DNA of 64,000 nt from Ignavibacteriales bacterium (lineage in GTDB: Bacteria; Bacteroidota; Ignavibacteria; Ignavibacteriales; Melioribacteraceae). Shown in pieces: positions 1 through 64,000 of the stretch. How positions within the stretch are numbered: position 1 is the first letter of the stretch; each line of letters begins with the position of its first letter. The stretch covers positions 62,001-126,000 of the forward strand of contig JAIOYW010000013.1 of NCBI GenBank assembly GCA_021740915.1. Reading direction: 5' to 3'. Position numbers and translations under genes: made by a program. A model generated the notes under the pieces. That model worked only from the letters and a program-made list of their open reading frames with translations. It did no database searches and was not told the DNA's origin.

Positions 1-1316
1 AAATCAATAAAACATTTCTAGCCGGTGCCTCCTGGCAAAGCACTTTGATCTCGGAAATTATGTATTATCCGGCAGGCAGCAATGCTGAATGGATTGAGCT
101 CAAAAATCAAACTGCTGATGACATTAATATTTCCGGCTGGTCAATCTCGGGAACACGTAAGGCACCTGAGCAACACATCACAAACCAAAAATCAATAATT
201 CCCGCAGGCGGATTTTACATTATCTCCTCCGACACTTCACGAACTCCCTCTGTCAATCTGAAAGCAGAATATAATTTTGGCTCGTTGGGCAACTCAGGTG
301 GTCACATTTATCTTTTTGACAATCGCGGGTTTATTGTTGATAGCTGTTATTATTCACCTTTGCCCGGCAGGTTTGACGGCAGATCGCTCGAAAGACTCAA
401 CAATTCTCCGGAATCCTGGTTCGGATCGATCTCTGACATTGGGCACTCCTGCGGACAGAATAATTCGCTGGACACCCTCATTCTCCCCGCTGTCGGATCA
501 TTAAGAATTAATGAAATAATGTATGAACCCTCAGCCGGGGATGCTGAATTCGTTGAGATAATCAACACTTCACTGGCATCTGTTAATCTGACGGGTGTTT
601 CTCTTTCAGATAATAATGGTGATCGTTTCTATTTTACTGATTTTTCTGCTTCATTACCTGCAAATGAATATTATGTGCTCGCTTCGGATTCAAACATAAT
701 TTCTCGTTTTTTAATTGAAAATTTTTCCGGAAAATTGAAAATATCCGGTACTTCGGAGCTTTCATTAACAAATACCGGGAAAAAGCTGTTTATTCTGGAT
801 ATCGCCGGAAATATTATTGATTCGCTTCAATACTCGCCAAAATGGCATAATCCGCAAATCAATTCTTTGAAGGATCGTTCACTTGAAAAGATATCTCCTG
901 CAACTATTAATTCTCGAGATACCTGGACATCATCAGTTGCATCATACGGCGGAACACCCCTGAAGCAAAACTCTGTTTACACAAAACCTGCGTCTCAGAA
1001 AGGCAGTCTCACGTTTTCACCAAATCCTTTCTCGCCGGATAACGATGGTTTTGAAGATTTTATGATGATTTCCTATAACCTCAATACACCCTCTGCCGAG
1101 ATACACATAAAGATTTTTGATTCTAAGGGCAGGCTTCGGCGAACGTTCTATCCCGGATTTTTGCCTGGAAACTCCGGCGGCATTATTTATGACGGACTTG
1201 ATGACAATCAAAATCCACTGCCGATAGGGATATATATTATGCTTTTCGAAGCCGTAGGATCAAATGGAGTTAAAACTGCATATAAGCAGGTTTTCGTAGT
1301 TGCAAGGAGATTATAA
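1..1316 (+). CDS. Lamin-tail-domain secreted protein, 5' end cut by window
   Basis: The frame is open to base 3 of the window, so the true start lies outside and at least 437 residues are visible. Two copies of a lamin tail (LTD) domain can be seen, each opening with I-(S/N)-E-I-M-Y and E-(W/F)-(I/V)-E-(L/I), near visible residues 15-130 and 165-290. A third, C-terminal beta-sandwich of about 100 residues (F-S-P-N-P-F-S-P-D-N-D-G onwards, ending V-V-A-R-R-L) resembles FlgD-Ig/gliding-motility type tails used for surface export in this phylum. LTD proteins of such bacteria are usually secreted and surface bound; that is family knowledge. The specific substrate is unknown. It stands alone on the plus strand, facing the convergent lpd gene. 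Confidence 0.8.
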   Translation, partial: INKTFLAGASWQSTLISEIMYYPAGSNAEWIELKNQTADDINISGWSISGTRKAPEQHITNQKSIIPAGGFYIISSDTSRTPSVNLKAEYNFGSLGNSGGHIYLFDNRGFIVDSCYYSPLPGRFDGRSLERLNNSPESWFGSISDIGHSCGQNNSLDTLILPAVGSLRINEIMYEPSAGDAEFVEIINTSLASVNLTGVSLSDNNGDRFYFTDFSASLPANEYYVLASDSNIISRFLIENFSGKLKISGTSELSLTNTGKKLFILDIAGNIIDSLQYSPKWHNPQINSLKDRSLEKISPATINSRDTWTSSVASYGGTPLKQNSVYTKPASQKGSLTFSPNPFSPDNDGFEDFMMISYNLNTPSAEIHIKIFDSKGRLRRTFYPGFLPGNSGGIIYDGLDDNQNPLPIGIYIMLFEAVGSNGVKTAYKQVFVVARRL

Positions 1317-1520
1317 GGGACTGTTTTGCCATGTATTAAATGATCCCAAATAACTTAGCATATCTGAGTTTTACAGGTTTTATCTGCTGAATTTAACCAG
1401 TTCACTCAGTGATTGATAGGGTTCATTATTAAAATTTTTTACAATTATTAATTCAGCCCATCTGATGGGCAAATTTATTACTTCAAACTGCCCAAGGCAG
1501 TTTTCCATTCTTTAGTCACA

Positions 1521-1543
1521 AACCCGGAAGAACCGGGTTTTTA
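1521..1543 (+). terminator. Rho-independent terminator between convergent genes
   Basis: A 7-bp perfect stem AACCCGG/CCGGGTT with a 5-base loop is followed by four T and a TA-rich stretch on the plus strand. It lies 205 bases after the lamin-tail gene. Two further small hairpins (GCCCATC..GATGGGC near 1456-1470, and AAACTGCC/GGCAGTTT at 1485-1503) sit just upstream and may act for the opposite, lpd side. Confidence 0.65.
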
Positions 1544-1563
1544 TTATAGCTGTAAATTCAGAA

Positions 1564-2979
1564 TTATTTCCTTTTGGGTCTGTAAAGGTGCGCGCTTTCG
1601 CCAAAGAACACTTCTGCCGCTTCCATAACAGTTTCAGAAAGTGTGGGATGCGGATGGATACTCATTGCAATATCTTTAGCATTCGCAGCCATCTCAATCG
1701 CAAGCACGCCCTCTGCTATCATATCTCCAGCCCCAACACCAACGATGCCCATTCCAATAATACGCTGAGATTCTTTGTCGAAAAGAAGTTTTGTCAATCC
1801 ATCGTTTCTGCCGAGAGTAGATGCCCTTCCACTGGCAGCCCAGGGAAATCGCGCCACTTCGTAATTCAGTCCTTTTTCTTTGGCTTCATTCTCTGTGACT
1901 CCAGCCCAGGCAAGTTCCGGATCGGTAAAAACAACAGCCGGAATTGCTGCCGGCTCAAAAGCGACTTTGTGACCCCGGATGGCCTCAACAGCTACTTTTC
2001 CTTCGGCGCTTGCTTTATGAGCAAGCATCGGATTACCAACAATATCTCCGATTGCATAAATAGAGGGATCGGCTGTCTGCAATTTTTCATCGACAATAAT
2101 AAATCCGCGGTCATTAATTTTTACGCCGGTATTCTCCAATCCAAGTCCCTGAGTAACCGGTCGCCTTCCAACAGAGACAAGAACTTTATTAAAGAAAAGT
2201 TCTTCCCTGCCCTTATCAGATTCAATAGTTACCGTTGCTCCGTTCTTCTCTTCTTTTAAGGCAACAACTTTTGTGTTAAGCATAATCCTTTGAAAGGCGG
2301 CATAAAGGCTTTTTTCAAGGATTTTAACCATATCACCATCTGCGCCTGGCAGTAGTCCCGATGTCATTTCAACTACAGTCACTTTGCTGCCAAGTGCTGA
2401 ATAAACAGAACCAAGTTCAAGACCAATATATCCGCCACCAATAACAAGGAAATTCTCAGGAATCTCTTTAAGCTCAAGCGCTCCGGTTGAATCCCAAACA
2501 TGCGGTGAATCAATAGAGATTCCCGGAATTCTGGTCGGGACTGAGCCTGTTGCAATAATTATGTTTTTAAAGCTCATTTCTTCAGTGGTGCCATCATTTT
2601 TCTCAATACTGACAGTATTTGAATTCACAAATGTGGCAGTCCCCCTGAGATAATTGATTTTTCGCTGCCGGCTCAACTGACCGAGTCCGCCTGTCATTTT
2701 ATTCACGACGTTTTCTTTAAAAGTCCGCAACTTATCGAGATCGATAACGGGTTTGCCGAAAGTAATTCCAATATGTTCAGCCTCACGGGCTTCCCTTACA
2801 AGTTTTGCTACATGAAGCAGCGCCTTTGATGGAATACAACCCCTGTAAAGGCATACTCCTCCGGGATTAGTATCTTTCTCGATTAGAGTAATATCCATTC
2901 CATGATCGGCAGCGAGAAACGCGGCAACATATCCTCCGGGTCCTCCTCCGATAACTGCTAATTCTTTTTGTGTTGACAT
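1564..2979 (-). CDS. lpdA: Dihydrolipoyl dehydrogenase (E3)
   Basis: This 471-residue FAD disulfide oxidoreductase reoxidises dihydrolipoamide to lipoamide with NAD+, the last step of the pyruvate dehydrogenase cycle, in the cytoplasm. Visible hallmarks are the N-terminal FAD motif G-G-G-P-G-G-Y near residues 11-17, the redox-active pair C-L-Y-R-G-C near 43-48, the NAD motif V-I-G-G-G-Y-I-G-L-E-L-G near 180-190, the A-I-G-D second FAD motif near 312, and the C-terminal catalytic H-P-H-P-T-x-S-E. Length is normal for the family. It is the third gene of an aceE-aceF-lpd operon, 24 bases after aceF, so E3 is most likely dedicated to this complex. It may also serve other 2-oxoacid dehydrogenases. 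Confidence 0.96.
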   Translation of the reverse strand: MSTQKELAVIGGGPGGYVAAFLAADHGMDITLIEKDTNPGGVCLYRGCIPSKALLHVAKLVREAREAEHIGITFGKPVIDLDKLRTFKENVVNKMTGGLGQLSRQRKINYLRGTATFVNSNTVSIEKNDGTTEEMSFKNIIIATGSVPTRIPGISIDSPHVWDSTGALELKEIPENFLVIGGGYIGLELGSVYSALGSKVTVVEMTSGLLPGADGDMVKILEKSLYAAFQRIMLNTKVVALKEEKNGATVTIESDKGREELFFNKVLVSVGRRPVTQGLGLENTGVKINDRGFIIVDEKLQTADPSIYAIGDIVGNPMLAHKASAEGKVAVEAIRGHKVAFEPAAIPAVVFTDPELAWAGVTENEAKEKGLNYEVARFPWAASGRASTLGRNDGLTKLLFDKESQRIIGMGIVGVGAGDMIAEGVLAIEMAANAKDIAMSIHPHPTLSETVMEAAEVFFGESAHLYRPKRK

Positions 2980-3003
2980 TCGCTTTCCTGATAAATTTTA
3001 ATA

Positions 3004-4650
3004 TTACCCTTCAAGATTTAGCAAAAACGGGTTTTCAAGAGCCTCTGCAACCCAGCGGATAAATCTTGCTGCATCTGCTCCGTCAATAATCCTGTGATCA
3101 TATGAGAGTGACAGCGGAAGCATTAACCTCGGCACAAAACCGCCATTTACAAATTTCGGCTCCATTGCCCCTCTTGAAACACCCAGAATAGCTACTTCAG
3201 GTGAATTCACAATAGGTGTGAAGTAGGTTCCGCCAATGCCGCCAAGATTACTTATAGAAAAATTGCCTCCCTGCATATCATCGATCGTTAGCTTTTTATC
3301 CTTCGCTTTACGCGATATTTCAGCCAGGTCAGCAGAAAGTTCGGTAATGTTTTTCTTATCCACATTTTTTATGACCGGGACGAGCAGTCCTTTTTCAGTA
3401 TCAACCGCAACGCCGATATTATAATACTTTTTATAAACAACCTCTTTCCTCTCCATATCCACGCTTGAATTGAACTGCGGGAATTTTTTAAGTGCAGAAG
3501 CAATTACTTTAAGAAGAATCGCTGTGACTGTTAGTTTTCCGCCTGCCTGCTCAACAGTTTTCGAATATTTTTTTCTCAATTCTTCAAGATCTGTAATATC
3601 AGCTTTGTCGAATTGTGTTACATGCGGAATTGTTGACCATGCATAAGAGAGGTGTTCCGCTGTTTTCCTGCGTACATTCATCATCTCAGTTCGTTCTGTA
3701 TCGCCCCATTTCGAAAAATCCGGTAATGTTTCTTTGACGATGCCGATTCCACCCGTTAGTCCGCCTTCTTTTCGAATCTTTTGATTGAGATTTTTAGCAA
3801 ATAATTTTACATCATCAATTGATATTCTGCCGGAGGGACCTGATCCGCTAACTTCATTAATATCGATACCGATTTCACGCGCAAATTTTCTGACCGATGG
3901 TGCTGCTGGAGCTATTTTATCGGGCATTCCCGCTTTTGTTACCGACAATACAGGCGGAACAAACATTTTGGATCTTTCCTCTTGTGTTTCTGATGCCTGT
4001 TTCGTTTGAGATTCTACCCTTAAAGCCGGGGCGGGTTTCGAAACTTCTTTCACGGGAGTTGAAGAACTCCCCATTACAATAAGAATAACATCTCCGACTG
4101 CAGCTTTAGCGCCGGACTGAACCTTCACTTCAAGCACCTTCCCGCTTACTTCGGATGGGACCTCAACTGATGCTTTACCTGTTTCAAGCTCGATAACTGA
4201 CTGATTGAATTCAACATTATCGCCGGGCTTAACCAATACCTTTGTGACATCGCCAGATTCTATGCCCTCGCCAAGAAATGGAAGCCTGAATTCGACTTTA
4301 CCGGGGGCCTGAGTTTTAGTTGTAATTACTGGTTCAGATTCCTTTTTCACTGCCGGCTGTGAAATTTCCGGTTTCTGAGACTTAGGTGTCTCTGCCTTTT
4401 TTAGGGTGGCGCCTGCGGTTGAATAAGTAAAAAGTGTTGCCCCAATCTTGATTTTATCACCAACCCTTACTTTCACTGAATCAACGATTCCGCTCACTTC
4501 AGATGGCACTTCAACTGTCGCCTTTCCAGTCTCAATTTCTACAATGGGCTGGTTTTGTTCTACCTTCTCACCGATTTTGATCAAAACCCGGGTTACATCA
4601 GCTGATTCAATGTTTTCGCCCAGTTCGGGCAGCTTAAATTCTAAAGCCAT
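3004..4650 (-). CDS. aceF: Pyruvate dehydrogenase E2, dihydrolipoamide acetyltransferase
   Basis: The 548-residue E2 core carries two lipoyl domains (about 1-78 and 118-195), each with the E-T-G-K-A-(T/S)-V-E-V-P-S-E motif whose lysine is lipoylated. Long Ala/Pro/Lys/Thr-rich linkers join them to a peripheral subunit-binding domain (about 255-290, P-S-V-R-K-F-A-R-E) and a catalytic domain (about 320-548) with the active-site D-H-R-I-I-D-G motif near the end. It moves the acetyl group from E1 to CoA. Two lipoyl domains, rather than one or three, is a normal variation. The gene sits 23 bases after aceE and 24 before lpdA, a tight operon on the minus strand. Confidence 0.95.
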   Translation of the reverse strand: MALEFKLPELGENIESADVTRVLIKIGEKVEQNQPIVEIETGKATVEVPSEVSGIVDSVKVRVGDKIKIGATLFTYSTAGATLKKAETPKSQKPEISQPAVKKESEPVITTKTQAPGKVEFRLPFLGEGIESGDVTKVLVKPGDNVEFNQSVIELETGKASVEVPSEVSGKVLEVKVQSGAKAAVGDVILIVMGSSSTPVKEVSKPAPALRVESQTKQASETQEERSKMFVPPVLSVTKAGMPDKIAPAAPSVRKFAREIGIDINEVSGSGPSGRISIDDVKLFAKNLNQKIRKEGGLTGGIGIVKETLPDFSKWGDTERTEMMNVRRKTAEHLSYAWSTIPHVTQFDKADITDLEELRKKYSKTVEQAGGKLTVTAILLKVIASALKKFPQFNSSVDMERKEVVYKKYYNIGVAVDTEKGLLVPVIKNVDKKNITELSADLAEISRKAKDKKLTIDDMQGGNFSISNLGGIGGTYFTPIVNSPEVAILGVSRGAMEPKFVNGGFVPRLMLPLSLSYDHRIIDGADAARFIRWVAEALENPFLLNLEG

Positions 4651-4673
4651 TTTATATACCGTTCAATTTTCAT

Positions 4674-7355
4674 TTAGTCTTTGAGTGGATTAGGTTTATC
4701 CGGATTTATTCCGAGTTCCTTTGCCGCCGCTTTCAAGGCCGCCGCTTTAATCTTTTTATCTTTATACAAAGCATATAACGATGCATAGACAATATGTTTT
4801 GCATCAACTTCGAAGAAATCGCGAAGAGCCTCGCGACCTTCACTACGTCCAAAGCCATATGTTCCAAGTGTAGTAAGCTGTCCGGGAAGCCATTTAGAGA
4901 TGGAATCACCTAAAATCTGCACATAATCCGATGCTGATACGAATACTCCCGATTCCCCCTCAGTAACCTGAGAAATGTAGGGAGTCTTTTTCTGAGAATC
5001 GGCATTCAACATATTATGCCTTTCACATTCCATAGCATCCAGTCTGAGCATTTTGTAACTTGTAACGCTCCAGATATCTGCGGAAACACCATATTTTTCT
5101 TCTAGAATAGTCTGGGCTTTAATAACTTCGTTCAAAATTGCTCCGCTGCCCATCAGATGAACTTTATTCCCTGATTTTTTCTTTGAGGCATGGAATTTAT
5201 ACATACCCTTAAGAATACCTTCTTTTATGCCTTTGATTTTGGGCATTTCAGGCATCGGATAATTTTCGTTCAAAACTGTAATATAGTAATAATGGTTTTC
5301 CTGTTTCTCATACATCCTGTAAATACCCTCCCTTATGATAACAGCGAGTTCAAAAGCAAAAGCAGGATCATATGTGATAACATTAGGGATAGGATAAGCC
5401 AAAAGATGGCTTTGACCATCCTGATGCTGAAGCCCTTCGCCCGCCAGAGTAGTTCTGCCGGAAGTTCCGCCGATAAGAAATCCTTTGGCCCGCATATCAG
5501 CAGCAGCCCAGGCAAGATCGCCAATCCTCTGGAAACCAAACATAGAGTAATAGATAAAAAATGGGATAGTATTTACTCCGTGTGTAGCATAAGCTGTGCC
5601 TGCGGCAACAAATGAGGACATCGCGCCGGCTTCGGTAATTCCTTCCTCTAAAATCTGTCCGTCTCTGGCTTCTTTGTAATAGAGAAGACTATCCCGATCA
5701 ACAGGATCATACAGTTGTCCGACATGCGAATAAATACCAATAGCACGGAAAAGCGATTCCATTCCAAAGGTTCTTGCTTCATCGGGAACGATAGGAACTA
5801 TCAGTTTGCCAACTTCACGATCTTTCAGCAGTTTGGAAAGAATGCGGACAAAAACCATTGTGGTAGAAGCATCACGCCCGCTTGTTCCCTTGTAAAATTC
5901 TTCAAACAATTCTTCTGAAGGAGTCTGAATAGGATTGACTTTAACCATTCGTCTTGGAACATATCCGCCAAGTGCTTTCCTTCTTTCTTTAAGATATTTA
6001 ATCTCCGGACTGTTTTCAGCCGGGCGATAAAACGGTGCGTGGGCAATTTCGTCGTCAGAAATCGGGATTCCGAATCTTGTCCGGAACTCTTTTAATTCGT
6101 CTTCATTCAGTTTTTTCTGCTGATGAGTTATATTTTTTCCTTCACCGGCTTCACCCAGTCCATAACCTTTGACAGTCCTGGCAAGCACTACAGTAGGTTT
6201 ACCAGAGCTTTCGACCGCGGCTTTGAAAGCTGCATAAACCTTTTCGGGATCGTGACCGCCTCTTTTCATTTTAAGAAGGTAATCATCAGAATATTTTTCG
6301 ACAAGTTTCAGAAGTTCAGGATATTTTCCGAAGAAATTTTCTCTGATATATGCGCCATCTTCAACAATATACTTTTGAGATTCGCCATCGATCATTTCAT
6401 TCATTCTCTGAGTTAATCTGCCGCGTTTATCTTCTTCGAGCAATGAATCCCATTCACTACCCCAGATAACTTTAATTACATTCCAGCCCGCTCCTCTGAA
6501 AACAGCCTCAAGTTCCTGAACTATATTCCCGTTTCCACGAACTGGTCCATCGAGCCGTTGAAGATTGCAGTTAATTACAAAAATCAGGTTGTCCAGTTTC
6601 TCACGCGCTGCGAGCGAAATGGCACCAAGCGCTTCAGGTTCGTCAGTTTCCCCATCACCAAGAAATGCCCAGACTTTTGATTTGCCGGGCTGTTTCAGAC
6701 CGCGGTCCTCAAGATAACGGTTAAAACGCGCCTGATAAATTGCCATAATTGGACCAAGACCCATTGAAACTGTCGGGAATTCCCAGAAATCAGGCATCAG
6801 CCATGGATGTGGATAAGAAGATAGTCCACCGCCTTTTTTTAGTTCACGTCTGAAGTTTTCAAGTTTTTCTTTACTTATTCTTCCCTCCAGAAATGCCCTG
6901 GCATAAATTCCGGGTGCGGCATGACCCTGAAAATAAATCTGATCTCCGTCATAATTGTCATCTTTCCCGCGGAAAAAATGATTAAAGGCAATCTCATATA
7001 TTGTAGCTGCTGAGGCATACGTTGAAATGTGTCCGCCGATGCCTGGCTCTTCCTTATTCGCCCTGACCACCATTGCCATTGCATTCCAGCGGATGATACT
7101 TTTTATTCTTCTCTCAATTTCTCTTCCGCCTGGAAAAGAAGGCTGTTTTGACTGTGGGATTGTATTAATGTAAGGAGTATTTGCAGTGAACGGAAGCTCG
7201 ACTCCTGCCTCATGAGCATAAGTATCAAGTTCAAGCAGAAGTTTTTTAACTCTCTCCGGGCCGCCTGCCTGTAAAACATATTCAAGTGACTCCAGCCATT
7301 CTCTTATCTCAATTTCTTCAACTGAAAGCTGTTCGTCATTTCGGATTTCGTCCAT
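4674..7355 (-). CDS. aceE: Pyruvate dehydrogenase E1, homodimeric type
   Basis: The 893-residue protein matches the single-chain, homodimeric E1 of the proteobacterial kind rather than the alpha/beta heterodimer. It decarboxylates pyruvate with thiamine diphosphate and acetylates the E2 lipoyl groups. Visible marks are G-H-I-S-T-Y near residue 105, the ThDP motif opening G-D-G-E-T-D-E-P near 231 and closing in N-C-N-L-Q-R-L-D-G-P-V-R-G, and E-x-G-I-T-E-A-G-A in the transketolase-like middle part. It leads the aceE-aceF-lpd operon, and the 340-base region upstream presumably holds the operon promoter. Start is ATG at 7355, followed by an acidic N-terminal helix typical of AceE, which binds E2. 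Confidence 0.96.
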   Translation of the reverse strand: MDEIRNDEQLSVEEIEIREWLESLEYVLQAGGPERVKKLLLELDTYAHEAGVELPFTANTPYINTIPQSKQPSFPGGREIERRIKSIIRWNAMAMVVRANKEEPGIGGHISTYASAATIYEIAFNHFFRGKDDNYDGDQIYFQGHAAPGIYARAFLEGRISKEKLENFRRELKKGGGLSSYPHPWLMPDFWEFPTVSMGLGPIMAIYQARFNRYLEDRGLKQPGKSKVWAFLGDGETDEPEALGAISLAAREKLDNLIFVINCNLQRLDGPVRGNGNIVQELEAVFRGAGWNVIKVIWGSEWDSLLEEDKRGRLTQRMNEMIDGESQKYIVEDGAYIRENFFGKYPELLKLVEKYSDDYLLKMKRGGHDPEKVYAAFKAAVESSGKPTVVLARTVKGYGLGEAGEGKNITHQQKKLNEDELKEFRTRFGIPISDDEIAHAPFYRPAENSPEIKYLKERRKALGGYVPRRMVKVNPIQTPSEELFEEFYKGTSGRDASTTMVFVRILSKLLKDREVGKLIVPIVPDEARTFGMESLFRAIGIYSHVGQLYDPVDRDSLLYYKEARDGQILEEGITEAGAMSSFVAAGTAYATHGVNTIPFFIYYSMFGFQRIGDLAWAAADMRAKGFLIGGTSGRTTLAGEGLQHQDGQSHLLAYPIPNVITYDPAFAFELAVIIREGIYRMYEKQENHYYYITVLNENYPMPEMPKIKGIKEGILKGMYKFHASKKKSGNKVHLMGSGAILNEVIKAQTILEEKYGVSADIWSVTSYKMLRLDAMECERHNMLNADSQKKTPYISQVTEGESGVFVSASDYVQILGDSISKWLPGQLTTLGTYGFGRSEGREALRDFFEVDAKHIVYASLYALYKDKKIKAAALKAAAKELGINPDKPNPLKD

Positions 7356-7540
7356 TTGTTATCCTTTAAGGTTTTCTCATTCTTAGATAGATATTAAGAC
7401 ATCAGGTAAAGTTTTATAAAATCACTCACTTAAAAATAATAAAATTTTAAGGCATTTTATCAGAACTATAGATATCTATCTTTAACATACTATTAATATA
7501 TGCGAAAAGTTCACTTATAGTTGTTTTAACTAACCTGATG

Positions 7541-7655
7541 CCAGAATTAATCGGATATTCCATCTGATTAATTCCGGGAAAGCAGATAGAAAAACATAAA
7601 AAGTCCCGGGCTGCCAGAGCTATTTCCCGGTGAATTAATTAATTCCGGTTTTTAT
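7541..7655 (+). promoter_or_regulatory. Structured leader with terminator-like hairpin, between aceE and the OYE gene
   Basis: The 338-base gap between the divergent aceE and flavin oxidoreductase genes is AT rich with two notable structures. A perfect inverted repeat GAATTAATC/GATTAATTC lies at 7544-7552 and 7566-7574, extendable by flanking CC/GG. About 60 bases later a hairpin with the same core (CCGG-t-GAATT..AATTC-CGG, 7627-7648) is followed by TTTTT. That is terminator-like yet sits upstream of the plus-strand gene start, so it may be an attenuator, or an end for a short leader RNA. I could not assign it to a known riboswitch class. Confidence 0.35.
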
Positions 7656-7693
7656 TAGCAGCTATATGTTAAAAAAGCCCCTGAAAATTCAGC

Positions 7694-9631
7694 TTGATTA
7701 ATCTTGATGTTGAATCTTTCTTTCAAGATTTTCATCTAAAAGGAAAAGAGACAAATGCTTATATGACTGATCAACTTAAACTTCGAAATAACTTCATTAT
7801 GAGCGCCGTAAAAACCGGATATGGCGATGTCGAGGGCAATATCACACACCGCCATCTTGCTTTTTGGGAAAGACGATCAAAACATGTTGGCGCTGTGATT
7901 TTCGAGCCGTTTTATTTAGACAAACATGTCCGGGAATTGCCGACTCAGATTGGCATTGATACGGATGATAAAATCCCGGGTCACAAAAAACTTGTAGAAA
8001 CAGTAAGAAAAAATGGTGCAAAAGCCATTGCCCATCTGAATCATCCGGGAAGGATGGCAAACCCCAATATTCCTGGGAATTACCTTTTATCTGCCTCAGA
8101 AATACCATGCCCCAACGGTGGAAAAACCCCAAGGTCACTGACAATTCAAGAAATCCATGGTGTTCAGAGACTATTCACGGAGGCGGCAATACGGTCTGAG
8201 AAGGCTGGTTACGATGCAATTGAATTACAATTCGGGCTTGGTTATCTTATTGCACAATTTATCTCTCCGGTTTCAAATCTTAGAACCGATCACTATGGCG
8301 GATCGCTTGAAAACAGAATGCGATTCGGTCTTGAAATATTAAGAGCGATAAAGAGCAGCATTAGCTTGCCCGTTATCATCCGTGTCAGCGGAGATGAAAA
8401 ATATGCGGGGGGACTTGGACCAGATCAGGTCGCCGAAATCGTAAAAATGCTCGAAAATGAAGATGTTGCCGCGCTGCATATAACAAGTGGCGATGTGTGC
8501 ATGAGTCCGCCCTGGTATTATCAGCATCACTTTATTCCCAAGGGAGCGACCTGGCAAATTGCAAAAAGTATCAAGGCTGAAACCCGTCTCCCTATAATAG
8601 CCGTGGGTCAGATCACCGAAAAAGAAGATATCGAAACAATTATTGGCAATAAATATTCGGATTATATTGCCATTGGCAGAGCGCTGATAGCGGATCCTGA
8701 TTTTGTGGGAAAATGCATTGGTGCCGATGTCGGCAATATTCGTCCATGCAGTTCCTGCCTTACCGGCTGTCTCGGTCGAATTAAAGTTGGAAAGGGGCTT
8801 CAGTGCGAGATAAACCCCGAGGTTGGACGGGAAACGGAGCAGTTTTTCCCGGCAGCAGCAAGTAAAAAATTTGCAGTGATTGGTGGAGGTATGGCGGGTA
8901 TGCAGGCAGCAATTACATTAAAGCAGCGAGGACATACAGTTGAAATTTTTGAAAAATCCGAACTTGGCGGTCAGTTTCTATTGGCTCCCCTGCCATCAAA
9001 TAAAGGGTCGCTGCAAAAGCAGATAGAATATTTCAAAACGGAGATAAGCGATATTCCTGTAATTAAGAAAAAAGCGGAAGCAGATGATCTTTTAGGCAAG
9101 TATGACGAAATTGTTATTGCAACAGGATCAAAACCTTTTATTCCTGAAATTGCCGGTTTGAACAATTACTCCTGGGCTGAAATTCTTTACCAAAAGAATA
9201 TCCCGACCGGGAGAAAGGTGCTGATTATCGGCGGAGGACTTATTGGAGTTGAGGTGGCAAACACTCTTTCAGACAACAATAATGAAGTGATCATTATAGA
9301 AATGATGGATGAAATTGCAAGAGACATGGAGATGGTTTCAAGAAAACTTAATCTTGGTCAGCTTCAAAGAAAACGGATTCCGGTTCATACTAAGTGCACT
9401 GTTGAAAACTTCACGGGCGGCTCAGCCAAGATCAGAAATCTTACGGATAATTCAGTATTTGAAATTAATAGTATTGATCTCGTCGTCATCGCAGCAGGAA
9501 TGAGATCGGACAGGCAACTATTCGAAAAGATAAACACCAAAATTCCTGTCCATATTGTCGGTGATGCCGAAAAGCCCGGGGACGTTGTATCGGCAATTCA
9601 AAGCGCATTTTTCACTTGCAGGGAATTATAA
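7694..9631 (+). CDS. NADH:flavin oxidoreductase / 2,4-dienoyl-CoA reductase-like, OYE family
   Basis: A 645-residue three-part flavoenzyme. An FMN TIM barrel (about 1-345) shows the OYE signature S-N-L-R-T-D-H-Y-G-G-S-L-E-N-R. A cysteine cluster C-S-S-C-L-T-G-C plus a following C (about 352-377) should bind a 4Fe-4S centre. An FAD/NAD(P) module (about 395-645) has G-G-G-M-A-G-M and G-G-G-L-I-G-V-E. The family reduces activated C=C bonds using NAD(P)H. The site usually reading H-G-A-H-G-Y-L reads Q-F-G-L-G-Y-L here, so the substrate-binding histidine pair is missing. The start is unsure: TTG 7694 is the first possible, and ATG 7763 (622 residues) has a purine-rich AAAGGAAAAGAGA upstream and gives a more usual N terminus. 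It is followed one base later by a NifX-like gene. Confidence 0.85.
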   Translation: MINLDVESFFQDFHLKGKETNAYMTDQLKLRNNFIMSAVKTGYGDVEGNITHRHLAFWERRSKHVGAVIFEPFYLDKHVRELPTQIGIDTDDKIPGHKKLVETVRKNGAKAIAHLNHPGRMANPNIPGNYLLSASEIPCPNGGKTPRSLTIQEIHGVQRLFTEAAIRSEKAGYDAIELQFGLGYLIAQFISPVSNLRTDHYGGSLENRMRFGLEILRAIKSSISLPVIIRVSGDEKYAGGLGPDQVAEIVKMLENEDVAALHITSGDVCMSPPWYYQHHFIPKGATWQIAKSIKAETRLPIIAVGQITEKEDIETIIGNKYSDYIAIGRALIADPDFVGKCIGADVGNIRPCSSCLTGCLGRIKVGKGLQCEINPEVGRETEQFFPAAASKKFAVIGGGMAGMQAAITLKQRGHTVEIFEKSELGGQFLLAPLPSNKGSLQKQIEYFKTEISDIPVIKKKAEADDLLGKYDEIVIATGSKPFIPEIAGLNNYSWAEILYQKNIPTGRKVLIIGGGLIGVEVANTLSDNNNEVIIIEMMDEIARDMEMVSRKLNLGQLQRKRIPVHTKCTVENFTGGSAKIRNLTDNSVFEINSIDLVVIAAGMRSDRQLFEKINTKIPVHIVGDAEKPGDVVSAIQSAFFTCREL

Positions 9632-9632
9632 A

Positions 9633-9992
9633 ATGAAAATAATATTCGGCGCCGACGGGAATTTGCCTGATGCGCCTATTTCAAAAAGGTTTGGTCATGC
9701 AGTTTATTATCTGTTATTCAATTCTGAGACGAACAATTACTCGGCAATTGAAAACTTAGATAAAGAAGATCACGACCATAAAAATCTTGCCGAATTTCAG
9801 AAATTGGGCGTGGAAAAATATGTTGTGGGCAATATTGGACCCCATGCTTTTTCATTGCTTGCCGATGCTGGTGCTGAGATTTATCTTGCCCGCGGGATGA
9901 GCGTCAGAGATGCTGCCGCTCTGCTCCTATCGGGAAAATTGAAGCGGTTAAGTGAGCCGACCGTGAAAAAAAGTATCGGACACCACGATTAA
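9633..9992 (+). CDS. NifX/NifB-type dinitrogenase cofactor-domain protein
   Basis: A 119-residue single-domain protein of the dinitrogenase iron-molybdenum cofactor family (NifX/NafY fold), recognised from F-G-A-D-G-N-L-x-D-A-P-I-S-K-R-F-G-H-A at the start and V-G-N-I-G-P-H-A-F-S-L-L near residue 66. The ATG at 9633 begins one base after the stop of the oxidoreductase gene, so the two are probably translationally coupled. In non-nitrogen-fixing bacteria this domain often sits beside iron-sulfur enzymes and may bind metal clusters. That role for the adjoining 4Fe-4S oxidoreductase is inference. A longer frame from 9555 exists but overlaps the upstream gene and has no support. Confidence 0.82.
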   Translation: MKIIFGADGNLPDAPISKRFGHAVYYLLFNSETNNYSAIENLDKEDHDHKNLAEFQKLGVEKYVVGNIGPHAFSLLADAGAEIYLARGMSVRDAAALLLSGKLKRLSEPTVKKSIGHHD

Positions 9993-10024
9993 GCTGTCTG
10001 AATAATTTAACTGATTATTTAAGC

Positions 10025-10056
10025 GGGATCGCCCGACATATCCTTCGGGTGATCCC
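10025..10056. terminator. Bidirectional hairpin between convergent genes
   Basis: A 12-bp stem GGGATCGCCCGA/TCGGGTGATCCC with one G-T wobble and an 8-base loop lies between the plus-strand NifX-like gene and the minus-strand DUF4252 gene. AT-rich tracts flank both sides, though neither has a clean T run. Confidence 0.6.
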
Positions 10057-10067
10057 TTCAATAATAA

Positions 10068-10643
10068 TTATTTCTTCTCTTCTCTTTTCGATTTCAGTTT
10101 ATCAAGCTCCGGAATATCAAGAGATCCGGAAAGTTTTCCTATTTTCTCCATGTCCAATTCACCGACAATATTAACAAGAACAAGTTCATTTTCCTCGGCA
10201 GGATCAGATGAGATGTCAAGGGCACAGACAACAAGCCCTTCTACTCTGTTCCCCGATTTTTTAATCATAACATATGCCCAGTCCTTTTTCTGCCTCGTCA
10301 TTACAATACTTTCCCACCCTGATCCGGTGAGTTTGTCCTCAAGTGCCGACATTTTTTTCTTAACTCCGGCAAGATCATTTCCACTGATATTATAGCCATT
10401 CACTTTTACCAGTTTAATTCCGCCAAGAACATCGGAAACCTCGGCATTATCATCTGCGACATTAGAAGCCATTTTAAGAAGACCTTCATCAAGATAGACT
10501 TCGGTATTCATATCTTCTTCATTAAAGCCCATCAGGCTGCTGAAATCGACATATCCTTTTTCCCTGCTATAATCTTTTTTCTGTGCGTTTATATTCGCAG
10601 TCAGAATTAAAATTACTACTGCAAAAACAATTAGTTTTTTCAT
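10068..10643 (-). CDS. DUF4252 domain protein, exported
   Basis: A 191-residue protein with an N-terminal signal peptide (hydrophobic 4-18, ending in N-A-Q) and a DUF4252-like body (Y-V-D-F-S near 32, then a sheet-rich region to about 175) with a Lys/Glu-rich tail. DUF4252 proteins in Bacteroidota are typically encoded with an ECF sigma factor and its anti-sigma protein, as here, where it is the last of three overlapping genes (4-base ATGA overlap with the preceding gene). Biochemical function is not known. It may be an envelope protein monitored by, or feeding back on, the sigma system. Confidence 0.75.
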   Translation of the reverse strand: MKKLIVFAVVILILTANINAQKKDYSREKGYVDFSSLMGFNEEDMNTEVYLDEGLLKMASNVADDNAEVSDVLGGIKLVKVNGYNISGNDLAGVKKKMSALEDKLTGSGWESIVMTRQKKDWAYVMIKKSGNRVEGLVVCALDISSDPAEENELVLVNIVGELDMEKIGKLSGSLDIPELDKLKSKREEKK

Positions 10644-11155
10644 AGTGATTCTCCTTGTTGTGTTATTGATTCAAGTGTTTGCAAACCCTTATTAATGGGG
10701 GGCAGAACATGCTTTCCCAATATTTCATTAACAAGCGTTTTCTGTGAATTATTTAATACCTTTGTTACTATCTCAAGCGAGGCAATTGCTTCCCTCCTTG
10801 CTTTCAGAGCTTCAAATTCAGTAAACCTCGCCTTTTCCGGCTCACGCCCAAACCAGAATAGTCCGACAATAAGCATTATGAAAGAAAAGGTGTAAGCAAA
10901 ATATGGTTGAGCAAAGAACGCTGATTTTTTAATTTTTCGAAAATCGGCAAGATTAACTGCTATTCCACTGTATTCGAGCTTATCCGCCCTGCGTAACAAT
11001 TCGGCTGTTTTTCTCACGGATTCTGCTTCTGATTTAAGATTCGGGTTCATTTCAAGTTCAAGCAATAAAATTAACCTTGAAATCCAGGGGAGGCGTCCGT
11101 AATAAAGCTCAAAAATCCTGCTTTCTTTTTCCGGGGTTAAATTATTTTTATACAT
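10640..11155 (-). CDS. Probable anti-sigma factor, single-pass membrane protein
   Basis: This 171-residue protein has an N-terminal cytoplasmic part of about 90 residues, one transmembrane segment (about 88-102, F-A-Y-T-F-S-F-I-M-L-I-V-G-L-F-W-F) and a periplasmic part rich in helix-forming residues. I see no zinc-binding H-x3-C-x2-C motif of ZAS-type anti-sigma factors. The role is inferred from context: it overlaps the ECF sigma gene by 8 bases and the DUF4252 gene by 4, the standard sigma/anti-sigma/DUF4252 layout. Confidence 0.65.
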   Translation of the reverse strand: MYKNNLTPEKESRIFELYYGRLPWISRLILLLELEMNPNLKSEAESVRKTAELLRRADKLEYSGIAVNLADFRKIKKSAFFAQPYFAYTFSFIMLIVGLFWFGREPEKARFTEFEALKARREAIASLEIVTKVLNNSQKTLVNEILGKHVLPPINKGLQTLESITQQGESL

Positions 11156-11654
11156 AGCATTTCAGACTGTTGTGTAATGTTTTTCTTGCTCGGTGAAGAT
11201 ATACTTTAACAGAATTTTCCGGTATTGAGAGTATCTCCGAAATCCCGGAATATTTAATTTGTTCATAATGATAAAGGATAAAAACACTCCTTTCCGGTTC
11301 CTTTAATTCAAATATTTTCTTCCTGACATTTTCAGCAAGTTCTTTATCAACTAATTGTTTCTCAGGACCCACAGAGGCGGAACTTTCTGCCAGATTTTCC
11401 TTCAATTCAATTTCCCGGAACATATTTACCTTTTTCCTGCGAAGAGAATCAACACAAAGATTATGTGTTGTCCTGAAAATCCAGATGTGTGCACTAAAAA
11501 ACTTTATACTTTCAAAATTTTTCCAGAGGCGGATAAGCGCTTCCTGTACAATATCATCGGCGTCCATATCATTATGCAGCATTAGGAAAGCATAATTATA
11601 TAAACTGTTCTTGTATTTATGCACCAGAATACGATATTTTTTTTCGTCGAACAT
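11148..11654 (-). CDS. ECF-type RNA polymerase sigma factor
   Basis: A 168-residue sigma-70 of the extracytoplasmic-function group. Region 2 is at about 10-75 (Y-A-F-L-M-L-H-N-D-M-D-A-D-D-I-V-Q-E, the core-binding/-10 helix) and region 4 at about 105-160 (Y-S-G-I-S-E-I-L-S-I-P-E-N-S-V-K-V-Y-L-H-R-A-R, the -35 helix-turn-helix). It is the first gene of the three-gene operon and probably directs its own transcription, which is usual for the class. No obvious partner promoter pair could be fixed by eye upstream of 11654. Confidence 0.9.
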   Translation of the reverse strand: MFDEKKYRILVHKYKNSLYNYAFLMLHNDMDADDIVQEALIRLWKNFESIKFFSAHIWIFRTTHNLCVDSLRRKKVNMFREIELKENLAESSASVGPEKQLVDKELAENVRKKIFELKEPERSVFILYHYEQIKYSGISEILSIPENSVKVYLHRARKTLHNSLKCYV

Positions 11655-11741
11655 AGGATTTTGTTTTCTCTGATATAAAGACGAAGTAAAGGGAGAAAAT
11701 GTTACAAAAAATGTAGGCGGGAGAATAAACAGATTATAGAA

Positions 11742-11774
11742 ACAAAAAGGGCTGCCTTTTTGAGACAGCCCCCT
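11742..11774 (-). terminator. Rho-independent terminator of the 267-residue protein gene
   Basis: Read on the minus strand, a GGGCTG/CAGCCC stem with an 11-base loop (11749-11771) is followed by a T-rich TTTTTGTTTC tract, a few bases after the stop of the gene at 11785. Confidence 0.75.
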
Positions 11775-11784
11775 GAAATAAAAA

Positions 11785-12588
11785 TCATCTTACAAATTTC
11801 CACCAGTAGAAGTATTTATTTTCGAGTTCATTCGATTTAGGCATAGGGAAGAATTTCATTTCCTCACCTTTGGCAAACCAGAAGCCGTGTCTCAGGAATT
11901 TATATGATATATCCCTGAGTAAACTTGAAAGGCTAATTGTTTTGATAAGTTTTTCAGGTTTTTCTTCAAGTTCTTTTATACAGGCATAAAATCTATAAGG
12001 ATTAACGCCCGGCATATCGAGATAAAGGATTTCTTTATTTCGGTTTTTCTCAAGAAATTCCTGAATATTAAAATCAATCTGAGTGAAAAATATTGTCGGG
12101 GCGCCTTTTGAATGTATCTGTGTTGTAATAAAATTACCAAAATCTCTTTGATCCTTGGTTGAGGCAACCAATGTTTCAAGCGGTGTGATTTCCTGGTATA
12201 TCCTTATAAGCCCGGGCACATTGTGCGCTGTATATTCTTCGGGCTCAATTGGAAGCACTTTTCCATTCGCTGTGCAGAGAAAAAGTCTTTTAATTGCGGC
12301 TAAATCCACATGCTCCAGAACTTTATACGAGGCGATGAACTTAGTTTTTTTAGGTTCTCCATCTTCATGAGCTACCGTCTGAGCAAGGTAATTATCGATT
12401 TCAAAATACGGGTTTCTGTAGTTAATGTCTATTTCAGCAAAAATCACCTTTCCTGTAGTATGTTTCGCGCTCCCCATAGTATAATGCTCACCGAATTTTT
12501 CGGGGTTTAGTTGAGAAGCAACGAGAGCATTGATCGGATAAACGATCATATATAGGTGTTTATTAAGTTCTGGCATCTGCTCTCCCAT
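11785..12588 (-). CDS. Uncharacterised 267-residue protein
   Basis: I do not recognise this family. It is a soluble, mixed alpha/beta protein without signal peptide or membrane segment and with many aromatic residues, notably at the C terminus (N-K-Y-F-Y-W-W-K-F-V-R). The start M-G-E-Q-M has an in-frame alternative four codons later. The ECF sigma gene lies downstream on the same strand but separated by a terminator, and a small plus-strand redox gene group diverges from its upstream side. It is probably a single-gene unit. No conserved catalytic motif was found, so no function is proposed. Confidence 0.7.
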   Translation of the reverse strand: MGEQMPELNKHLYMIVYPINALVASQLNPEKFGEHYTMGSAKHTTGKVIFAEIDINYRNPYFEIDNYLAQTVAHEDGEPKKTKFIASYKVLEHVDLAAIKRLFLCTANGKVLPIEPEEYTAHNVPGLIRIYQEITPLETLVASTKDQRDFGNFITTQIHSKGAPTIFFTQIDFNIQEFLEKNRNKEILYLDMPGVNPYRFYACIKELEEKPEKLIKTISLSSLLRDISYKFLRHGFWFAKGEEMKFFPMPKSNELENKYFYWWKFVR

Positions 12589-12693
12589 TAGTCAGTTTTT
12601 CAAAATTTAAACCTGTAAAATAATAAAAATACAGATAGATTTTTGAATCCCGCCACTAATACATTGCATCTTATTAAAAAAAAGAAGAAGAAA

Positions 12694-12909
12694 ATGAATT
12701 TTATAAAGACAAACATGGCAAGACTCCTTCTGGGAATGTCAACAGGAGCTGTTCTTGGCTACGCATATTACTATTTCATCGGATGCCAGACAGGAAGTTG
12801 TCCTTTGACTTCAAATCCTATTATTTCAACAGTATATGGCGCAGTTGCGGGTCTGATTATTTCAATGCCATCAAAAAAGCAGGAGGCGACAGATGGAAAG
12901 GATAGCTGA
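12694..12909 (+). CDS. Small membrane protein, DUF6132-like
   Basis: A 71-residue protein with two membrane segments (about 8-24 and 43-59) separated by a loop containing G-C-Q-T-G-S-C-P-L-T-S-N-P, a pattern I associate with the DUF6132 family. ATG 12694 follows a purine-rich AAGAAGAAGAAA; an in-frame start at 12643 gives only a poly-lysine extension and is unlikely. It overlaps the DUF1858 gene by 17 bases and is followed by a TlpA-like thioredoxin, so the three probably form a small redox or sulfur-linked operon. The cysteine pair could be redox active (inference). Confidence 0.7.
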   Translation: MNFIKTNMARLLLGMSTGAVLGYAYYYFIGCQTGSCPLTSNPIISTVYGAVAGLIISMPSKKQEATDGKDS

Positions 12910-13120
12910 GATTACCGGTAATATCGAAATTGAAGATCTTGTGAGGATACTTCCCGATTCCGTTGCATATCTGATGGAAAACGGAATAAGGTGTTTACGC
13001 TGTGGTGAACCGATCTGGGGTACATTAGAAACTGCCTCGAAGGAAAAGGGCTTTTCAGACGAACAGATAGATAAATTCGTTGAAGATCTGAATAAATTAT
13101 ATACTGGTGGAACCATATAG
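12893..13120 (+). CDS. DUF1858 domain protein
   Basis: A 75-residue protein with the DUF1858 pattern: an N-terminal I-E-I-E-D-L-V-R-I-L-P-D-S-V-A-Y-L stretch followed by N-G-I-R-C-L-R-C-G, two cysteines that could bind a metal or cluster. The domain is often found beside or fused to hybrid-cluster or sulfur-transfer proteins. The exact role is unknown. It overlaps the preceding membrane-protein gene. Confidence 0.75.
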   Translation: MERIAEITGNIEIEDLVRILPDSVAYLMENGIRCLRCGEPIWGTLETASKEKGFSDEQIDKFVEDLNKLYTGGTI

Positions 13121-13170
13121 GTTTTAAGCGTTAAAATGAATAATTTTACGTAAAAATTCCAGCTAATATT

Positions 13171-13809
13171 ATGAACCAGAAAAAGACAAGTGAAAAAGAA
13201 GCTTCAGTTGAAAATGCTCCCGGGTTATTCGGGTTAACAAAAAAACAACGCAGTTATATATATACTGGTTTGTTTATTCTCACCGTTTTGGTGTTTTTTA
13301 TTGTGAACAACTCGAACGGAGAATCCGTTGAAGGTCCTTATCCTCCGAATTACAACCCCTCGAAAGCAGATGAAAGGCAGCCGGCGCCCGATTTTTCACT
13401 TTTAACACCGGACGGGAAAACAATCAGACTCTCAGATTTCAAAGGAAAAGTTGTTATTCTCGATTTTTGGGCTACCTGGTGTCTGCCCTGTAAGGAAGGC
13501 ATCCCTGATCTTGTTTCGCTTAAAAAACAATTTGAAGTGGAATCATTTGAGATTATCGGTATTTCACTTGATGGAATTACGAATGGGGGTGAAACGTTAA
13601 AAGATGTTGAAGGATTCATCAGGCAGAATAATATGAATTACCCTGTGGTTTTTGGAGATAATGAGCTTCTCGAGAAATATGGCGGTATTAAAAGCATTCC
13701 GACTTCTTTTGTCCTTGATCGTGAAGGGAAGATCGTCTCACGTTATTCACAATTAGTACCGAAAACTGTTTACTACAGGGATTTACAGAAATTATTCGGA
13801 TCAAATTAA
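13171..13809 (+). CDS. TlpA/ResA-family membrane-anchored thioredoxin
   Basis: This 212-residue protein has a cytoplasmic N terminus, one membrane anchor (about 30-48) and a periplasmic thioredoxin fold. The active site W-A-T-W-C-L-P-C-K-E is near residue 103, and the cis-proline loop S-I-P-T-S is near 178. The family reduces disulfides in apocytochromes c or other envelope proteins. Which substrate it serves here is not evident, since no cytochrome maturation genes are in the window. It is the third gene of the 12.7-13.8 kb group, 50 bases downstream of the DUF1858 gene. Confidence 0.88.
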   Translation: MNQKKTSEKEASVENAPGLFGLTKKQRSYIYTGLFILTVLVFFIVNNSNGESVEGPYPPNYNPSKADERQPAPDFSLLTPDGKTIRLSDFKGKVVILDFWATWCLPCKEGIPDLVSLKKQFEVESFEIIGISLDGITNGGETLKDVEGFIRQNNMNYPVVFGDNELLEKYGGIKSIPTSFVLDREGKIVSRYSQLVPKTVYYRDLQKLFGSN

Positions 13810-13897
13810 TATTAGTAATTTCATTTTATTCTTTACGATAAATAAGGTTATTTATTATTATCTTGGAATATCTGAATTCTAAAACTTGGAATGCATT

Positions 13898-14296
13898 ATG
13901 CAGGAAAACGTAAGACCAAGATTGTTGGTTGTTGAAGACGACTACGAAAACCAGAAATTCCTTCAGATTTTTCTGAAGCGAAGATTTGATCTTGAAGTTT
14001 GTGATTCTTCGGAAAGTTTCGATCAAAAAATAACACAATCGAAATTCGATATCATTCTTATGGATATCTCACTCAGAGGCAAAAAAGACGGATTGCAGAT
14101 CACCCGTGAACTCAGGCAAAATGATAAATACAAGCATCTGCCAATAATCGGCTTATCAGCCCATGCTTTTCAGAAAGATAAAGATAATGCCTATAACGCC
14201 GGAGTTGATGTGTTTCTTACCAAACCGGTATCGAACGATACCTTGATGGATACATTAGTTAAAACCTTAGAGGCAAAAACAGGAATTAAAGCCTGA
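13898..14296 (+). CDS. Single-domain response regulator (REC only)
   Basis: A 132-residue receiver domain with no output domain: acidic pocket V-V-E-D-D near residue 13, phosphoacceptor Asp in I-I-L-M-D-I-S-L near 56, Ser in I-G-L-S-A-H near 88 and Lys in L-T-K-P-V near 109. ATG 13898 is preferred; the TTG at 13886 adds four residues only. It likely passes phosphate to or from one of the many hybrid kinases of this genome. It stands alone between TlpA and an outer-membrane-like protein. Confidence 0.87.
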   Translation: MQENVRPRLLVVEDDYENQKFLQIFLKRRFDLEVCDSSESFDQKITQSKFDIILMDISLRGKKDGLQITRELRQNDKYKHLPIIGLSAHAFQKDKDNAYNAGVDVFLTKPVSNDTLMDTLVKTLEAKTGIKA

Positions 14297-14380
14297 ACCA
14301 AAAATATTAATATTCCACCCGCAACTACTTTCCTAATGCTGCGTCTAAAGAGGCAGAAAACAACTTGTATTGAGGTTAAT

Positions 14381-15244
14381 ATGGAACGGAAACTGACTCT
14401 ATTCGTTTTAGTACTGTTTATGTCGTCAACTGTTTTTTCTCAGATCAGATTTAAAGATCTTGATTTGGATGAAGAACTTGATTTTGTTGAGTGGTATGAA
14501 GACGGGCGACCGTTTATCGAAGCAAATTTCGGACTCAGCCAGCCAAAACATAAATTTTATTCGGGTACTATGGCAAAAACAGGTCTGGGTGAATTCCGGC
14601 TTGGTTACAGCACACTCGATCTTTTCTATGAAAACTATCTGACAGAATTCGACGAGAAATACTTTTTCGTAAAAAACAATTCAACCGATCTTGCTGCGTC
14701 AAATCCTGCAATTGGTGAATATATTACCGAAGCCTGGGCTTTTGGCTTTTCGAAAAGAGAGGGGTACGGTTATCGCTGGAAATATGTTTCTGTTCTTCCA
14801 TACAGCGAACATGGTATCGAATGGACACGATTCAAGGCGAAAGATTTTTCAACGATGCCCTCGGCAGATTCTGCTTTTGCTGAAAGATTTCATGACGCTT
14901 TCAGGTTCGGAACAAAGTTTGAAGGCGGGCTAAAAATTGAATTAGCTTCAACAATTGGATTAAGTGTCGGGTATGAGGGCTCCGTTATTTTCCCAAGATA
15001 TATGTTATGGAAACATATGGGAAGTTTTATTGTTGAGAGAGTTGGAATTGCTCTGATTGATGGTTTTGTTGACGAGATAGTTGACTCCTCCCCTGCGGCA
15101 GCGCCCGTTGTGAATTTTGTGCTTAAGAATGCTTTCTCATTCGCATTCTTCTCACTGCAGAAAGAATACATGAACTGGCCTTTTTCTACAGAAACACCGC
15201 TGACCTACGAGAACTATAAAGTCGGGCTTTCGTTTGTATTTTGA
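14381..15244 (+). CDS. Exported protein, probable outer-membrane beta-barrel
   Basis: A 287-residue protein with a clear signal peptide (about 1-20, cleaved after S-T-V-F-S-Q). It has alternating hydrophobic/aromatic strands throughout and a terminal G-L-S-F-V-F, ending in phenylalanine as outer-membrane barrels do. ATG 14381 follows a GAGG-like site and starts the signal peptide; the in-frame upstream start at 14336 would add 15 charged residues in front of it and is rejected. The family is not recognised. Confidence 0.7.
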   Translation: MERKLTLFVLVLFMSSTVFSQIRFKDLDLDEELDFVEWYEDGRPFIEANFGLSQPKHKFYSGTMAKTGLGEFRLGYSTLDLFYENYLTEFDEKYFFVKNNSTDLAASNPAIGEYITEAWAFGFSKREGYGYRWKYVSVLPYSEHGIEWTRFKAKDFSTMPSADSAFAERFHDAFRFGTKFEGGLKIELASTIGLSVGYEGSVIFPRYMLWKHMGSFIVERVGIALIDGFVDEIVDSSPAAAPVVNFVLKNAFSFAFFSLQKEYMNWPFSTETPLTYENYKVGLSFVF

Positions 15245-15315
15245 GAAAGTTTTTTGTAGAAGTGATGTTTTAGTGGATGCTTTCAAAAAATGGTGAGAAA
15301 TGAATATTTCGGGGC

Positions 15316-16836
15316 TTAAAAAATATAAGTTTGAATTCTGAGCCCCAAAATATTCTCTTTTCCATAAGTTTTTTGTTCAAATATAATGTGATAATTTTTT
15401 AAAAGATTTGCAGAAAGACTGTTGGTCATTTCAAAATAGTTAAAGTTATTGTCAACCTTCCTGAAAAACCCATAATTTCCTGAAAAAGTGAAATATTCCC
15501 CGAAATTGTTTATACAAATTATTTCGGGTCCCAAATAATCTAATATATTATTGTTATCAATGTAAACTAATTCGTTTCGAATCATTGCCGTTATGGTCAT
15601 TTCCGAAGTAAATACAGACGTAGTTAAACCGAATCCAACGGTAATTCCACCCCCGGGTGGTGAGTGTGTTAATTCATATCGGCGTGATATACCAGCCTTG
15701 AATTTCCATGATGCTCTTCCCGTGAGAGATGAATAAGGAGTCAGGCTTGTTTGGTCAAAAATGGTCAAATCAATTAAATGCATTCGATTTGCAGATAATC
15801 CTACTTCTAATTTAAATATGCCAAGAAAATCCCGACTGGGATATATTTTCGAATCCTCAAAAAATTCATGTATCCCTGATCTAAAAAAAACAGAAAAAGT
15901 GTTTGTGTTTCTGATGGCATTTTTAATTCCGCATCCCAATAACATATTCGGATGGAGATAGAAACCACTTTCCTTTTCGAGTGTCGGTGACGGTCTCGAA
16001 TTTTGCGATTGCGCTATTTCTATCCGCAAATTATCCATGAACATTTTTTCTTCCGGACTGAGGTGCTCGTGTCGGCGATTAAAATACCATTCATTCGTCT
16101 TTAAAAGTATTGCTTTCTCGTCTTCTCGTAACTTTTCTTTGGATAATTCGCCTTTATTGATTTCCGATAAAATTTGAACATCTTCCTGGTTTGGGTTTTT
16201 GTTCATTACAACCAGATAATTATCATTTGGATCTGTCCAATATTCAATTACGGATTTTGGAAATACCAGCGCACTGTTTTCACTTTTTGGTCTGTTACCA
16301 GCCTCCCTTAGCACTGAATCAATACGTCCGGCGCAGTTATCATTCATTATAAGGTAGTCAAAATCTTTTTTTTCTAAATCTAAAAGGAAATCCTGAAAAC
16401 TAAGACTTTCCAACTGATCAAAACGCAGTGGAAACAGATATAGGTTTCTTGACTCAAGGAATGTATATTCTCTTATTTTTTCATAAAAAGGTTGTTTCCT
16501 GAACCGACCAGATATGCCCCCAAATAAGCCTTTGAAGAAAAAACCAATTCCGCCCGATGATCCCTGTATTGCCGCGAAATCAAAGGCGTCCCACAACAAT
16601 ATTGGTTTATCTGTTTTCGGCTTAGCTAAAACAAAAATATGTCCGAAAGAAGAAGTGGGACTTGCCGGATATGGACCTGCAAAAACAAGATATAAATTGT
16701 TGTTTTGTGTGTCAAGTCTAACATTGTTTTTCGTAAATAGACTATCAAAATGCTCAATGGCAATAGAGTTTGCCTGCGCATAAATCGCGCTTAAATTATC
16801 AACAGTATATAGATGGAGAATACCCAGTAGCAACAT
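15316..16836 (-). CDS. DUF4105 (Lnb-like) domain, exported protein
   Basis: About 506 residues. The N-terminal half carries the DUF4105/Lnb-N pattern: L-Y-L-V-F-A-G-P-Y near residue 45, S-S-F-G-H, F-D-F-A, and the family mark N-D-N-C-A-G-R-I-D near 170, which includes a conserved Asn-Cys pair suggestive of a papain-like (NlpC/P60-related) fold. The C-terminal half (about 290-506) looks like a beta-barrel ending I-Q-T-Y-I-F, so the domain may be displayed on the inner face of the outer membrane. ATG 16836 with a GGAG eight bases upstream and a good signal peptide is preferred over GTG 16869. It directly follows the PEGA lipoprotein gene. Confidence 0.75.
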   Translation of the reverse strand: MLLLGILHLYTVDNLSAIYAQANSIAIEHFDSLFTKNNVRLDTQNNNLYLVFAGPYPASPTSSFGHIFVLAKPKTDKPILLWDAFDFAAIQGSSGGIGFFFKGLFGGISGRFRKQPFYEKIREYTFLESRNLYLFPLRFDQLESLSFQDFLLDLEKKDFDYLIMNDNCAGRIDSVLREAGNRPKSENSALVFPKSVIEYWTDPNDNYLVVMNKNPNQEDVQILSEINKGELSKEKLREDEKAILLKTNEWYFNRRHEHLSPEEKMFMDNLRIEIAQSQNSRPSPTLEKESGFYLHPNMLLGCGIKNAIRNTNTFSVFFRSGIHEFFEDSKIYPSRDFLGIFKLEVGLSANRMHLIDLTIFDQTSLTPYSSLTGRASWKFKAGISRRYELTHSPPGGGITVGFGLTTSVFTSEMTITAMIRNELVYIDNNNILDYLGPEIICINNFGEYFTFSGNYGFFRKVDNNFNYFEMTNSLSANLLKNYHIIFEQKTYGKENILGLRIQTYIF

Positions 16837-16870
16837 GGATATTCTCCATTTGGTAGTAACTAATTGCACA

Positions 16871-17476
16871 TTATTCTGTAATTAATTTGCCGAATACCAA
16901 CTGATCACCATTTGATTTTGTCAGTTTTTCAGCAATTACGGCAATAGAATTCTCAGAACTTTCTAAACCTGCTAAATGAATAAGTGATTCAAGATAAAGA
17001 CCTGAACCGTTCGCAATATCAACCGCGATATCGGACATATTCATCATTGCAAATTTTTTGATTTCGAAATTTTTTTGCTGCTCAATTAATGAAACACCCT
17101 CAGCCACTAGTTCCACATAAAAATTTGAAGGGGAATACTCATATGCTGCGCCCGAAGAAAAATCAGTAATACTTCCTAAAGTTCCACCTGTAATAATATT
17201 ACCCCAAAACATTGCATCAATGCTTGTGCTAAGTGCGATATTAAAAGGTTTGTAGCCACTCTTAGAAACAACTAATATTTCTCCGTTTTTATCTATTTCC
17301 CCAGTAAATGGTGTTTTTCCTATGAATTGTCCATCAAGCGCAATGTCCGCGCCATCAACATTACAGCTAATTGTAACAAGCTGCGTGGTGCCGCTCATTA
17401 TTGTCGCACAACCGGTAAAACCAATACTTATGGTAATTAGAGCTAAAAGCAAAATAATAAACTTGTTATTCTTCAT
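16871..17476 (-). CDS. PEGA-domain lipoprotein
   Basis: A 201-residue lipoprotein: signal peptide with lipobox G-F-T-G-C (Cys 22), then a PEGA-type module (about 40-75) with the pattern G-A-D-I-A-L-D-G-Q-F-I-G-K-T-P-F-T-G and S-K-S-G-Y-K-P. PEGA domains are small beta folds found on surface or periplasmic proteins and may bind cell-wall polymers. The last 75 residues are an uncharacterised helical region. It is followed directly by the DUF4105 gene, probably in one transcript. Confidence 0.8.
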   Translation of the reverse strand: MKNNKFIILLLALITISIGFTGCATIMSGTTQLVTISCNVDGADIALDGQFIGKTPFTGEIDKNGEILVVSKSGYKPFNIALSTSIDAMFWGNIITGGTLGSITDFSSGAAYEYSPSNFYVELVAEGVSLIEQQKNFEIKKFAMMNMSDIAVDIANGSGLYLESLIHLAGLESSENSIAVIAEKLTKSNGDQLVFGKLITE

Positions 17477-17581
17477 ATTAATCCTTTTGGTTTTGAAATG
17501 TTAATACTTAAGTGTTAATTAGTTAGTAACTTGATTCTTTTTCCGTGATTTTTCTCTCCAAATTGTTCATGAATTTATTAA

Positions 17582-18733
17582 TTACAATTTTCTAAAACTA
17601 TCTTTAATTTCTGCATCCTCAATCCCGTGAAGAATCTCCCCCCGATCGCTCCAGATTCTTTTTCCTTTGATATCTATTCCTGCTTTAGAGCATATGACCA
17701 TGGCTCTGGCTGCGTCATCTTCGTCTATTGCCCTGTTTCCGCCATATCCGTAAGGACTATCAACGAGAATGCCAAGATCGTTGTAAGAGGCGTTGTCAGT
17801 AATTATCCATACAGCGGCTTGTTTCACCGGGTAGCTGCGTGTTTCACGCTCAAGTACAGGCATCAGCCTTGCCAGTTCTGCCTGATGAGGTGAGCGGCGA
17901 ACACTGAAACGGTCATCATCTGTTGGAATATCCCGAGGTCTGTTAGCACATGCAGCAGATGGCGAGATATTTATCCAGTCATCGGTTGTAAGTGTGGTGA
18001 TCGTTTCGCCGGTGGATACCATATTCTGTGTGGAGCTGCTGCCCGCCTCGAAATATGTCCCGACAGGTACGCGCACTTTCAGAGGATACGGCACCAGGCG
18101 TTTAATACTTATGTCCATATTTTGGATGCCGCTGCCTTTAACTTTTACCTGAATTTTTTTCTCTTTTATCAGATCCACAATATCTTTTCCATTAAGATCC
18201 TTTTTTGCCTCGAGTGCCGCGGCTACCATTTTGTGTCCAGGAAAATCTTCCAGGAACTTTTCGATCTCTTCGGCAGTACCATCTTTTATCTGGTTTGTGA
18301 AAATTGTTTCGTCATCTGCAAGTTTTTTTTGTAAATCAAATGCTTCCTGAGTATAAAATCCCTCTGGAAACTGTTCCCTGTAAACTATTAATGCAAGGAT
18401 GTTATTTGCAGAACTTGCGATATCAAAGGATATTGAATCAATCCGATAATATGCCTTTGATGCGTAAAACTTTCCGGGACTTTCCTTCAAATATTCCGAA
18501 TAACCCTCAACAGAACTTGAAACCTCTGCTTCTCGCCATAAAAGCTGGTCATAAATTTTTCGGGCTTGAACGGAGTGATTGCCATTTGGGAAATTTTCAA
18601 GATACCCGCGATAGTTGCTTTTCCCATCCCGGATTTTTGACCATGACCAGTAAATTTCGTCGCGCACTGAACTAAAAAGCAACATAACCAAGAAGAAAGT
18701 TAAAATTCCGGCAGGAATAAGATACTTTTTCAT
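17582..18733 (-). CDS. Membrane-anchored TPR-like protein of unknown function
   Basis: A 383-residue protein with an uncleaved N-terminal anchor (about 4-22). The front half (about 25-185) has repeated helical Y-(x)-L-x-x-F-P-x-G motifs resembling TPR or outer-membrane lipoprotein BamD-like repeats. The second half (about 200-383) is a separate domain with the string A-V-W-I-I-T-D-N-A-S-Y-N-D-L-G, which I do not recognise. The start context ATTTAAATG is shared with two other minus-strand genes nearby (starts at 21073 and 21921). It lies 25 bases downstream of a small membrane-protein gene and is probably co-transcribed with it. Confidence 0.65.
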   Translation of the reverse strand: MKKYLIPAGILTFFLVMLLFSSVRDEIYWSWSKIRDGKSNYRGYLENFPNGNHSVQARKIYDQLLWREAEVSSSVEGYSEYLKESPGKFYASKAYYRIDSISFDIASSANNILALIVYREQFPEGFYTQEAFDLQKKLADDETIFTNQIKDGTAEEIEKFLEDFPGHKMVAAALEAKKDLNGKDIVDLIKEKKIQVKVKGSGIQNMDISIKRLVPYPLKVRVPVGTYFEAGSSSTQNMVSTGETITTLTTDDWINISPSAACANRPRDIPTDDDRFSVRRSPHQAELARLMPVLERETRSYPVKQAAVWIITDNASYNDLGILVDSPYGYGGNRAIDEDDAARAMVICSKAGIDIKGKRIWSDRGEILHGIEDAEIKDSFRKL

Positions 18734-18758
18734 TTAAATCTTTTCACTCATATTGTGA

Positions 18759-19205
18759 TCATCTAAGAGTAAAAAGGATGTAAAAATTATAAAGCATCAT
18801 TGGAAGCACGATCACAATGCCGACAATTATACCTGCTGTTGTCCATCCTTTTTCACTTACCTGGATTGCTTCAGGATGATAGATATTCTTGTGTTTACCT
18901 GCTATCCTGTTTCCTGCAAATCCTGCCCAGCCCATAACTGCAAGTACAATGATCAGATACAGGAACAATCCTCCAGCACCTAATAATCCTAATAATCGGG
19001 CAAAAAATGAAAAAATGATCAATAGAATGCCCGTCAATATCCTGCCATGAAACATCAGCCAAAGCGGGGTAAGAACTGCTGCGCCGATATTAAATCCGAA
19101 ATCTTCGGGTTCATTCCCCGGGAGATCATCGTGTCCCGAGCCTCTGAATTCACCCGCTTCCTCAGGTCTGATTTCATCTTGTCTCTGTATTGACTCAGAA
19201 TCCAT
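18759..19205 (-). CDS. Small membrane protein, DUF2628-like
   Basis: The 148-residue protein has an acidic N-terminal tail of about 40 residues, then F-N-I-G-A-A-V-L-T-P-L-W-L-M-F-H-G and three or four membrane segments. The A-x-x-x-x-P-L-W-x-x-x-H-G pattern resembles DUF2628-type membrane proteins, but this is a weak match made by eye. Function unknown. It precedes the TPR-like gene in the same direction. Confidence 0.6.
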   Translation of the reverse strand: MDSESIQRQDEIRPEEAGEFRGSGHDDLPGNEPEDFGFNIGAAVLTPLWLMFHGRILTGILLIIFSFFARLLGLLGAGGLFLYLIIVLAVMGWAGFAGNRIAGKHKNIYHPEAIQVSEKGWTTAGIIVGIVIVLPMMLYNFYILFTLR

Positions 19206-19261
19206 AATTTTTCCTCTTAAAATTTGTAATTTGTTATCTCAAATGAATTAATGGCAAAATA

Positions 19262-21073
19262 CTATCTCATGAGCACCATTTTCCTTGTCCGGCTGAAACT
19301 ACCGGCTTTAATTGTGTAGAAATAGACCCCGCTCGCGAGCTGCGAGGCATCAAAACTTACAATGTGGCTGCCCGCTGGTTTTTCTCCTTCAACAAGCGAC
19401 GCGATATCCCTGCCGAGCATATCATATACCTTGAGTGTAACATATCCGGGTTTGGAAAGCTCATAATTTATTTTTGTCTCAGGGTTAAAGGGATTCGGAT
19501 AGTTCTGGGAGAGAGAGTAGGATGTGGGAATATTATAAGATTCTTCAACTTCGGTTAAGATTTGACAACCGGTAAAGTATAACATATCTACGTACCAGCC
19601 TACATCTGAGCTACCGTAGTATCCTGTCCAATTAGAAATAAATTTAAATGCAATCTGGATTTCAGAGGTATATGATGAAAGATCAATATAGTAATTTGTC
19701 CAAACACCACTGGAACTGCTTGTGAAACTGCTGGAGACTTTTTGCCAAAACCCGCCACTCTCCCTGATTTCAACATATCCAGTATCGGAATCACCAAAAC
19801 TATACCAGTGCCAAAACCTTAAGTTTGCGTTACTGGATGACGGATCTTTTCTGAACCTTGGACTTACAAACCTCGTTTTAACTCCCTCGTTATAATTACC
19901 TGCAAGTCTGGTTGAAAGGCAATTCTGACTAAGATACCCTCCATTTGGTCCGCTTGTCGGTTTGCCTACCTCCCAAGTGCCATGCGTTGCAAACCAATCT
20001 CTTATACCATTCTCAAATTGTTCTGTCGGCAGAGGGAAAATTCTGTCACTTGTCCTCAGATCAACATCATCAATATACCACCCGAGGTCGGCACTTCCAT
20101 AGTATCCTGTCCAAAGTGATTTGAAATAAAAGGCTATCCTGACGGATTTTCCTTTGTAAAGTTCTAAATCAATTTCCGGACAACTCCACACACTTCCACC
20201 CGATGCAGTGTATTTATCAAGAGTCTGCCAATCCCCAAAATCAACACTGATCTGAAAACGCCCTGTATCGGCATCTCCAAAACTATACCATTGCCAGAAT
20301 CTGATTCGAGGTGATATGGCATTTTGAGGGATACTGAAAGCCGGACTTACAAATCTTGAGTCTGCATTTTCATTATAATTCCCCTTAAGGTTCGTTGCGA
20401 CACAATTAGATCCCGTATAAGCCTTACCCGGGCCCGATGAAGGAATTCCGGTTTCCCAGGTGCCGTGCGAGGCTTGCCAATCACCAATGCCATTTTCAAA
20501 TGTTTCTGAAGAATAATATACTCTGCTACCGGATACAAGTGAAATATTATCCAGGTACCATCCCAGATCCGCACTACCGTAATATCCAGTCCAGACTGAT
20601 TTAAAGAGAAAGGATATTTGAATCTGTTTGCCTCTATATTGAGACAGATCATATTCCGGGGAACTCCAGACACTTCCTCCTGTACCCGCATATTTTGCAA
20701 GTGAAACCCAGTCACCGCCGGGAATTTTCACCTGGAAAAATCCTGTGTCTGCATCACCGAAGGAGAACCATTGCCAGAGCCTTATCCTAGGTTCAATTGC
20801 ATCCGAGGGAATCGTGAGGGCTGAAATTTTAATCAGTCGTGTACTGACATTTTCAGAGTAATTCCCGTTCAAGACGGTAGCTGCGCAACGAGACCCGGCA
20901 AAAGCTTTACCTGGCCCACTTCCGCTAGGCGTTCCTACCTGCCAGGTGCCATTATCTACGTACCATTCTGCCGTCCAATTACCTTCCCATGTTTCCTGCC
21001 AAAGGGTATTGGTTTGGGCGGAGATGTGAAGAGATGAAAAAGCAAAAATGAATGCGAAAAACAGGTTTTTCAT
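19262..21073 (-). CDS. Type IX secreted protein with three tandem beta-sandwich repeats
   Basis: A 603-residue protein: signal peptide (1-19), three tandem repeats of about 165 residues (about 22-185, 186-345, 346-510), and a T9SS sorting domain (about 520-603) opening with S-Q-N-Y-P-N-P-F-N-P and ending G-S-F-S-R-T-R-K-M-V-L-M-R. Each repeat has W-x2-x-x-G-T-W-(Q/E)-x-G-x-P, G-N-Y-(S/N)-E, a (F/Y)-S-F-G-D-(A/S)-D-T-G core, and W-T-G-Y-Y-G-S-(A/S)-D-(L/V)-G-W-Y. They resemble MAM/jelly-roll carbohydrate-binding modules (inference). The protein should be exported by the outer-membrane Por/Gld machinery and anchored to the surface. Confidence 0.88.
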   Translation of the reverse strand: MKNLFFAFIFAFSSLHISAQTNTLWQETWEGNWTAEWYVDNGTWQVGTPSGSGPGKAFAGSRCAATVLNGNYSENVSTRLIKISALTIPSDAIEPRIRLWQWFSFGDADTGFFQVKIPGGDWVSLAKYAGTGGSVWSSPEYDLSQYRGKQIQISFLFKSVWTGYYGSADLGWYLDNISLVSGSRVYYSSETFENGIGDWQASHGTWETGIPSSGPGKAYTGSNCVATNLKGNYNENADSRFVSPAFSIPQNAISPRIRFWQWYSFGDADTGRFQISVDFGDWQTLDKYTASGGSVWSCPEIDLELYKGKSVRIAFYFKSLWTGYYGSADLGWYIDDVDLRTSDRIFPLPTEQFENGIRDWFATHGTWEVGKPTSGPNGGYLSQNCLSTRLAGNYNEGVKTRFVSPRFRKDPSSSNANLRFWHWYSFGDSDTGYVEIRESGGFWQKVSSSFTSSSSGVWTNYYIDLSSYTSEIQIAFKFISNWTGYYGSSDVGWYVDMLYFTGCQILTEVEESYNIPTSYSLSQNYPNPFNPETKINYELSKPGYVTLKVYDMLGRDIASLVEGEKPAGSHIVSFDASQLASGVYFYTIKAGSFSRTRKMVLMR

Positions 21074-21192
21074 TTAAATATCTCCTTAAAAAAACTTTTA
21101 AAGCTTATTCCGAAAATCTTACTGATTCTTTATTACAAGATGACTTTTGTAGAATGGGGTAGTAAATTATTCCTACCCCATAATTCTCCTAA

Positions 21193-21921
21193 TCAAAAAT
21201 GTACACTCAGCAGGATTGTCCCTGTTCCTGTACCCAAGGAGCTTCCGCTAGGTCCTTTTACGGTTTCTGTGTCGTCAGTATACTCAGGCTCTCCAATACT
21301 GGTATAACCCAAAGTATATTTGCCTCCAAGCGACATACCCTCGGTAAAAAACCAGTCAAAACCAAGATTCAGTCCCAATCCGAAATTAGTTTGAGAATAT
21401 TCAATCTTAGAGTTAATATAACCTGATGTGGAAAAACTGGTTTCTGCTGTTGAAGAAATAGTTGCTATATTAATATTTACTCCGCCATAGGGGGAGACAC
21501 TATAGCGGCTTTTTAGGTGTAGATTAAAGTCCATAGATAATCCAATTATGGTGGCAGAGGCTTCTTCATTCCAGGACACCAAATTTCCGTAATAGTCCGT
21601 AGAACTGAATTCTTCCTCGGAGCTGGCAGATCCAAACCCTAACGAAACCATTACTTCCATATTCTCTTTTAAGTAATATTTCATTCCTATTCCCCCTACC
21701 TCTGAATCGGTATAATATATACCACTAGAACCAGAATTAGGCATTTTTACGCTGCCGATAGGTACCGATCCGATATCTGTCTGCATTGGTGTATATGCAA
21801 AAACAAGCGCTTTAGATCCTTTATAAGTTGCTGGTTTTACGCCATCATAATCCGGCTGCTGCTGTTGTGCAAAAAGAACGCCGGCAATTAATAATACTGT
21901 TGCGAAAAGAACTTTTTTCAT
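21193..21921 (-). CDS. Outer-membrane beta-barrel protein
   Basis: A 242-residue protein with a signal peptide ending L-F-A-Q-Q, then alternating amphipathic strands separated by Gly/Ser/Thr-rich turns, and a C terminus ending S-V-H-F. This matches the OmpA/OmpW-like porin class. Specific cargo is unknown. It is downstream of two small envelope genes on the same strand (gap 28 bases) and may belong to the same transcript. Confidence 0.78.
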   Translation of the reverse strand: MKKVLFATVLLIAGVLFAQQQQPDYDGVKPATYKGSKALVFAYTPMQTDIGSVPIGSVKMPNSGSSGIYYTDSEVGGIGMKYYLKENMEVMVSLGFGSASSEEEFSSTDYYGNLVSWNEEASATIIGLSMDFNLHLKSRYSVSPYGGVNINIATISSTAETSFSTSGYINSKIEYSQTNFGLGLNLGFDWFFTEGMSLGGKYTLGYTSIGEPEYTDDTETVKGPSGSSLGTGTGTILLSVHF

Positions 21922-21949
21922 TTAAATACCTGTGTTTATAGTTAAATAA

Positions 21950-22477
21950 TTAAAACTTATAGTGCACCGCTAATTGGCAGCCTCTGGTTCCATTCGAACT
22001 AAACGGAATAAAACTAATATGAGGTGACGATTTGTTGTAGATAGTTTCCCATTCTTCTGCAGATTCATCTATCGCGTAACCTAAAGCAATTCCTACAAGC
22101 CCAAAAACATATATTGGCCATGTATCCATTGTCGTTACCTCAAACATCCCGTCTGTTTCTGTATGAACCGTGGAAGCCGCATAGGCAATACCTCCTACCA
22201 AACCTACAATACCGCCAATAATTTTTCCGGAATTGCTTTTTGTCGAAATTTGCTTCTGGATAAGATCAACGTCAGCTAAAGACATTTTTTGCATACCGGT
22301 TCCGTTTTTTGCCTGATAAAACAGAGTATCCGATTTTAATATAAAATAATAAGCTTCGATAGGATAGCCCTTTGATTCTATTATTACTTGATTGTAAGTT
22401 TTTCCTGATTCAAGTCTGTTTTGAGCCGAAATCATAAGAGTTTGAATAAACACAAAAAGAATAATTGATTTTTTCAT
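21950..22477 (-). CDS. Exported hypothetical protein with glycine-zipper segment
   Basis: The 175-residue protein has a signal peptide (about 1-19) and a central glycine-rich hydrophobic segment (I-I-G-G-I-V-G-L-V-G-G-I-A-Y-A-A, about 83-98) and a second one (I-Y-V-F-G-L-V-G-I-A-L-G-Y-A-I, about 121-135), reminiscent of glycine-zipper membrane inserts. No family recognised. The gene lies between the GNA1162-like lipoprotein gene and the outer-membrane barrel gene. Confidence 0.62.
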   Translation of the reverse strand: MKKSIILFVFIQTLMISAQNRLESGKTYNQVIIESKGYPIEAYYFILKSDTLFYQAKNGTGMQKMSLADVDLIQKQISTKSNSGKIIGGIVGLVGGIAYAASTVHTETDGMFEVTTMDTWPIYVFGLVGIALGYAIDESAEEWETIYNKSSPHISFIPFSSNGTRGCQLAVHYKF

Positions 22478-22508
22478 GAATTTTCCCTGTATTATAATAA
22501 TCTGTTAT

Positions 22509-23075
22509 TTATCTGACATCCCCATTTCCAGATCCCTCCGGTAAAGAATTGGTATATTCAGTTAACCACTCTTCAAGTGGGCTTATTAAAGCTGGAATTA
22601 ATCCCAGTGAAATCTGAGATTCATCAATTATCTGCTTCCAAAGCAGTGTGCCATCTGAGCTGAAAAGATTCAAATCCATCTGAAGGGAAGTGCCGCTTGC
22701 AAGAACTGCATAATCGCTTGAGGTTTCGGTCATGTTACAATACATGAGAGCATCCGCCTTGCATACCGAGCAGATTTTTGCTATCTCCGAGGTTTCAAAA
22801 GAAAAACCCTTTTTCAGATCATTAGATTTCAAAGCGGCATCGGCTGTGATCATGCCGATCACATCATAGTTTCTGTCTGCAATTTTTTCCTGCAGAGTAT
22901 TAATAATATCCATATTATCCTCTGAGTACATAACACTATCTGCCCAGGGATATATTACTATTGACGATGGCTTTATTGAATCGTAATTTTCGGACAAATA
23001 AACAGCCTCCGGAATACAGCCTGATAGAAAAGAAATTGAAAGCACAAGTAATATTGTTAATAATTTTTTTTGCAT
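22509..23075 (-). CDS. Lipoprotein, GNA1162 (DUF799)-like
   Basis: The 188-residue lipoprotein has lipobox F-L-S-G-C (Cys 20). The body begins S-S-I-V-I-Y-P-W-A-D-S and has N-T-L-Q-E-K-I-A-D-R-N-Y-D-V-I, then a C-K-A-D-A-L-M-Y-C segment. That order matches GNA1162-type lipoproteins, which are thought to take part in assembling envelope structures. The match is by eye and moderate. It heads the 21.2-23.1 kb minus-strand gene set. Confidence 0.6.
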   Translation of the reverse strand: MQKKLLTILLVLSISFLSGCIPEAVYLSENYDSIKPSSIVIYPWADSVMYSEDNMDIINTLQEKIADRNYDVIGMITADAALKSNDLKKGFSFETSEIAKICSVCKADALMYCNMTETSSDYAVLASGTSLQMDLNLFSSDGTLLWKQIIDESQISLGLIPALISPLEEWLTEYTNSLPEGSGNGDVR

Positions 23076-23372
23076 ATATCTCCTTATTATTGAATGTTTT
23101 GATAATCATGATTATTAAGCGACCGGTTATGTATATTCCCTGTCGATTTCAATCAGTCCTGCAAATTTTCCGAATAATGAAACCGGTCATGCAAATAGCA
23201 TCATATCCACTGTACCACTAAAGAATTTGGGGTGTTTCATAGCGCTATACAAATTAGCAAAATTTCAAAAGCATCTGTACAAAGCAACAAGTTGTCGGCA
23301 TTAACTATCAGTTTTCATAATAAATTCGCAATTATATTGATAAGTATTATTCATTGATTGTATTTATCCAGG

Positions 23373-24011
23373 TTACTTATTATTCTTCATTTTTAATATT
23401 GCTTCAATCTTGTTTTTGACCATAAGTTTCCTATAGATTTTCTTACAATGAAATCGAATATCATCAACTGAAACATTAAGCGCCTCAGAGATTTCCTTAT
23501 TGCTCTTCCCTTCTCTAATTTGGTCAAGAACCTGACGTTCTCTGTGAGTAAGATCTACTGCGGGATTGTCTTTGTGGATAAAGTCTATTATTTTTCGGGC
23601 AGTACGGCTATTAATCGCAGCCAATCCGGCATATACATTCTGTATTGATTCCACAATCCTGCTTCCATCATAATTCTTTAAAAGATATCCTGTGGCACCA
23701 TTTTTTACGGCATCAAAAATCAGCTTATCGTCCTCGAAAACGGTTAGAATAATTATTTCAAGACGCGGGTGTCTTAATTTTAGGTCGCGTATAAAATCTA
23801 CACCGGATTTGTCCGGAAGCTCAACATCCAATAAAACTATGTCGGGCAAATTGGTTTCAATATCCTTAAGGGCTGAAAGACAATCATAATAAACACCAGA
23901 AATTCTTATGGTAGGTTCATCGCTGAACATGTCTTTCAACGTTTCAATATATATTTCGTTGTCTTCAATAATTGAAACGTATATGATATCGGACTTTTCG
24001 GTGTTTTTCAT
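23373..24011 (-). CDS. NarL/FixJ-type response regulator
   Basis: The 212-residue protein has a REC domain (about 8-125; D-N-E acidic pocket, phospho-Asp in D-I-V-L-L-D-V-E-L-P near 62, Lys in the Y-L-L-K-N segment near 110) and a LuxR-type helix-turn-helix (about 147-205; L-T-H-R-E-R-Q-V-L, then K-S-N-K-E-I-S-E-A-L-N-V-S). Its gene begins 4 bases after the stop of the propeller sensor kinase and it is surely its partner. Expression from the kinase transcript may be reduced by the terminator-like palindrome at 24062-24079. Confidence 0.93.
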   Translation of the reverse strand: MKNTEKSDIIYVSIIEDNEIYIETLKDMFSDEPTIRISGVYYDCLSALKDIETNLPDIVLLDVELPDKSGVDFIRDLKLRHPRLEIIILTVFEDDKLIFDAVKNGATGYLLKNYDGSRIVESIQNVYAGLAAINSRTARKIIDFIHKDNPAVDLTHRERQVLDQIREGKSNKEISEALNVSVDDIRFHCKKIYRKLMVKNKIEAILKMKNNK

Positions 24012-24015
24012 ATCA

Positions 24016-27000
24016 TCAAAAAAGATTTACTGAAACATAACATATTTGACAATTAAAAAACACTACCCATATGGGTAGTTTTCCGGAAAATCTTAAGATT
24101 GTTTCTCTGTTTTTACTGCTGATTATTTCCAGTTTTCCATTAAGTCTCTTCGCCCGGTTAAACATGTTTTTCAGTCCGGAACCATTTGCATTTTTGTTTT
24201 CAAATGGCTTACCATCATTCCTTAAGTCAATTAGTAATTCCTGTTGGCTAAATTGAATACTAAGCCTTATGAGAGTACAGTCAGGAACATGTTTTTTTAT
24301 ATTATGGAATCCTTCCTTAAAAATACGCGGGAGGTGCTGACGCCAGTTAATTGGTAAAAACAATTTGGAAATCTCTGGTTCCAATCCTACTATCTGGAAA
24401 TCGATAATTTCATCATCGAACAGGGTTTCATAAAACTGGTATAAGTTTAGGACAATATCATAGAGGGTTTCATTTTTGGGGTTGATTTCCCATAATATCT
24501 GTCTTATTTCTGTGTTTAATTTATCTGAGAAGCTAATAATTCTCTTCAGATCAGATGTTGTTGATTGCTCATCGCTACGCTTGATTAGCCTATTTGCTTT
24601 TCCCTTAATTCCTGTAATCAGTGCACTTAAATCATCGTGAAAATCTTCTGAGATTTTTAGGATGATCCGTTCTCTTTCAGCATTTCTAATCTTTATCTCA
24701 GCAAGCGCCTTTTCAGTCTTCCATCTAATTATAAAATAAATTGCGGCACCAAAGAGAAAAATTATTAAAATAAAAAAACCCCAGCTTTGCCAGAATGGTT
24801 TTGCGATACTTAAATGTAAAATTTTGGTTCGCTTTGAAGTTGAATCATGCTGGTCAGAAGTTCTAACTTTTAGGGTATAATTGCCTGGCGAGATCTTCGA
24901 ATAATTTATCGTACCATCTTCTTTTATTATTCGCCAATCGTCGTCGTGTCCTTCCAATATCCATTGGAGTGAACCTCTGTCTTTATTTAGAAAAACCGGG
25001 ATATTAAGATCAAAGGAAAAAGATGTTTCTGAAGACGAAAGTTCCACCTTTGTAATTCCGGCGAGAGATATTTCGTTATATCGTAATTCTCCCGCGACCT
25101 TAAAATTTGAGATGACCGGTTCATATATAAAAGGAGATCGGATAGAATCAGGATGAAAACACACCATTCCTTTGTTCGTCCCAAAATACAACAAACCGTT
25201 TTTATCCTGATAAGAAGCTCCAAGGTTAAACTCGTTATCGGGAAGACCATCCTGATATGTATAGTTTACCATAGAATTATCCCTGGGATTAAATCTAATA
25301 AGTCCTTTGTTTGAACTTAACCAGAGTATGTTATTACGGTCCTGTAATATTGCGTATATTGTGTTATCGGGCAGTCCCTGTTTTTGATCAAAAACTTTTA
25401 ATTTCCCTGTTGGTATTTCCCAACTCAGCAGACCATCGCCCCACGTGCCGATCCACAGTGTATTTGTGTCTTCCTGGAAAAGAGATAAAATTCTTGAGCG
25501 AGAATAATCTCTGCCTCTATGATCTGTTAATTCAACCCTTTTATTCTGCTCGGTTGAAAGATTAACGTGAAACAATCCATGATTAAGTAAAGCAACCCAA
25601 TATGATTTTGTGCCAGCTTGGGCAATTGCGAGAACAAAATAAAACTGCATTAATTTACTATCAACCAGATGAATTTTTGTTAATTGATTTGATCGTAGAT
25701 CCAAATGGATAAGACCTTCTCCATTAAAACCTATTAAAAAATTACGCTCCGGTGTTTCATGAAACATATATGCATGTCCTTTCGCATAAATTTCATAACC
25801 GGAAAACTCAAATGGATAAGAGAATTCACCTTTTTCCACGTTAAATATCATTAATCCATTAGCTAGGGTTCCGACCAAATAGTCATTTTCGCTTCCTGGA
25901 AGTCTTCGAATTGCTCGGATCTGGGAAGGATTTTTGAGACTGGATCCTGGTATTTTAAATTCCCTAAAACTCTCTGAATATGGTGAAAATTCAATAATGT
26001 TATTTAATGTGCCTATCAAGATTTTATCGTCTTGCGATTCGGAATAACACCAAATTGATAATTCTGATAACCTGGATTTCAATTCTGAATTAATAATATT
26101 ATTATCGAAAATTTTTGAGTTCGGGGTTAGTTTAATTAGTCCGTTTCTTGATGTGCCGATCCAGAGAATTCCTGATCGATCCTCAAACAACCTTTTGCCA
26201 TCTTCAAAATTGGTTTTATCGGAAATATCATTTGAAATTTTAACTTTAACAATTTGTTTGGATTTCGGATCGAAAAAATAAATCCCCCGAGAGGTTCCTA
26301 TTACAAGTTGGTTGGAAAACCTGCTCTTTATAATTGAAAAAACATTGGAGTCCTCGTTATTGAATTCATTGAAAAAAATTTTCTGGAGATTCCCAGAGTT
26401 TATATCATAAATAAATAGTCCGTCTCTTTCGGCAAGGAGAAGATTCGAATCGCTGAGTGAGTATAAATCATTTATCTGAAAACTCTTTTTCTCTCCAAAC
26501 ATAAGATGAACGTATTGAAAAACTTTATCTTTCGCTTTTTTTACAAACAGCCCTTCTCTCGTTGAACTCCAAACTCTCATCTCGGCATCCTGGGTTTCAA
26601 TGACTGAGGTTGTTTTTAGATCTGATAAGGCTTCATCACCTTTATAAACGAGGTACTGGTCGGTTATTTTCCTTAAAGGGTTACAAAAAATGATCCTACT
26701 GTAATCCCCAAACCAAATATTACCATTATCCAATAAATTTAGATACTGCAAAGTATTCAGCTTAAAGGATAAACCTAAGCTAACCAGATCAATTTTAGAG
26801 AATTCCTCCTTATTATAATCATATGTGAACAACCCCCAGGGATTTCCTGCGACCATGATATTGTTAAACTGATCGGGAAATGAAACGATGAAAAAATCAT
26901 TTGTGGACAATTGTTCTGCGACCCTATTCATTGAATATGATCTTATCTTCTTCCCATCATGTCTATCAAGGGCGACTTCTGTAGCAATCCAAATAAACCC

Positions 27001-27192
27001 GGCATTATCTTGATCAATATCATAAATCATATTTTGGGATAACCCGTCATTCACGGTGATATGCTGAACTGAGTAGGTAAGTGGCTGAGCGGACAGTGGA
27101 AAGTATAAGAATAACCCGCAAAAAATAATTGCAGTGATATTGTCAGGAAGGGTGATTGTTTCTCTCATAATCATGTTATTCCTGTTTATCAA
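24016..27192 (-). CDS. Two-component sensor kinase with reg_prop propeller and Y_Y_Y domain
   Basis: A 1,058-residue membrane kinase. After a signal/anchor (about 13-35) come about fourteen reg_prop blades forming two periplasmic propellers (about 40-700; typical I-W-I-G-T-x-x-x-G-L and L-S-Q-N-M-I-Y-D-I-D-Q-D). A Y_Y_Y sandwich follows (about 715-790), then a membrane helix (about 800-820), a HisKA_3-like dimerisation helix with E-D-F-H-D-D-L (His near 850) and an ATPase part ending near 1035 with G-S-G-L-K-N-M. Unlike SusR-type hybrids it is not fused to its regulator, which is the next gene. The last 20 residues (after G-K-L-P) are coded through a perfect palindrome and look like an unnatural read-through tail. 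A start at codon 6 or 8 is equally possible. Confidence 0.9.
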   Translation of the reverse strand: MINRNNMIMRETITLPDNITAIIFCGLFLYFPLSAQPLTYSVQHITVNDGLSQNMIYDIDQDNAGFIWIATEVALDRHDGKKIRSYSMNRVAEQLSTNDFFIVSFPDQFNNIMVAGNPWGLFTYDYNKEEFSKIDLVSLGLSFKLNTLQYLNLLDNGNIWFGDYSRIIFCNPLRKITDQYLVYKGDEALSDLKTTSVIETQDAEMRVWSSTREGLFVKKAKDKVFQYVHLMFGEKKSFQINDLYSLSDSNLLLAERDGLFIYDINSGNLQKIFFNEFNNEDSNVFSIIKSRFSNQLVIGTSRGIYFFDPKSKQIVKVKISNDISDKTNFEDGKRLFEDRSGILWIGTSRNGLIKLTPNSKIFDNNIINSELKSRLSELSIWCYSESQDDKILIGTLNNIIEFSPYSESFREFKIPGSSLKNPSQIRAIRRLPGSENDYLVGTLANGLMIFNVEKGEFSYPFEFSGYEIYAKGHAYMFHETPERNFLIGFNGEGLIHLDLRSNQLTKIHLVDSKLMQFYFVLAIAQAGTKSYWVALLNHGLFHVNLSTEQNKRVELTDHRGRDYSRSRILSLFQEDTNTLWIGTWGDGLLSWEIPTGKLKVFDQKQGLPDNTIYAILQDRNNILWLSSNKGLIRFNPRDNSMVNYTYQDGLPDNEFNLGASYQDKNGLLYFGTNKGMVCFHPDSIRSPFIYEPVISNFKVAGELRYNEISLAGITKVELSSSETSFSFDLNIPVFLNKDRGSLQWILEGHDDDWRIIKEDGTINYSKISPGNYTLKVRTSDQHDSTSKRTKILHLSIAKPFWQSWGFFILIIFLFGAAIYFIIRWKTEKALAEIKIRNAERERIILKISEDFHDDLSALITGIKGKANRLIKRSDEQSTTSDLKRIISFSDKLNTEIRQILWEINPKNETLYDIVLNLYQFYETLFDDEIIDFQIVGLEPEISKLFLPINWRQHLPRIFKEGFHNIKKHVPDCTLIRLSIQFSQQELLIDLRNDGKPFENKNANGSGLKNMFNRAKRLNGKLEIISSKNRETILRFSGKLPIWVVFFNCQICYVSVNLF
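24053..24079 (-). terminator. Terminator-like palindrome inside the 3' end of the sensor kinase gene
   Basis: On the minus strand the sequence ACTACCC-ATAT-GGGTAGT (24062-24079) is an uninterrupted palindrome followed by G and six T. It has the full form of an intrinsic terminator but lies 43-63 bases before the kinase stop codon and 50 bases before the regulator start. Confidence 0.6.
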
Positions 27193-27465
27193 AAAAATAA
27201 TTTATCTGATAAAGGTTAAGAAGTCATGGTTAATAATATTCTGGAAATAATCTTGTTCCGCAAAACTGTTAGATGTTGCATACAAAGTGAATTTCTTTGA
27301 ATTTGCCCAAAACTAAAAATTATCTTTAGTCCTCTGATATTAGCTTCATACTTTTATGAATAATAAGGTGACCTTGTGATTGTTTTTGACTTCCAGAAAA
27401 CATTATTTACAATATTAAATAATTTTCTTATTCCAACGTATTATCTGTAACTTTCTGATTTTTCC

Positions 27466-28371
27466 TTATCTCACTCCCCTCAGCTTCAACCCCGGTATCT
27501 CATTCCTGAACAAATATACGGCGTTTGTCTCATCTTCTGTCAGATAGATTGTTTTCATATCTTCACCTGCAAATTCAAGATTGCTGGGTTTTTTTCCGGG
27601 TGTACTGATTTTTTTGTGCAGGTTCCCGTCCTGGTCAAAAACCTGAATTGCCCCGCCGCCGAAATGTGCAACGTAAAGATTACCATCCACATCGAAAGCG
27701 ATGCCGTCGGGGTCTCCGCCGGGCAGTTCTGCAAAGACATCAAAATCGCCTAATTCACCCGGTCCTTTTACCGGATATACAAGCACCCTGTTTTTTGCAG
27801 ATTCGCACACATATAATTTATCACCCTTTTCATTCAGGGCTATTCCATTAGGAAACGCCAGTCCGCTGAAAGCATGTTTTACTTCACCAGTGGAAACATT
27901 CAGATAATAAATCTCTCCATCGGGTTTAGCCGCATCGTAATTTTCGGGATCAGTAAACCAAATATTCCCTGAGTCATCAAAAGCAAGGTCATTGGGACGG
28001 GTAAATTTTTCGCCGTTATATCCCGGGCTGACAATATCACACGTTCCAGCTGCCGGGGAAATTCGGAGTATTGCACCAAGTCCGTAATCACAGGCATAGA
28101 TGTTACCGTCCAGCCCGATTGCAAGTCCGTTTGTTTTCCCAAAATCCACCGGACTCGTGGGTTTAATTATCAGCGTGTCGGTTTTATCTCCTGAAATTCT
28201 TGTTATCCAGTCCCCATAGCAATTGGATGAATAAAGTGAATTTTTTCCATCCCATGCCGGACCTTCGGGAAATTTCTGACCATCTGCGGCTCTGATGAAT
28301 TCGGTTAAATCCTGACCGTTAATACTTACCGCGGACAAGAAAAAAAGAAAGACAGCTTTCAATTTCAGCAT
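27466..28371 (-). CDS. SMP-30/gluconolactonase-like exported protein
   Basis: A 301-residue six-bladed propeller: signal peptide (about 1-19), F-P-E-G-P-A-W near residue 35 (the metal-binding Glu of the family), R-P-N-D-L-A-F-D-D-S-G-N-I-W-F-T-D near 145, and P-D-G-I-A-F-D-V-D-G-N-L-Y-V-A near 220. SMP-30-type enzymes hydrolyse sugar lactones using a divalent metal held by Glu, Asn and Asp, all present here. Export to the periplasm is predicted. The substrate is unknown. It is a single gene between the kinase and the TonB receptor. Confidence 0.88.
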   Translation of the reverse strand: MLKLKAVFLFFLSAVSINGQDLTEFIRAADGQKFPEGPAWDGKNSLYSSNCYGDWITRISGDKTDTLIIKPTSPVDFGKTNGLAIGLDGNIYACDYGLGAILRISPAAGTCDIVSPGYNGEKFTRPNDLAFDDSGNIWFTDPENYDAAKPDGEIYYLNVSTGEVKHAFSGLAFPNGIALNEKGDKLYVCESAKNRVLVYPVKGPGELGDFDVFAELPGGDPDGIAFDVDGNLYVAHFGGGAIQVFDQDGNLHKKISTPGKKPSNLEFAGEDMKTIYLTEDETNAVYLFRNEIPGLKLRGVR

Positions 28372-28447
28372 AGTAAACCCCTTATTTCAATAATTTCCTG
28401 GATTAAAATATTAAATTTACATGGATTATAGGCACAGATGAGAATAA

Positions 28448-28483
28448 AAAAAGGGGAAACACCCATTGATATCTCCCCTTTGT
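28448..28483 (-). terminator. Rho-independent terminator of the TonB receptor gene
   Basis: AAAGGGGA/TCCCCTTT inverted repeat with a 16-base loop. On the minus strand it is followed by seven T, 23 bases after the stop at 28506. Confidence 0.8.
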
Positions 28484-28505
28484 AATTAAAATATTTTTCG
28501 CAGGA

Positions 28506-31334
28506 TCAGAACATTCTGAGATTATAAATAAATGAGAGCATATAATATCTGCCAAGAACATTTGTCGTAGTATCCTCAATATACGATTCGTTGACAGTCC
28601 GCCTCACGTTGTTGTTTTTATTAAGAACATCGTAAACGGAGACCCTGAGTTCGCCTCTTTCATTCTCAAATAGTTTTTTTCCGAAACTAATATTTAAGAG
28701 ATATGAATTCGGATCGTAAGCCTCACCAAGCCCGCCTTCATATTTATATTCGAAATCTGTTTTCAGCAGGAATCCGAGCCAGAATTTCCAGAAAAACCGG
28801 AGATTTGAACGATACGAAAAATAATCCTGATTCAGGGACTCACGCAGAGAGTTTGTTACATGATTAAAAGTTACATCGCCGCCGAGGGTAAAATCGAAAT
28901 CAGCGCTTATATTACTGCTTATAACAAGCCCCCCCCCATAAATGCCTGAATAAGAAAAATTCTCCGTACCATTAATAATTCCCGGAGTTTTGGCATATGT
29001 ATAATTTAACATCAGGTTCAGGTTTGACCCAAGAAATTCACTTGGGAAACCATACGAAAGGAAAGACCGAATATTTACGTAACCATCCAGATTTTGAGGT
29101 TTTGTTAATTGTGTGCCTGTATTAAGCGTAATGTCCTGATATATAACTGTGCCTGTATCGGCAATAATCTGTTCATTTCCAATATAGTCATTTGTATATG
29201 TCGTACTGAGCATCACAAAAAATGAGGACATGTCTTCCGGATCGATCCGAGAATATCTCAGATTAAGATTATGCCTGTAATCCTGACTCAGGTCGGGATT
29301 ACCTATGCTGAGTTGAAGCGGGTTTGAATTATCGAGCACGTTCTGGAGCTGGCTGACGTCAGGCGAATTATTATTTGCGCGATAATATAGTCTTAGATTT
29401 TCATCCCGGGAAAAATTATGTCTGAGCATAACAGAAGGAAGAACGGAAAAGAACTTCTTCTGCGTAGATGCGGAATAAGGAAAAACCTGTTCATTCCTGA
29501 GGCTTGCAATGTTGTAACTGAATCCTGCCATAAATGAAGATCCCGAGAGCTGATATCTATAGCCTAGGCCATAATTCTGTGTGGTATAAACCTTTTCATA
29601 AACATTACTCAGAGACGAATCAAGGTAATTATAAACCCCGTTGTTCAGTTGATCGAGAAAAGTTTTTTGGTCGCTGTTATCCTTTGAGTAAGAATAACCA
29701 CCGCTGAATTGCAGCATACTATTCTCGCCAAGAGGTTCTGTGTAAGTGATATTTCCGTTTAAGCCCCTTCCGCTTTTACTAAGGCCGGAATTCTGATCGA
29801 TGGTGTCGGCAGAAAATGTCGGGCTATAATAGGTGTTTTCAGAGTAGAGATCGTTTTTACCATCGTTTGTGCTGAATGAGTTATTGAAATTGAACGATAT
29901 TGTCCTTCCCCTATCCTGAAAACGTCTGCGGTACAGCAATTCAATATTCCCATCCAATGCATCAAGATCAGAATTGAAAATGTTGCTTGTAGAATTCAAG
30001 TCTGTTAATCCCGATACCGTTTTTCCGAAAACATTTCCCGCACCTGTGTTCTGCTGAATTGTAAGCCTCGGACGCAGAAAAATTGAATTGAGGCTGTCGA
30101 TATTATACTCAAGCCGCATATTAAATCTATGATTAAGATTGTCAGAATTTGAAAAATTGTTTTCAGAATACTCCTGACCTTCGGCATTATCAACAAAATA
30201 GTCCCGGTTGAGAAGCGACAAAGAATTTGTTGCTGTTTTATTGTAGAAATAACTTCCGGTCAGTTCAATTTTATCTGACCATTTATCGGCATAATTAACT
30301 CCAAACGCCGCTGTCTCTGTAAGACCATCCTTCGTGTTCACAAGAAACTGCGAGACATCACCCCCTCCGCCTGGTCTTCCGCCGCCGCCTGATGGAGGTC
30401 CCCCACCGCCGGGAGGTCTTCCACCGCCCATTCCCCCGCCGGGTCTGCGAAACCCGCCCCGCGAACTGCCCGAGGACAGAACACCGGCAAGGTCTTCACT
30501 CGAAAAATTTTGTTCGTTAATGTTATTAAACTGAGCGAGAACAGAAATACGCTGATCATTATTAAAAAAATTGATATTCCCGCCGGCAAAGTATTTATCA
30601 TAATTACCATATCCTGCCTGAGTTTTACCAAATGTGCCTTCCCTGAATTGCATCCGGGTAATTATGTTGATAGTTTTACTTGCATTGCCATCATCAAATC
30701 CTGTGAATTGCGCTTGTTCCGATTGCTGGTCGAAAACCTGTATTTTTTCGACAACCTCGGCAGGAATATTCTTAAGCACAGCGTTGGGATCATCACCGAA
30801 AAATGTCCGTCCGTCAACGAGCACTCTTTTAACCTCTTCGCCCTGTGCCTGAACTTTTCCATCCTGAACTGTAACACCTGCCATTTTCGTTATCAGATCC
30901 TCAGCGCTTGCATCTTTATTAACCTTATAGGCATCAGCATTAAATTCAGTAGTGTCTTCATTCTGCACGACAGGAATTACCACATCCACTACCTCCACCT
31001 CTGCGGAATTTACGGGGGCAGGACCAAGATATATTTTTTCAAAATCTATTGAGCGATTCTTAATTTCAACAGGGATTTTTTTTGTGTTATAACCAATATA
31101 ACTAACCTTTAACTGATAGTTACCCGGTCTGACTTTTTCAATTCTGAATTTTCCTTTGGAATCTGACGCTGCCCCTGTAACGGATTTATCCTTCGTCTGA
31201 ACGAGAGAAATATTTGCCTCAATCAGGGGTTGACCGGAAAGTGAGTCCAGGACCGTACCACTAAGGTTATATGTTTGGGCTAAAAAAATCGAGGGGATTA
31301 ATAAAAACAAAAAAAGTGTAGAATATTTGATCAT
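28506..31334 (-). CDS. TonB-dependent outer-membrane receptor with CarboxypepD_reg-like front
   Basis: A 942-residue protein: signal peptide (1-19), a carboxypeptidase-regulatory-like domain (about 23-108; G-T-V-L-D-S-L-S-G-Q-P-L-I-E-A-N-I), a plug domain (about 125-235; G-V-T-V-Q-D-G-K-V, V-L-V-D-G-R-T-F-F-G-D-D-P), and a barrel of the outer_membrane_beta-barrel_3 kind to the terminal N-L-R-M-F. There is no SusD partner nearby, so a peptide, metal or secretion-related role is more likely than polysaccharide uptake. One predicted extracellular loop (about 285-335) is an extreme Gly/Pro/Arg tract (R-R-P-G-G-G-M-G-G-G-R-P-P-G-G-G-G-P-P). It has its own terminator. Confidence 0.88.
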   Translation of the reverse strand: MIKYSTLFLFLLIPSIFLAQTYNLSGTVLDSLSGQPLIEANISLVQTKDKSVTGAASDSKGKFRIEKVRPGNYQLKVSYIGYNTKKIPVEIKNRSIDFEKIYLGPAPVNSAEVEVVDVVIPVVQNEDTTEFNADAYKVNKDASAEDLITKMAGVTVQDGKVQAQGEEVKRVLVDGRTFFGDDPNAVLKNIPAEVVEKIQVFDQQSEQAQFTGFDDGNASKTINIITRMQFREGTFGKTQAGYGNYDKYFAGGNINFFNNDQRISVLAQFNNINEQNFSSEDLAGVLSSGSSRGGFRRPGGGMGGGRPPGGGGPPSGGGGRPGGGGDVSQFLVNTKDGLTETAAFGVNYADKWSDKIELTGSYFYNKTATNSLSLLNRDYFVDNAEGQEYSENNFSNSDNLNHRFNMRLEYNIDSLNSIFLRPRLTIQQNTGAGNVFGKTVSGLTDLNSTSNIFNSDLDALDGNIELLYRRRFQDRGRTISFNFNNSFSTNDGKNDLYSENTYYSPTFSADTIDQNSGLSKSGRGLNGNITYTEPLGENSMLQFSGGYSYSKDNSDQKTFLDQLNNGVYNYLDSSLSNVYEKVYTTQNYGLGYRYQLSGSSFMAGFSYNIASLRNEQVFPYSASTQKKFFSVLPSVMLRHNFSRDENLRLYYRANNNSPDVSQLQNVLDNSNPLQLSIGNPDLSQDYRHNLNLRYSRIDPEDMSSFFVMLSTTYTNDYIGNEQIIADTGTVIYQDITLNTGTQLTKPQNLDGYVNIRSFLSYGFPSEFLGSNLNLMLNYTYAKTPGIINGTENFSYSGIYGGGLVISSNISADFDFTLGGDVTFNHVTNSLRESLNQDYFSYRSNLRFFWKFWLGFLLKTDFEYKYEGGLGEAYDPNSYLLNISFGKKLFENERGELRVSVYDVLNKNNNVRRTVNESYIEDTTTNVLGRYYMLSFIYNLRMF

Positions 31335-31422
31335 AAAAGTTTCCGTATTTTATCTATGGTTGGACACCATTTTGCCTGTTAAAGTTTAATAAATTTCACA
31401 AAAAGACTTGCTCCGGAATGAA

Positions 31423-32175
31423 TTAAGCTCTATGCCTGAACTCTCCGAGGAATAATTCATTAACTGCTAACCGGTCATCCAACATAAGATTATTTAATTC
31501 AGGATTGGATGTTCTGTTTATTTTCCAGCCGGTTTTGAGTTTGTCACTCAGCAAAGAAACCAGTTCAAAGAAATTCAGATCATTATTCGAATTCACCAAA
31601 TAAACACCCGAATTCCCAGTAAGCATAATCTCATAAAGGACGGACGCTGTGTCTTCAAGAAAAGAGCATGACTGAAACCAGTTGGCGCTTGCAGAGATTT
31701 GCCCATTGTTTTTTTGCGCTTCTTCCGAAAGATGCCGGGTCATTGTATTACCCTCTGCCCGCAGACCGATTTGCCAGCCGATTCTTGCAATCTTTGCGGC
31801 AGGATCATTCATCATGATAATTTCTTCACATTGCATTTTATACCTGCCGTAATCGTCGCCGGGTTCAGGTGACACCCCGATAGTGAACGGTCCCTTCTGG
31901 TGCCCTCCATAAACAGAAACAGAGCTCGTAAAAACCAATGGCGTGCGCAGCTCAGAGCAAAGTTTCGCAATATTTCCCGCCCAAATTGGGCTGCCTGCTG
32001 CAAGGTGAAAAAACATATCCGGCATGGTGTCTCTGAAATATTTTTCGGCTGATTGAAAATCATCAGTCGGATAAATATTCCTGTCCCATCCGAAAACCTT
32101 AATGCCTTGTTTTCCGAGATATTTTCCGAGCTCCGGAGCAAGCGTTCCGGTCAGTCCGGTAATAACTGCATTCAT
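31423..32175 (-). CDS. NAD-dependent epimerase/dehydratase (extended SDR)
   Basis: The 250-residue protein has the N-terminal Rossmann motif T-G-L-T-G-T-L-A-P-E-L (residues 7-17), F-H-L-A-A-G-S near 57, and the catalytic Y-G-R-Y-K near 110, as in UDP-sugar epimerases and dTDP-4-dehydrorhamnose reductases. At 250 residues it is shorter than the usual 300 or more. The substrate is not predictable. Its start overlaps the preceding acetyltransferase gene by 4 bases, so the two are coupled. Confidence 0.82.
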   Translation of the reverse strand: MNAVITGLTGTLAPELGKYLGKQGIKVFGWDRNIYPTDDFQSAEKYFRDTMPDMFFHLAAGSPIWAGNIAKLCSELRTPLVFTSSVSVYGGHQKGPFTIGVSPEPGDDYGRYKMQCEEIIMMNDPAAKIARIGWQIGLRAEGNTMTRHLSEEAQKNNGQISASANWFQSCSFLEDTASVLYEIMLTGNSGVYLVNSNNDLNFFELVSLLSDKLKTGWKINRTSNPELNNLMLDDRLAVNELFLGEFRHRA

Positions 32176-32594
32176 TTAGTTTTTTTATATAAATCGGGCC
32201 TGCCGAACTCCATCAGCTTTTCCGGTTGGGCGACCTCAGTGAAACCGAACTGCTTGTATAAACCGTGGGCATCTTTAGTTTTAAGCAGGAAGCCGCGGAT
32301 AGTCTGCAATTCCGGATGAGTCATTATTTCTTTCATCAGGAGCTTGGAATAACCCCTTCCGCGGAATTCTTCAAGGATATAAACATCTGCAATGTAGGCG
32401 AATGTTGTCCTGTCTGTTATAGCCCTTGCAAATCCAATCTGCTTTTTATCATAAAAAACACCCCAGCAAAGTGAGTTTTCAATCAGGCGTCTTACAATCT
32501 CTATCGGGATGCCTTCACTCCAATAACTCCGGGTAAGGAAAGCATGAACAGCGCTAACGTCCATTATTGATTTATCGGTTGATATCTCAAACAT
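32172..32594 (-). CDS. GNAT-family N-acetyltransferase
   Basis: A 140-residue GNAT fold: strand beta-4 I-A-D-V-Y-I-L-E-E-F followed by the acetyl-CoA loop R-G-R-G-Y-S-K-L-L (about 78-86), and G-L-Y-K-Q-F-G-F near 112, which is the Y-x-x-x-G-F motif at the end of the fold. It resembles the YhhY/small-molecule acetyltransferase group. Paired with the epimerase downstream, a nucleotide-sugar or small-metabolite role is possible (inference). Confidence 0.85.
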   Translation of the reverse strand: MFEISTDKSIMDVSAVHAFLTRSYWSEGIPIEIVRRLIENSLCWGVFYDKKQIGFARAITDRTTFAYIADVYILEEFRGRGYSKLLMKEIMTHPELQTIRGFLLKTKDAHGLYKQFGFTEVAQPEKLMEFGRPDLYKKTK

Positions 32595-32712
32595 AAAAGT
32601 CCCATGTTTTCACATCTGAAAATTACATGAACGTGACCAAATAATCTTCCGCTTCAAAATTTTTGCTGTGTTTTTTCAAAATCTTTTGCCCTTATTAGGT
32701 TATTCCACAGGG

Positions 32713-35415
32713 TTATTTAAGAAGCATCATCTTTTTTACGTCAGAAAATATTTGTCCATCGGCGCTTCGCGTACTCATTGTGTAAAAATAAATACCGCTC
32801 GTGAGTCCTGCGGCATTAAATTTAACAGTATGCATCCCGGCTGCTTCCTCTTTGTCTGCAAGCAAAGCAACTTCCCTGCCCAAAACATCGAAAACTGTAA
32901 TCCTGATATGTGATCTCTCCTTCAGGTCGTAATTAATAATGGTCACCGGATTAAAGGGATTCGGATAATTTGGATAAAGCCGATATTCTTCCGGCATTCC
33001 TGTTAGTTCATCCAGGGTTCCTGAAACACCCTCCATCAGATTGAACCGGACAGCATCAGCTCTGAGAACATCACCCACAGTATTGCCCCCTTCATCCTTG
33101 ACTTCAACTTCCGCCACATCGCCTGCCTCGAATGAATAAACACCGAGCGAGACCCATCCGCCGCTATCAAGGTTCTGATTTATTATTTTTGCCCCGAGGG
33201 TAGCTCCATTATTTTTAATTGTATAGATTGCTTTGTCGGTAGAATTGGTTGTTACGGGCACAATATACATAACTTCATATTCACCGCTTTTCTCAAGATT
33301 GGCTGCAAAGGATGCTTTCGCCCTTGGGCTTCCGTTAAGAAATGCAAACCTGCTTGTCGGTCCCCATGCCTGGGCTACACTTGTTGCCCAGTTTCCAGAT
33401 TCAAAATAGCTTCCATTATCTTCATTATCCACAATTCTGAAATAATTTTTAACAACCGCATTTACCGGCACTACCCGTATAGAACTATATTGATCATTTG
33501 AAAAAATGAAGACAGAGTCGGAATAACCGCCTGGCTGAGCGAAGGAGAAACTGAATTCAATAGTTCTTTCGCCCATCGAAGGAATTACAAATGACTGATT
33601 GCCGTTTACCAGTGTTACTCCGCCGGGAAGGCTGATTCCTGTAATTGTCAACTGCTCAACACCGGCATTTCTTAATCTGAGTGTCGAAAAAACGGTATCG
33701 TTCGCAGCAACTTCGCCGAAATCGATTACATCTGCCGAAAGAAGCAGTTCTCTGTCGCTAACGTAGGGGTCAATCCTAACCGCATCACAAACAAGTCGCA
33801 CTGAGCCGGTCAGTCCGGTCTTCGTCTGAATTTCCAGAGTTTCCCCTTCATCAAGGTCTAATGTCCCGAGATAATTCCATCTGTAAAAGTTATCCCCGGA
33901 ATAATCCACGATAATTGTATCAACCGGGACGCCGCCGACTTTCATTATATATCCCTGATTTCCATTCTGTAACGATTGTTCAGGAATCTGTACAAATATG
34001 TTGTACTTTAATGATTTTGTAACTGCCCAGTTCCAGGAAGCCGAGGCTGGATTTTCCGAACTGCGGGAGTTCAGCCCCCATGAGGCAGACGTTTGTGTTG
34101 ACCAGGTTCCGAGTATTTCATTATACCCTGCGTCCTCATTATCAATATATATTACCGCGGGGTAATTACCGATGTGTTTATTTGTCTGCCGTCCGTAATT
34201 ATCACAAACCGAAACTGCTGCGCGTGCAATAAATCCCGGCTCGTATGTTTCGGCAGTTACCCATTTATTCGTTCCGGCGCCGACCATCTCTGCCGCCGAA
34301 TAACGCCCATAACGGTCCATAAATGCAACAAATGGCACATTTTGAAAAATTGTTCTGTCGCTTGTAACTTCAAGTTTCACTCCGCCTGTCGAGGGATGCT
34401 CCGCAAAGCCGATAACCGGGGATTCTTCCTGAGGAGCCTGAAGCCAGATCTGCATAGCTTCCACTGCCGTGCAATATTTGAAAGTGACATCTGGATAGAG
34501 AGGCGCTTTCAGATGCATCATACTGTCAACATATTGCAGATTATCAAGAAAGTCTGTTTCCGGCAGATGCCCCCATATACAAAGCATCTGATCCTCCCCT
34601 GAAGCTGCCGCTATATAGATAGAATCTATCAGCTTCTTGCTCTTAATAGCGGGAAAACTTGCAGAACGGACATTCCAGCCTTTGCCGTTGCCGGGAATCC
34701 TGTAGTCAAATGGCGATGGACGGAATGGCTTAAAGGTTGCAGGTGATCGCTTCCAATCAAAAGTATTATCAAGCGGCTCAGTTGTATCAGTTCTTACTGC
34801 AGGGAAATCATTATGAAAACTGAAAGGCAGCACGTAATTATCGAGATAACTTTGCCAGCCGTTATCCATAAAGTGCCAGCCGCTGCGGAAACTCACGGGA
34901 AACACGTTTTCTTCCAAAAGAAGCTGTGCAAGCGTTACCTTAAAATCATCAAGGCTTTCATTAAATGTGAGTGATTGATTCCAGTAGTATTTTCCGTCCT
35001 GATCATAGTCCGACCAGAAAAATGTATGATAATGCAATGATAATTCATCGCCATTGATAATCACATTTTCGCCATGGTACTTTTTCATAAAGTACATCGT
35101 CATAATATTCGGCACAGGCATATTTGTGTTGACGGCATACCGGAAAATGTTCCCCGCCATCATCCACCATGTAAGTTTCATAGTGTTGCCGTAAGAATCG
35201 AGCATGCCTGCACGGAATGCCGGATCCATAACCTTCGCCGCATTTCTATTCGGATCGGTATAAAGCGCCGGGTCATAGAAACAATTATACCTGCTGACAT
35301 CCATGCCTGTCCAAATTGCTGTATCAGAACCTATCACAAGGTATATCTTTCCGCCGCCGAAAACTGCGGCTGCGGTCAGTATCATTAAAACACCTGTCAA
35401 TCTTATTAAACGCAT
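32713..35415 (-). CDS. Type IX secreted protein: deacetylase-like domain, two golvesin-type domains, sorting tail
   Basis: A 900-residue secreted protein. After the signal peptide (about 1-20) is a region (about 25-345) resembling polysaccharide deacetylases: G-D-E-L-S-L-H-Y-H-T-F near 120 and F-R-S-G-W-H near 180 resemble the family's metal-site and Arg motifs. Two golvesin-C-like sandwiches follow (about 430-560 and about 665-790, each opening Y/V-I-D-N-E-D), separated by an ASH/HYDIN-like Ig module (about 565-655). The T9SS sorting domain (about 815-900) has P-N-Y-P-N-P-F-N-P. It should be anchored on the cell surface and may act on glycans. Catalysis is not proved, since the canonical N-terminal catalytic Asp motif is not obvious. 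Confidence 0.78.
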   Translation of the reverse strand: MRLIRLTGVLMILTAAAVFGGGKIYLVIGSDTAIWTGMDVSRYNCFYDPALYTDPNRNAAKVMDPAFRAGMLDSYGNTMKLTWWMMAGNIFRYAVNTNMPVPNIMTMYFMKKYHGENVIINGDELSLHYHTFFWSDYDQDGKYYWNQSLTFNESLDDFKVTLAQLLLEENVFPVSFRSGWHFMDNGWQSYLDNYVLPFSFHNDFPAVRTDTTEPLDNTFDWKRSPATFKPFRPSPFDYRIPGNGKGWNVRSASFPAIKSKKLIDSIYIAAASGEDQMLCIWGHLPETDFLDNLQYVDSMMHLKAPLYPDVTFKYCTAVEAMQIWLQAPQEESPVIGFAEHPSTGGVKLEVTSDRTIFQNVPFVAFMDRYGRYSAAEMVGAGTNKWVTAETYEPGFIARAAVSVCDNYGRQTNKHIGNYPAVIYIDNEDAGYNEILGTWSTQTSASWGLNSRSSENPASASWNWAVTKSLKYNIFVQIPEQSLQNGNQGYIMKVGGVPVDTIIVDYSGDNFYRWNYLGTLDLDEGETLEIQTKTGLTGSVRLVCDAVRIDPYVSDRELLLSADVIDFGEVAANDTVFSTLRLRNAGVEQLTITGISLPGGVTLVNGNQSFVIPSMGERTIEFSFSFAQPGGYSDSVFIFSNDQYSSIRVVPVNAVVKNYFRIVDNEDNGSYFESGNWATSVAQAWGPTSRFAFLNGSPRAKASFAANLEKSGEYEVMYIVPVTTNSTDKAIYTIKNNGATLGAKIINQNLDSGGWVSLGVYSFEAGDVAEVEVKDEGGNTVGDVLRADAVRFNLMEGVSGTLDELTGMPEEYRLYPNYPNPFNPVTIINYDLKERSHIRITVFDVLGREVALLADKEEAAGMHTVKFNAAGLTSGIYFYTMSTRSADGQIFSDVKKMMLLK

Positions 35416-35637
35416 CTTAAAACCTCGTGATTATTGCTTTTATATTCCTTTAAACTTTAATGAAATATAAGAAAAAATGGGGGAATGTATTCAACTGAAA
35501 GGAGGGGATACTTTGAAGAATGCCTGCTGGGCAGTTAAGGTGCAGCATAAAGTGAGGATTAAATTAAGCAGACCCGGCTGATAATGTCTGTTAAAACCGA
35601 GGCTGGCTTTTGCCGATTTCCCCCTCGCTTCGGGAAA

Positions 35638-36480
35638 TTATATTTTCAGTTTATCGGCGGGGCTTTTTATCTTATTAATTGAATACGATGATATATGAGT
35701 ATAAATCTGAGTTGTTTCAATTCTTTTGTGACCAAGCAATTCCTGAATGTATCGGATATCAGTTCCTTCATCAAGAAGATGTGTTGCAAAACTATGTCTT
35801 AGAGAATGAACTGTTGCTTTTTTCCTGATCCCCGCTTTTTTCAGCGCCTGTTTAAATACCGTCTGAACACTCTGAGTGCTGTATGGTTTTCCGGGCTGAC
35901 CCTCCACAAGAAATTCTTCCGGTTTATATTCTTTGTAATAGTCCCGCAATAATACTAATGCGTTTTCCGATAGCATTATATACCGGTCCTTTTTGCCTTT
36001 ACCCTGCCTTATATGAATTCTCATCGCTTTGGAATCAATATCCATTATTCTGAGATTTATCAATTCTCCAAGTCTTAAACCGGCTGAATATATTAGGATA
36101 AGAATTGTTTTGTGTTTTATGTTTTCAGTTACTTTGATAATTTTAGAAACCTCTTCTGCTGAAAGGACAACAGGAAGCCTCTCCGGTTTTCTTAATTCTA
36201 TTTTTAACGCCTGAGGATATTCTTTATGAAGAACCTTAGTATATAAATATCCGATCGAAGCGATCACTTGTTTCATAGATGAGTATGAGTATTTTTTTTC
36301 GCTGCTGGCAAAGTATAAATAATCACCAATCTCCTTATCAGTTACCTTTTCCATTTTGTGCTTTTCAACATACTCAAGAAAAAGTTTTATCGAGGACAGG
36401 TAGTTTTTTATGGTTTGTTCCGAGTAGTTTTCAATTTTTAACAGCCGTTCGAAGCTTAGTAAAATTTCTTGCTTTCTCAT
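35638..36480 (-). CDS. Tyrosine site-specific recombinase (XerC/XerD or chromosomal-integrase type)
   Basis: A 280-residue integrase: SAM-like core-binding domain (about 1-85) and catalytic domain (about 100-280) with all expected residues. These are Arg in S-A-G-L-R-L-G-E near 138, Lys in G-K-G-K-K-D-R near 162, H-S-L-R-H-S-F-A-T-H near 227, H in L-L-G-H near 253, and the nucleophile Tyr in T-T-Q-I-Y-T-H near 263. It lacks the extra helix with the K-Y-P patch seen in integron integrases. It ends I-K-S-P-A-D-K-L, a tail I associate with chromosomal integrases of Bacteroidota and relatives. It points away from the accessory island that starts right behind its start codon. Confidence 0.9.
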   Translation of the reverse strand: MRKQEILLSFERLLKIENYSEQTIKNYLSSIKLFLEYVEKHKMEKVTDKEIGDYLYFASSEKKYSYSSMKQVIASIGYLYTKVLHKEYPQALKIELRKPERLPVVLSAEEVSKIIKVTENIKHKTILILIYSAGLRLGELINLRIMDIDSKAMRIHIRQGKGKKDRYIMLSENALVLLRDYYKEYKPEEFLVEGQPGKPYSTQSVQTVFKQALKKAGIRKKATVHSLRHSFATHLLDEGTDIRYIQELLGHKRIETTQIYTHISSYSINKIKSPADKLKI

Positions 36481-36530
36481 AAATATTAGTGTATTTTACC
36501 TAATATATACAAATAAACATAACTTATATT

Positions 36531-36558
36531 CCTGCTATATACAATTGGGTATAGCGGG
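36531..36558. repeat. Imperfect hairpin next to the recombinase gene (possible recombination site)
   Basis: CCTGCTATA(t)AC pairs with GTATAGCGGG across a short AATTGG loop. It sits 50 bases in front of the integrase start codon, between the integrase and the island. The GTATAGCGG core recalls the GCGGTATAG arm of the larger element at 47765. An attachment-site role is inference. Confidence 0.35.
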
Positions 36559-36603
36559 ATGTTGTAGCCAATTTTAGGACGAAACGGCACAATACTACTT
36601 GAC

Positions 36604-36638
36604 AAAAAAATCACAAGAGCCGAAACCCTTGTGATTTT
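36604..36638 (-). terminator. Rho-independent terminator of the SDR operon
   Basis: Perfect 11-bp stem AAAATCACAAG/CTTGTGATTTT with a 10-base loop. On the minus strand it ends in seven T, 26 bases after the SDR stop. Confidence 0.88.
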
Positions 36639-36663
36639 ATTAAATTGAAGGTAAACTTAATGA

Positions 36664-37638
36664 TTAAGCAGAAGCACCACCTAAAACCGAATCAAGTTGC
36701 ATTTCTTTCAAAATTCTGTCTTGAATAGGTTGTGTTAGGTTGTTGATTTCGTCAGTACCCCAAGTGATACCAACAACTGTTCTTGTAGGACGGCTTCCAA
36801 AAGGTAAATCAGCCAATTTCAAATACGCATCTACTACCCATTGTGGGTCGGGTGCATTTTCACTCTGTAACATTTGAGCAAAATTTTCGCCCATTGCAGA
36901 AGGAACACCTGCCAATTCACCATAAGATTCTAAAACTTCGCTGTGTGCAGGTACTTGTCCTGAAGCCAATAGTCCTGTTCCAAAAGGACCTGGTTCTACC
37001 ATGACGATATCTACACCAAAAGGCGATACCTCATATCTCAAAGCTTGTGAGTAACCTTCTAATGCGTGTTTGGTTGCAGTATAAGTCCCAAAAAACGGTG
37101 GTGACATACGACCCACCAAAGAAGATGTATTAATGATTAAGCCTGAACCTGCTTTACGCATAGATGGTAAAACCGCTTGCATCGTTCTAATGGCACCATA
37201 ATAGTTGGTCTCCATCTGTTGGTGTGCCTGAGCAACACTAAAAGCCTCTGTAATACCGAGATACATAATCCCCGCGTTGTTGATGAGAATATCAACATTC
37301 CCTACCTCTGCAAGAATACTCGCCATCGCTTCTTTAACAGAGGCATCTATGGTTACATCCATATCCACCACTTTGATGTGGGCAGAATGTGCTTCTAATT
37401 CAGCTTTTACTGCAGCATTTTTTCCGTCAGGATTACGCATTGTGGCAAAAACCTGATAGCCTTTATCTGCAAGATCTTTGGCAGCCTTTAATCCAAATCC
37501 GTTGCTGCTTCCTGTTATGATTACATTTTTCATTTTTATATCCTTTAATTGATTAATCTTGCTTGTTGATTTTGTTTGATTGGTGCCACAGGAAGCGAGA
37601 ATACCTGATAACACAAAAACGCTGATTATATTTTTCAC
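36664..37638 (-). CDS. SDR-family oxidoreductase with lipoprotein-like leader
   Basis: A classical short-chain dehydrogenase: T-G-S-S-N-G-F-G cofactor loop, N-N-A-G, and catalytic Y-T-A-T-K. ATG 37638 gives 324 residues with a 35-residue leader that reads as a lipoprotein signal (L-A-S-C, Cys 17). The internal ATG at 37533 (289 residues) has a good AAAGGA site eight bases upstream and begins where normal SDRs begin. The same leader, in mutated form, precedes the SnoaL gene at the head of this operon. Substrate unknown. It is the last gene of an HxlR-controlled operon (SnoaL, membrane protein, SDR). Confidence 0.88.
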   Translation of the reverse strand: MKNIISVFVLSGILASCGTNQTKSTSKINQLKDIKMKNVIITGSSNGFGLKAAKDLADKGYQVFATMRNPDGKNAAVKAELEAHSAHIKVVDMDVTIDASVKEAMASILAEVGNVDILINNAGIMYLGITEAFSVAQAHQQMETNYYGAIRTMQAVLPSMRKAGSGLIINTSSLVGRMSPPFFGTYTATKHALEGYSQALRYEVSPFGVDIVMVEPGPFGTGLLASGQVPAHSEVLESYGELAGVPSAMGENFAQMLQSENAPDPQWVVDAYLKLADLPFGSRPTRTVVGITWGTDEINNLTQPIQDRILKEMQLDSVLGGASA

Positions 37639-37670
37639 TTTGAAAATTATTTAAAAAGTGAAAAATTAGA

Positions 37671-38210
37671 TTACGTTGAAGCATACGTAAATGCTAAATA
37701 ATTAAGTACGGTTGATACGAGCCAGACTGGAGCAAACACGAAACCTACATTCCGGCCGTTCCGGGATACTTTCGGGTGGTGACCCAAAAAAGGAATTCCT
37801 GCATGATTGGCATTGACCAGCGTAAACAATGCAGACAATACCAGTAATAAGAAATGCAGAACCGCACGCTCTTCTAAAGGCAATTGCAAGCCGTAAATGA
37901 TACCAGCTATAACGGCATAGAAAGCCAGAGAGTTCTGGCGCTGTTCAAAAAGCAAAAGAAATATGTAATCCTTCGCCGCTGTCTTCTTCTCTGTTGGCAC
38001 AGATGAAATCGCTGCATCCAGCATTGCTGTCTGCTCATTAGCAGTCATTTGATTCTTACCCTTAGGCAAGCCAGGTTCAAAAAATGGCAGGACATAATTG
38101 ACGATCAATCGAGCCAACATTGGAAAAACGACTTCCAATGAGTGAAGAATGCCCGGTAGCATACATATTGCCAAGGCCAGTGTAGAAATTAAATTTTCAG
38201 TCACGAACAA
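37671..38210 (-). CDS. Uncharacterised membrane protein
   Basis: The 179-residue protein has four likely membrane segments (about 8-30, 95-115, 118-135, 155-175) and a hydrophilic loop between the first and second. No family recognised. It lies between the SDR (32 bases) and SnoaL (27 bases) genes in one operon and is presumably regulated with them by the divergent HxlR protein. Confidence 0.65.
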   Translation of the reverse strand: MFVTENLISTLALAICMLPGILHSLEVVFPMLARLIVNYVLPFFEPGLPKGKNQMTANEQTAMLDAAISSVPTEKKTAAKDYIFLLLFEQRQNSLAFYAVIAGIIYGLQLPLEERAVLHFLLLVLSALFTLVNANHAGIPFLGHHPKVSRNGRNVGFVFAPVWLVSTVLNYLAFTYAST

Positions 38211-38237
38211 TACTCCTATTTTAATAATTTGTTTTTA

Positions 38238-39122
38238 CTAAAACCCAAACATTCCATTATTGTTTGCCAAACCTTCGGTTGGGATTTCCTGAATAACATC
38301 CCAATGCTCTACAATCTTACCCGCTTTCATTCGGAATAAATCGTAAAACACTTGTGATTTGCCGCTCCATTCACCTTCGCTTACTGTAAGTAAGAAGTTA
38401 CCTTCACCCAATACTTTGTGGATTTTAGTGTACTTAAACATGTTGTTTTGTGAAGTGAGATACTGTACGGCTTCTACAATGCCGCTCAATCCATCTTTTA
38501 TTTGCGGGTTGTGCTGGTCGTATTGTTCGGCACTGATGTATTCGGTAATCTTATTTGGGTTTTTACCCATCAGCACATCTTCTATCAGTGCTACGGCCAA
38601 GGCTTTGTTCGCATCGGTTTTGTCTAAGTCTTCTACTTTAGTAGGTCCATCGGTTTGAGTTCTTCCGCTAGCGGTTTCTTTAACTAAAACTGTCATTGCA
38701 TCCCAGTGTTCAGCTACTTTCCCGTTTTCATCTATACGGATAATATCAAATGCCACCATTTCATCTGCTCCAAAAGGTTTGGCGTTTTTCCAAATGTTGT
38801 GCATAAACACATAGTTGCCGTCTTCAAACATTCGCACGTTTTCGGCATATGTTCCGTGTTCTTTTAAGACAGGTAGCAGTTGGATAAAGGGTTCAAGTCC
38901 GGTGGGTACAAACGGATTGTGCTGAATATAATCAACATTTGCAAATTTACGCATTGTTTCAGCGTCTTGTTTAGCAACAGCACCTAAAAAAGTGCCTACG
39001 ATTTCTTTCTTGTTCATATTAATTCCTTTTGATTGATTAAGCCCGCTTGTTGATTTTGTTTGACTTATGCCAGAGGAAGCGAGAATACCTGATAACATAA
39101 TAACACAAATTACTTTTTTCAT
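38238..39122 (-). CDS. Double SnoaL/NTF2-like protein with signal-like leader
   Basis: 294 residues from ATG 39122, which follows a GGAAAG site. Two SnoaL-like domains (about 38-165 and about 180-285) each contain the Y-(I/D)-Q-H-N-P and E-H-W-D signatures of polyketide-cyclase-like NTF2 folds. The first 35 residues match the leader of the SDR gene, but the lipobox Cys has become Ser (L-A-S-S-G), so it would be a normal or non-functional signal. A second start at 39017 has its own AAGGA. It is the first gene of the operon and lies beside three operator-like repeats. Confidence 0.82.
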   Translation of the reverse strand: MKKVICVIMLSGILASSGISQTKSTSGLNQSKGINMNKKEIVGTFLGAVAKQDAETMRKFANVDYIQHNPFVPTGLEPFIQLLPVLKEHGTYAENVRMFEDGNYVFMHNIWKNAKPFGADEMVAFDIIRIDENGKVAEHWDAMTVLVKETASGRTQTDGPTKVEDLDKTDANKALAVALIEDVLMGKNPNKITEYISAEQYDQHNPQIKDGLSGIVEAVQYLTSQNNMFKYTKIHKVLGEGNFLLTVSEGEWSGKSQVFYDLFRMKAGKIVEHWDVIQEIPTEGLANNNGMFGF

Positions 39123-39156
39123 TGACTTTCCTTTCTGATTAAAATTTATTACTTTT

Positions 39157-39233
39157 GTTTCGCAAGTAAAAATATATAAATAACTTTCAATTTGCAAGTG
39201 ATATTCAAATAAATTTCATTTTGCAAGTAAAAT
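39157..39233. promoter_or_regulatory. Three direct repeats in the divergent promoter, likely HxlR operators
   Basis: The unit TTT(C)GCAAGTRAWA occurs three times, with GCAAGT at 39162-39167, 39194-39199 and 39223-39228 (steps of 32 and 29 bases, about three helix turns). They fill the gap between the SnoaL operon and the HxlR gene. HxlR regulators usually bind such repeats next to their own gene. Confidence 0.7.
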
Positions 39234-39251
39234 TTAACAGATTGTTAACAT

Positions 39252-39701
39252 ATGCAACAGGATTTCAGATGTAATTGCCCGTTTACTTCAGCCCTTGACA
39301 TTTTAGGCGATAAGTGGATGTTGGTTATCGTAAAGCAAATGCTAATCGAAGGAAAAGAAAGTTTTAAAGACTTTACGGATAGTGAGGAAGCCATTGCTAC
39401 CAATATTCTTTCGACCAAGCTCAAACTCTTGGAAGAACTGGGAATCATCATCAAAACAAAACGACCGGATAATAAAAAGACCAGCCTCTATCTTTTAACC
39501 GATAAGGGATTGGCTTTGACACCTATACTTGTAGAGCTTGCAACATGGTGCGATAGTCATCTTAGGGAAATCCATCCAACCATTGTAAATGGTGAAGCAA
39601 TGGAATTTTTGCGGAATGACAAAGCAGCTTTTGCACTTGCCTTAGAGAAAAAATACAGGGAAAAACTGGCAACAACATTTTATAAGAGCAATGGCGGCTG
39701 A
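39252..39701 (+). CDS. HxlR-family transcriptional regulator
   Basis: A 149-residue winged-helix regulator. It has the family opening C-N-C-P-F-T-S-A-L-D-I-L-G-D-K-W (Cys 8 and Cys 10 at the position of the redox- or electrophile-sensing cysteine) and S-T-K-L-K-L-L-E-E-L-G-I-I in the recognition and wing part. It diverges from the SnoaL/membrane/SDR operon and probably controls it. HxlR proteins often answer electrophiles or quinones, so the SDR may reduce such compounds (inference). Confidence 0.92.
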   Translation: MQQDFRCNCPFTSALDILGDKWMLVIVKQMLIEGKESFKDFTDSEEAIATNILSTKLKLLEELGIIIKTKRPDNKKTSLYLLTDKGLALTPILVELATWCDSHLREIHPTIVNGEAMEFLRNDKAAFALALEKKYREKLATTFYKSNGG

Positions 39702-39750
39702 GGTAGTTAATCAAAAGGTCTGTGACTTTAATAAAACTTTGTTTGTGTGG

Positions 39751-39766
39751 AAAGGTAATTACCTTT
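39751..39766. repeat. Perfect 16-base palindrome AAAGGTAATTACCTTT
   Basis: The sequence is self-complementary without a loop, 50 bases after the HxlR gene and 165 bases before the defence operon. It could be a terminator stem or a dimeric-protein operator. The rest of the gap 39702-39930 shows nothing else clear. Confidence 0.4.
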
Positions 39767-39930
39767 AAATCCGCTACTGCTCTTATACTTGACAGTTACC
39801 TGCTATGTTAAAAAAAGCGACCGTGTAAATTGACAACGACATATTTTGACGGATTGATAGTTTAAATTAGCAATAAAACGGAGAAGCCGAAAACCGATTT
39901 AGAGTAGGCAGAATTATAACAAAAAAAATT

Positions 39931-40125
39931 ATGGCACTTTACAAACTAACAGCACCAAGACAATTCGGAGATATGACGAAAGGTTACACTTTTCAAGTTC
40001 CTTCTGCTACATCACCGACTCCCACTGCTCAAGATGTAGAAAAAGAAATCATTAGATTGGGATTTAACAAACAAGCTCAATCTTACAAAAGTCCAGGTAA
40101 TTTTAAAGTAGAGAAAATTAGCTGA
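39931..40125 (+). CDS. Small 64-residue protein heading the defence operon
   Basis: A short basic protein (M-A-L-Y-K-L-T-A-P-R, then G-Y-T-F-Q-V-P, ending K-V-E-K-I-S) with no membrane segment or known motif. It starts after an A-rich stretch and ends 10 bases before the fusion nuclease gene, so it is probably translated with it. It could be an accessory or regulatory subunit. I know no function. Confidence 0.6.
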   Translation: MALYKLTAPRQFGDMTKGYTFQVPSATSPTPTAQDVEKEIIRLGFNKQAQSYKSPGNFKVEKIS

Positions 40126-40135
40126 TTGATAAAAA

Positions 40136-42127
40136 ATGAATTATAAACTTGACTATATTTCAAGATTGTTGCAAAGAACAAGCAGCAAGCGCATTGAGCA
40201 TTACGTGATTTCTCGTATTTGGCATTTACTTGACAATTACGATATAAAAATGACTCCACAACAATATGTTTCAAGAGAACATTCTCAATATGCGCTTACT
40301 GATGTTTATTTTCCTCAAATCGGGGTGCACGTTGAAGTTAATGAGCCTGCTCATTATGAAAGCGAAGAAAGAATACAAAGAGATTTGAAACGAAAACAAG
40401 AAATTGAAAGCAACACAGGACATCAACTATTTGAGATAGATTGTCGTCAAGATATTATTGGCATTCATTCGCAAATCAAAGAGCTAATTGAAAAAATCAA
40501 ATTTGAGGTTAAAAAACAAATAGAAAACCAGACATTCAAACCATGGCAACCCGAAAATGAACACAACCCAAGTTATTGGAAAAGGAAAGGCGATATAAGC
40601 ATCTCGGACGAAGTTACCATGAATACGATTGATGATATTTGTTTGCTATTTGATGCTGATTATACGAAAACTAAAAGAGGATTTTTAAGAAAGGGTGGAA
40701 TTTCAAATCTCAAAAATGCTCATCAAATTATTTGGTGGCCTTCTGAAAATTCAAGAAGTGGATGGTTAAACCATTTTAATGAAATCAACGGTACAATCAC
40801 GGAAACACATTCAGACCCGAAAAAGAAATCTGAACATTATCATAATCATGCACAAGAAATTCATGTTAGAGTAGTCTTTTATCACTACAAAGACATTTTA
40901 GGACTGACAAAATATAAATACGTTGGTGTTTTCACAAAAGACAATTTTCTAATTCTCGATTGTTGGGATAATTTTGAATATTTCAAACTCAATCCAAGAG
41001 GTAAAGAATTAAAAGGTCAAATTCCTTTGCCTGTTCGCTTGTTTAGTGTTCGATTGGAAAAGATTGAAGAAGCACAAACACAAAGCAAATCTGAAATTGT
41101 AAATAAAGAAGTTCAGAAAATCAGAAAGCAAGTTGAAGCGCTTCCGAAAAATTCGGTGATTATTATGGAAGCCCGAAATGAACTGCAACGATTGGAAGAT
41201 GAAAATTTCTGGAACAACTTGACATCTGACAAAATGGAATTTTTGGAAGCGGTTGTAAAACCATTGCTTCGCACGGTTTCAGATGTTGATTTCAAAGCTA
41301 TGCGATTTGAAAAAGACATTGTGGAAGTTTCATTAGCTCATTTAGCGGGAGAAACAGAAAAATTTGAAACGCTGAAAGAAAGCATCATTGAAGAAATTGG
41401 CGAACTGCCTTTGAGTATCAACATTGTGGCAAGAGAGCAGGAATTAATTCGTCAGGCACAAAGCAATCATTATTGGGCAACCATCAATGAAGACAAGTTT
41501 GAGGAACTGATTCAGAAACTTTCACCGTTAATGAAATTCAGAGAGGCAGTTATTCCGTTAGCTCCTGCAAAATTTAACTTAAAAGACATTGTTGCCGAAA
41601 AAGAATTTATTGAGTTTGGACCACAACACGAAGCTTTGAGCGTAGCCAAATACCGTGAACTGGTTGAAAAGAAAATCAATGAATTGGTTTCAAGCAGTCC
41701 GATTTTACAAAAACTTAAACAGGGGCAGGAAATTACAACTGATGAAGCTGAACAATTAGCCGAAGAACTGCACAACGAGCATCCGCACATTACCATTGAT
41801 TTGCTTCGCAAGGTTTACAACCACCGCAAAGCAGCATTGGTGCAATTCATTAAACACATTTTAGGCATTGAACAGTTGGAAACCTTTGCAGAAACTGTTA
41901 CCAAAGCTTTTGATGATTTTATTTCAAAACATAGTTATCTTACTAGCCGACAACTTCAATTTCTTGACTTGCTCAAAAACTTTGTATTGGAAAAAGGCGA
42001 TGTGAGCAAACGCAACCTGATTGAATCGCCTTTTACTATGCTTCATCCAGAAGGCATCAGAGGTGTATTTAATCAAAGAGAGATTGACGAAATTATAAGT
42101 TTAACCGAAAAAGTATTAGCAGCATGA
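40136..42127 (+). CDS. Fusion: AbaSI/PvuRts1I-like nuclease joined to the HsdR C-terminal domain
   Basis: 663 residues. The front third is a Vsr/DUF559-like PD-(D/E)xK nuclease: S-S-K-R-I-E-H-Y near 16-23, then A-L-T-D-V-Y-F-P (Asp 56) and V-E-V-N-E-P-A-H (Glu 67, Glu 70, His 73). This is the layout I associate with AbaSI-type enzymes that cut DNA carrying modified cytosine. The next part (about 150-310; R-G-F-L-R-K-G-G, I-I-W-W-P) fits their SRA-like reader. From about residue 318 to the end the protein instead matches the post-helicase C-terminal region of EcoEI-type HsdR: L-P-K-N-S-V-I-I-M-E-A-R-N-E-L, S-S-P-I-L-Q-K-L-K-Q-G-Q-E-I-T, S-P-F-T-M-L-H-P-E-G-I-R-G-V-F. There is no GxGK(T/S) motif, so the ATP-driven translocase is absent. 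hsdM and hsdS follow in the same operon. Confidence 0.82.
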   Translation: MNYKLDYISRLLQRTSSKRIEHYVISRIWHLLDNYDIKMTPQQYVSREHSQYALTDVYFPQIGVHVEVNEPAHYESEERIQRDLKRKQEIESNTGHQLFEIDCRQDIIGIHSQIKELIEKIKFEVKKQIENQTFKPWQPENEHNPSYWKRKGDISISDEVTMNTIDDICLLFDADYTKTKRGFLRKGGISNLKNAHQIIWWPSENSRSGWLNHFNEINGTITETHSDPKKKSEHYHNHAQEIHVRVVFYHYKDILGLTKYKYVGVFTKDNFLILDCWDNFEYFKLNPRGKELKGQIPLPVRLFSVRLEKIEEAQTQSKSEIVNKEVQKIRKQVEALPKNSVIIMEARNELQRLEDENFWNNLTSDKMEFLEAVVKPLLRTVSDVDFKAMRFEKDIVEVSLAHLAGETEKFETLKESIIEEIGELPLSINIVAREQELIRQAQSNHYWATINEDKFEELIQKLSPLMKFREAVIPLAPAKFNLKDIVAEKEFIEFGPQHEALSVAKYRELVEKKINELVSSSPILQKLKQGQEITTDEAEQLAEELHNEHPHITIDLLRKVYNHRKAALVQFIKHILGIEQLETFAETVTKAFDDFISKHSYLTSRQLQFLDLLKNFVLEKGDVSKRNLIESPFTMLHPEGIRGVFNQREIDEIISLTEKVLAA

Positions 42128-42610
42128 TGTCTGAATCACTGATTAGACAGATTAAAAGATTGCGCTGAAATGAAATATTCAGATTATGGAAGAGTTGAAA
42201 TATAAAGACATAACAGAGAAGATAATTGGAGCATCTTTTGAAGTCCATAAATTTCTTGGCAATGGATTTCAGGAAGTAATTTATCAAAGAGCCCTGACTT
42301 ATGAATTCAGAAAGGCAGGACTTGATTTTGCCCGGGAAATAGAACAGAATATTTATTACAAGGATTTGGAAGAACCAATTGGAACAAGGAGGGCTGATTT
42401 TGTTGTAGAAAGAAAAGTGTTGGTTGAGTTAAAAGCATTAGCCAAACTTGAGGATGTCCACATTGCACAAGCTTTAAATTATCTGAAAGCGTATCAACTT
42501 GAAATTGGTTTGCTAATCAATTTCGGATCAAAAAGTTTGGAGTTTAAACGGCTTATTCTTTCTCAAAAATCGGTGAAATCAATAAATCAGTAAAATCAGC
42601 GATTCAGACA
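42128..42610 (+). mobile_element. Inverted-repeat element 1, carries a GxxExxY gene
   Basis: Ends are TGTCTGAATCACTGATT (42128-42144) and AATCAGCGATTCAGACA (42594-42610), complementary at 16 of 17 positions. The left end starts right after the stop of the fusion gene, and the right end touches the ATG of the next gene. Related elements are at 43416 and 44221. Confidence 0.7.
42186..42593 (+). CDS. GxxExxY family protein (copy 1)
   Basis: A 135-residue protein with the name-giving G-F-Q-E-V-I-Y near residue 28 and a PD-(D/E)xK-like core (R-R-A-D-F-V-V, then V-L-V-E-L-K-A near 80), suggesting a nuclease-related fold. Biochemical activity of the family is not established to my knowledge. It lies wholly inside an inverted-repeat element between the fusion nuclease and the Bro-N gene. 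Copy 2 at 43452 is clearly diverged, so they are not a recent duplication. Confidence 0.85.
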   Translation: MEELKYKDITEKIIGASFEVHKFLGNGFQEVIYQRALTYEFRKAGLDFAREIEQNIYYKDLEEPIGTRRADFVVERKVLVELKALAKLEDVHIAQALNYLKAYQLEIGLLINFGSKSLEFKRLILSQKSVKSINQ

Positions 42611-43471
42611 ATGGAAAAGAATAATGAAATAAAAATATTTGAGGACAAAAAAGTTAGAACGCTTTGGGATGCCGAAAATGAAAAATGGTATTTATCGATT
42701 GTTGATGTTATTGCAGTTTTAACTGACAGTCCTAATCCGCAGGTGTATTGGCGAGTATTAAAAAAGAGATTAAAAGACGAGGGTAATGAAACCGTTACAA
42801 ATTGTAACGCTTTGAAAATGCCAGCCTCTGACGGTAAAATGAGATTGACAGATGTAGCTGATACCGAACAGCTTTTTCGTCTAATTCAATCCATACCATC
42901 GCCCAAAGCAGAACCCTTTAAACAATGGCTCGCACAGGTAGCCGCAGAACGATTGGATGAAATGCAAGACCCTGAACTTAGCATTGACAGGGCTCTTGAA
43001 CAATACATGAAACTTGGTTATTCAGAAAACTGGATTAACCAACGCCTCAAAAGCATTGAGATACGAAAAGAATTAACAGGCGAATGGAAAAAACGGGGAT
43101 TGAAAGAAGGTGTTCAGTTTGCTACGCTTACCGATATTATTACCAAAGCATGGAGCGATAGAACTACCAAAGAATACAAAATACTGAAAGGTTTGAAAAA
43201 GGAAAACCTGCGGGATAACATGACCAATACTGAACTAATTCTAAACATGCTTGCCGAAGCATCCACTAAGGATATCTCAGACGCAACCAATCCGAAAGAT
43301 TTTGAAGAAAGCAAGAAAGTAGCAAAACAGGGCGGTAATGTAGCAAAAGTGGCACGCAAAGAACTGGAAGCTAAAACAGGTAAAAATGTAGTTACCTCTC
43401 TAAATGCCAAAAAAAGTCTGAACACGATTATAGGATTAAACGATAAAAACGATGGAGAAAAACATAAATAA
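42611..43471 (+). CDS. Bro-N / DinD-like protein
   Basis: The 286-residue protein has an N-terminal Bro-N-like domain (about 10-100; V-R-T-L-W-D-A-E-N-E-K-W-Y-L-S-I-V-D-V, then Y-W-R-V-L-K-K-R-L) as in phage antirepressors and DinD. It is followed by a helical region with A-A-E-R-L-D-E-M and N-M-T-N-T-E-L-I-L-N-M-L. Similar genes are common beside type I restriction genes. ATG 42611 touches the right end of element 1, so any ribosome site lies within that element. The last 19 or so residues (from K-K-S-L-N) are coded by the left arm of element 2, so the natural C terminus was probably replaced. Confidence 0.75.
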   Translation: MEKNNEIKIFEDKKVRTLWDAENEKWYLSIVDVIAVLTDSPNPQVYWRVLKKRLKDEGNETVTNCNALKMPASDGKMRLTDVADTEQLFRLIQSIPSPKAEPFKQWLAQVAAERLDEMQDPELSIDRALEQYMKLGYSENWINQRLKSIEIRKELTGEWKKRGLKEGVQFATLTDIITKAWSDRTTKEYKILKGLKKENLRDNMTNTELILNMLAEASTKDISDATNPKDFEESKKVAKQGGNVAKVARKELEAKTGKNVVTSLNAKKSLNTIIGLNDKNDGEKHK

Positions 43472-43883
43472 CATCACACATAAAATAATTGGCTGTGCAA
43501 TGCAGGTTCACAATACACTTGGAAATGGCTTTCAAGAAGTGATTTATCAAAGAGCATTAGCTATTGAAATGCGATTGGCTGAGCTTTCTTATCAAAGAGA
43601 AATGGAAATGCCAATTTTTTACAGAGAGGAACAAATCGGTACAAGAAGAGTAGATTTTTTTGTAGAGGATTGTGTGATGGTAGAACTAAAAGCAATGGAA
43701 AAAATTGAAGATGTGCATAAAGCTCAAGCAATTAATTATCTTGAAGCGTACAATATTGCTGATGGATTGCTTATCAATTTTGGTGGACCATCACTGGAAT
43801 TTAAGAGGCTCTACAATAAAAAATTAGTAATCCCCACAGGCAATCCTGTTAATCAAACAAATCCCTAAAATCCTGTTCAGACA
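43416..43883 (+). mobile_element. Inverted-repeat element 2, carries a GxxExxY gene
   Basis: Left arm GTCTGAACACGATTATAGG (43416-43434) pairs with the right arm reading, on the other strand, GTCTGAACAGGATTTTAGGG (43863-43882). The left arm lies in the 3' end of the Bro-N gene; the right end touches the ATG of hsdM. Confidence 0.7.
43452..43868 (+). CDS. GxxExxY family protein (copy 2)
   Basis: 138 residues with G-F-Q-E-V-I-Y near residue 29 and the same core as copy 1 (R-R-V-D-F-F-V, V-M-V-E-L-K-A). Its start overlaps the Bro-N gene by 20 bases and its end is 15 bases before hsdM. Copy 1 and copy 2 share the family motifs but differ at many codon positions, which indicates separate arrival or old divergence. 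Confidence 0.85.
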   Translation: MEKNINNITHKIIGCAMQVHNTLGNGFQEVIYQRALAIEMRLAELSYQREMEMPIFYREEQIGTRRVDFFVEDCVMVELKAMEKIEDVHKAQAINYLEAYNIADGLLINFGGPSLEFKRLYNKKLVIPTGNPVNQTNP

Positions 43884-45632
43884 ATGCTCCAAAACAACGC
43901 ACAATTAAAATCGCTGATTGACAAGCTCTGGCAGAACTTTTGGGAAGGTGGTATTGCCAACCCTTTAACCGCCATTGAGCAAATTACCTATCTTATTTTC
44001 ATGAAGCGTTTGGACGATTTAGAAGCCAAACGTGAGCGTGATGCCGAATGGACAGGCGAAAAATATGTTTCTCGATTTGCGGGCAAATTCAATGTTCCGG
44101 GCAGTAATGAAAGCATTGACAAAAACGAATTGCGTTGGAGTGTTTTTAAACACAAGCCCGCTGACGAAATGCTGTTGCATGTGCAAATGAAAGTGTTTCC
44201 GTTTTTGAAGGAAATAAATAGTCTGAACCATGATTCAAATGATTCAGGGATTTCCGTGATTAAGAAAAATATAGGAAATGGAAAAGACGAAAATGAAAAT
44301 CATGGTAATCATGAAAATCAAATAAATCAAGGTTCAGACAGTTTTACCCGTCACATGGCAAATGCCGTATTCATTATGCCAAAAGCAAGTTTGCTGGTTT
44401 CTGCCATCAATATTGTAGAAGATATTTTCAAGGAAATTGAAAAAGATGCCACCGAAGGCGGACATGCTTTTCAGGACATACAAGGTGATGTGTATGAAAT
44501 GCTGTTGAGTGAAATCGCTACTGCTGGTAAAAACGGACAGTTCCGTACCCCACGCCACATTATTAAACTCATGGCTGAGCTGGTTGCACCGCAATTGGGA
44601 CAACGCATTGCCGACCCTGCTTGTGGAACAGGCGGTTTCTTATTGGGTGCATATCAATACATTCTTACCGATTTGGTTCGTAAAAACACTTCGACTTCCT
44701 TCGGCTCCGCTCAGGACAAGTCGCTCAGTGCAGGAGACAGAAAGCCAATTGAAAAAGACGAAGACGGTTTTGAACGTGCTGCCATTAGTGCAGTTTTGAC
44801 ACAAAATGTAAAAACCATTCTCGACCAAAGTTTTGTAGGTTACGATATTGATACCACAATGGTGCGTTTAGGTTTGATGAACCTGATGATGCATGGCATT
44901 GATGAACCCAAAATTGACTACAAAGACACGCTGAGCAAAAGCTACAACGAAGACAGCCAGTTCGATGTAATTATGGCAAATCCGCCATTTACGGGGAATA
45001 TTGACAAAGGCGATATTAACGAAGGGTTGAAACTGCCCACCACCAAAACCGAACTGCTGTTTGTAGAACGTATTTTTAACATGCTCAAAATGGGCGGAAC
45101 GGCTGCCGTTATTGTACCCAGTGGTGTAATACAAAACAGCGGAAAAGCATTTGAAAGCCTACGAAAACTGATTATTGAAAAAGCCGAACTAAAAGCCGTA
45201 ATAGCCGTTCCAAGCGGAGCATTTAAACCCTACGCAGGAGTAAGTACTGCCATTTTGATTTTTACAAAAGGCGGTGAAACCAACAATGTGTGGTTTTACG
45301 ATATGCAATCAGATGGCTATAGTTTAGACGATAAGCGAAATAAAATTGCAGACCTGCCCGACGGCACGGCGGGAAGCGATTTGCCCGACATTGTGCAACG
45401 CTTCAAGGAGCGCGGTTCCCTGAGCGGAGCCGAAGGGGACCGAAAGCAGAAATACTTTATGGTGCCGAAAAACGAAATTGTAGAAAACAACTACGACCTG
45501 AACCTGAGCACCTACAAAGAAGAAGTGTATGAAGAAGTGGTGTATGAAAAACCGAATGTGATTTTCGTAAAATTGGAAAGCATTGAAGCCGATATTCAAA
45601 AAGGGTTGGCTGAATTAAAACAAATAATCTAA
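43884..45632 (+). CDS. hsdM: Type I DNA methyltransferase subunit HsdM
   Basis: The 582-residue adenine-N6 methyltransferase has an N-terminal helical domain (L-W-Q-N-F-W-E-G-G near 12-20), S-adenosylmethionine motif D-P-A-C-G-T-G-G-F near 235 and catalytic N-P-P-F near 367. The F-R-T-P-R-H-I-I-K-L-M segment is typical. Three insertions stay in frame: a 120-base inverted-repeat element (about residues 113-152), and two copies of an 18-base repeat (44698-44715 and 45419-45436). They lie between conserved motifs, so the enzyme may still work. Its end overlaps the RAYT start (TAATG). It should methylate in complex with HsdS and, in a normal system, protect against HsdR. Confidence 0.93.
   Translation: MLQNNAQLKSLIDKLWQNFWEGGIANPLTAIEQITYLIFMKRLDDLEAKRERDAEWTGEKYVSRFAGKFNVPGSNESIDKNELRWSVFKHKPADEMLLHVQMKVFPFLKEINSLNHDSNDSGISVIKKNIGNGKDENENHGNHENQINQGSDSFTRHMANAVFIMPKASLLVSAINIVEDIFKEIEKDATEGGHAFQDIQGDVYEMLLSEIATAGKNGQFRTPRHIIKLMAELVAPQLGQRIADPACGTGGFLLGAYQYILTDLVRKNTSTSFGSAQDKSLSAGDRKPIEKDEDGFERAAISAVLTQNVKTILDQSFVGYDIDTTMVRLGLMNLMMHGIDEPKIDYKDTLSKSYNEDSQFDVIMANPPFTGNIDKGDINEGLKLPTTKTELLFVERIFNMLKMGGTAAVIVPSGVIQNSGKAFESLRKLIIEKAELKAVIAVPSGAFKPYAGVSTAILIFTKGGETNNVWFYDMQSDGYSLDDKRNKIADLPDGTAGSDLPDIVQRFKERGSLSGAEGDRKQKYFMVPKNEIVENNYDLNLSTYKEEVYEEVVYEKPNVIFVKLESIEADIQKGLAELKQII
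44221..44340 (+). mobile_element. Inverted-repeat element 3, 120-base version inside hsdM
   Basis: Left arm GTCTGAACCATGATTCAAAT and right arm (other strand) GTCTGAACCTTGATTTATTT mark it as the same family as elements 1 and 2, without an internal gene. It is translated as an Asn/His/Asp-rich segment of about 40 residues. Confidence 0.65.
44698..44715 (+). repeat. 18-base repeat in hsdM, copy A
   Basis: CCTTCGGCTCCGCTCAGG. The exact reverse complement occurs at 45419-45436. The surrounding codons read S-T-S-F-G-S-A-Q-D-K-S-L-S-A-G-D, an obvious insertion between conserved HsdM blocks. Confidence 0.7.
45419..45436 (-). repeat. 18-base repeat in hsdM, copy B (inverted)
   Basis: Reverse complement of copy A, coding R-G-S-L-S-G-A-E-G-D-R-K. 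A weaker relative may lie in the 3' end of hsdS near 47450-47474. Confidence 0.7.
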
Positions 45633-46093
45633 TGGCAGGAACATTTTCTCAAATATATATTCAGGTTGTTTTTGCAGTGCAAAACAGGGAGTGCATGATT
45701 CATTCATCATGGGAAGAAGAATTGTACAAATACATTTCTGGCATCGTAAAGAATAAAGAACAAAAAATGTTAGCCATAAATGGAATGCCTGACCATATTC
45801 ATTTTTTTATAGGAATGAGACCATCTTGTTGCTTATCAGATTTAGTTAGAGAAATTAAAAAATCATCGAATGATTTTATTAAAGAAAAGAAATTCACGAA
45901 ATTCAAATTTAATTGGCAAGAAGGCTATGGAGCGTTTTCATACAGTCATTCACAAATTGATTCCGTGGTGAAATATATCATGAATCAAAAGGAACATCAT
46001 AAGAAACACACATTCAGAGAAGAGTATCTGGATTTTTTGAAGAAGTTTGAGATAGAATTTAAAGACGAATATTTATTTAAATGGATAGAATAA
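45632..46093 (+). CDS. REP-associated tyrosine transposase (RAYT, Y1/IS200-like)
   Basis: The 153-residue HUH-type transposase has metal-binding His-x-His in N-G-M-P-D-H-I-H-F-F near residue 52 and the Tyr nucleophile in the helix around G-A-F-S-Y-S-H-S-Q-I. C-terminal K-Y-I-M-N-Q-K-E-H-H is typical of the family. It acts on single-stranded hairpins. The start ATG overlaps the hsdM stop by one base, so it is read with the restriction operon. A cluster of short palindromes lies directly downstream, as expected for a RAYT with its REP sequences. Confidence 0.9.
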   Translation: MAGTFSQIYIQVVFAVQNRECMIHSSWEEELYKYISGIVKNKEQKMLAINGMPDHIHFFIGMRPSCCLSDLVREIKKSSNDFIKEKKFTKFKFNWQEGYGAFSYSHSQIDSVVKYIMNQKEHHKKHTFREEYLDFLKKFEIEFKDEYLFKWIE

Positions 46094-46098
46094 TAGAG

Positions 46099-46265
46099 AA
46101 TCCGAAGGATTCAAATGTTTATAGAAATGGTTGTTGCGGTTTATATACGACCCTGAAAGGGTCATATGTTTATAGAAAATATCAATGTTTAGGATATTCG
46201 ACCCCATCGGGGTCGCACCGTTCATTGTATATGTTTTTCTATAAACATCAAATCCCTTCGGGATT
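46099..46265 (+). repeat. Cluster of four REP-like palindromes after the RAYT gene
   Basis: AATCCGAAGGATT (46099-46111), GACCCTGAAAGGGTC (46149-46163), GACCCCATCGGGGTC (46200-46214) and AATCCCTTCGGGATT (46251-46265). The outer two and the inner two are related pairs. The tag ATGTTTATAGAAA follows the first two and appears inverted (TTTCTATAAACAT) before the fourth, giving an overall mirrored layout. Confidence 0.8.
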
Positions 46266-46272
46266 ATTTTTG

Positions 46273-46329
46273 GAAAATATTGAAGCTGATATTCAAAAAG
46301 GATTGGCGGAATTAAAAGAGTTGATCTGA
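46273..46329 (+). other. Second copy of the hsdM 3' end
   Basis: This stretch codes E-N-I-E-A-D-I-Q-K-G-L-A-E-L-K-E-L-I-stop, nearly the same as the last 17 codons of hsdM (45580-45632). The DNA differs at about ten of 59 positions, mostly silent. It ends TGATG, overlapping the hsdS start as hsdM would in an uninterrupted operon. Confidence 0.8.
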
Positions 46330-47514
46330 TGAAGTTTGAGAAACTTGGAGATATAGCAACAATTAAAACAGGCAAGTATGATGTAAACCATTCTACTCCT
46401 GATGGAGAATACGTATTCTATACTTGTGCATTTGGACAATTCAAATCACCGACTTACTCTTTTGAAGGTCCTGCAATTATATTACCTGGGAATGGGGCAA
46501 ATGTTGGTGAAGTTTTCTATTACGATGGAAAATTTGAAGCATATCAAAGGACTTATGTGGTTCAAAATTTCAAAGCTGACCCTAATTACATCTATGCTTA
46601 TTTTAAAGCACAGTGGAAAAACAGTTTAAGGAATAAGCAGTTTGGTTCTGCTACAAACTACATCAGACTAAATAATCTTACGGATTTCAAGGTTCCCCTT
46701 CCCCCACTACCCGACCAACTCCACATCGCCAACCTCTTAAGCAAAGCCGAAAACCTGATAAGCCTACGAAAAGAAAGCATCTGCCTACTGGATGAATTTT
46801 TAAAAAGCACTTTTTTAGAGATGTTTGGAGACCCCGAAAAAAATCCAAAGAATTTGCCGTTTACAGAACTTGAAAAGTTGTGTGCTGTAATTGTTGATTG
46901 TCCGCATTCAACACCAGTGAAATCAAAAGATGCAACTAACTTTCCATGCATCAGAACTTCTGAATTAACAAACGGATATATTTCATGGGATTCAATGCAA
47001 TATTTGGAAGAAGATGAATACAAAAAACGTACTCAACGATTAATCCCTTTAGCTGGCGACATTGTTTACGGTAGAGAAGGTAGTTATGGTGAAGCAATCA
47101 GAATCCCTTCAACTCATAATTTTTCATTAGGTCAAAGAACAATGTTATTTAGACCTGATTATAAAAAAACAAATAGTATTTTTCTTTGGGCAATGGTTCG
47201 CTCTGAATTTGTTTACAGACAAGCTAAAAAGAAAAACAGTTGGTCATGTTAATGTTAAAGACATTAAGCAATTCAGAGTTTATAATCCTCCAATAGAACT
47301 CCAAAACCAATTTGCTCAAATAATAGAAAAAACAGAAGCACTTAAAACCCAATACCAACAGAGCTTACAGGAATTGGAAAATTTGTATGGCAGTTTAAGC
47401 CAAAACGCGTTTAGGGGTGAGTTGGGTTTGAAAGATGATAGTTTGTTAAGCTCTGCTGAGGATGGTCGAAGCATGGCTGCGGAGCCTAATATTGAATACA
47501 AGACAAATTGTTAA
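46329..47514 (+). pseudogene. hsdS: Type I specificity subunit HsdS with a one-base frameshift
   Basis: Two target recognition domains, each followed by a conserved coiled-coil region, can be read (D-Q-L-H-I-A-N-L-L-S-K-A-E near residue 133, and E-L-Q-N-Q-F-A-Q-I-I-E-K-T-E in the second part). The frame breaks at GCTAAAAAGAAAAACAG (47223-47239): frame one stops at 47252, while the matching continuation T-V-G-H-V-N-V-K-D-I-K-Q-F is in the next frame. Removing one A restores an HsdS of about 394 residues, the normal size. This may be true inactivation, slippage-based phase variation at the A5 run, or a sequence error. Confidence 0.88.
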
Positions 47515-47546
47515 TGCAAAAGAGCTTCCGCCTCTCCAGCCCACTT

Positions 47547-47572
47547 AACCGCCTTTCAGGACGGTTTTAGGA
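47547..47572 (+). terminator. Likely terminator of the defence operon
   Basis: Stem AACCG-CCT/AGG-A-CGGTT followed by TTA, 32 bases after hsdS. The T tract is short. A second hairpin near 47652-47673 (AACCTGCC/GGCGGGTT) may add to it. The remaining sequence to 47764 shows no gene. Confidence 0.5.
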
Positions 47573-47764
47573 TTACTCACAAATTGCTTATTTTTTATAG
47601 GTGTTCGTGAATCGCTTCGCTTATTTGCCCACGCTCAAAAAACAAAATAAACCTGCCCGTTCCACAGGCGGGTTTGTGCTTCGTGTATAGGTTGGTGCAG
47701 TTAAACAATGACTTGAAAATAGAGCTAAATAATTGACAAACAAACAGAAATAAATGAACACCAG

Positions 47765-47898
47765 TTGCCAACACGCGGTATAGTTAATAAGGGTTTCAGT
47801 GGTTTTCGGGGCGTAGTAACCCGCTCTAAAATAAGCTGTACCTTGACAGGAAAAAGCCCGCAATCCCTTACTAACCATACCGCCACCGTTATGTGCAA
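47765..47898. repeat. Large imperfect inverted repeat (attC-like), left of the DHFR-like gene
   Basis: The left arm TTGCCAACACGCGGTATAG continues to TTAATAAGGG at 47793. The right arm CCCTTACTAACCATACCGC continues CACCGTTATGTGCAA to 47898. In the 19-base core GCGGTATAG..AAGGG, 17 positions pair, and the outer right arm has extra unpaired bases, as in integron attC sites. It ends 28 bases before the gene start. Confidence 0.55.
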
Positions 47899-47926
47899 GC
47901 TGAAAAAACAACGATAGAATAAAATT

Positions 47927-48487
47927 ATGGCAAAATTGACATCATTCACATTCATTTCTTTAAATGGATTTTATAAAGGAATAAACGAGGATATAAATTG
48001 GCACCAACACGGAGGAGAAGAGGCGGAATACTCAGTTGAGAGCTTAAAATCGGACGACATTCTTCTATTCGGCAGAGTGACTTATGATATGATGAAAAGT
48101 TTTTGGCCAACTCAACTGGCTTATGATTCCTTTCCCGAAGTTGCATATGGAATGAACAACTCGGAAAAACTTGTTGTTTCTAAATCACTAAAATCAGCTG
48201 ATTGGAAAAACACCCAAATTATTAAGGAAAATCTCATCGATAGAATAACAGAATTAAAAAAGACGAGTAAAAAGAACATTACACTTTTAGGGAGCGGAAA
48301 GATTTTAAAACAACTTTCGAATGCGAATTTAGTGGACGAATATCAAATAATGGTTGACCCAATATTCATCGAAAATGGAGAACCGATTTTGGACAATCTG
48401 AATGATAATATTAATCTCGAACTGACAAAAAGCAAAGTTCTTAAAAGTGGTACAATCTTGCTTTATTATAAACCTAAAGTGAATTAA
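47927..48487 (+). CDS. Dihydrofolate reductase / RibD C-terminal family protein
   Basis: This 186-residue protein opens S-F-T-F-I-S-L-N-G-F-Y-K-G and has L-L-F-G-R-V-T-Y-D-M-M near residue 46 and I-T-L-L-G-S-G-K-I-L near 121, the pattern of the RibD_C/YyaP-type reductases rather than classical FolA. NADPH binding is expected; the physiological substrate is unknown. It is a stand-alone gene with short flanks, bracketed by two large hairpin elements, so it has the form of a gene cassette. Confidence 0.87.
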   Translation: MAKLTSFTFISLNGFYKGINEDINWHQHGGEEAEYSVESLKSDDILLFGRVTYDMMKSFWPTQLAYDSFPEVAYGMNNSEKLVVSKSLKSADWKNTQIIKENLIDRITELKKTSKKNITLLGSGKILKQLSNANLVDEYQIMVDPIFIENGEPILDNLNDNINLELTKSKVLKSGTILLYYKPKVN

Positions 48488-48498
48488 GGAATAAAGCC

Positions 48499-48643
48499 AG
48501 CACATAACAATGTATATACAAAATAGGCGAAATAGTAGTAAATTCAAAGTTTGTAACCCGCTTCAAAGTCGTAATGGTATTATAAGTTTGAAGCCCGGGA
48601 TCGTCCGCTTTGCATATATTTGCAAATACTAAACATTGTGCGC
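48499..48643. repeat. Large imperfect inverted repeat (attC-like), right of the DHFR-like gene
   Basis: The outer left arm has GCACATAACAATGTATATAC and the right arm has AAACATTGTGCGC; the inner arms CCCGCTTCAAA (48557-48567) and TTTGAAGCCCGGG (48587-48599) pair well. The left outer end GCACATAAC is the complement of the GTTATGTGC at the right end of the element at 47765, so the two elements share their ends. It stops 38 bases before the next gene. Confidence 0.5.
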
Positions 48644-48681
48644 AATTTAAAGCGGCGGCCTCGTCCAGAAAATAGGATATT

Positions 48682-49722
48682 ATGAAGAAGAAACAAATAA
48701 AACGAATACTCAGAATAGTCTTTATTTTGGCAAGTGTAGGCTCTTTATACTTCGTACCATGGATTTTGGTGCGGGCATGGATAATGCCGCTGCCTGATAC
48801 GGTTCAGGAACAACTCGATGAAGGCATCAAATATGGATTTGATGGAATGATTGTTTATGTGGACGAAGCAGGTAAACCCCCTGCGTTTTATGCTGCAGGC
48901 TGGCACAACCGGAAAAGTAAAACACCCGCCTACCCGCAAGCATTATTTAAAATTGCCAGCATTACAAAGCTATATGTCGCTGTTGCTGCCGCAAAGCTGG
49001 TAAAAGCCGGGCACTTGTCTTTGGATGAAACAATTGCTGAATACTTTCCGGAACTTGCGGGAAGAATTGAATATTCAGACAAAATAACCTTGAGAATGAT
49101 GTTGCAGCATCGGAGTGGCATTCCCAATTTTGTTGAACATCCTGATTTTTGGAAAAAACCTCCAAAAAGCAGACAAGAAACACTTGATTACGCACTGGAT
49201 TTACCGGCTGACTTTGAGCCTGGTGAAGATTATGGTTATTCAAACACCAATTATATGTTGATTGAGGATCTCGTTGATAAAACGTTGGGCTATCCACACC
49301 AGCAATATATCAGGGAGGAAATTTTGAACCCTCTTGGGCTGAAAAACACTTTCACCTCGCTTAGTGAAGTGGATATTGACGATGTGATGAGCGGCTATTA
49401 TGTCGGCGTCGATGCTGATTTTAAGTATGAAGACACTGGCTTAATGCTGGCAACAGCGGAGGATGTGGGTATATTTTTACGTGCATTAAACGATGGTTCG
49501 GTGTTTAAGGAAGGTGAACAGGAAATCTATTCCTCCATTTACGTTTACGAACATACGGGTCTTATTGTTGGCTATCAGAGTATCGCAAAATATTACAAAG
49601 ACATGGACATGATTGTTATCCAATTCAATAATACAACTAATTTTGATGGATATAACTGGAATTTGGCGGAAATCATATATAGTCGTATCGTAAAAATAAT
49701 GAGAAGCAAAAAAAGCTCATAA
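48682..49722 (+). CDS. Serine hydrolase of the beta-lactamase (class C / PBP) family
   Basis: The 346-residue protein has an N-terminal membrane anchor or uncleaved signal (about 8-28). The catalytic serine is in F-K-I-A-S-I-T-K (Ser-x-x-Lys near residue 92) and Y-G-Y-S-N-T-N-Y near 180 holds the Tyr-x-Asn motif. The family includes penicillin-binding proteins, esterases and class C beta-lactamases, so antibiotic hydrolysis cannot be assumed. The length is a little short after the Y-x-N motif. It lies just behind the second hairpin element, possibly as the next cassette. Confidence 0.87.
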   Translation: MKKKQIKRILRIVFILASVGSLYFVPWILVRAWIMPLPDTVQEQLDEGIKYGFDGMIVYVDEAGKPPAFYAAGWHNRKSKTPAYPQALFKIASITKLYVAVAAAKLVKAGHLSLDETIAEYFPELAGRIEYSDKITLRMMLQHRSGIPNFVEHPDFWKKPPKSRQETLDYALDLPADFEPGEDYGYSNTNYMLIEDLVDKTLGYPHQQYIREEILNPLGLKNTFTSLSEVDIDDVMSGYYVGVDADFKYEDTGLMLATAEDVGIFLRALNDGSVFKEGEQEIYSSIYVYEHTGLIVGYQSIAKYYKDMDMIVIQFNNTTNFDGYNWNLAEIIYSRIVKIMRSKKSS

Positions 49723-50153
49723 ACATCCTTAAAAAAACGGGCGAAACAGTACTGACTTCAGGGCTTCTGGCTCGTACCACCTTTATGCTTGACTGAAAGT
49801 CTGACTCTGCGAAATTATTCATCTTCAGGAAAAATATTGATATCGGAGTCCATCGAATTAATGTTCTGAATCGGGGTATGAAAAACAATTTCTTTTATTG
49901 CACACGCGCTCCGTAGAAATAGAATGTACAATTTCTTCACAACTCGGGAAAAGACAAAACAATGAAGCCAAATCCTGGAGTGATTTAAAACATTTCGTTT
50001 TCATATTTTCACTATATTTCTGCTGTCCGTGTTTCAGTTTTGTAATTATATTAATTAGTGAATCAGAACCAGATATTAACTGAAAACACAAAACATAGTC
50101 TTTGCTATAAGAGTCCGGTGCATATTTATTAAATATTGAACGGGAACCTGAAG
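49723..50153. other. 431-base gap without a gene
   Basis: It contains a weak inverted repeat (CTGACTTCAG near 49752-49761 with CTGAAAGTC near 49794-49802) and otherwise AT-rich sequence with no frame that looks coding. It marks the end of the accessory island and the start of the signalling genes. The promoter of the PAS fragment probably lies in its last 100 bases. Confidence 0.4.
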
Positions 50154-50618
50154 ATGACTGACCTGGAAAAATCCAAATCAGCGCTTATTAAAGAGTTAAA
50201 GAAATTGCGACAGGAAAACGAAGATCTAAAAGCCCTCCGCAAAAAAGGTTTTCCACATCTACTTCAGGAGACTGAAGATGCAAATCAAGTCCTCAAAATG
50301 TTTCAGGATGTTCAGAAACTTGCAAAAATTGGTATCTGGGAATGGGATGTACTCAGCGACCGTGTAAAATGGTCTGAGGAACTTGGCAGAATAAACCCAT
50401 CGGTTGAGAAATTAATGGAGGTGGACTTAGAAACTCTGACGGTCCACAGACTGGGATTGAGAAAAGAACTCGGTAAGAGTTTTTCTACGACGAATCTTGT
50501 AGAAAACTTCTATTTCCAATTAGAAAAAGGATTAATTAACCGTTGCATTGGCAACTGTAACAATGAATGCTCAATTAAAGACTGCTTGATATATCATGGC
50601 CATTTCTTTTTCAACTAA
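50154..50618 (+). pseudogene. PAS-protein fragment (coiled coil plus start of a PAS domain)
   Basis: About 154 residues from ATG 50154: a coiled coil (about 1-60, rich in Lys, Glu and Leu) and the beginning of a PAS fold, A-K-I-G-I-W-E-W-D-V-L-S-D-R-V-K-W-S-E-E-L near 78. This is the same opening as PAS domains in the large kinase downstream. After about residue 105 the PAS pattern is lost and a Cys/Asn-rich tail follows. It is probably the front end of a kinase whose rest was deleted or shifted. Confidence 0.55.
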
Positions 50619-50736
50619 TTTTTATAATTGCCATGAATGTTTTTCTTTATAGTAGAAAAAAACATTCGCAAAAAAAGGAAGTAAGCGAACTAATTAGAAA
50701 ACATCGACAGGATGAAAAACATACCATAGTTGAATA

Positions 50737-51570
50737 ATGAAAGAAATAAAAGATATCAGCGATTTTATCATGCAATCACAGGGCTTTGATATTTCAAGTT
50801 ATGAAGACTCATTCCTGAAAAAAACACTTCATAAAAGGATATCAGAATCTAAGTCCAATTCCATTGAGGAGTACTCCACTTTTCTTAAGCAAAGCAGTAC
50901 TGAAGGAAATCTTTTAATCGCTTCGCTTCAAAACAATTATAGTGAGTTTTTTCGCAATGCGCTCACTTTTGCAGTTTTGGAACGTATAGTTCTTCCGTCC
51001 TTAGTGCAAAAAAAGAAAAAGAAGGAAATACGTATCTGGTCGGCGGCATGTGCACAGGGGCAAGAGGTTTATAGCATTGCCATCCTTTTGGAAGAACTTA
51101 GGAATGGTGGTAATGAAAAGTTTAATTATAGGATTTTTGCAACCGATAAATGCGATGCACAAATTAATAAAGCCAGAATCGGGCAATACCCATCCTCTGC
51201 GCTAAACAACGTAAATTTTAAACGGGCAAAAAAATGGTTCACAAAGCAAAAGGATACATTTACGATAAAACCTGAGCTGAAGGAAAACATCGATTTTTCT
51301 GTTTTTGATTTGCTCGACAAAAAAATCAGCAGTCCTTCAGCAAGTATATTTGGAGACTTTGATATAGTTATTTGTGCCAATCTGTTATTTTATTTCACCC
51401 CCAAAAAGCGGAGACAGATACTTGACAAAGTAAGCAAAACTGTTTCTAATAGTGGATACCTGATCACAGGTGAAGCAGAAAGAGAAATTTTATTATATGT
51501 GGATTTTAAGGAAATATTTCCACAGTCGGGGATATTTCAGAAAAAGATGGACCGCGCCTGCCTGTGCTGA
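50737..51570 (+). CDS. CheR-type SAM-dependent methyltransferase
   Basis: The 277-residue protein is built as in CheR: an N-terminal helical domain (about 1-80), then a Rossmann domain with I-W-S-A-A-C-A-Q-G-Q-E-V-Y-S-I-A-I near 100-115 (SAM loop), I-F-A-T-D-K-C near 135 and F-D-I-V-I-C-A-N-L-L-F-Y-F near 213. CheR methylates glutamates of chemoreceptors. No CheB or receptor gene is in the window, and neighbours are hybrid kinases, so it may be an alternative signalling methylase. Its last codons (R-A-C-L-C-stop) lie inside a hairpin repeat (51557-51586). Confidence 0.85.
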   Translation: MKEIKDISDFIMQSQGFDISSYEDSFLKKTLHKRISESKSNSIEEYSTFLKQSSTEGNLLIASLQNNYSEFFRNALTFAVLERIVLPSLVQKKKKKEIRIWSAACAQGQEVYSIAILLEELRNGGNEKFNYRIFATDKCDAQINKARIGQYPSSALNNVNFKRAKKWFTKQKDTFTIKPELKENIDFSVFDLLDKKISSPSASIFGDFDIVICANLLFYFTPKKRRQILDKVSKTVSNSGYLITGEAEREILLYVDFKEIFPQSGIFQKKMDRACLC

Positions 51571-51586
51571 CGCTTCGGCAGACAGG
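51557..51586. repeat. Hairpin repeat covering the cheR-like stop codon
   Basis: CCTGCCTG (51557-51564) pairs with CAGACAGG (51579-51586), with one wobble pair. The stop codon TGA at 51568-51570 lies in the loop. A relative with the same arms is at 54264-54283. Confidence 0.6.
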
Positions 51587-51675
51587 GATGAACACGGATA
51601 AAAAATTAGCGATAATATTCGTTTGAAAATCCGCTTTCTCAGCGCTCTAATTTAACTGTATTGAAGAGACTAAAT

Positions 51676-54666
51676 ATGAAACTCGAAAACCTAAAAATCG
51701 GAACACTCCTTAAAGCAGGCTTTGCTATCCTGCTTTTATTCGTAATTGGAATTGGTTTCATCTCCTACCAGCATTCCGACAGAATCCAACAGCAGGCAGA
51801 AGATATGTATAACCATCCCTTACGGGTGCGAACGAGTATTGGTGAATTAACCGCAACTGTTTATGCCATACAGGCTAATGTGAAGAATATTTTTCTAACA
51901 AGCGATACCACGGAGATAGAAGCCGATTTGCATAATCTGGAAGTTTTGGATGCAAATGCCTTCAAACAGATTGAAGTGATTCGGGAACGATACCTCGGGC
52001 CTGTCAGTGATGTTGATGCATTGGAATACGAATATATAAAATGGAAATCCATTCGTGCAGAAGTTATCCGTTTACACCGGTCAGGAGAATTACAAGAAGG
52101 TGCAAGCCGCACAAAATCATCAGGAATTAGCGGGCAGCAGTCAGAAGTCGTACATAGATCATTGGAGAAACTCAGCGCTTTTGCTACCGGTAAGGGAGAT
52201 GAGTTGTATGCCAATTCCAGGGAATTAAATAATGCACTAAACAAGCAATTAGTAATCCTCATCACTGTCATTTTTTTCATATCGCTTCTTATAAGTTGGT
52301 TTTTACTACGGGCTATGCACAAGCCCATTGACGAGCTTATTGGGGCAACCCAGCGCTTTCACAAAGGTGATTTAACAGCCCGCAGCTCCAATACTTCGCA
52401 AAACGAGTTTGGAGAACTATCCAAATCATTCAATGCTTTGGCTGATGACATTCAGGCGAATTTGAGTTTAGGCGAAAATATCGAAAACATCTCCGGAATA
52501 ATGCTTAGCGAGGACGATACAAAACTATTTTTCCAAAAAACACTTCACGCCATTTCCCAACACACCAATTCACAAATTGCTGCGGTTTACCTGCTCAGCG
52601 ATGACCAAAAAACCTATGAGCATTTCGAATCTATTGGTTTGGACACGAATGCCAGACAATCGTTTAGAGCAGAGAACTTCGAAGGTGAATTTGGAACTGT
52701 CCTTTCTTCCCACAAGGTGCATCATATTAAAAACATATCCGAAGATACACGTTTTGTTTTTCATACCGTGAGCGGAAAATTTATCCCGCGCGAAATTTTA
52801 ACCATCCCGGTTACAACCAGTAAGGGAACTAATGCTATTATTTCGCTGGCAAGTTTAGGATTATACAGCAGCCAGTCTATTAAGTTGATTGATAAAATTC
52901 TAAACACCTTAAGCGCTCGTATTGAAGGATTACTGGCTTACGGAAAGATTAAAGAATTTTCGGCTAAACTGGAACATCAAAACACCGAACTGGAAGCTTC
53001 ACAAAGAGAGCTTTCCTCACAAGCAGCTGAACTTATTGAGCAGAATACAGAACTTGAATTGCAAAAGAGACAATTGTCTCAAGCCAGTCAGATGAAAACC
53101 GCTTTCTTTTCGAATATGAGCCACGAACTTCGTACACCCCTTAACTCGGTTATTGCATTGTCGGGAGTACTGTATAAACGACTTGCTAAAAAAATTCCAG
53201 AAGAAGAATACAGCTATATAGAAATTATTCAGCGTAATGGTAAACACCTTTTGAATCTCATTAACGAGGTACTTGATATTGCGCGTATAGAAGCCGGTCA
53301 TGAAGATATTGAAGCCTGTGAGTTTAATTGCACCCGGTTAATTGATGAACTCGTAAACTCTTTGAGCCTGGAAGCAAAACAGAAAAACATCAAACTCATT
53401 CACTCAAAAACTGATACCGGAATATTCATTACTTCTGATCTGAAAAAATGCCGCCACATTTTGCAGAATCTGATCAGCAATGCGGTAAAATTTACTGAAA
53501 AAGGCAAGGTAGAAGTTTCTGCAAAACAAATTGATAAAAACATAATGATTACGGTGACCGATACAGGAATCGGTATTTCTGAAGATCAATCAGCGCATAT
53601 TTTTGATGAGTTTAAACAGGCAGACAGCAGTACCTCAAGGAAATACGGCGGCACCGGTTTAGGACTTGCCATTGCAAAAAAATATACAAATATGCTCGGT
53701 GGTAACATTTCCGTAAAAAGCGATCCGGAGAAAGGCTCTGAATTTACCCTTGTTTTGCCTTTGCAGTATAACATTGAAAGCAGGCAGATTGAAGAAGAAG
53801 ATTCAGGTTCCTTGACTCACAGAACTCAATCTCTGCCTATTCTTAATCCAGACGACTCCGAAAAGACCATTTTGTTGGTGGATGACAACGAATCTGCCCT
53901 TATTCAGGTGAAAGACATACTGGAGGAAAGAGGCTATCGTGTTTTAATCGCCCATGATGGAAGTGAAGCACTTGCAATCATTGAGCATACGATTCCGGAC
54001 GCCATGATCCTGGATTTGATGATGCCTGAAGTAGATGGATTCCAGGTGTTAAAATCAATTCGTGAAAAAGAACAAACTTCCTCGCTCCCTGTGCTGATAC
54101 TCACAGCAAAACATATTACAAAAGATGAACTGAAATTTTTAAAGGGTAATAATGTTCACCTGCTCATTCAGAAAGGCGATGTGAATGCCAATGAAATGTT
54201 GGGAGCAGTTGCAAATATGCTTTTCCCGGAAACCGTAAAATCAGACACCCCAAAACCTGAAACCCTGTCTGCTGACAGGCAGGCTCAAAATATTGAAGGA
54301 AAGCCGGTTGTTCTGATAGTTGAAGACAATCCCGATAATATGCTTTCTGCCAAAGCACTGCTTTCCGATGACTTTACAGTATTGGAAGCCGTAAACGGTA
54401 CTGAGGGTGTTGAAAAAGCGAAGAAATTCAAGCCCAATCTCATTTTAATGGATATTGCACTCCCACAGATGGATGGTATTGAAGCCTTTAATAAAATAAG
54501 AAACGACCCACGATTGCAACAAGTGAAGGTTATTGCACTTACAGCAAGTGCCATGACGCAGGACAGGGCAGCTATACTCGCGTATGGCTTTGATGCTTTT
54601 ATTGCAAAACCTATTGATGAACAAGATTTTTTTAACACTATAAATAAGACGCTTTATGGAAAATAA
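51676..54666 (+). CDS. Membrane hybrid histidine kinase: HAMP-GAF-HisKA-HATPase-REC-REC
   Basis: 996 residues from ATG 51676; the earlier TTG at 51661 is less likely. Order: membrane helix (about 10-30), extracytoplasmic helical sensor (about 35-190), second helix (about 195-214), HAMP (about 215-270), GAF (about 280-425), coiled coil, HisKA with the phospho-His in F-S-N-M-S-H-E-L-R-T-P near 486, HATPase (N-x-x-x-N-A-V-K-F-T-E-K, G-T-G-L-G-L-A near 660) and two receivers (Asp in M-I-L-D-L-M-M-P near 782 and L-I-L-M-D-I-A-L-P near 926). A short hairpin repeat codes part of the linker between the receivers. It overlaps the next gene by 11 bases. Confidence 0.92.
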   Translation: MKLENLKIGTLLKAGFAILLLFVIGIGFISYQHSDRIQQQAEDMYNHPLRVRTSIGELTATVYAIQANVKNIFLTSDTTEIEADLHNLEVLDANAFKQIEVIRERYLGPVSDVDALEYEYIKWKSIRAEVIRLHRSGELQEGASRTKSSGISGQQSEVVHRSLEKLSAFATGKGDELYANSRELNNALNKQLVILITVIFFISLLISWFLLRAMHKPIDELIGATQRFHKGDLTARSSNTSQNEFGELSKSFNALADDIQANLSLGENIENISGIMLSEDDTKLFFQKTLHAISQHTNSQIAAVYLLSDDQKTYEHFESIGLDTNARQSFRAENFEGEFGTVLSSHKVHHIKNISEDTRFVFHTVSGKFIPREILTIPVTTSKGTNAIISLASLGLYSSQSIKLIDKILNTLSARIEGLLAYGKIKEFSAKLEHQNTELEASQRELSSQAAELIEQNTELELQKRQLSQASQMKTAFFSNMSHELRTPLNSVIALSGVLYKRLAKKIPEEEYSYIEIIQRNGKHLLNLINEVLDIARIEAGHEDIEACEFNCTRLIDELVNSLSLEAKQKNIKLIHSKTDTGIFITSDLKKCRHILQNLISNAVKFTEKGKVEVSAKQIDKNIMITVTDTGIGISEDQSAHIFDEFKQADSSTSRKYGGTGLGLAIAKKYTNMLGGNISVKSDPEKGSEFTLVLPLQYNIESRQIEEEDSGSLTHRTQSLPILNPDDSEKTILLVDDNESALIQVKDILEERGYRVLIAHDGSEALAIIEHTIPDAMILDLMMPEVDGFQVLKSIREKEQTSSLPVLILTAKHITKDELKFLKGNNVHLLIQKGDVNANEMLGAVANMLFPETVKSDTPKPETLSADRQAQNIEGKPVVLIVEDNPDNMLSAKALLSDDFTVLEAVNGTEGVEKAKKFKPNLILMDIALPQMDGIEAFNKIRNDPRLQQVKVIALTASAMTQDRAAILAYGFDAFIAKPIDEQDFFNTINKTLYGK
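54264..54283. repeat. Hairpin repeat in the linker between the two receiver domains
   Basis: CCTGTCTG-CTGA-CAGGCAGG, arms related to the repeat at 51557. It codes L-S-A-D-R-Q-A in a linker where an insertion would be tolerated. Confidence 0.55.
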
Positions 54667-57600
54667 AAAGATTAAGATTTTAGTTATAGATGATCTTCAG
54701 GATAACCTGATTACGTTGAACGCATTGATAACAGATGCCTTCCCTGAAGCAATTACACTAAACACACAAAGCGGGAAAGCAGGACTTGATCTGGCAGCCA
54801 AAGAAATGCCTGAGGTTATCCTTCTGGATATTCTTATGCCTGGTATGGATGGGTATGAGGTTTGCCAGAAACTGAAAGCTGATAAAAATTTATGTGATAT
54901 CCCTGTTGTGTTTGTAACAGCCATCGAAAACAACAAAGCAGCGTTGGTAAAGGCATTGGAAAGTGGCGGGGAAGCATTTCTTACCAAACCCATTGATGAG
55001 ATTGAACTTACAGCCCAGATAAGGTCCATGCTAAAAATCAAGAAGGCCAACGATGCCAAGAAAGATGAAAAAGTACGGCTGGAAAAATTGGTAGAAGAAA
55101 GGAACAAAGAACTTGTTCAGGAGCTGGAAGCCCGCAAGCAGGCGGAAAACGAAATAGTTAAGGTTAACAGAAGATTGAAGATATCTACAGAATCTGCCAG
55201 GATAGGTATTTGGGACCTTGATCTGAAAAAAAACCTTCTTACCTGGGATAAAAGAATGTTTGAACTTTACGGCATTGAACCGGATAATTTTGGAGGAGCC
55301 TATGAAGCCTGGAAAAAGAGAGTTCATCCTGATGATTTAGAAAGATCAGATAAAGAAGTTCAAGCTGCAATTGCCGGAGAAAAAGAATTTCACACCCAGT
55401 TTCGAGTTGTTTGGCCAGATGGTCAAATCAGATTCATAGAAGCACATGCAATAGTGAACCATGATTCTGATGGAACTCCGAAAAGTATGGTTGGCGTGAA
55501 TTGGGACATCACCGAGCGCAAGCAGGCGGTGGAAAAACTGAAAGAAAGTGAAGAGAATTACAAGGCTACAGTAGAAAATCTTCAGGTGGGAATGGCGGTT
55601 CATAATAATGTCGGCAGAGTAATATTCTGTAATCCTAAAGCCACGCATTTACTTGGATTAACACACGAACAAATGCTTGGGAAAGAGTTGATTGATCCAT
55701 CCTGGTGCTTTGTAAATGAAGATCTGTCAAAAATGAAAGTTGAAGATTATCCGGTTAGCAGGGTAATTGCCACAAAACAAAAACTCGACTCCTATCAATT
55801 GGGAATAAAAACAAAAGACAGAGATTATATCACCTGGGTGAATGTAAATGCCAATCCTGTTTTTTCCGGAAATGATCTGGAAAAAATTATTGTAAATTTT
55901 ATTGACATCACCGGGCGCAAGCAGGCAGAGGAAGAACTGCGGGAAAGTAAACTACAACTCGAATCTGCGATTAAAGCATCAAATACCGGGTTATGGGATT
56001 GGGATCTGACAAATAATAAAGTGTATTTTTCTTCTGAATGGAAAAAGCAGATTGGATATGAAGATCATGAAATCAGTAGCGATTTCAGCGAATGGCAAAA
56101 CCATGTTCATCCCGATGATCTGAAAAAAGCGCTGAGCCGGGTAAATGCTTTTCTGGAAAAACCATATCCGAATTTTGAAAATGAATTTCGTTTCAGGCAT
56201 AAAAACGGAAGTTATCGCTGGATACTCGCCAAAGCATCAATAATTTATGATAAACATGGAAAACCAATTCGCATGCTCGGTTCACATTTGGACATCACCG
56301 AGCGCAAGCAGGCGGAAGTAAAACTTAAAGAAAGCGAAGAAAGATATAGAAGTTTGGTTAATGCTGTAAATAGTGGTGTTGCAATCTATAAAGTAATGAA
56401 TGAGGGTTTGTCTGGCAGTGATTATATCATTCAGGATTTTAATCAGTTTGCCTTGAAACATGAGATGCTGAATAAAGAGGAGGTTATAGGTAAGAGTCTG
56501 AAAGATATTCGACCCAATATTGATGAATATGGCTTGATTGATATTTTTAGGAAGGTGTGGGAAACTGGAGAATCAACTTATTTTCCCGCTAAAGTTTACA
56601 TAGATGAAAAGTATTCTAACTATTATGAAAACAGGGTATTCAAACTTCCCAGTGGAGAAATCGTTGCTGTATATGATGACGTAACTGAACGTGAAAAAGC
56701 AGAATTAGCTTTAAAAGAGAGCGAAGAACGTTTTAATCTTGCCATGAATGCTTCCAATGATGGCCTGTTTGATTGGAATCTTCTTACCAATAAAATATAT
56801 TACTCACCCGCCTGGAAAAAAATGATCGGTTATGAAGATCATGAAATTCCAAATGATTTCTCGGTTTGGGAAACAACAACTGCCCCGGAAGATGTAAAAA
56901 AATCATGGGAACTGCAGCAGAAACTCATTTTAAAGCAAATAGACCGCTTCATGATTGAATTTAAAATGAAACACAAAGACGGTCATTGGGTAGATATTCT
57001 TTCAAGGGCAAAAGCAATTTTTGACGAAAAAGGAAAAGCAATAAGAATTGTTGGTACGCACACCGATATTTCCGAACGCCGAAAGGCAGATGAAGAAATA
57101 CGTAAAATCGGTAAGCATTATCAGGCTCTTATCGAAAAGGCGCCGGATGGCATTGTGCTGTTAAATGCAGAAGGCAGAATCAAATATGTTAGCCCGTCTG
57201 CTTTAAAAATGTTTGGGTATAATCTTTCGGAAATTATACCAGATGATCCCGCAGAATTTACACACCCCGATGATTTAATGATGGTTCTTTCTGAACTTGG
57301 TAAAGTAGTCGCAAATGCGGATTATATCCCAACTCTGATATATCGCTTTATGGATAAACAGAGTAACTGGCATTGGGTTGAAACGACATTCAGCAACCTT
57401 TTGGCTAATCCAAGCGTTGAATCAATAGTGTTAAATTTCCGCGATATCACCGAACGTAAACAGGCAGAGCAGCAGCAGCGAATAATGGCTGAAATGCTCG
57501 ATATTGCCCCGGGTTCTATCACCGTACACGATACAAGCGGTCGATTTTTGTTTGCAAATAAAAAAACCTTCGAATTGCATGGTTATTCCAAGTCCGAATT

Positions 57601-59824
57601 TATGTCCCTTAATCTGCACGATCTTGATGTTCCGGAAAGTGAAGCCTTACTTAATGAGCGGTTCCGGAAGATTGCCGAAACTGGATATGCATCTTTCGAA
57701 GTAGCCCATTTCCATAAAGACGGACATATTATCCCCATGGAGGTTTTCGCAAAAAAAGTAGAATATGAGGGTCAGTCTGCCGTGCTGAGTATCGCCACTG
57801 ATATTACTGAGCATATAAAAAATGAAGAGGATTTAAAGGTCAGCCTGACTAAATATCAGGTTCTTTTTGATCTATTCCCGGTTGGCATCACCATCACTGA
57901 CTCGGGAGGAAATATAAAAGAGACAAATAAAATTGCAGAAAAGCTGCTTGGCATCTCCCGCGAAGAGCACGTGCGGCGGACAATAAGCGGCGGCGAATGG
58001 CGTATTATAAGACCAGACGGCTCATCAATGCCGGTTTCAGAATATGCCAGCGTTCGTGCAATTAAAGAGGGTTGTCCCGTACACAATATCGAGATGGGTA
58101 TTGTGAAGGACAAAAATGCGATTACGTGGCTCAATGTATCAGCCGAACCTATTCCTCTTGAGGGATATGGGGTTGCAATTACTTATAACGACATTACTCA
58201 TCAGAAACAGGTTGAGTGGGATTTAATTGAGGCTAAAAACAGGGCCGAGGAAAACGAAAAAAAATATCAAAGTATGTTCAATACTATGCAGGAAGGTGTT
58301 TATCTGCATGAGATTATTTACGATGATAATGGAAAACCTAATAATTACAGAATCATCGAAGCAAATTCCGTTTCTGAAAAATATCTGAACATAGAGAGAG
58401 AAAACGCTATCGGGAAATTAGCCACTGAACTTTTTGGAGTACAAACTGCGCCAAATCTTGATATTTATGCCAGGGTTGCCGAGACAGGCGAACCAGTTTT
58501 ATTTGAGCAGTATTTTGAACCAATGAATAAGTATTTTTTTGTTTCTGTTTTTTCACCCAAAAGAGGGGAATTTGCCACAGCGTTTATGGACATCACAAGA
58601 CAAAAAAATTATGAGAATGAAATACTGGCGGCGAAAGAAAAAGCTGAAGAAAGCGACAGGCTTAAGTCAGCATTCCTTGCCAATATGAGCCATGAGATCA
58701 GAACTCCGATGAATGGTATTCTGGGCTTTGCAGAATTACTTAAAGAACCCAATTTATCTGGTGATGAGCATAAAAAGTATATCCAGATAATTGAGAAGAG
58801 CGGGGCAAGAATGCTCAACACTATCAATGCGATAGTTGATATATCAAAAATTGAAGCCGGGCTTATGGAGGTAGATAAAGTAGAAGTAAATATTAATGAA
58901 ATTATGAATTTCGTTTTTCATTTCTTTCAGTCCGAGGCTGACTCCAAAGGGATAGTGCTGCTATTAAGGAATAACTTGACGGCTGAGCAGGCAATAATTA
59001 AAACTGATAAAGAAAAACTGAATGCTATTCTCTTCAACCTTGTAAAAAATGCTATTAAATATACGAAAAAGGGGGTTATTCTATTCGGGTGTTCCATAAA
59101 ACCACATAAGAATGAGAATGACCTTGTGGATAAAAATGAAGTGGAGTTTTTCGTAAAAGATACGGGCATCGGTATTCCGGCTGACAGGCAGAAAGCCGTT
59201 TTTGAGCGATTCATTCAGGCTGATGTTATTGATAAAAATGCTTATCAGGGTTCTGGTCTTGGATTATCAATTTCCAAGGCATACGTTGAAATGCTGGGAG
59301 GCAGAATCTGGCTTAAAAGTGTAGTGGGAACCGGAACAACTTTTTATTTTACAATCCCCGGCGGACCCCACCAGGAATATAGTGGGATTTCTGATCAAAT
59401 CAGCAAGGAAAACTACGGCACAGATCCGAAAAACACTGATAAATTAAGTCTAAAGATACTGGTTGTTGAAGATCATGCACCCTCTGCATTATATATTTCT
59501 CAAATAATTAAAACTGTCAGTAAAGAAACTCTTTTGGCTGAAAGTGGAACCAAGGCTGTTGAACTCTGCCGCAATAATCCTGATTTAGATTTGGTTCTTA
59601 TGGATATCAGAATGCCCGAAATGGATGGATATGAAGCAACACGTCAGATTCGTCTTTTCAACAAGGAAATATTGATCATTGTTCAGACTGCTCACGCATT
59701 AGCAGAATACAGAGATAAATCTCTGCGTGCGGGTGCAGATGCTCATATATCAAAACCTGTTAATAAAGATGAGCTTCTTAAATTGATTCGTTCACAAATT
59801 AGAAACAAAGAAGCGAAGGGTTAG
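54656..59824 (+). CDS. Giant soluble hybrid kinase: REC, nine PAS domains, HisKA, HATPase, REC
   Basis: 1,722 residues without a membrane segment. REC (about 8-125; Asp in V-I-L-L-D-I-L-M-P near 60), a coiled coil (about 135-180), nine PAS/PAC units (about 180-1320), most ending in the linker D-I-T-(E/G)-R-K-Q-A-E, HisKA with phospho-His in L-A-N-M-S-H-E-I-R-T-P near 1347, HATPase (G-S-G-L-G-L-S near 1535), and a final REC (Asp in L-V-L-M-D-I-R-M-P near 1650). The PAS units are of more than one type and could bind haem, flavin or small ligands. The linker DNA is nearly identical in several places, pointing to growth by internal duplication. The overlap with the upstream kinase gene suggests both act in one pathway. 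Confidence 0.92.
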   Translation: MENKKIKILVIDDLQDNLITLNALITDAFPEAITLNTQSGKAGLDLAAKEMPEVILLDILMPGMDGYEVCQKLKADKNLCDIPVVFVTAIENNKAALVKALESGGEAFLTKPIDEIELTAQIRSMLKIKKANDAKKDEKVRLEKLVEERNKELVQELEARKQAENEIVKVNRRLKISTESARIGIWDLDLKKNLLTWDKRMFELYGIEPDNFGGAYEAWKKRVHPDDLERSDKEVQAAIAGEKEFHTQFRVVWPDGQIRFIEAHAIVNHDSDGTPKSMVGVNWDITERKQAVEKLKESEENYKATVENLQVGMAVHNNVGRVIFCNPKATHLLGLTHEQMLGKELIDPSWCFVNEDLSKMKVEDYPVSRVIATKQKLDSYQLGIKTKDRDYITWVNVNANPVFSGNDLEKIIVNFIDITGRKQAEEELRESKLQLESAIKASNTGLWDWDLTNNKVYFSSEWKKQIGYEDHEISSDFSEWQNHVHPDDLKKALSRVNAFLEKPYPNFENEFRFRHKNGSYRWILAKASIIYDKHGKPIRMLGSHLDITERKQAEVKLKESEERYRSLVNAVNSGVAIYKVMNEGLSGSDYIIQDFNQFALKHEMLNKEEVIGKSLKDIRPNIDEYGLIDIFRKVWETGESTYFPAKVYIDEKYSNYYENRVFKLPSGEIVAVYDDVTEREKAELALKESEERFNLAMNASNDGLFDWNLLTNKIYYSPAWKKMIGYEDHEIPNDFSVWETTTAPEDVKKSWELQQKLILKQIDRFMIEFKMKHKDGHWVDILSRAKAIFDEKGKAIRIVGTHTDISERRKADEEIRKIGKHYQALIEKAPDGIVLLNAEGRIKYVSPSALKMFGYNLSEIIPDDPAEFTHPDDLMMVLSELGKVVANADYIPTLIYRFMDKQSNWHWVETTFSNLLANPSVESIVLNFRDITERKQAEQQQRIMAEMLDIAPGSITVHDTSGRFLFANKKTFELHGYSKSEFMSLNLHDLDVPESEALLNERFRKIAETGYASFEVAHFHKDGHIIPMEVFAKKVEYEGQSAVLSIATDITEHIKNEEDLKVSLTKYQVLFDLFPVGITITDSGGNIKETNKIAEKLLGISREEHVRRTISGGEWRIIRPDGSSMPVSEYASVRAIKEGCPVHNIEMGIVKDKNAITWLNVSAEPIPLEGYGVAITYNDITHQKQVEWDLIEAKNRAEENEKKYQSMFNTMQEGVYLHEIIYDDNGKPNNYRIIEANSVSEKYLNIERENAIGKLATELFGVQTAPNLDIYARVAETGEPVLFEQYFEPMNKYFFVSVFSPKRGEFATAFMDITRQKNYENEILAAKEKAEESDRLKSAFLANMSHEIRTPMNGILGFAELLKEPNLSGDEHKKYIQIIEKSGARMLNTINAIVDISKIEAGLMEVDKVEVNINEIMNFVFHFFQSEADSKGIVLLLRNNLTAEQAIIKTDKEKLNAILFNLVKNAIKYTKKGVILFGCSIKPHKNENDLVDKNEVEFFVKDTGIGIPADRQKAVFERFIQADVIDKNAYQGSGLGLSISKAYVEMLGGRIWLKSVVGTGTTFYFTIPGGPHQEYSGISDQISKENYGTDPKNTDKLSLKILVVEDHAPSALYISQIIKTVSKETLLAESGTKAVELCRNNPDLDLVLMDIRMPEMDGYEATRQIRLFNKEILIIVQTAHALAEYRDKSLRAGADAHISKPVNKDELLKLIRSQIRNKEAKG

Positions 59825-60506
59825 AAAAAATGCTGTGTAGTCAAGCCTGAAGTAGTTTTATCAATGGGCGTTTACCCTTAAACTATAAATTAGAATTTGA
59901 AATACACTATTGGTTATATTTACGCCGCGTTTTAAAACACATAGGGCGGCTCTCGCCGCCCTATGTGGAAATGGTGTGGATCGCAATTTTATATTATCAA
60001 TCACAACTTACCGTAATACCATTCTTTTGTGATCCGCCCTCGGATAACGCAGGTGAACCGTCTTGCGCCTCCGGATCAATAAAAAGCAACTGCAACAACT
60101 CTACGCATATTCTATCTGTCCGATAGAATCTTCCTGCAATTTCAGGAATTCACATCCTTGCTCTATATTAATACCTTCAATTATTATGCCGGGATTAAGT
60201 TGTTGTATTTATTGAAAATAGAAATTTGTGTCGTTGCAAAAACACAACATGGCGTTACATTTTTGCAACATTATTAATGGCGAGGTTTATATTTTCTGTG
60301 ATTTGATTGCAAAATCTGAAACGGGGAGGTAAAAAAGAATCCTTTGTCATTATTTAATAAATCTTGTTAAAGCATTTTCTTAAAACAGGTTATACGATAA
60401 ACTCAAAAGAGTTTTCGCGAAAATTCGCACGATTTGGTTGTCAATTTCATCTGATCAATCTTCTGAAAATGGACTTTTCAGCGCCAATGTTACAAAAATG
60501 AACACC
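59825..60506. other. 682-base gap between convergent genes, with hairpin and gene remnant
   Basis: No full gene. At 59938-59967 is a perfect 13-bp stem CACATAGGGCGGC / GCCGCCCTATGTG with a TCTC loop; read on the minus strand it is followed by TTTT. At about 60101-60208, minus strand, a frame reads L-N-P-G-I-I-I-E-G-I-N-I-E-Q-G-C-E-F-L, typical of the C-terminal end of secreted proteins of this phylum, but it has no start. A partly overlapping frame reads on to about 59998. This is probably a decayed gene, or a long 3' tail of the NtrC operon. Confidence 0.4.
59938..59967 (-). terminator. Strong 13-bp hairpin, possible terminator
   Basis: Perfect stem with a 4-base loop. The T run (TTTT then AAAACG) is on the minus strand, but the nearest minus-strand gene stops 540 bases earlier. 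For the plus-strand kinase gene, which ends 113 bases before, no T run follows. Confidence 0.5.
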
Positions 60507-61874
60507 CTATTCAGAGGAATCTTTTTTGATGCCCAGGCGCTGCATTCTCCTGTATAGATTTATGCGGTCAATTCCAAGCTCTTTTGCGCTATCGTTCATG
60601 TGCCACGAATTCGCGATAAGAATTTTTAAAATATACTCTTTTTCAAAAGTATCCCTTGCAATCGAAAGACTTTCAAATCTTTTGCTGAAATCGTGGTTAT
60701 CCTGATTAACTTTGCTCAGGGAAAACAATACGTCCTCAAGTTCAACCCGTGCACTGTTATTAAACACAACGATATTTTCCACGACATTTCGCAATTCTCT
60801 GACGTTCCCGGGCCAGTGATAGCCTATAAGAACGGATGCCGCTCTGTTCGAAATACTTTTTATCTGTTTATTGTACTCATTGTTAAACCTGGCTATAAAA
60901 TGATTGGCAAGCGGAATAATATCCTCCTCCCTGTCGCGGAGCGGCGGTATGTGAATTCTGAAAACATTTAACCTATGGAACAAATCCTCCCTGAACAGCC
61001 CCTGTTCCACCCTTAATCCCAATTCCTTATTGGTTGCCGAAATAACCTTAACATTAATTTTTCTTAGTTTGGTCTCTCCCAAAACCTCAATCTCATTCTC
61101 TTCAAGTACTCTTAAAAGTTTTGCCTGAAGCCTCTTATCAAGCTCGGCAATTTCATCTAAAAAAATTGTGCCTTCTTCAGCAGCCTCAAATTTTCCGGGT
61201 TTGTTTTTTACTGCACCCGTAAATGCACCTTTAACATATCCGAAAAGTTCGCTTTCAAGAAGTTCATTTGGAATTGCGGCACAGTTGATTTTTATGAATG
61301 GTTTTCCTCTCCTTGTACCAACGGAATGTAATGCTCTTGCTACAAGTTCTTTTCCTGTCCCGCTTTCTCCAGTTATAAGCACTTTAGAATTTCCCTTCGA
61401 AAATTTGCTTATGTCCTGGCAAACGCCCGCAAGAGCCTGGCTTTCACCAACCATCCGGTAAGTTTCTTCAATTTCACCAATCAGCCGTTCTTTTGTTTCA
61501 ACCAGATCACGTTTAAGCATTGCATTTTTGATTATTGTTTTAAGTCGCTGAATATCGGGTGGTTTTTCAATAAAATCATATGCTCCGAATTTCATTGCCT
61601 CAACTGCTGTTTTTATGTTGCTTTGTCCGGAGATAACTATGACCGGTAAATATGGAGAATACTGAATAATATTTTTAAGTACTTCAATTCCGTCTATACC
61701 CGGCATCTTCATATCCAGAAGAATAATATCGAATTCCTTTTTGCTGATTATACTCAGAGTATCATTAGATACGCTTAATCCTTCAAAAGAGTATTCATCG
61801 TTCTCAAGAACTCTTTGCAGAGATTCCAGAAAAGTGCGGTCATCGTCAATCGCTAATATTTTCGTCTTTTTCAT
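60507..61874 (-). CDS. NtrC-family sigma-54-dependent response regulator
   Basis: A 455-residue protein: REC (about 5-120; phospho-Asp in I-I-L-L-D-M-K-M-P near 54), AAA+ activator domain (about 143-375; Walker A G-E-S-G-T-G-K-E near 167, the sigma-54 contact loop G-A-F-T-G-A near 216, Walker B region F-L-D-E-I-A-E-L near 240) and a Fis-type helix-turn-helix at the C terminus (D-S-A-K-E-L-G-I-D-R-I-N-L-Y-R-R-M). The intact G-A-F-T-G-A motif means it should drive sigma-54 promoters. It overlaps the upstream kinase gene by 29 bases and is surely its partner. Confidence 0.95.
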   Translation of the reverse strand: MKKTKILAIDDDRTFLESLQRVLENDEYSFEGLSVSNDTLSIISKKEFDIILLDMKMPGIDGIEVLKNIIQYSPYLPVIVISGQSNIKTAVEAMKFGAYDFIEKPPDIQRLKTIIKNAMLKRDLVETKERLIGEIEETYRMVGESQALAGVCQDISKFSKGNSKVLITGESGTGKELVARALHSVGTRRGKPFIKINCAAIPNELLESELFGYVKGAFTGAVKNKPGKFEAAEEGTIFLDEIAELDKRLQAKLLRVLEENEIEVLGETKLRKINVKVISATNKELGLRVEQGLFREDLFHRLNVFRIHIPPLRDREEDIIPLANHFIARFNNEYNKQIKSISNRAASVLIGYHWPGNVRELRNVVENIVVFNNSARVELEDVLFSLSKVNQDNHDFSKRFESLSIARDTFEKEYILKILIANSWHMNDSAKELGIDRINLYRRMQRLGIKKDSSE

Positions 61875-64000
61875 TTTTTTCTGGTTTTAATATTTCTGTG
61901 AGACAAAACTCAATAATTGTGCCCCCGCCATCAGGGGATACGATTTTAATATCGGAGCCGTGATCTTCAAGTATTTTCTTCGCAATTGCCAGCCCCATTC
62001 CGGTACCCTGCGGTTTTGTAGTCATATATGGATCAAATACCTGGTCACGAAGTTTTTCATCAATGCCCGCTCCGTTATCAACTATCTGAAAAAAGATAAG
62101 ATCCCTGGGGCTTGAATCTTTACGGAACCAGCGAATTTTTATTTCCCCTGCTCCGCTCATCGCATCGATACTGTTTTCGATAAATACCTGAAATACATCT
62201 TCTAACTGGAAAGGATCGCACCAGACAAAAAGCCTTTCTTCACCTTCAATTATCACATTAATATTTTTCTCAAGATACGCTGAGAACCTCAGAAGAGCTG
62301 AATTGACAAGAAGGGACGGGGAAACCGCCTGAAGATTCGGTTCCTGTAAATTGGTCATTTTCAGGAATTTATTAATAAAACTTTTAATTCTGTTAATTTC
62401 CTGACGGGCAGTAAAAATATCTCTTTCATAATTTTTGAGACCTTTCGATTCGGCGTTTTGTTCAATAGAATCCAGATTAAGAAGAATTGATGAAAGAGGT
62501 GTTTTTATTTCATGGGCAACCTTCTGAATCGAATGTGTCAGCACTTTCTGTCTTTCTTCGAATATTAGTCTTGAGATGTCGCCCGCCCTGACAAATAGAG
62601 CTATTGGTGTTTTCCATGGCGCTGAAAATGGAACAACGCGGCATTTGAATTTTTGAATAACTCCATTTTTATTAATAGTAACTATGGTTTCAGCCGGTCT
62701 TCTTCTTTTCAGACTATAGCTGAGCATTTTGCTGAAATCCTGGTTTTCACTAAGGGGAAAGATATTCTTCTTTCCCATCAAGAATCCAGGTTCCAGTCCG
62801 AACATGTTTTTTGCAGTTCTGTTAGCGAAAAGCAGATTAAACTTAAGGTCAAAAATATATATTTGATCTGTCGCTCTGTTTGTAGAAATAATAAAGTATG
62901 AAATAATAGTATAAATCTTGACAATTAAAAATTTAGTGGTGAGCAAAATGAAAACATTTGATAAAAGCACGAAAATAAAAAATAAAGGCAAAAAGTAGTA
63001 CCTTGGTTCATATTTAACCAAAACCTCTGATAACGAGTGATGACCGTTCTCGAGAATCTCTCTTGTTCCGTCATTTAATATCCGATAGCTTGGCAAATGT
63101 CCATTCAGGTACCTTGGCAAACCCCTTTGCTGTGAAGATATCAAATTCAGGTCGTGGTCATAAATAATGAGTTTTTCAGTGTTACTCAATAAAATTTCGC
63201 TGAATTCATCGTCATCCAGGTTCGTAAAGTAAATTGTTCCGTCTCTTATCTCAGGGATTAAAACATTAGTTTGCTCAAAATATTCATTAAAAAAGAATAA
63301 TGTGTCCTGCGCCAATAGAACGATATCTGTTTCATCAGGCATAGGATTAGTTGCTAAATTTATAAAATTGTGTTCCGGGAATTGCTTTTCGAGGATCAGA
63401 TCACCATTTGAATCGTACTTTCTTACCCTTTGACCATCTTCTTTTCTTGATAAAACAACAATATTTCCGTTTTTCAGTTTACCTGGAATCATGGATGAAA
63501 ATTCACCGGGAATGCCCGTGTGTTTTAATATTTTCAGATCCTGATCCAATATAAAAAACCATGCGCTGAAATCATCAAATTGCGGTCTCGGATCAAGCCG
63601 CCAGGTATTGCCTGCCGCGAAAGTTCCAAGAACAATTTCTTCTTCGCCGTCTTTATTAAAATCGACAAAAAAGATGTTTTCGATTGCTGCACCAAACTGA
63701 AACTGGTTTAGTTTTTTTGTTTCGAGATTATAAGAATAGACGCCGCGGGGAAGAACGGCAAAACTGGTTTTTATTGAAAAATATAAAACCGGTTCACTTT
63801 TGTTATTTTGAATAATTCCAGGAATTGTGATCAGCATATCCCAGATTTTGTAAAATTTTTCTCCTTCCCTTACAAAAACAAGAGATTCCTGCAGGTAGTA
63901 ATCTCTTTTTGTATGATCAATTATCGAAATGAAAAGAGAGTCGTCCCTGTGATAGAGAAGAATAATTTCTTTTGTTCCGTCCCTGTCCAGATCATAAAAT
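61846..64000 (-). CDS. Membrane histidine kinase with FG-GAP-like sensor repeats, 5' end cut by window
   Basis: The frame is open to the window edge, so at least 717 residues are visible and the start is missing. The extracytoplasmic part has repeated FG-GAP/calcium-loop-like motifs (Y-D-L-D-R-D-G-T-K-E-I-I near the edge, D-F-N-K-D-G-E-E-E-I-V-L-G, and N-L-D-D-D-E-F-S-E-I), suggesting a beta-propeller. Next are one or two membrane helices, a PAS domain (I-Y-I-F-D-L-K-F-N-L-L-F-A-N), HisKA with V-A-H-E-I-K-T-P-L-S-S, and HATPase (N-S-I-D-A-M, G-T-G-M-G-L-A-I-A-K-K). It pairs with the NtrC-type regulator. A kinase with an FG-GAP-type sensor could read an envelope or polymer signal (inference). 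Confidence 0.88.
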   Translation of the reverse strand, partial: FYDLDRDGTKEIILLYHRDDSLFISIIDHTKRDYYLQESLVFVREGEKFYKIWDMLITIPGIIQNNKSEPVLYFSIKTSFAVLPRGVYSYNLETKKLNQFQFGAAIENIFFVDFNKDGEEEIVLGTFAAGNTWRLDPRPQFDDFSAWFFILDQDLKILKHTGIPGEFSSMIPGKLKNGNIVVLSRKEDGQRVRKYDSNGDLILEKQFPEHNFINLATNPMPDETDIVLLAQDTLFFFNEYFEQTNVLIPEIRDGTIYFTNLDDDEFSEILLSNTEKLIIYDHDLNLISSQQRGLPRYLNGHLPSYRILNDGTREILENGHHSLSEVLVKYEPRYYFLPLFFIFVLLSNVFILLTTKFLIVKIYTIISYFIISTNRATDQIYIFDLKFNLLFANRTAKNMFGLEPGFLMGKKNIFPLSENQDFSKMLSYSLKRRRPAETIVTINKNGVIQKFKCRVVPFSAPWKTPIALFVRAGDISRLIFEERQKVLTHSIQKVAHEIKTPLSSILLNLDSIEQNAESKGLKNYERDIFTARQEINRIKSFINKFLKMTNLQEPNLQAVSPSLLVNSALLRFSAYLEKNINVIIEGEERLFVWCDPFQLEDVFQVFIENSIDAMSGAGEIKIRWFRKDSSPRDLIFFQIVDNGAGIDEKLRDQVFDPYMTTKPQGTGMGLAIAKKILEDHGSDIKIVSPDGGGTIIEFCLTEILKPEKNEKDENISD

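What the first reader, a model, noticed from the sequence alone, without database searches (positions are those of the whole stretch)
40136..42127. A modification-dependent-type nuclease fused to the HsdR C-terminal domain takes the place of HsdR in a type I operon
The 663-residue product starts like an AbaSI/PvuRts1I enzyme (Vsr-like nuclease residues Asp 56, Glu 67, Glu 70, His 73, then a probable SRA-like reader) and from about residue 318 reads as the post-helicase C-terminal region of an EcoEI-type HsdR. In normal HsdR this region is thought to dock the subunit on HsdM/HsdS. No Walker A motif is present, so the ATP-driven translocase is gone. The operon then has hsdM and hsdS. This suggests a compact, ATP-free hybrid: a nuclease that may recognise modified phage DNA but is tethered to, or licensed by, a type I methyltransferase complex. 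I do not know of a described system with this design; that is a statement about my knowledge only. It may also be an accidental deletion product.
Basis: partly seen in the sequence, partly recalled or inferred. Interest (0 to 1): 0.88.

Follow-up and report, generated by a model that had tools for sequence, protein, structure and literature searches.

The report
AbaSI-type nuclease fused to HsdR tail
In this bacterium a gene for a nuclease of the kind that cuts chemically modified phage DNA has been joined, in frame, to the tail of an ordinary type I restriction subunit in place of its motor; it looks like a one-off fusion beside a type I system whose DNA-recognition gene is also broken, so a working hybrid machine is possible but not the likeliest reading.

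Summary
The fusion is in the sequence. Residues 1-267 are an AbaSI/PvuRts1I-type enzyme (Vsr-like nuclease plus SRA reader) lacking only its last ~25-30 residues. Five catalytic and five pocket residues are kept, but Asp70 and Tyr210 of PvuRts1I are both Asn here. Residues 268-663 are the post-helicase part of a common HsdR, up to 97% identical to intact ~930-aa HsdRs elsewhere. HsdR's own nuclease and helicase are missing; the genome's next best match to them is only 35% identical. I found no second genome with this architecture: the 80 closest kept relatives of the HsdR part all carry helicase sequence, and 19 AbaSI-type homologues checked all stand alone. The hsdS gene downstream is frameshifted, whereas it is continuous in 60 of 60 comparable loci; hsdM is open but carries in-frame inserts. 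Best reading: a single, probably recent fusion that acts, if at all, as an ATP-independent type IV nuclease on modified (5hmC/5ghmC-like) DNA, its HsdR tail a passenger or optional dock beside a decaying type I system. A docked hybrid is not excluded (about 0.2).

The parts
40136..42127 (+). Fusion gene: AbaSI/PvuRts1I-type nuclease and SRA reader joined to the post-helicase part of HsdR, 663 aa
   Evidence: ORF; domains
40148..40501 (+). PvuRts1I-like_N nuclease domain, residues 5-122, with E21, D56, E67, E70, H73 (PvuRts1I Asp70 is N69 here)
   Evidence: Pfam PF21598 E 3.5e-31; alignment to solved enzymes; fold matches
40580..40936 (+). SRA reader domain from residue 149 to the joint at residue 267; W200, P202, W210, N212, E223 kept; last ~25-30 residues of stand-alone enzymes missing
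   Evidence: Pfam PF18491 reaches profile position 130 of 145; tails of stand-alone homologues
40937..40937 (+). Joint: first base of HsdR-derived sequence (codon 268)
   Evidence: Identity to 24 hsdR genes falls from 0.74-0.96 per 6-nt block downstream to 0.01-0.53 upstream; 0-1 shared base directly upstream in four hsdRs
40937..42124 (+). HsdR-derived part, residues 268-663: end of the second helicase lobe and the C-terminal helical region
   Evidence: 63-97% identical to HsdRs at 80 loci; dN/dS about 0.03-0.06 against 14 of them
41648..42118 (+). EcoEI_R_C domain, residues 505-661
   Evidence: Pfam PF08463 E 3.8e-28
42186..42593 (+). GxxExxY (PDDEXK_3) gene inserted between the fusion gene and hsdM
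   Evidence: PF13366 E 1.4e-36; 41-nt imperfect inverted repeats 42128-42168 and 42570-42610
42611..43471 (+). BRO-N gene, PADLOC candidate PDC-S13
   Evidence: PF02498 E 1.1e-12; PDC-S13 E 4.2e-139
43452..43868 (+). Second GxxExxY (PDDEXK_3) gene
   Evidence: PF13366 E 2.1e-40
43884..45632 (+). hsdM, 582 aa, methylase motifs DPACG (at 243) and NPPF (366) present, in-frame inserts of 36, 16 and 7 residues
   Evidence: PF02384 E 5.3e-59, HsdM_N; motifs; inserts against nine relatives
45632..46093 (+). IS200-like (Y1) transposase gene between hsdM and hsdS
   Evidence: PF01797 E 1.4e-25; NCBIfam transpos_IS200
46329..47252 (+). hsdS, first 307 codons, then frameshift and stop
   Evidence: Methylase_S E 3.9e-23; frame change
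47209..47514 (+). hsdS, distal conserved region in another frame
   Evidence: PADLOC Specificity_I 317-390/518, E 1.5e-24; continuous with the upstream part in 60 of 60 other loci

Best explanation
A real, in-frame gene fusion, probably recent and so far seen once. An AbaSI/PvuRts1I-type gene lost its last ~25-30 codons and was joined at codon 268 to the final 396 codons of an hsdR gene of a kind common in Bacteroidota-type genomes; HsdR's own nuclease and helicase were lost in the same or a linked event (shown: composition, joint, absence of a close helicase half elsewhere in the assembly). Mechanism, inferred: the product needs no ATP. Its SRA domain flips out and reads a modified cytosine of the 5hmC/5ghmC kind, and two Vsr-like nuclease domains cut about 10-12 nt away, as in PvuRts1I. 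The HsdR tail does not drive this reaction; it is a passenger or stabilising tail that may still bind HsdM. Type I restriction by this locus is gone, and type I methylation is probably impaired because hsdS is frameshifted. So it works like a type IV enzyme sitting in a decaying type I operon.
For: Nuclease and SRA family matches and folds. Residues that PMC4027163 and PMC4157451 (passages) report as needed are kept: Glu20/Asp57/Glu68/Glu71/His74 are E21/D56/E67/E70/H73, and Trp205/Pro207/Trp215/Asn217/Glu228 are W200/P202/W210/N212/E223 (mapped on the alignment). Sharp in-frame joint. HsdR part up to 97% identical to intact HsdRs, all 80 with helicase sequence. The genome's best match to the missing helicase half is 35% identical. 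hsdS frame broken here, continuous in 60 of 60 loci. No second fusion found.
Against: PvuRts1I Asp70, called absolutely conserved in PMC4157451, is Asn69 here and Asp in the eight homologues of alignment A3; the published Asp70Ala kept some activity. Tyr210, said to be conserved and to shape selectivity, is Asn205; Leu58 is Val57; Arg208 is Ser203. The SRA domain lacks its final ~25-30 residues, and the HsdR residues that follow are modelled with low confidence (270-303 under pLDDT 50), so the reader domain may not fold well. The HsdR part shows no sign of relaxed constraint (10 silent and 3 amino-acid private codons, like intact HsdRs) and hsdM is open, which fits a tail still in use as well as a very recent event. 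No activity, expression or dimer could be tested.
Confidence: 0.42

Rival explanations
1. Docked hybrid: the HsdR tail binds HsdM so that two modification-dependent nucleases ride on the M2S core, which would also supply the nuclease pair that PvuRts1I-type enzymes need. Cleavage would then depend on a modified base near a type I site, or on the methylation state of that site.
For: The retained HsdR part is in the region implicated in binding HsdS-HsdM (PMC2878639, passages) and evolves as slowly as in intact HsdRs. hsdM is open with its motifs, and its aligned part is 88-93% identical to nine relatives, which are 89-96% identical to each other.
Against: hsdS is frameshifted, unlike 60 of 60 relatives. 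No second case was found. The conservation of the tail can be inherited from before the fusion.
Confidence: 0.2
2. Non-functional deletion product: a random rearrangement joined two restriction genes and the protein is inactive, as is the rest of the operon.
For: Single case; truncated SRA end; Asp70 to Asn and Tyr210 to Asn; frameshifted hsdS.
Against: 663 codons without a stop, in-frame joint near a domain boundary, and ten of the mapped key residues kept; low dN/dS in the HsdR part, although a very recent event would also show this.
Confidence: 0.28
3. Assembly artefact: two separate loci were joined wrongly in the contig.
For: I had no reads; one assembly of 35 contigs only.
Against: No N in the window; 0-1 identical bases directly upstream of the joint in four hsdRs, and the longest shared word between the AbaSI part and the missing hsdR stretch is 11-12 nt, so there is little for an assembler to overlap. 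The cut-off 5' half of this hsdR should then exist elsewhere in the assembly and does not.
Confidence: 0.08

Closest known systems
AbaSI / PvuRts1I family (type IV, 5hmC/5ghmC-dependent nucleases)
   Same: Residues 1-267: same nuclease and SRA domains, order and key residues; E 2e-40 to AbaSI, fold match
   Different: Lacks the last ~25-30 residues, carries a 396-residue HsdR tail, Asn at PvuRts1I Asp70 and Tyr210, and lies in a type I operon; the 19 homologues whose frames I measured are 246-324 aa and unfused
HsdR of type I systems (EcoEI_R_C group; nearest intact copies L014-L020)
   Same: Residues 268-663 are 94-97% identical to the C-terminal parts of L014-L020 and the gene sits upstream of hsdM and hsdS
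   Different: No Walker A, no DExH, no HsdR nuclease; hsdS downstream is frameshifted
Type IIB/BcgI-like enzymes and engineered nuclease-HsdM fusions (PMC3874165, PMC6158711; passages)
   Same: Idea of a motor-free nuclease carried by an M2S-type core
   Different: There the nuclease is part of the M subunit and recognises a sequence; here a modification-dependent nuclease carries an HsdR tail and docking is untested. In PMC6158711 the ten engineered nuclease-HsdM fusions showed no restriction in vivo

Membership tests
PvuRts1I/AbaSI family | PD-(D/E)XK (Vsr-like) N-terminal nuclease domain | tested here: met
   PF21598 E 3.5e-31; 4par/4oq2 by sequence and fold
PvuRts1I/AbaSI family | Catalytic residues Glu20, Asp57, Glu68, Glu71, His74 | tested here: met
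   E21, D56, E67, E70, H73 by the alignment; last four invariant in A1, A2, A3, A8
PvuRts1I/AbaSI family | Asp70 and Leu58, listed as absolutely conserved in PMC4157451 | tested here: not met
   Asn69 and Val57. Asp70Ala kept some activity in that paper; Leu58 is Met in several of my stand-alone homologues, so I count these as variation, not exclusion
PvuRts1I/AbaSI family | SRA domain with base pocket (Trp205, Pro207, Trp215, Asn217, Glu228) | tested here: met
   W200, P202, W210, N212, E223; Tyr210 is Asn205
PvuRts1I/AbaSI family | Complete SRA C-terminal end | tested here: not met
   Joint after residue 267; stand-alone enzymes run on 25-30 residues
PvuRts1I/AbaSI family | Cleavage of 5hmC/5ghmC DNA, dimeric action | not testable with these tools
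   No biochemistry
Type I HsdR | HsdR nuclease and SF2 helicase with Walker A and DExH | tested here: not met
   Absent from the ORF; present in frame in 77 of 80 relatives, the other three being cut by contig ends
Type I HsdR | C-terminal EcoEI_R_C region | tested here: met
   PF08463 E 3.8e-28
Type I HsdR | Binding to the HsdM/HsdS core | not testable with these tools
   No complex prediction was on hand; no solved structure matched the 396-residue part by sequence
Working type I methyltransferase partner | Intact hsdM and hsdS | tested here: not met
   hsdM open, but hsdS frameshifted; 60 of 60 relatives with a matched distal region are continuous

The most novel reading that the evidence does not exclude
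A natural, motor-free hybrid restriction enzyme: modification-dependent nucleases held on a type I HsdM/HsdS core through the HsdR docking tail, so that cleavage of modified phage DNA is steered or licensed by type I site recognition. The truncated HsdS (307 codons) would then still assemble, perhaps as a dimer of truncated subunits as described for some type IC systems (PMC3874165, passages).
Probability: 0.18. Interest if true: 0.8.

Novelty: new variant of a known kind. Interest (0 to 1): 0.42.

Why it matters
If the product is active, nature has shown that the post-helicase part of HsdR can be grafted as a module onto an unrelated, ATP-free nuclease, something that engineers have tried with other halves without gaining restriction (PMC6158711, passages). 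It would make a direct test of what the HsdR tail does alone, and would offer a way to steer a 5hmC-dependent nuclease. If it is inactive it is a snapshot of how defence genes recombine at domain boundaries.

Tried and rejected
Widespread-architecture idea: rejected on present evidence. Genome scan with the whole protein: 307 relatives of 326 pattern matches, of which I saw only the best 80; all 80 match residues ~268-663 (one from 202) and all carry helicase sequence (one search used a wrong column and is replaced). The scan needs exact 8-residue words, so fusions with other HsdR clades could be missed. Plasmids: 89 records, none with one place over 80% of the query, 40 rows seen. Phages: 14 records, none joined. 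Viral contigs: 14, 15 and 2 loci, none fused where I measured the frame. PF21598 in genomes, each count including this genome: over the cut-off in 3 of 97 relatives; E <= 1e-6 in 2 of 395, 2 of 164 and 2 of 391 of its phylum, order and class (samples overlap); only this genome has it fused.

Other nucleases on an HsdR tail: PF08463 in 136 of 395 genomes (table capped). Of the short frames I opened ten plus this genome's second HsdR; those were frameshifted, truncated or contig-end HsdRs, not fusions. About ten further short frames, several at contig ends, and the unlisted matches were not opened.

The 64-codon ORF upstream (39931-40125) as a partner gene: no relative in plasmids or in 96 other genomes, so dropped. 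One search translated it in the wrong frame; one search is right.

Alignments A4, A5 and A7 misplaced the nuclease rows and were not folded. The full-length model is poor, so it says nothing about how tail and SRA meet. No Rfam match in 36000-50000. PHROGs gave nothing for the fusion.

Literature: looked for PvuRts1I/AbaSI with HsdR or type I parts; from the listings no title or abstract start describes this fusion, and passages of PMC12707154 and PMC11037411 do not either. These searches cover open-licence papers only.

Full report
What is there. The ORF 40136-42127 (+, 663 aa) has three Pfam domains: PvuRts1I-like_N (5-122), SRA (149-275) and EcoEI_R_C (505-661). PADLOC splits it at the same place: type II methyl-directed nuclease at 2-268, type I restriction subunit at 268-649. 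By sequence the first part matches the solved enzymes AbaSI (E 2e-40) and PvuRts1I (E 1.7e-20). A model of residues 1-312 (pLDDT 72.9) finds the same enzymes by fold, and the nuclease part of a poorer full-length model also matches Vsr.

Key residues. PMC4027163 and PMC4157451 (passages) report by mutation or structure Glu20, Asp57, Glu68, Glu71 and His74 in the active site and Trp205, Pro207, Trp215, Asn217 and Glu228 in the pocket. By the alignment these are E21, D56, E67, E70, H73 and W200, P202, W210, N212, E223. Against a normal enzyme: Asp70 is Asn69 (Asp in the eight homologues of A3; the published Asp70Ala kept some activity), Tyr210 is Asn205, Leu58 is Val57 and Arg208 is Ser203. The SRA match stops at profile position 130 of 145. 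In the solved enzymes 25-29 residues follow the aligned end, and the homologues measured have such a tail except L003, whose SRA half does not align. The HsdR residues that follow here cannot be shown to complete the domain (pLDDT under 50 at 270-303).

The HsdR part. A scan of 84,980 species genomes with the whole protein returned 307 relatives, of which the best 80 were kept; they match from residue 268 (three from 267, one from 202 or so) to the end at 63-97% identity. In 77 of the 80 the frame has a Walker A motif and DExH; three are cut by contig ends but keep helicase sequence just upstream of the match. The joint is sharp: over 24 hsdR genes, identity per 6 nt is 0.74-0.96 after 40937 and 0.01-0.53 before it. 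Four hsdRs share 0-1 base directly upstream of it, and the longest word shared by the AbaSI part and the replaced hsdR stretch is 11-12 nt. The close helicase half is nowhere else in this assembly; its best match is 35% identical. This argues against a misassembly but does not replace reads. The HsdR part has dN/dS of about 0.03-0.06 against 14 intact relatives, the same as 15 pairs among intact ones, and 10 silent to 3 amino-acid private codons. This fits either a recent event or continued use.

The operon. Between the fusion gene and hsdM lie two GxxExxY (PDDEXK_3) genes and a BRO-N gene (PADLOC PDC-S13, E 4.2e-139). Intact hsdR-hsdM operons carry the same BRO gene at 83-96% identity in seven of the 15 loci compared (L016, L018, L020, L023, L028, L033, L065; an eighth, L022, has a partial match upstream of hsdR), so this cargo is usual for the clade. 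HsdM is open, keeps DPACG and NPPF, and has inserts of 36, 16 and 7 residues that are rare in nine relatives; its aligned part is 88-93% identical to them, and they are 89-96% identical to each other. hsdS is broken: the first 307 codons and the distal conserved region are in different frames; against L033 the alignment has an 11-nt gap there. In 60 of the 80 loci in which the distal region was found, it is continuous with at least 250 residues upstream, without exception.

Distribution. No second fusion was found: 0 of 89 plasmid records with one place over 80% of the query, 0 of 14 phage records, 0 of 19 homologues by frame length, 246-324 aa (two of 21 loci given had no match), and 0 others among PF21598 matches in samples of 97, 395, 164 and 391 genomes (overlapping samples). 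Short PF08463 frames that I opened were damaged or cut HsdRs. The limits of these searches are given under Tried and rejected.

How it most likely works. Shown: composition, joint, loss of motor, broken hsdS, rarity. Inferred: the product, if active, reads a modified cytosine with its SRA pocket and cuts nearby with two nuclease domains without ATP, as PvuRts1I does (family knowledge; PMC12707154 passages, describe cleavage between suitably spaced 5(g)hmC). The HsdR tail may still bind HsdM, since in EcoR124I this region is believed to bind the HsdS-HsdM complex (PMC2878639, passages), but with hsdS frameshifted a normal type I complex is doubtful. I therefore put a stand-alone type IV enzyme with a passenger tail first (0.42), a dead product second (0.28), a docked hybrid third (0.2) and a misassembly last (0.08).

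Verdict. It is a new variant of a known kind: a member of the PvuRts1I family by its first part, with a tail never seen on it in my searches.

Noticed in passing
42128-42610, 43876-43883, 44216-44344: The first GxxExxY gene is bounded by 41-nt imperfect inverted repeats ending in TGTCTGAA/TTCAGACA, the same end lies just after the second one, and a 129-nt stretch inside hsdM bounded by similar 29-nt inverted repeats gives an in-frame insert. The word GTCTGAAYYRTGATT occurs 27 times in this genome and its reversed control 0 times: a dispersed repeat family that may travel with GxxExxY genes.
   Followed up: partly
45573-45634 and 46270-46331: The last 62 bases of hsdM are repeated (84%) after the IS200-like transposase gene, directly before hsdS, with inverted repeats in 46102-46262.
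   Followed up: no
44698-44733 and 45401-45436: A 36-nt inverted repeat lies within hsdM; its first arm is in the window-specific insert at residue 269.
   Followed up: no
L016, L018, L020, L023, L028, L033, L065, L156: Intact hsdR operons of this clade carry variable cargo, including the BRO-N gene, near hsdR and hsdM; in L156 a 496-aa ORF of another kind lies between hsdR and hsdM.
   Followed up: partly
L155 (G000:C10:202500-208500): A second, distant type I locus in the same genome (HsdR 819 aa with helicase motifs) also has a GxxExxY gene beside it.
   Followed up: no
35638-36480: A tyrosine recombinase gene (phage integrase family) lies about 3.7 kb upstream on the other strand.
   Followed up: no
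H41, H42, H53, H54: Records named Acinetobacter phage MD-2021a hold HsdR-like and AbaSI-like sequence on separate contigs; they may be bacterial DNA.
   Followed up: no
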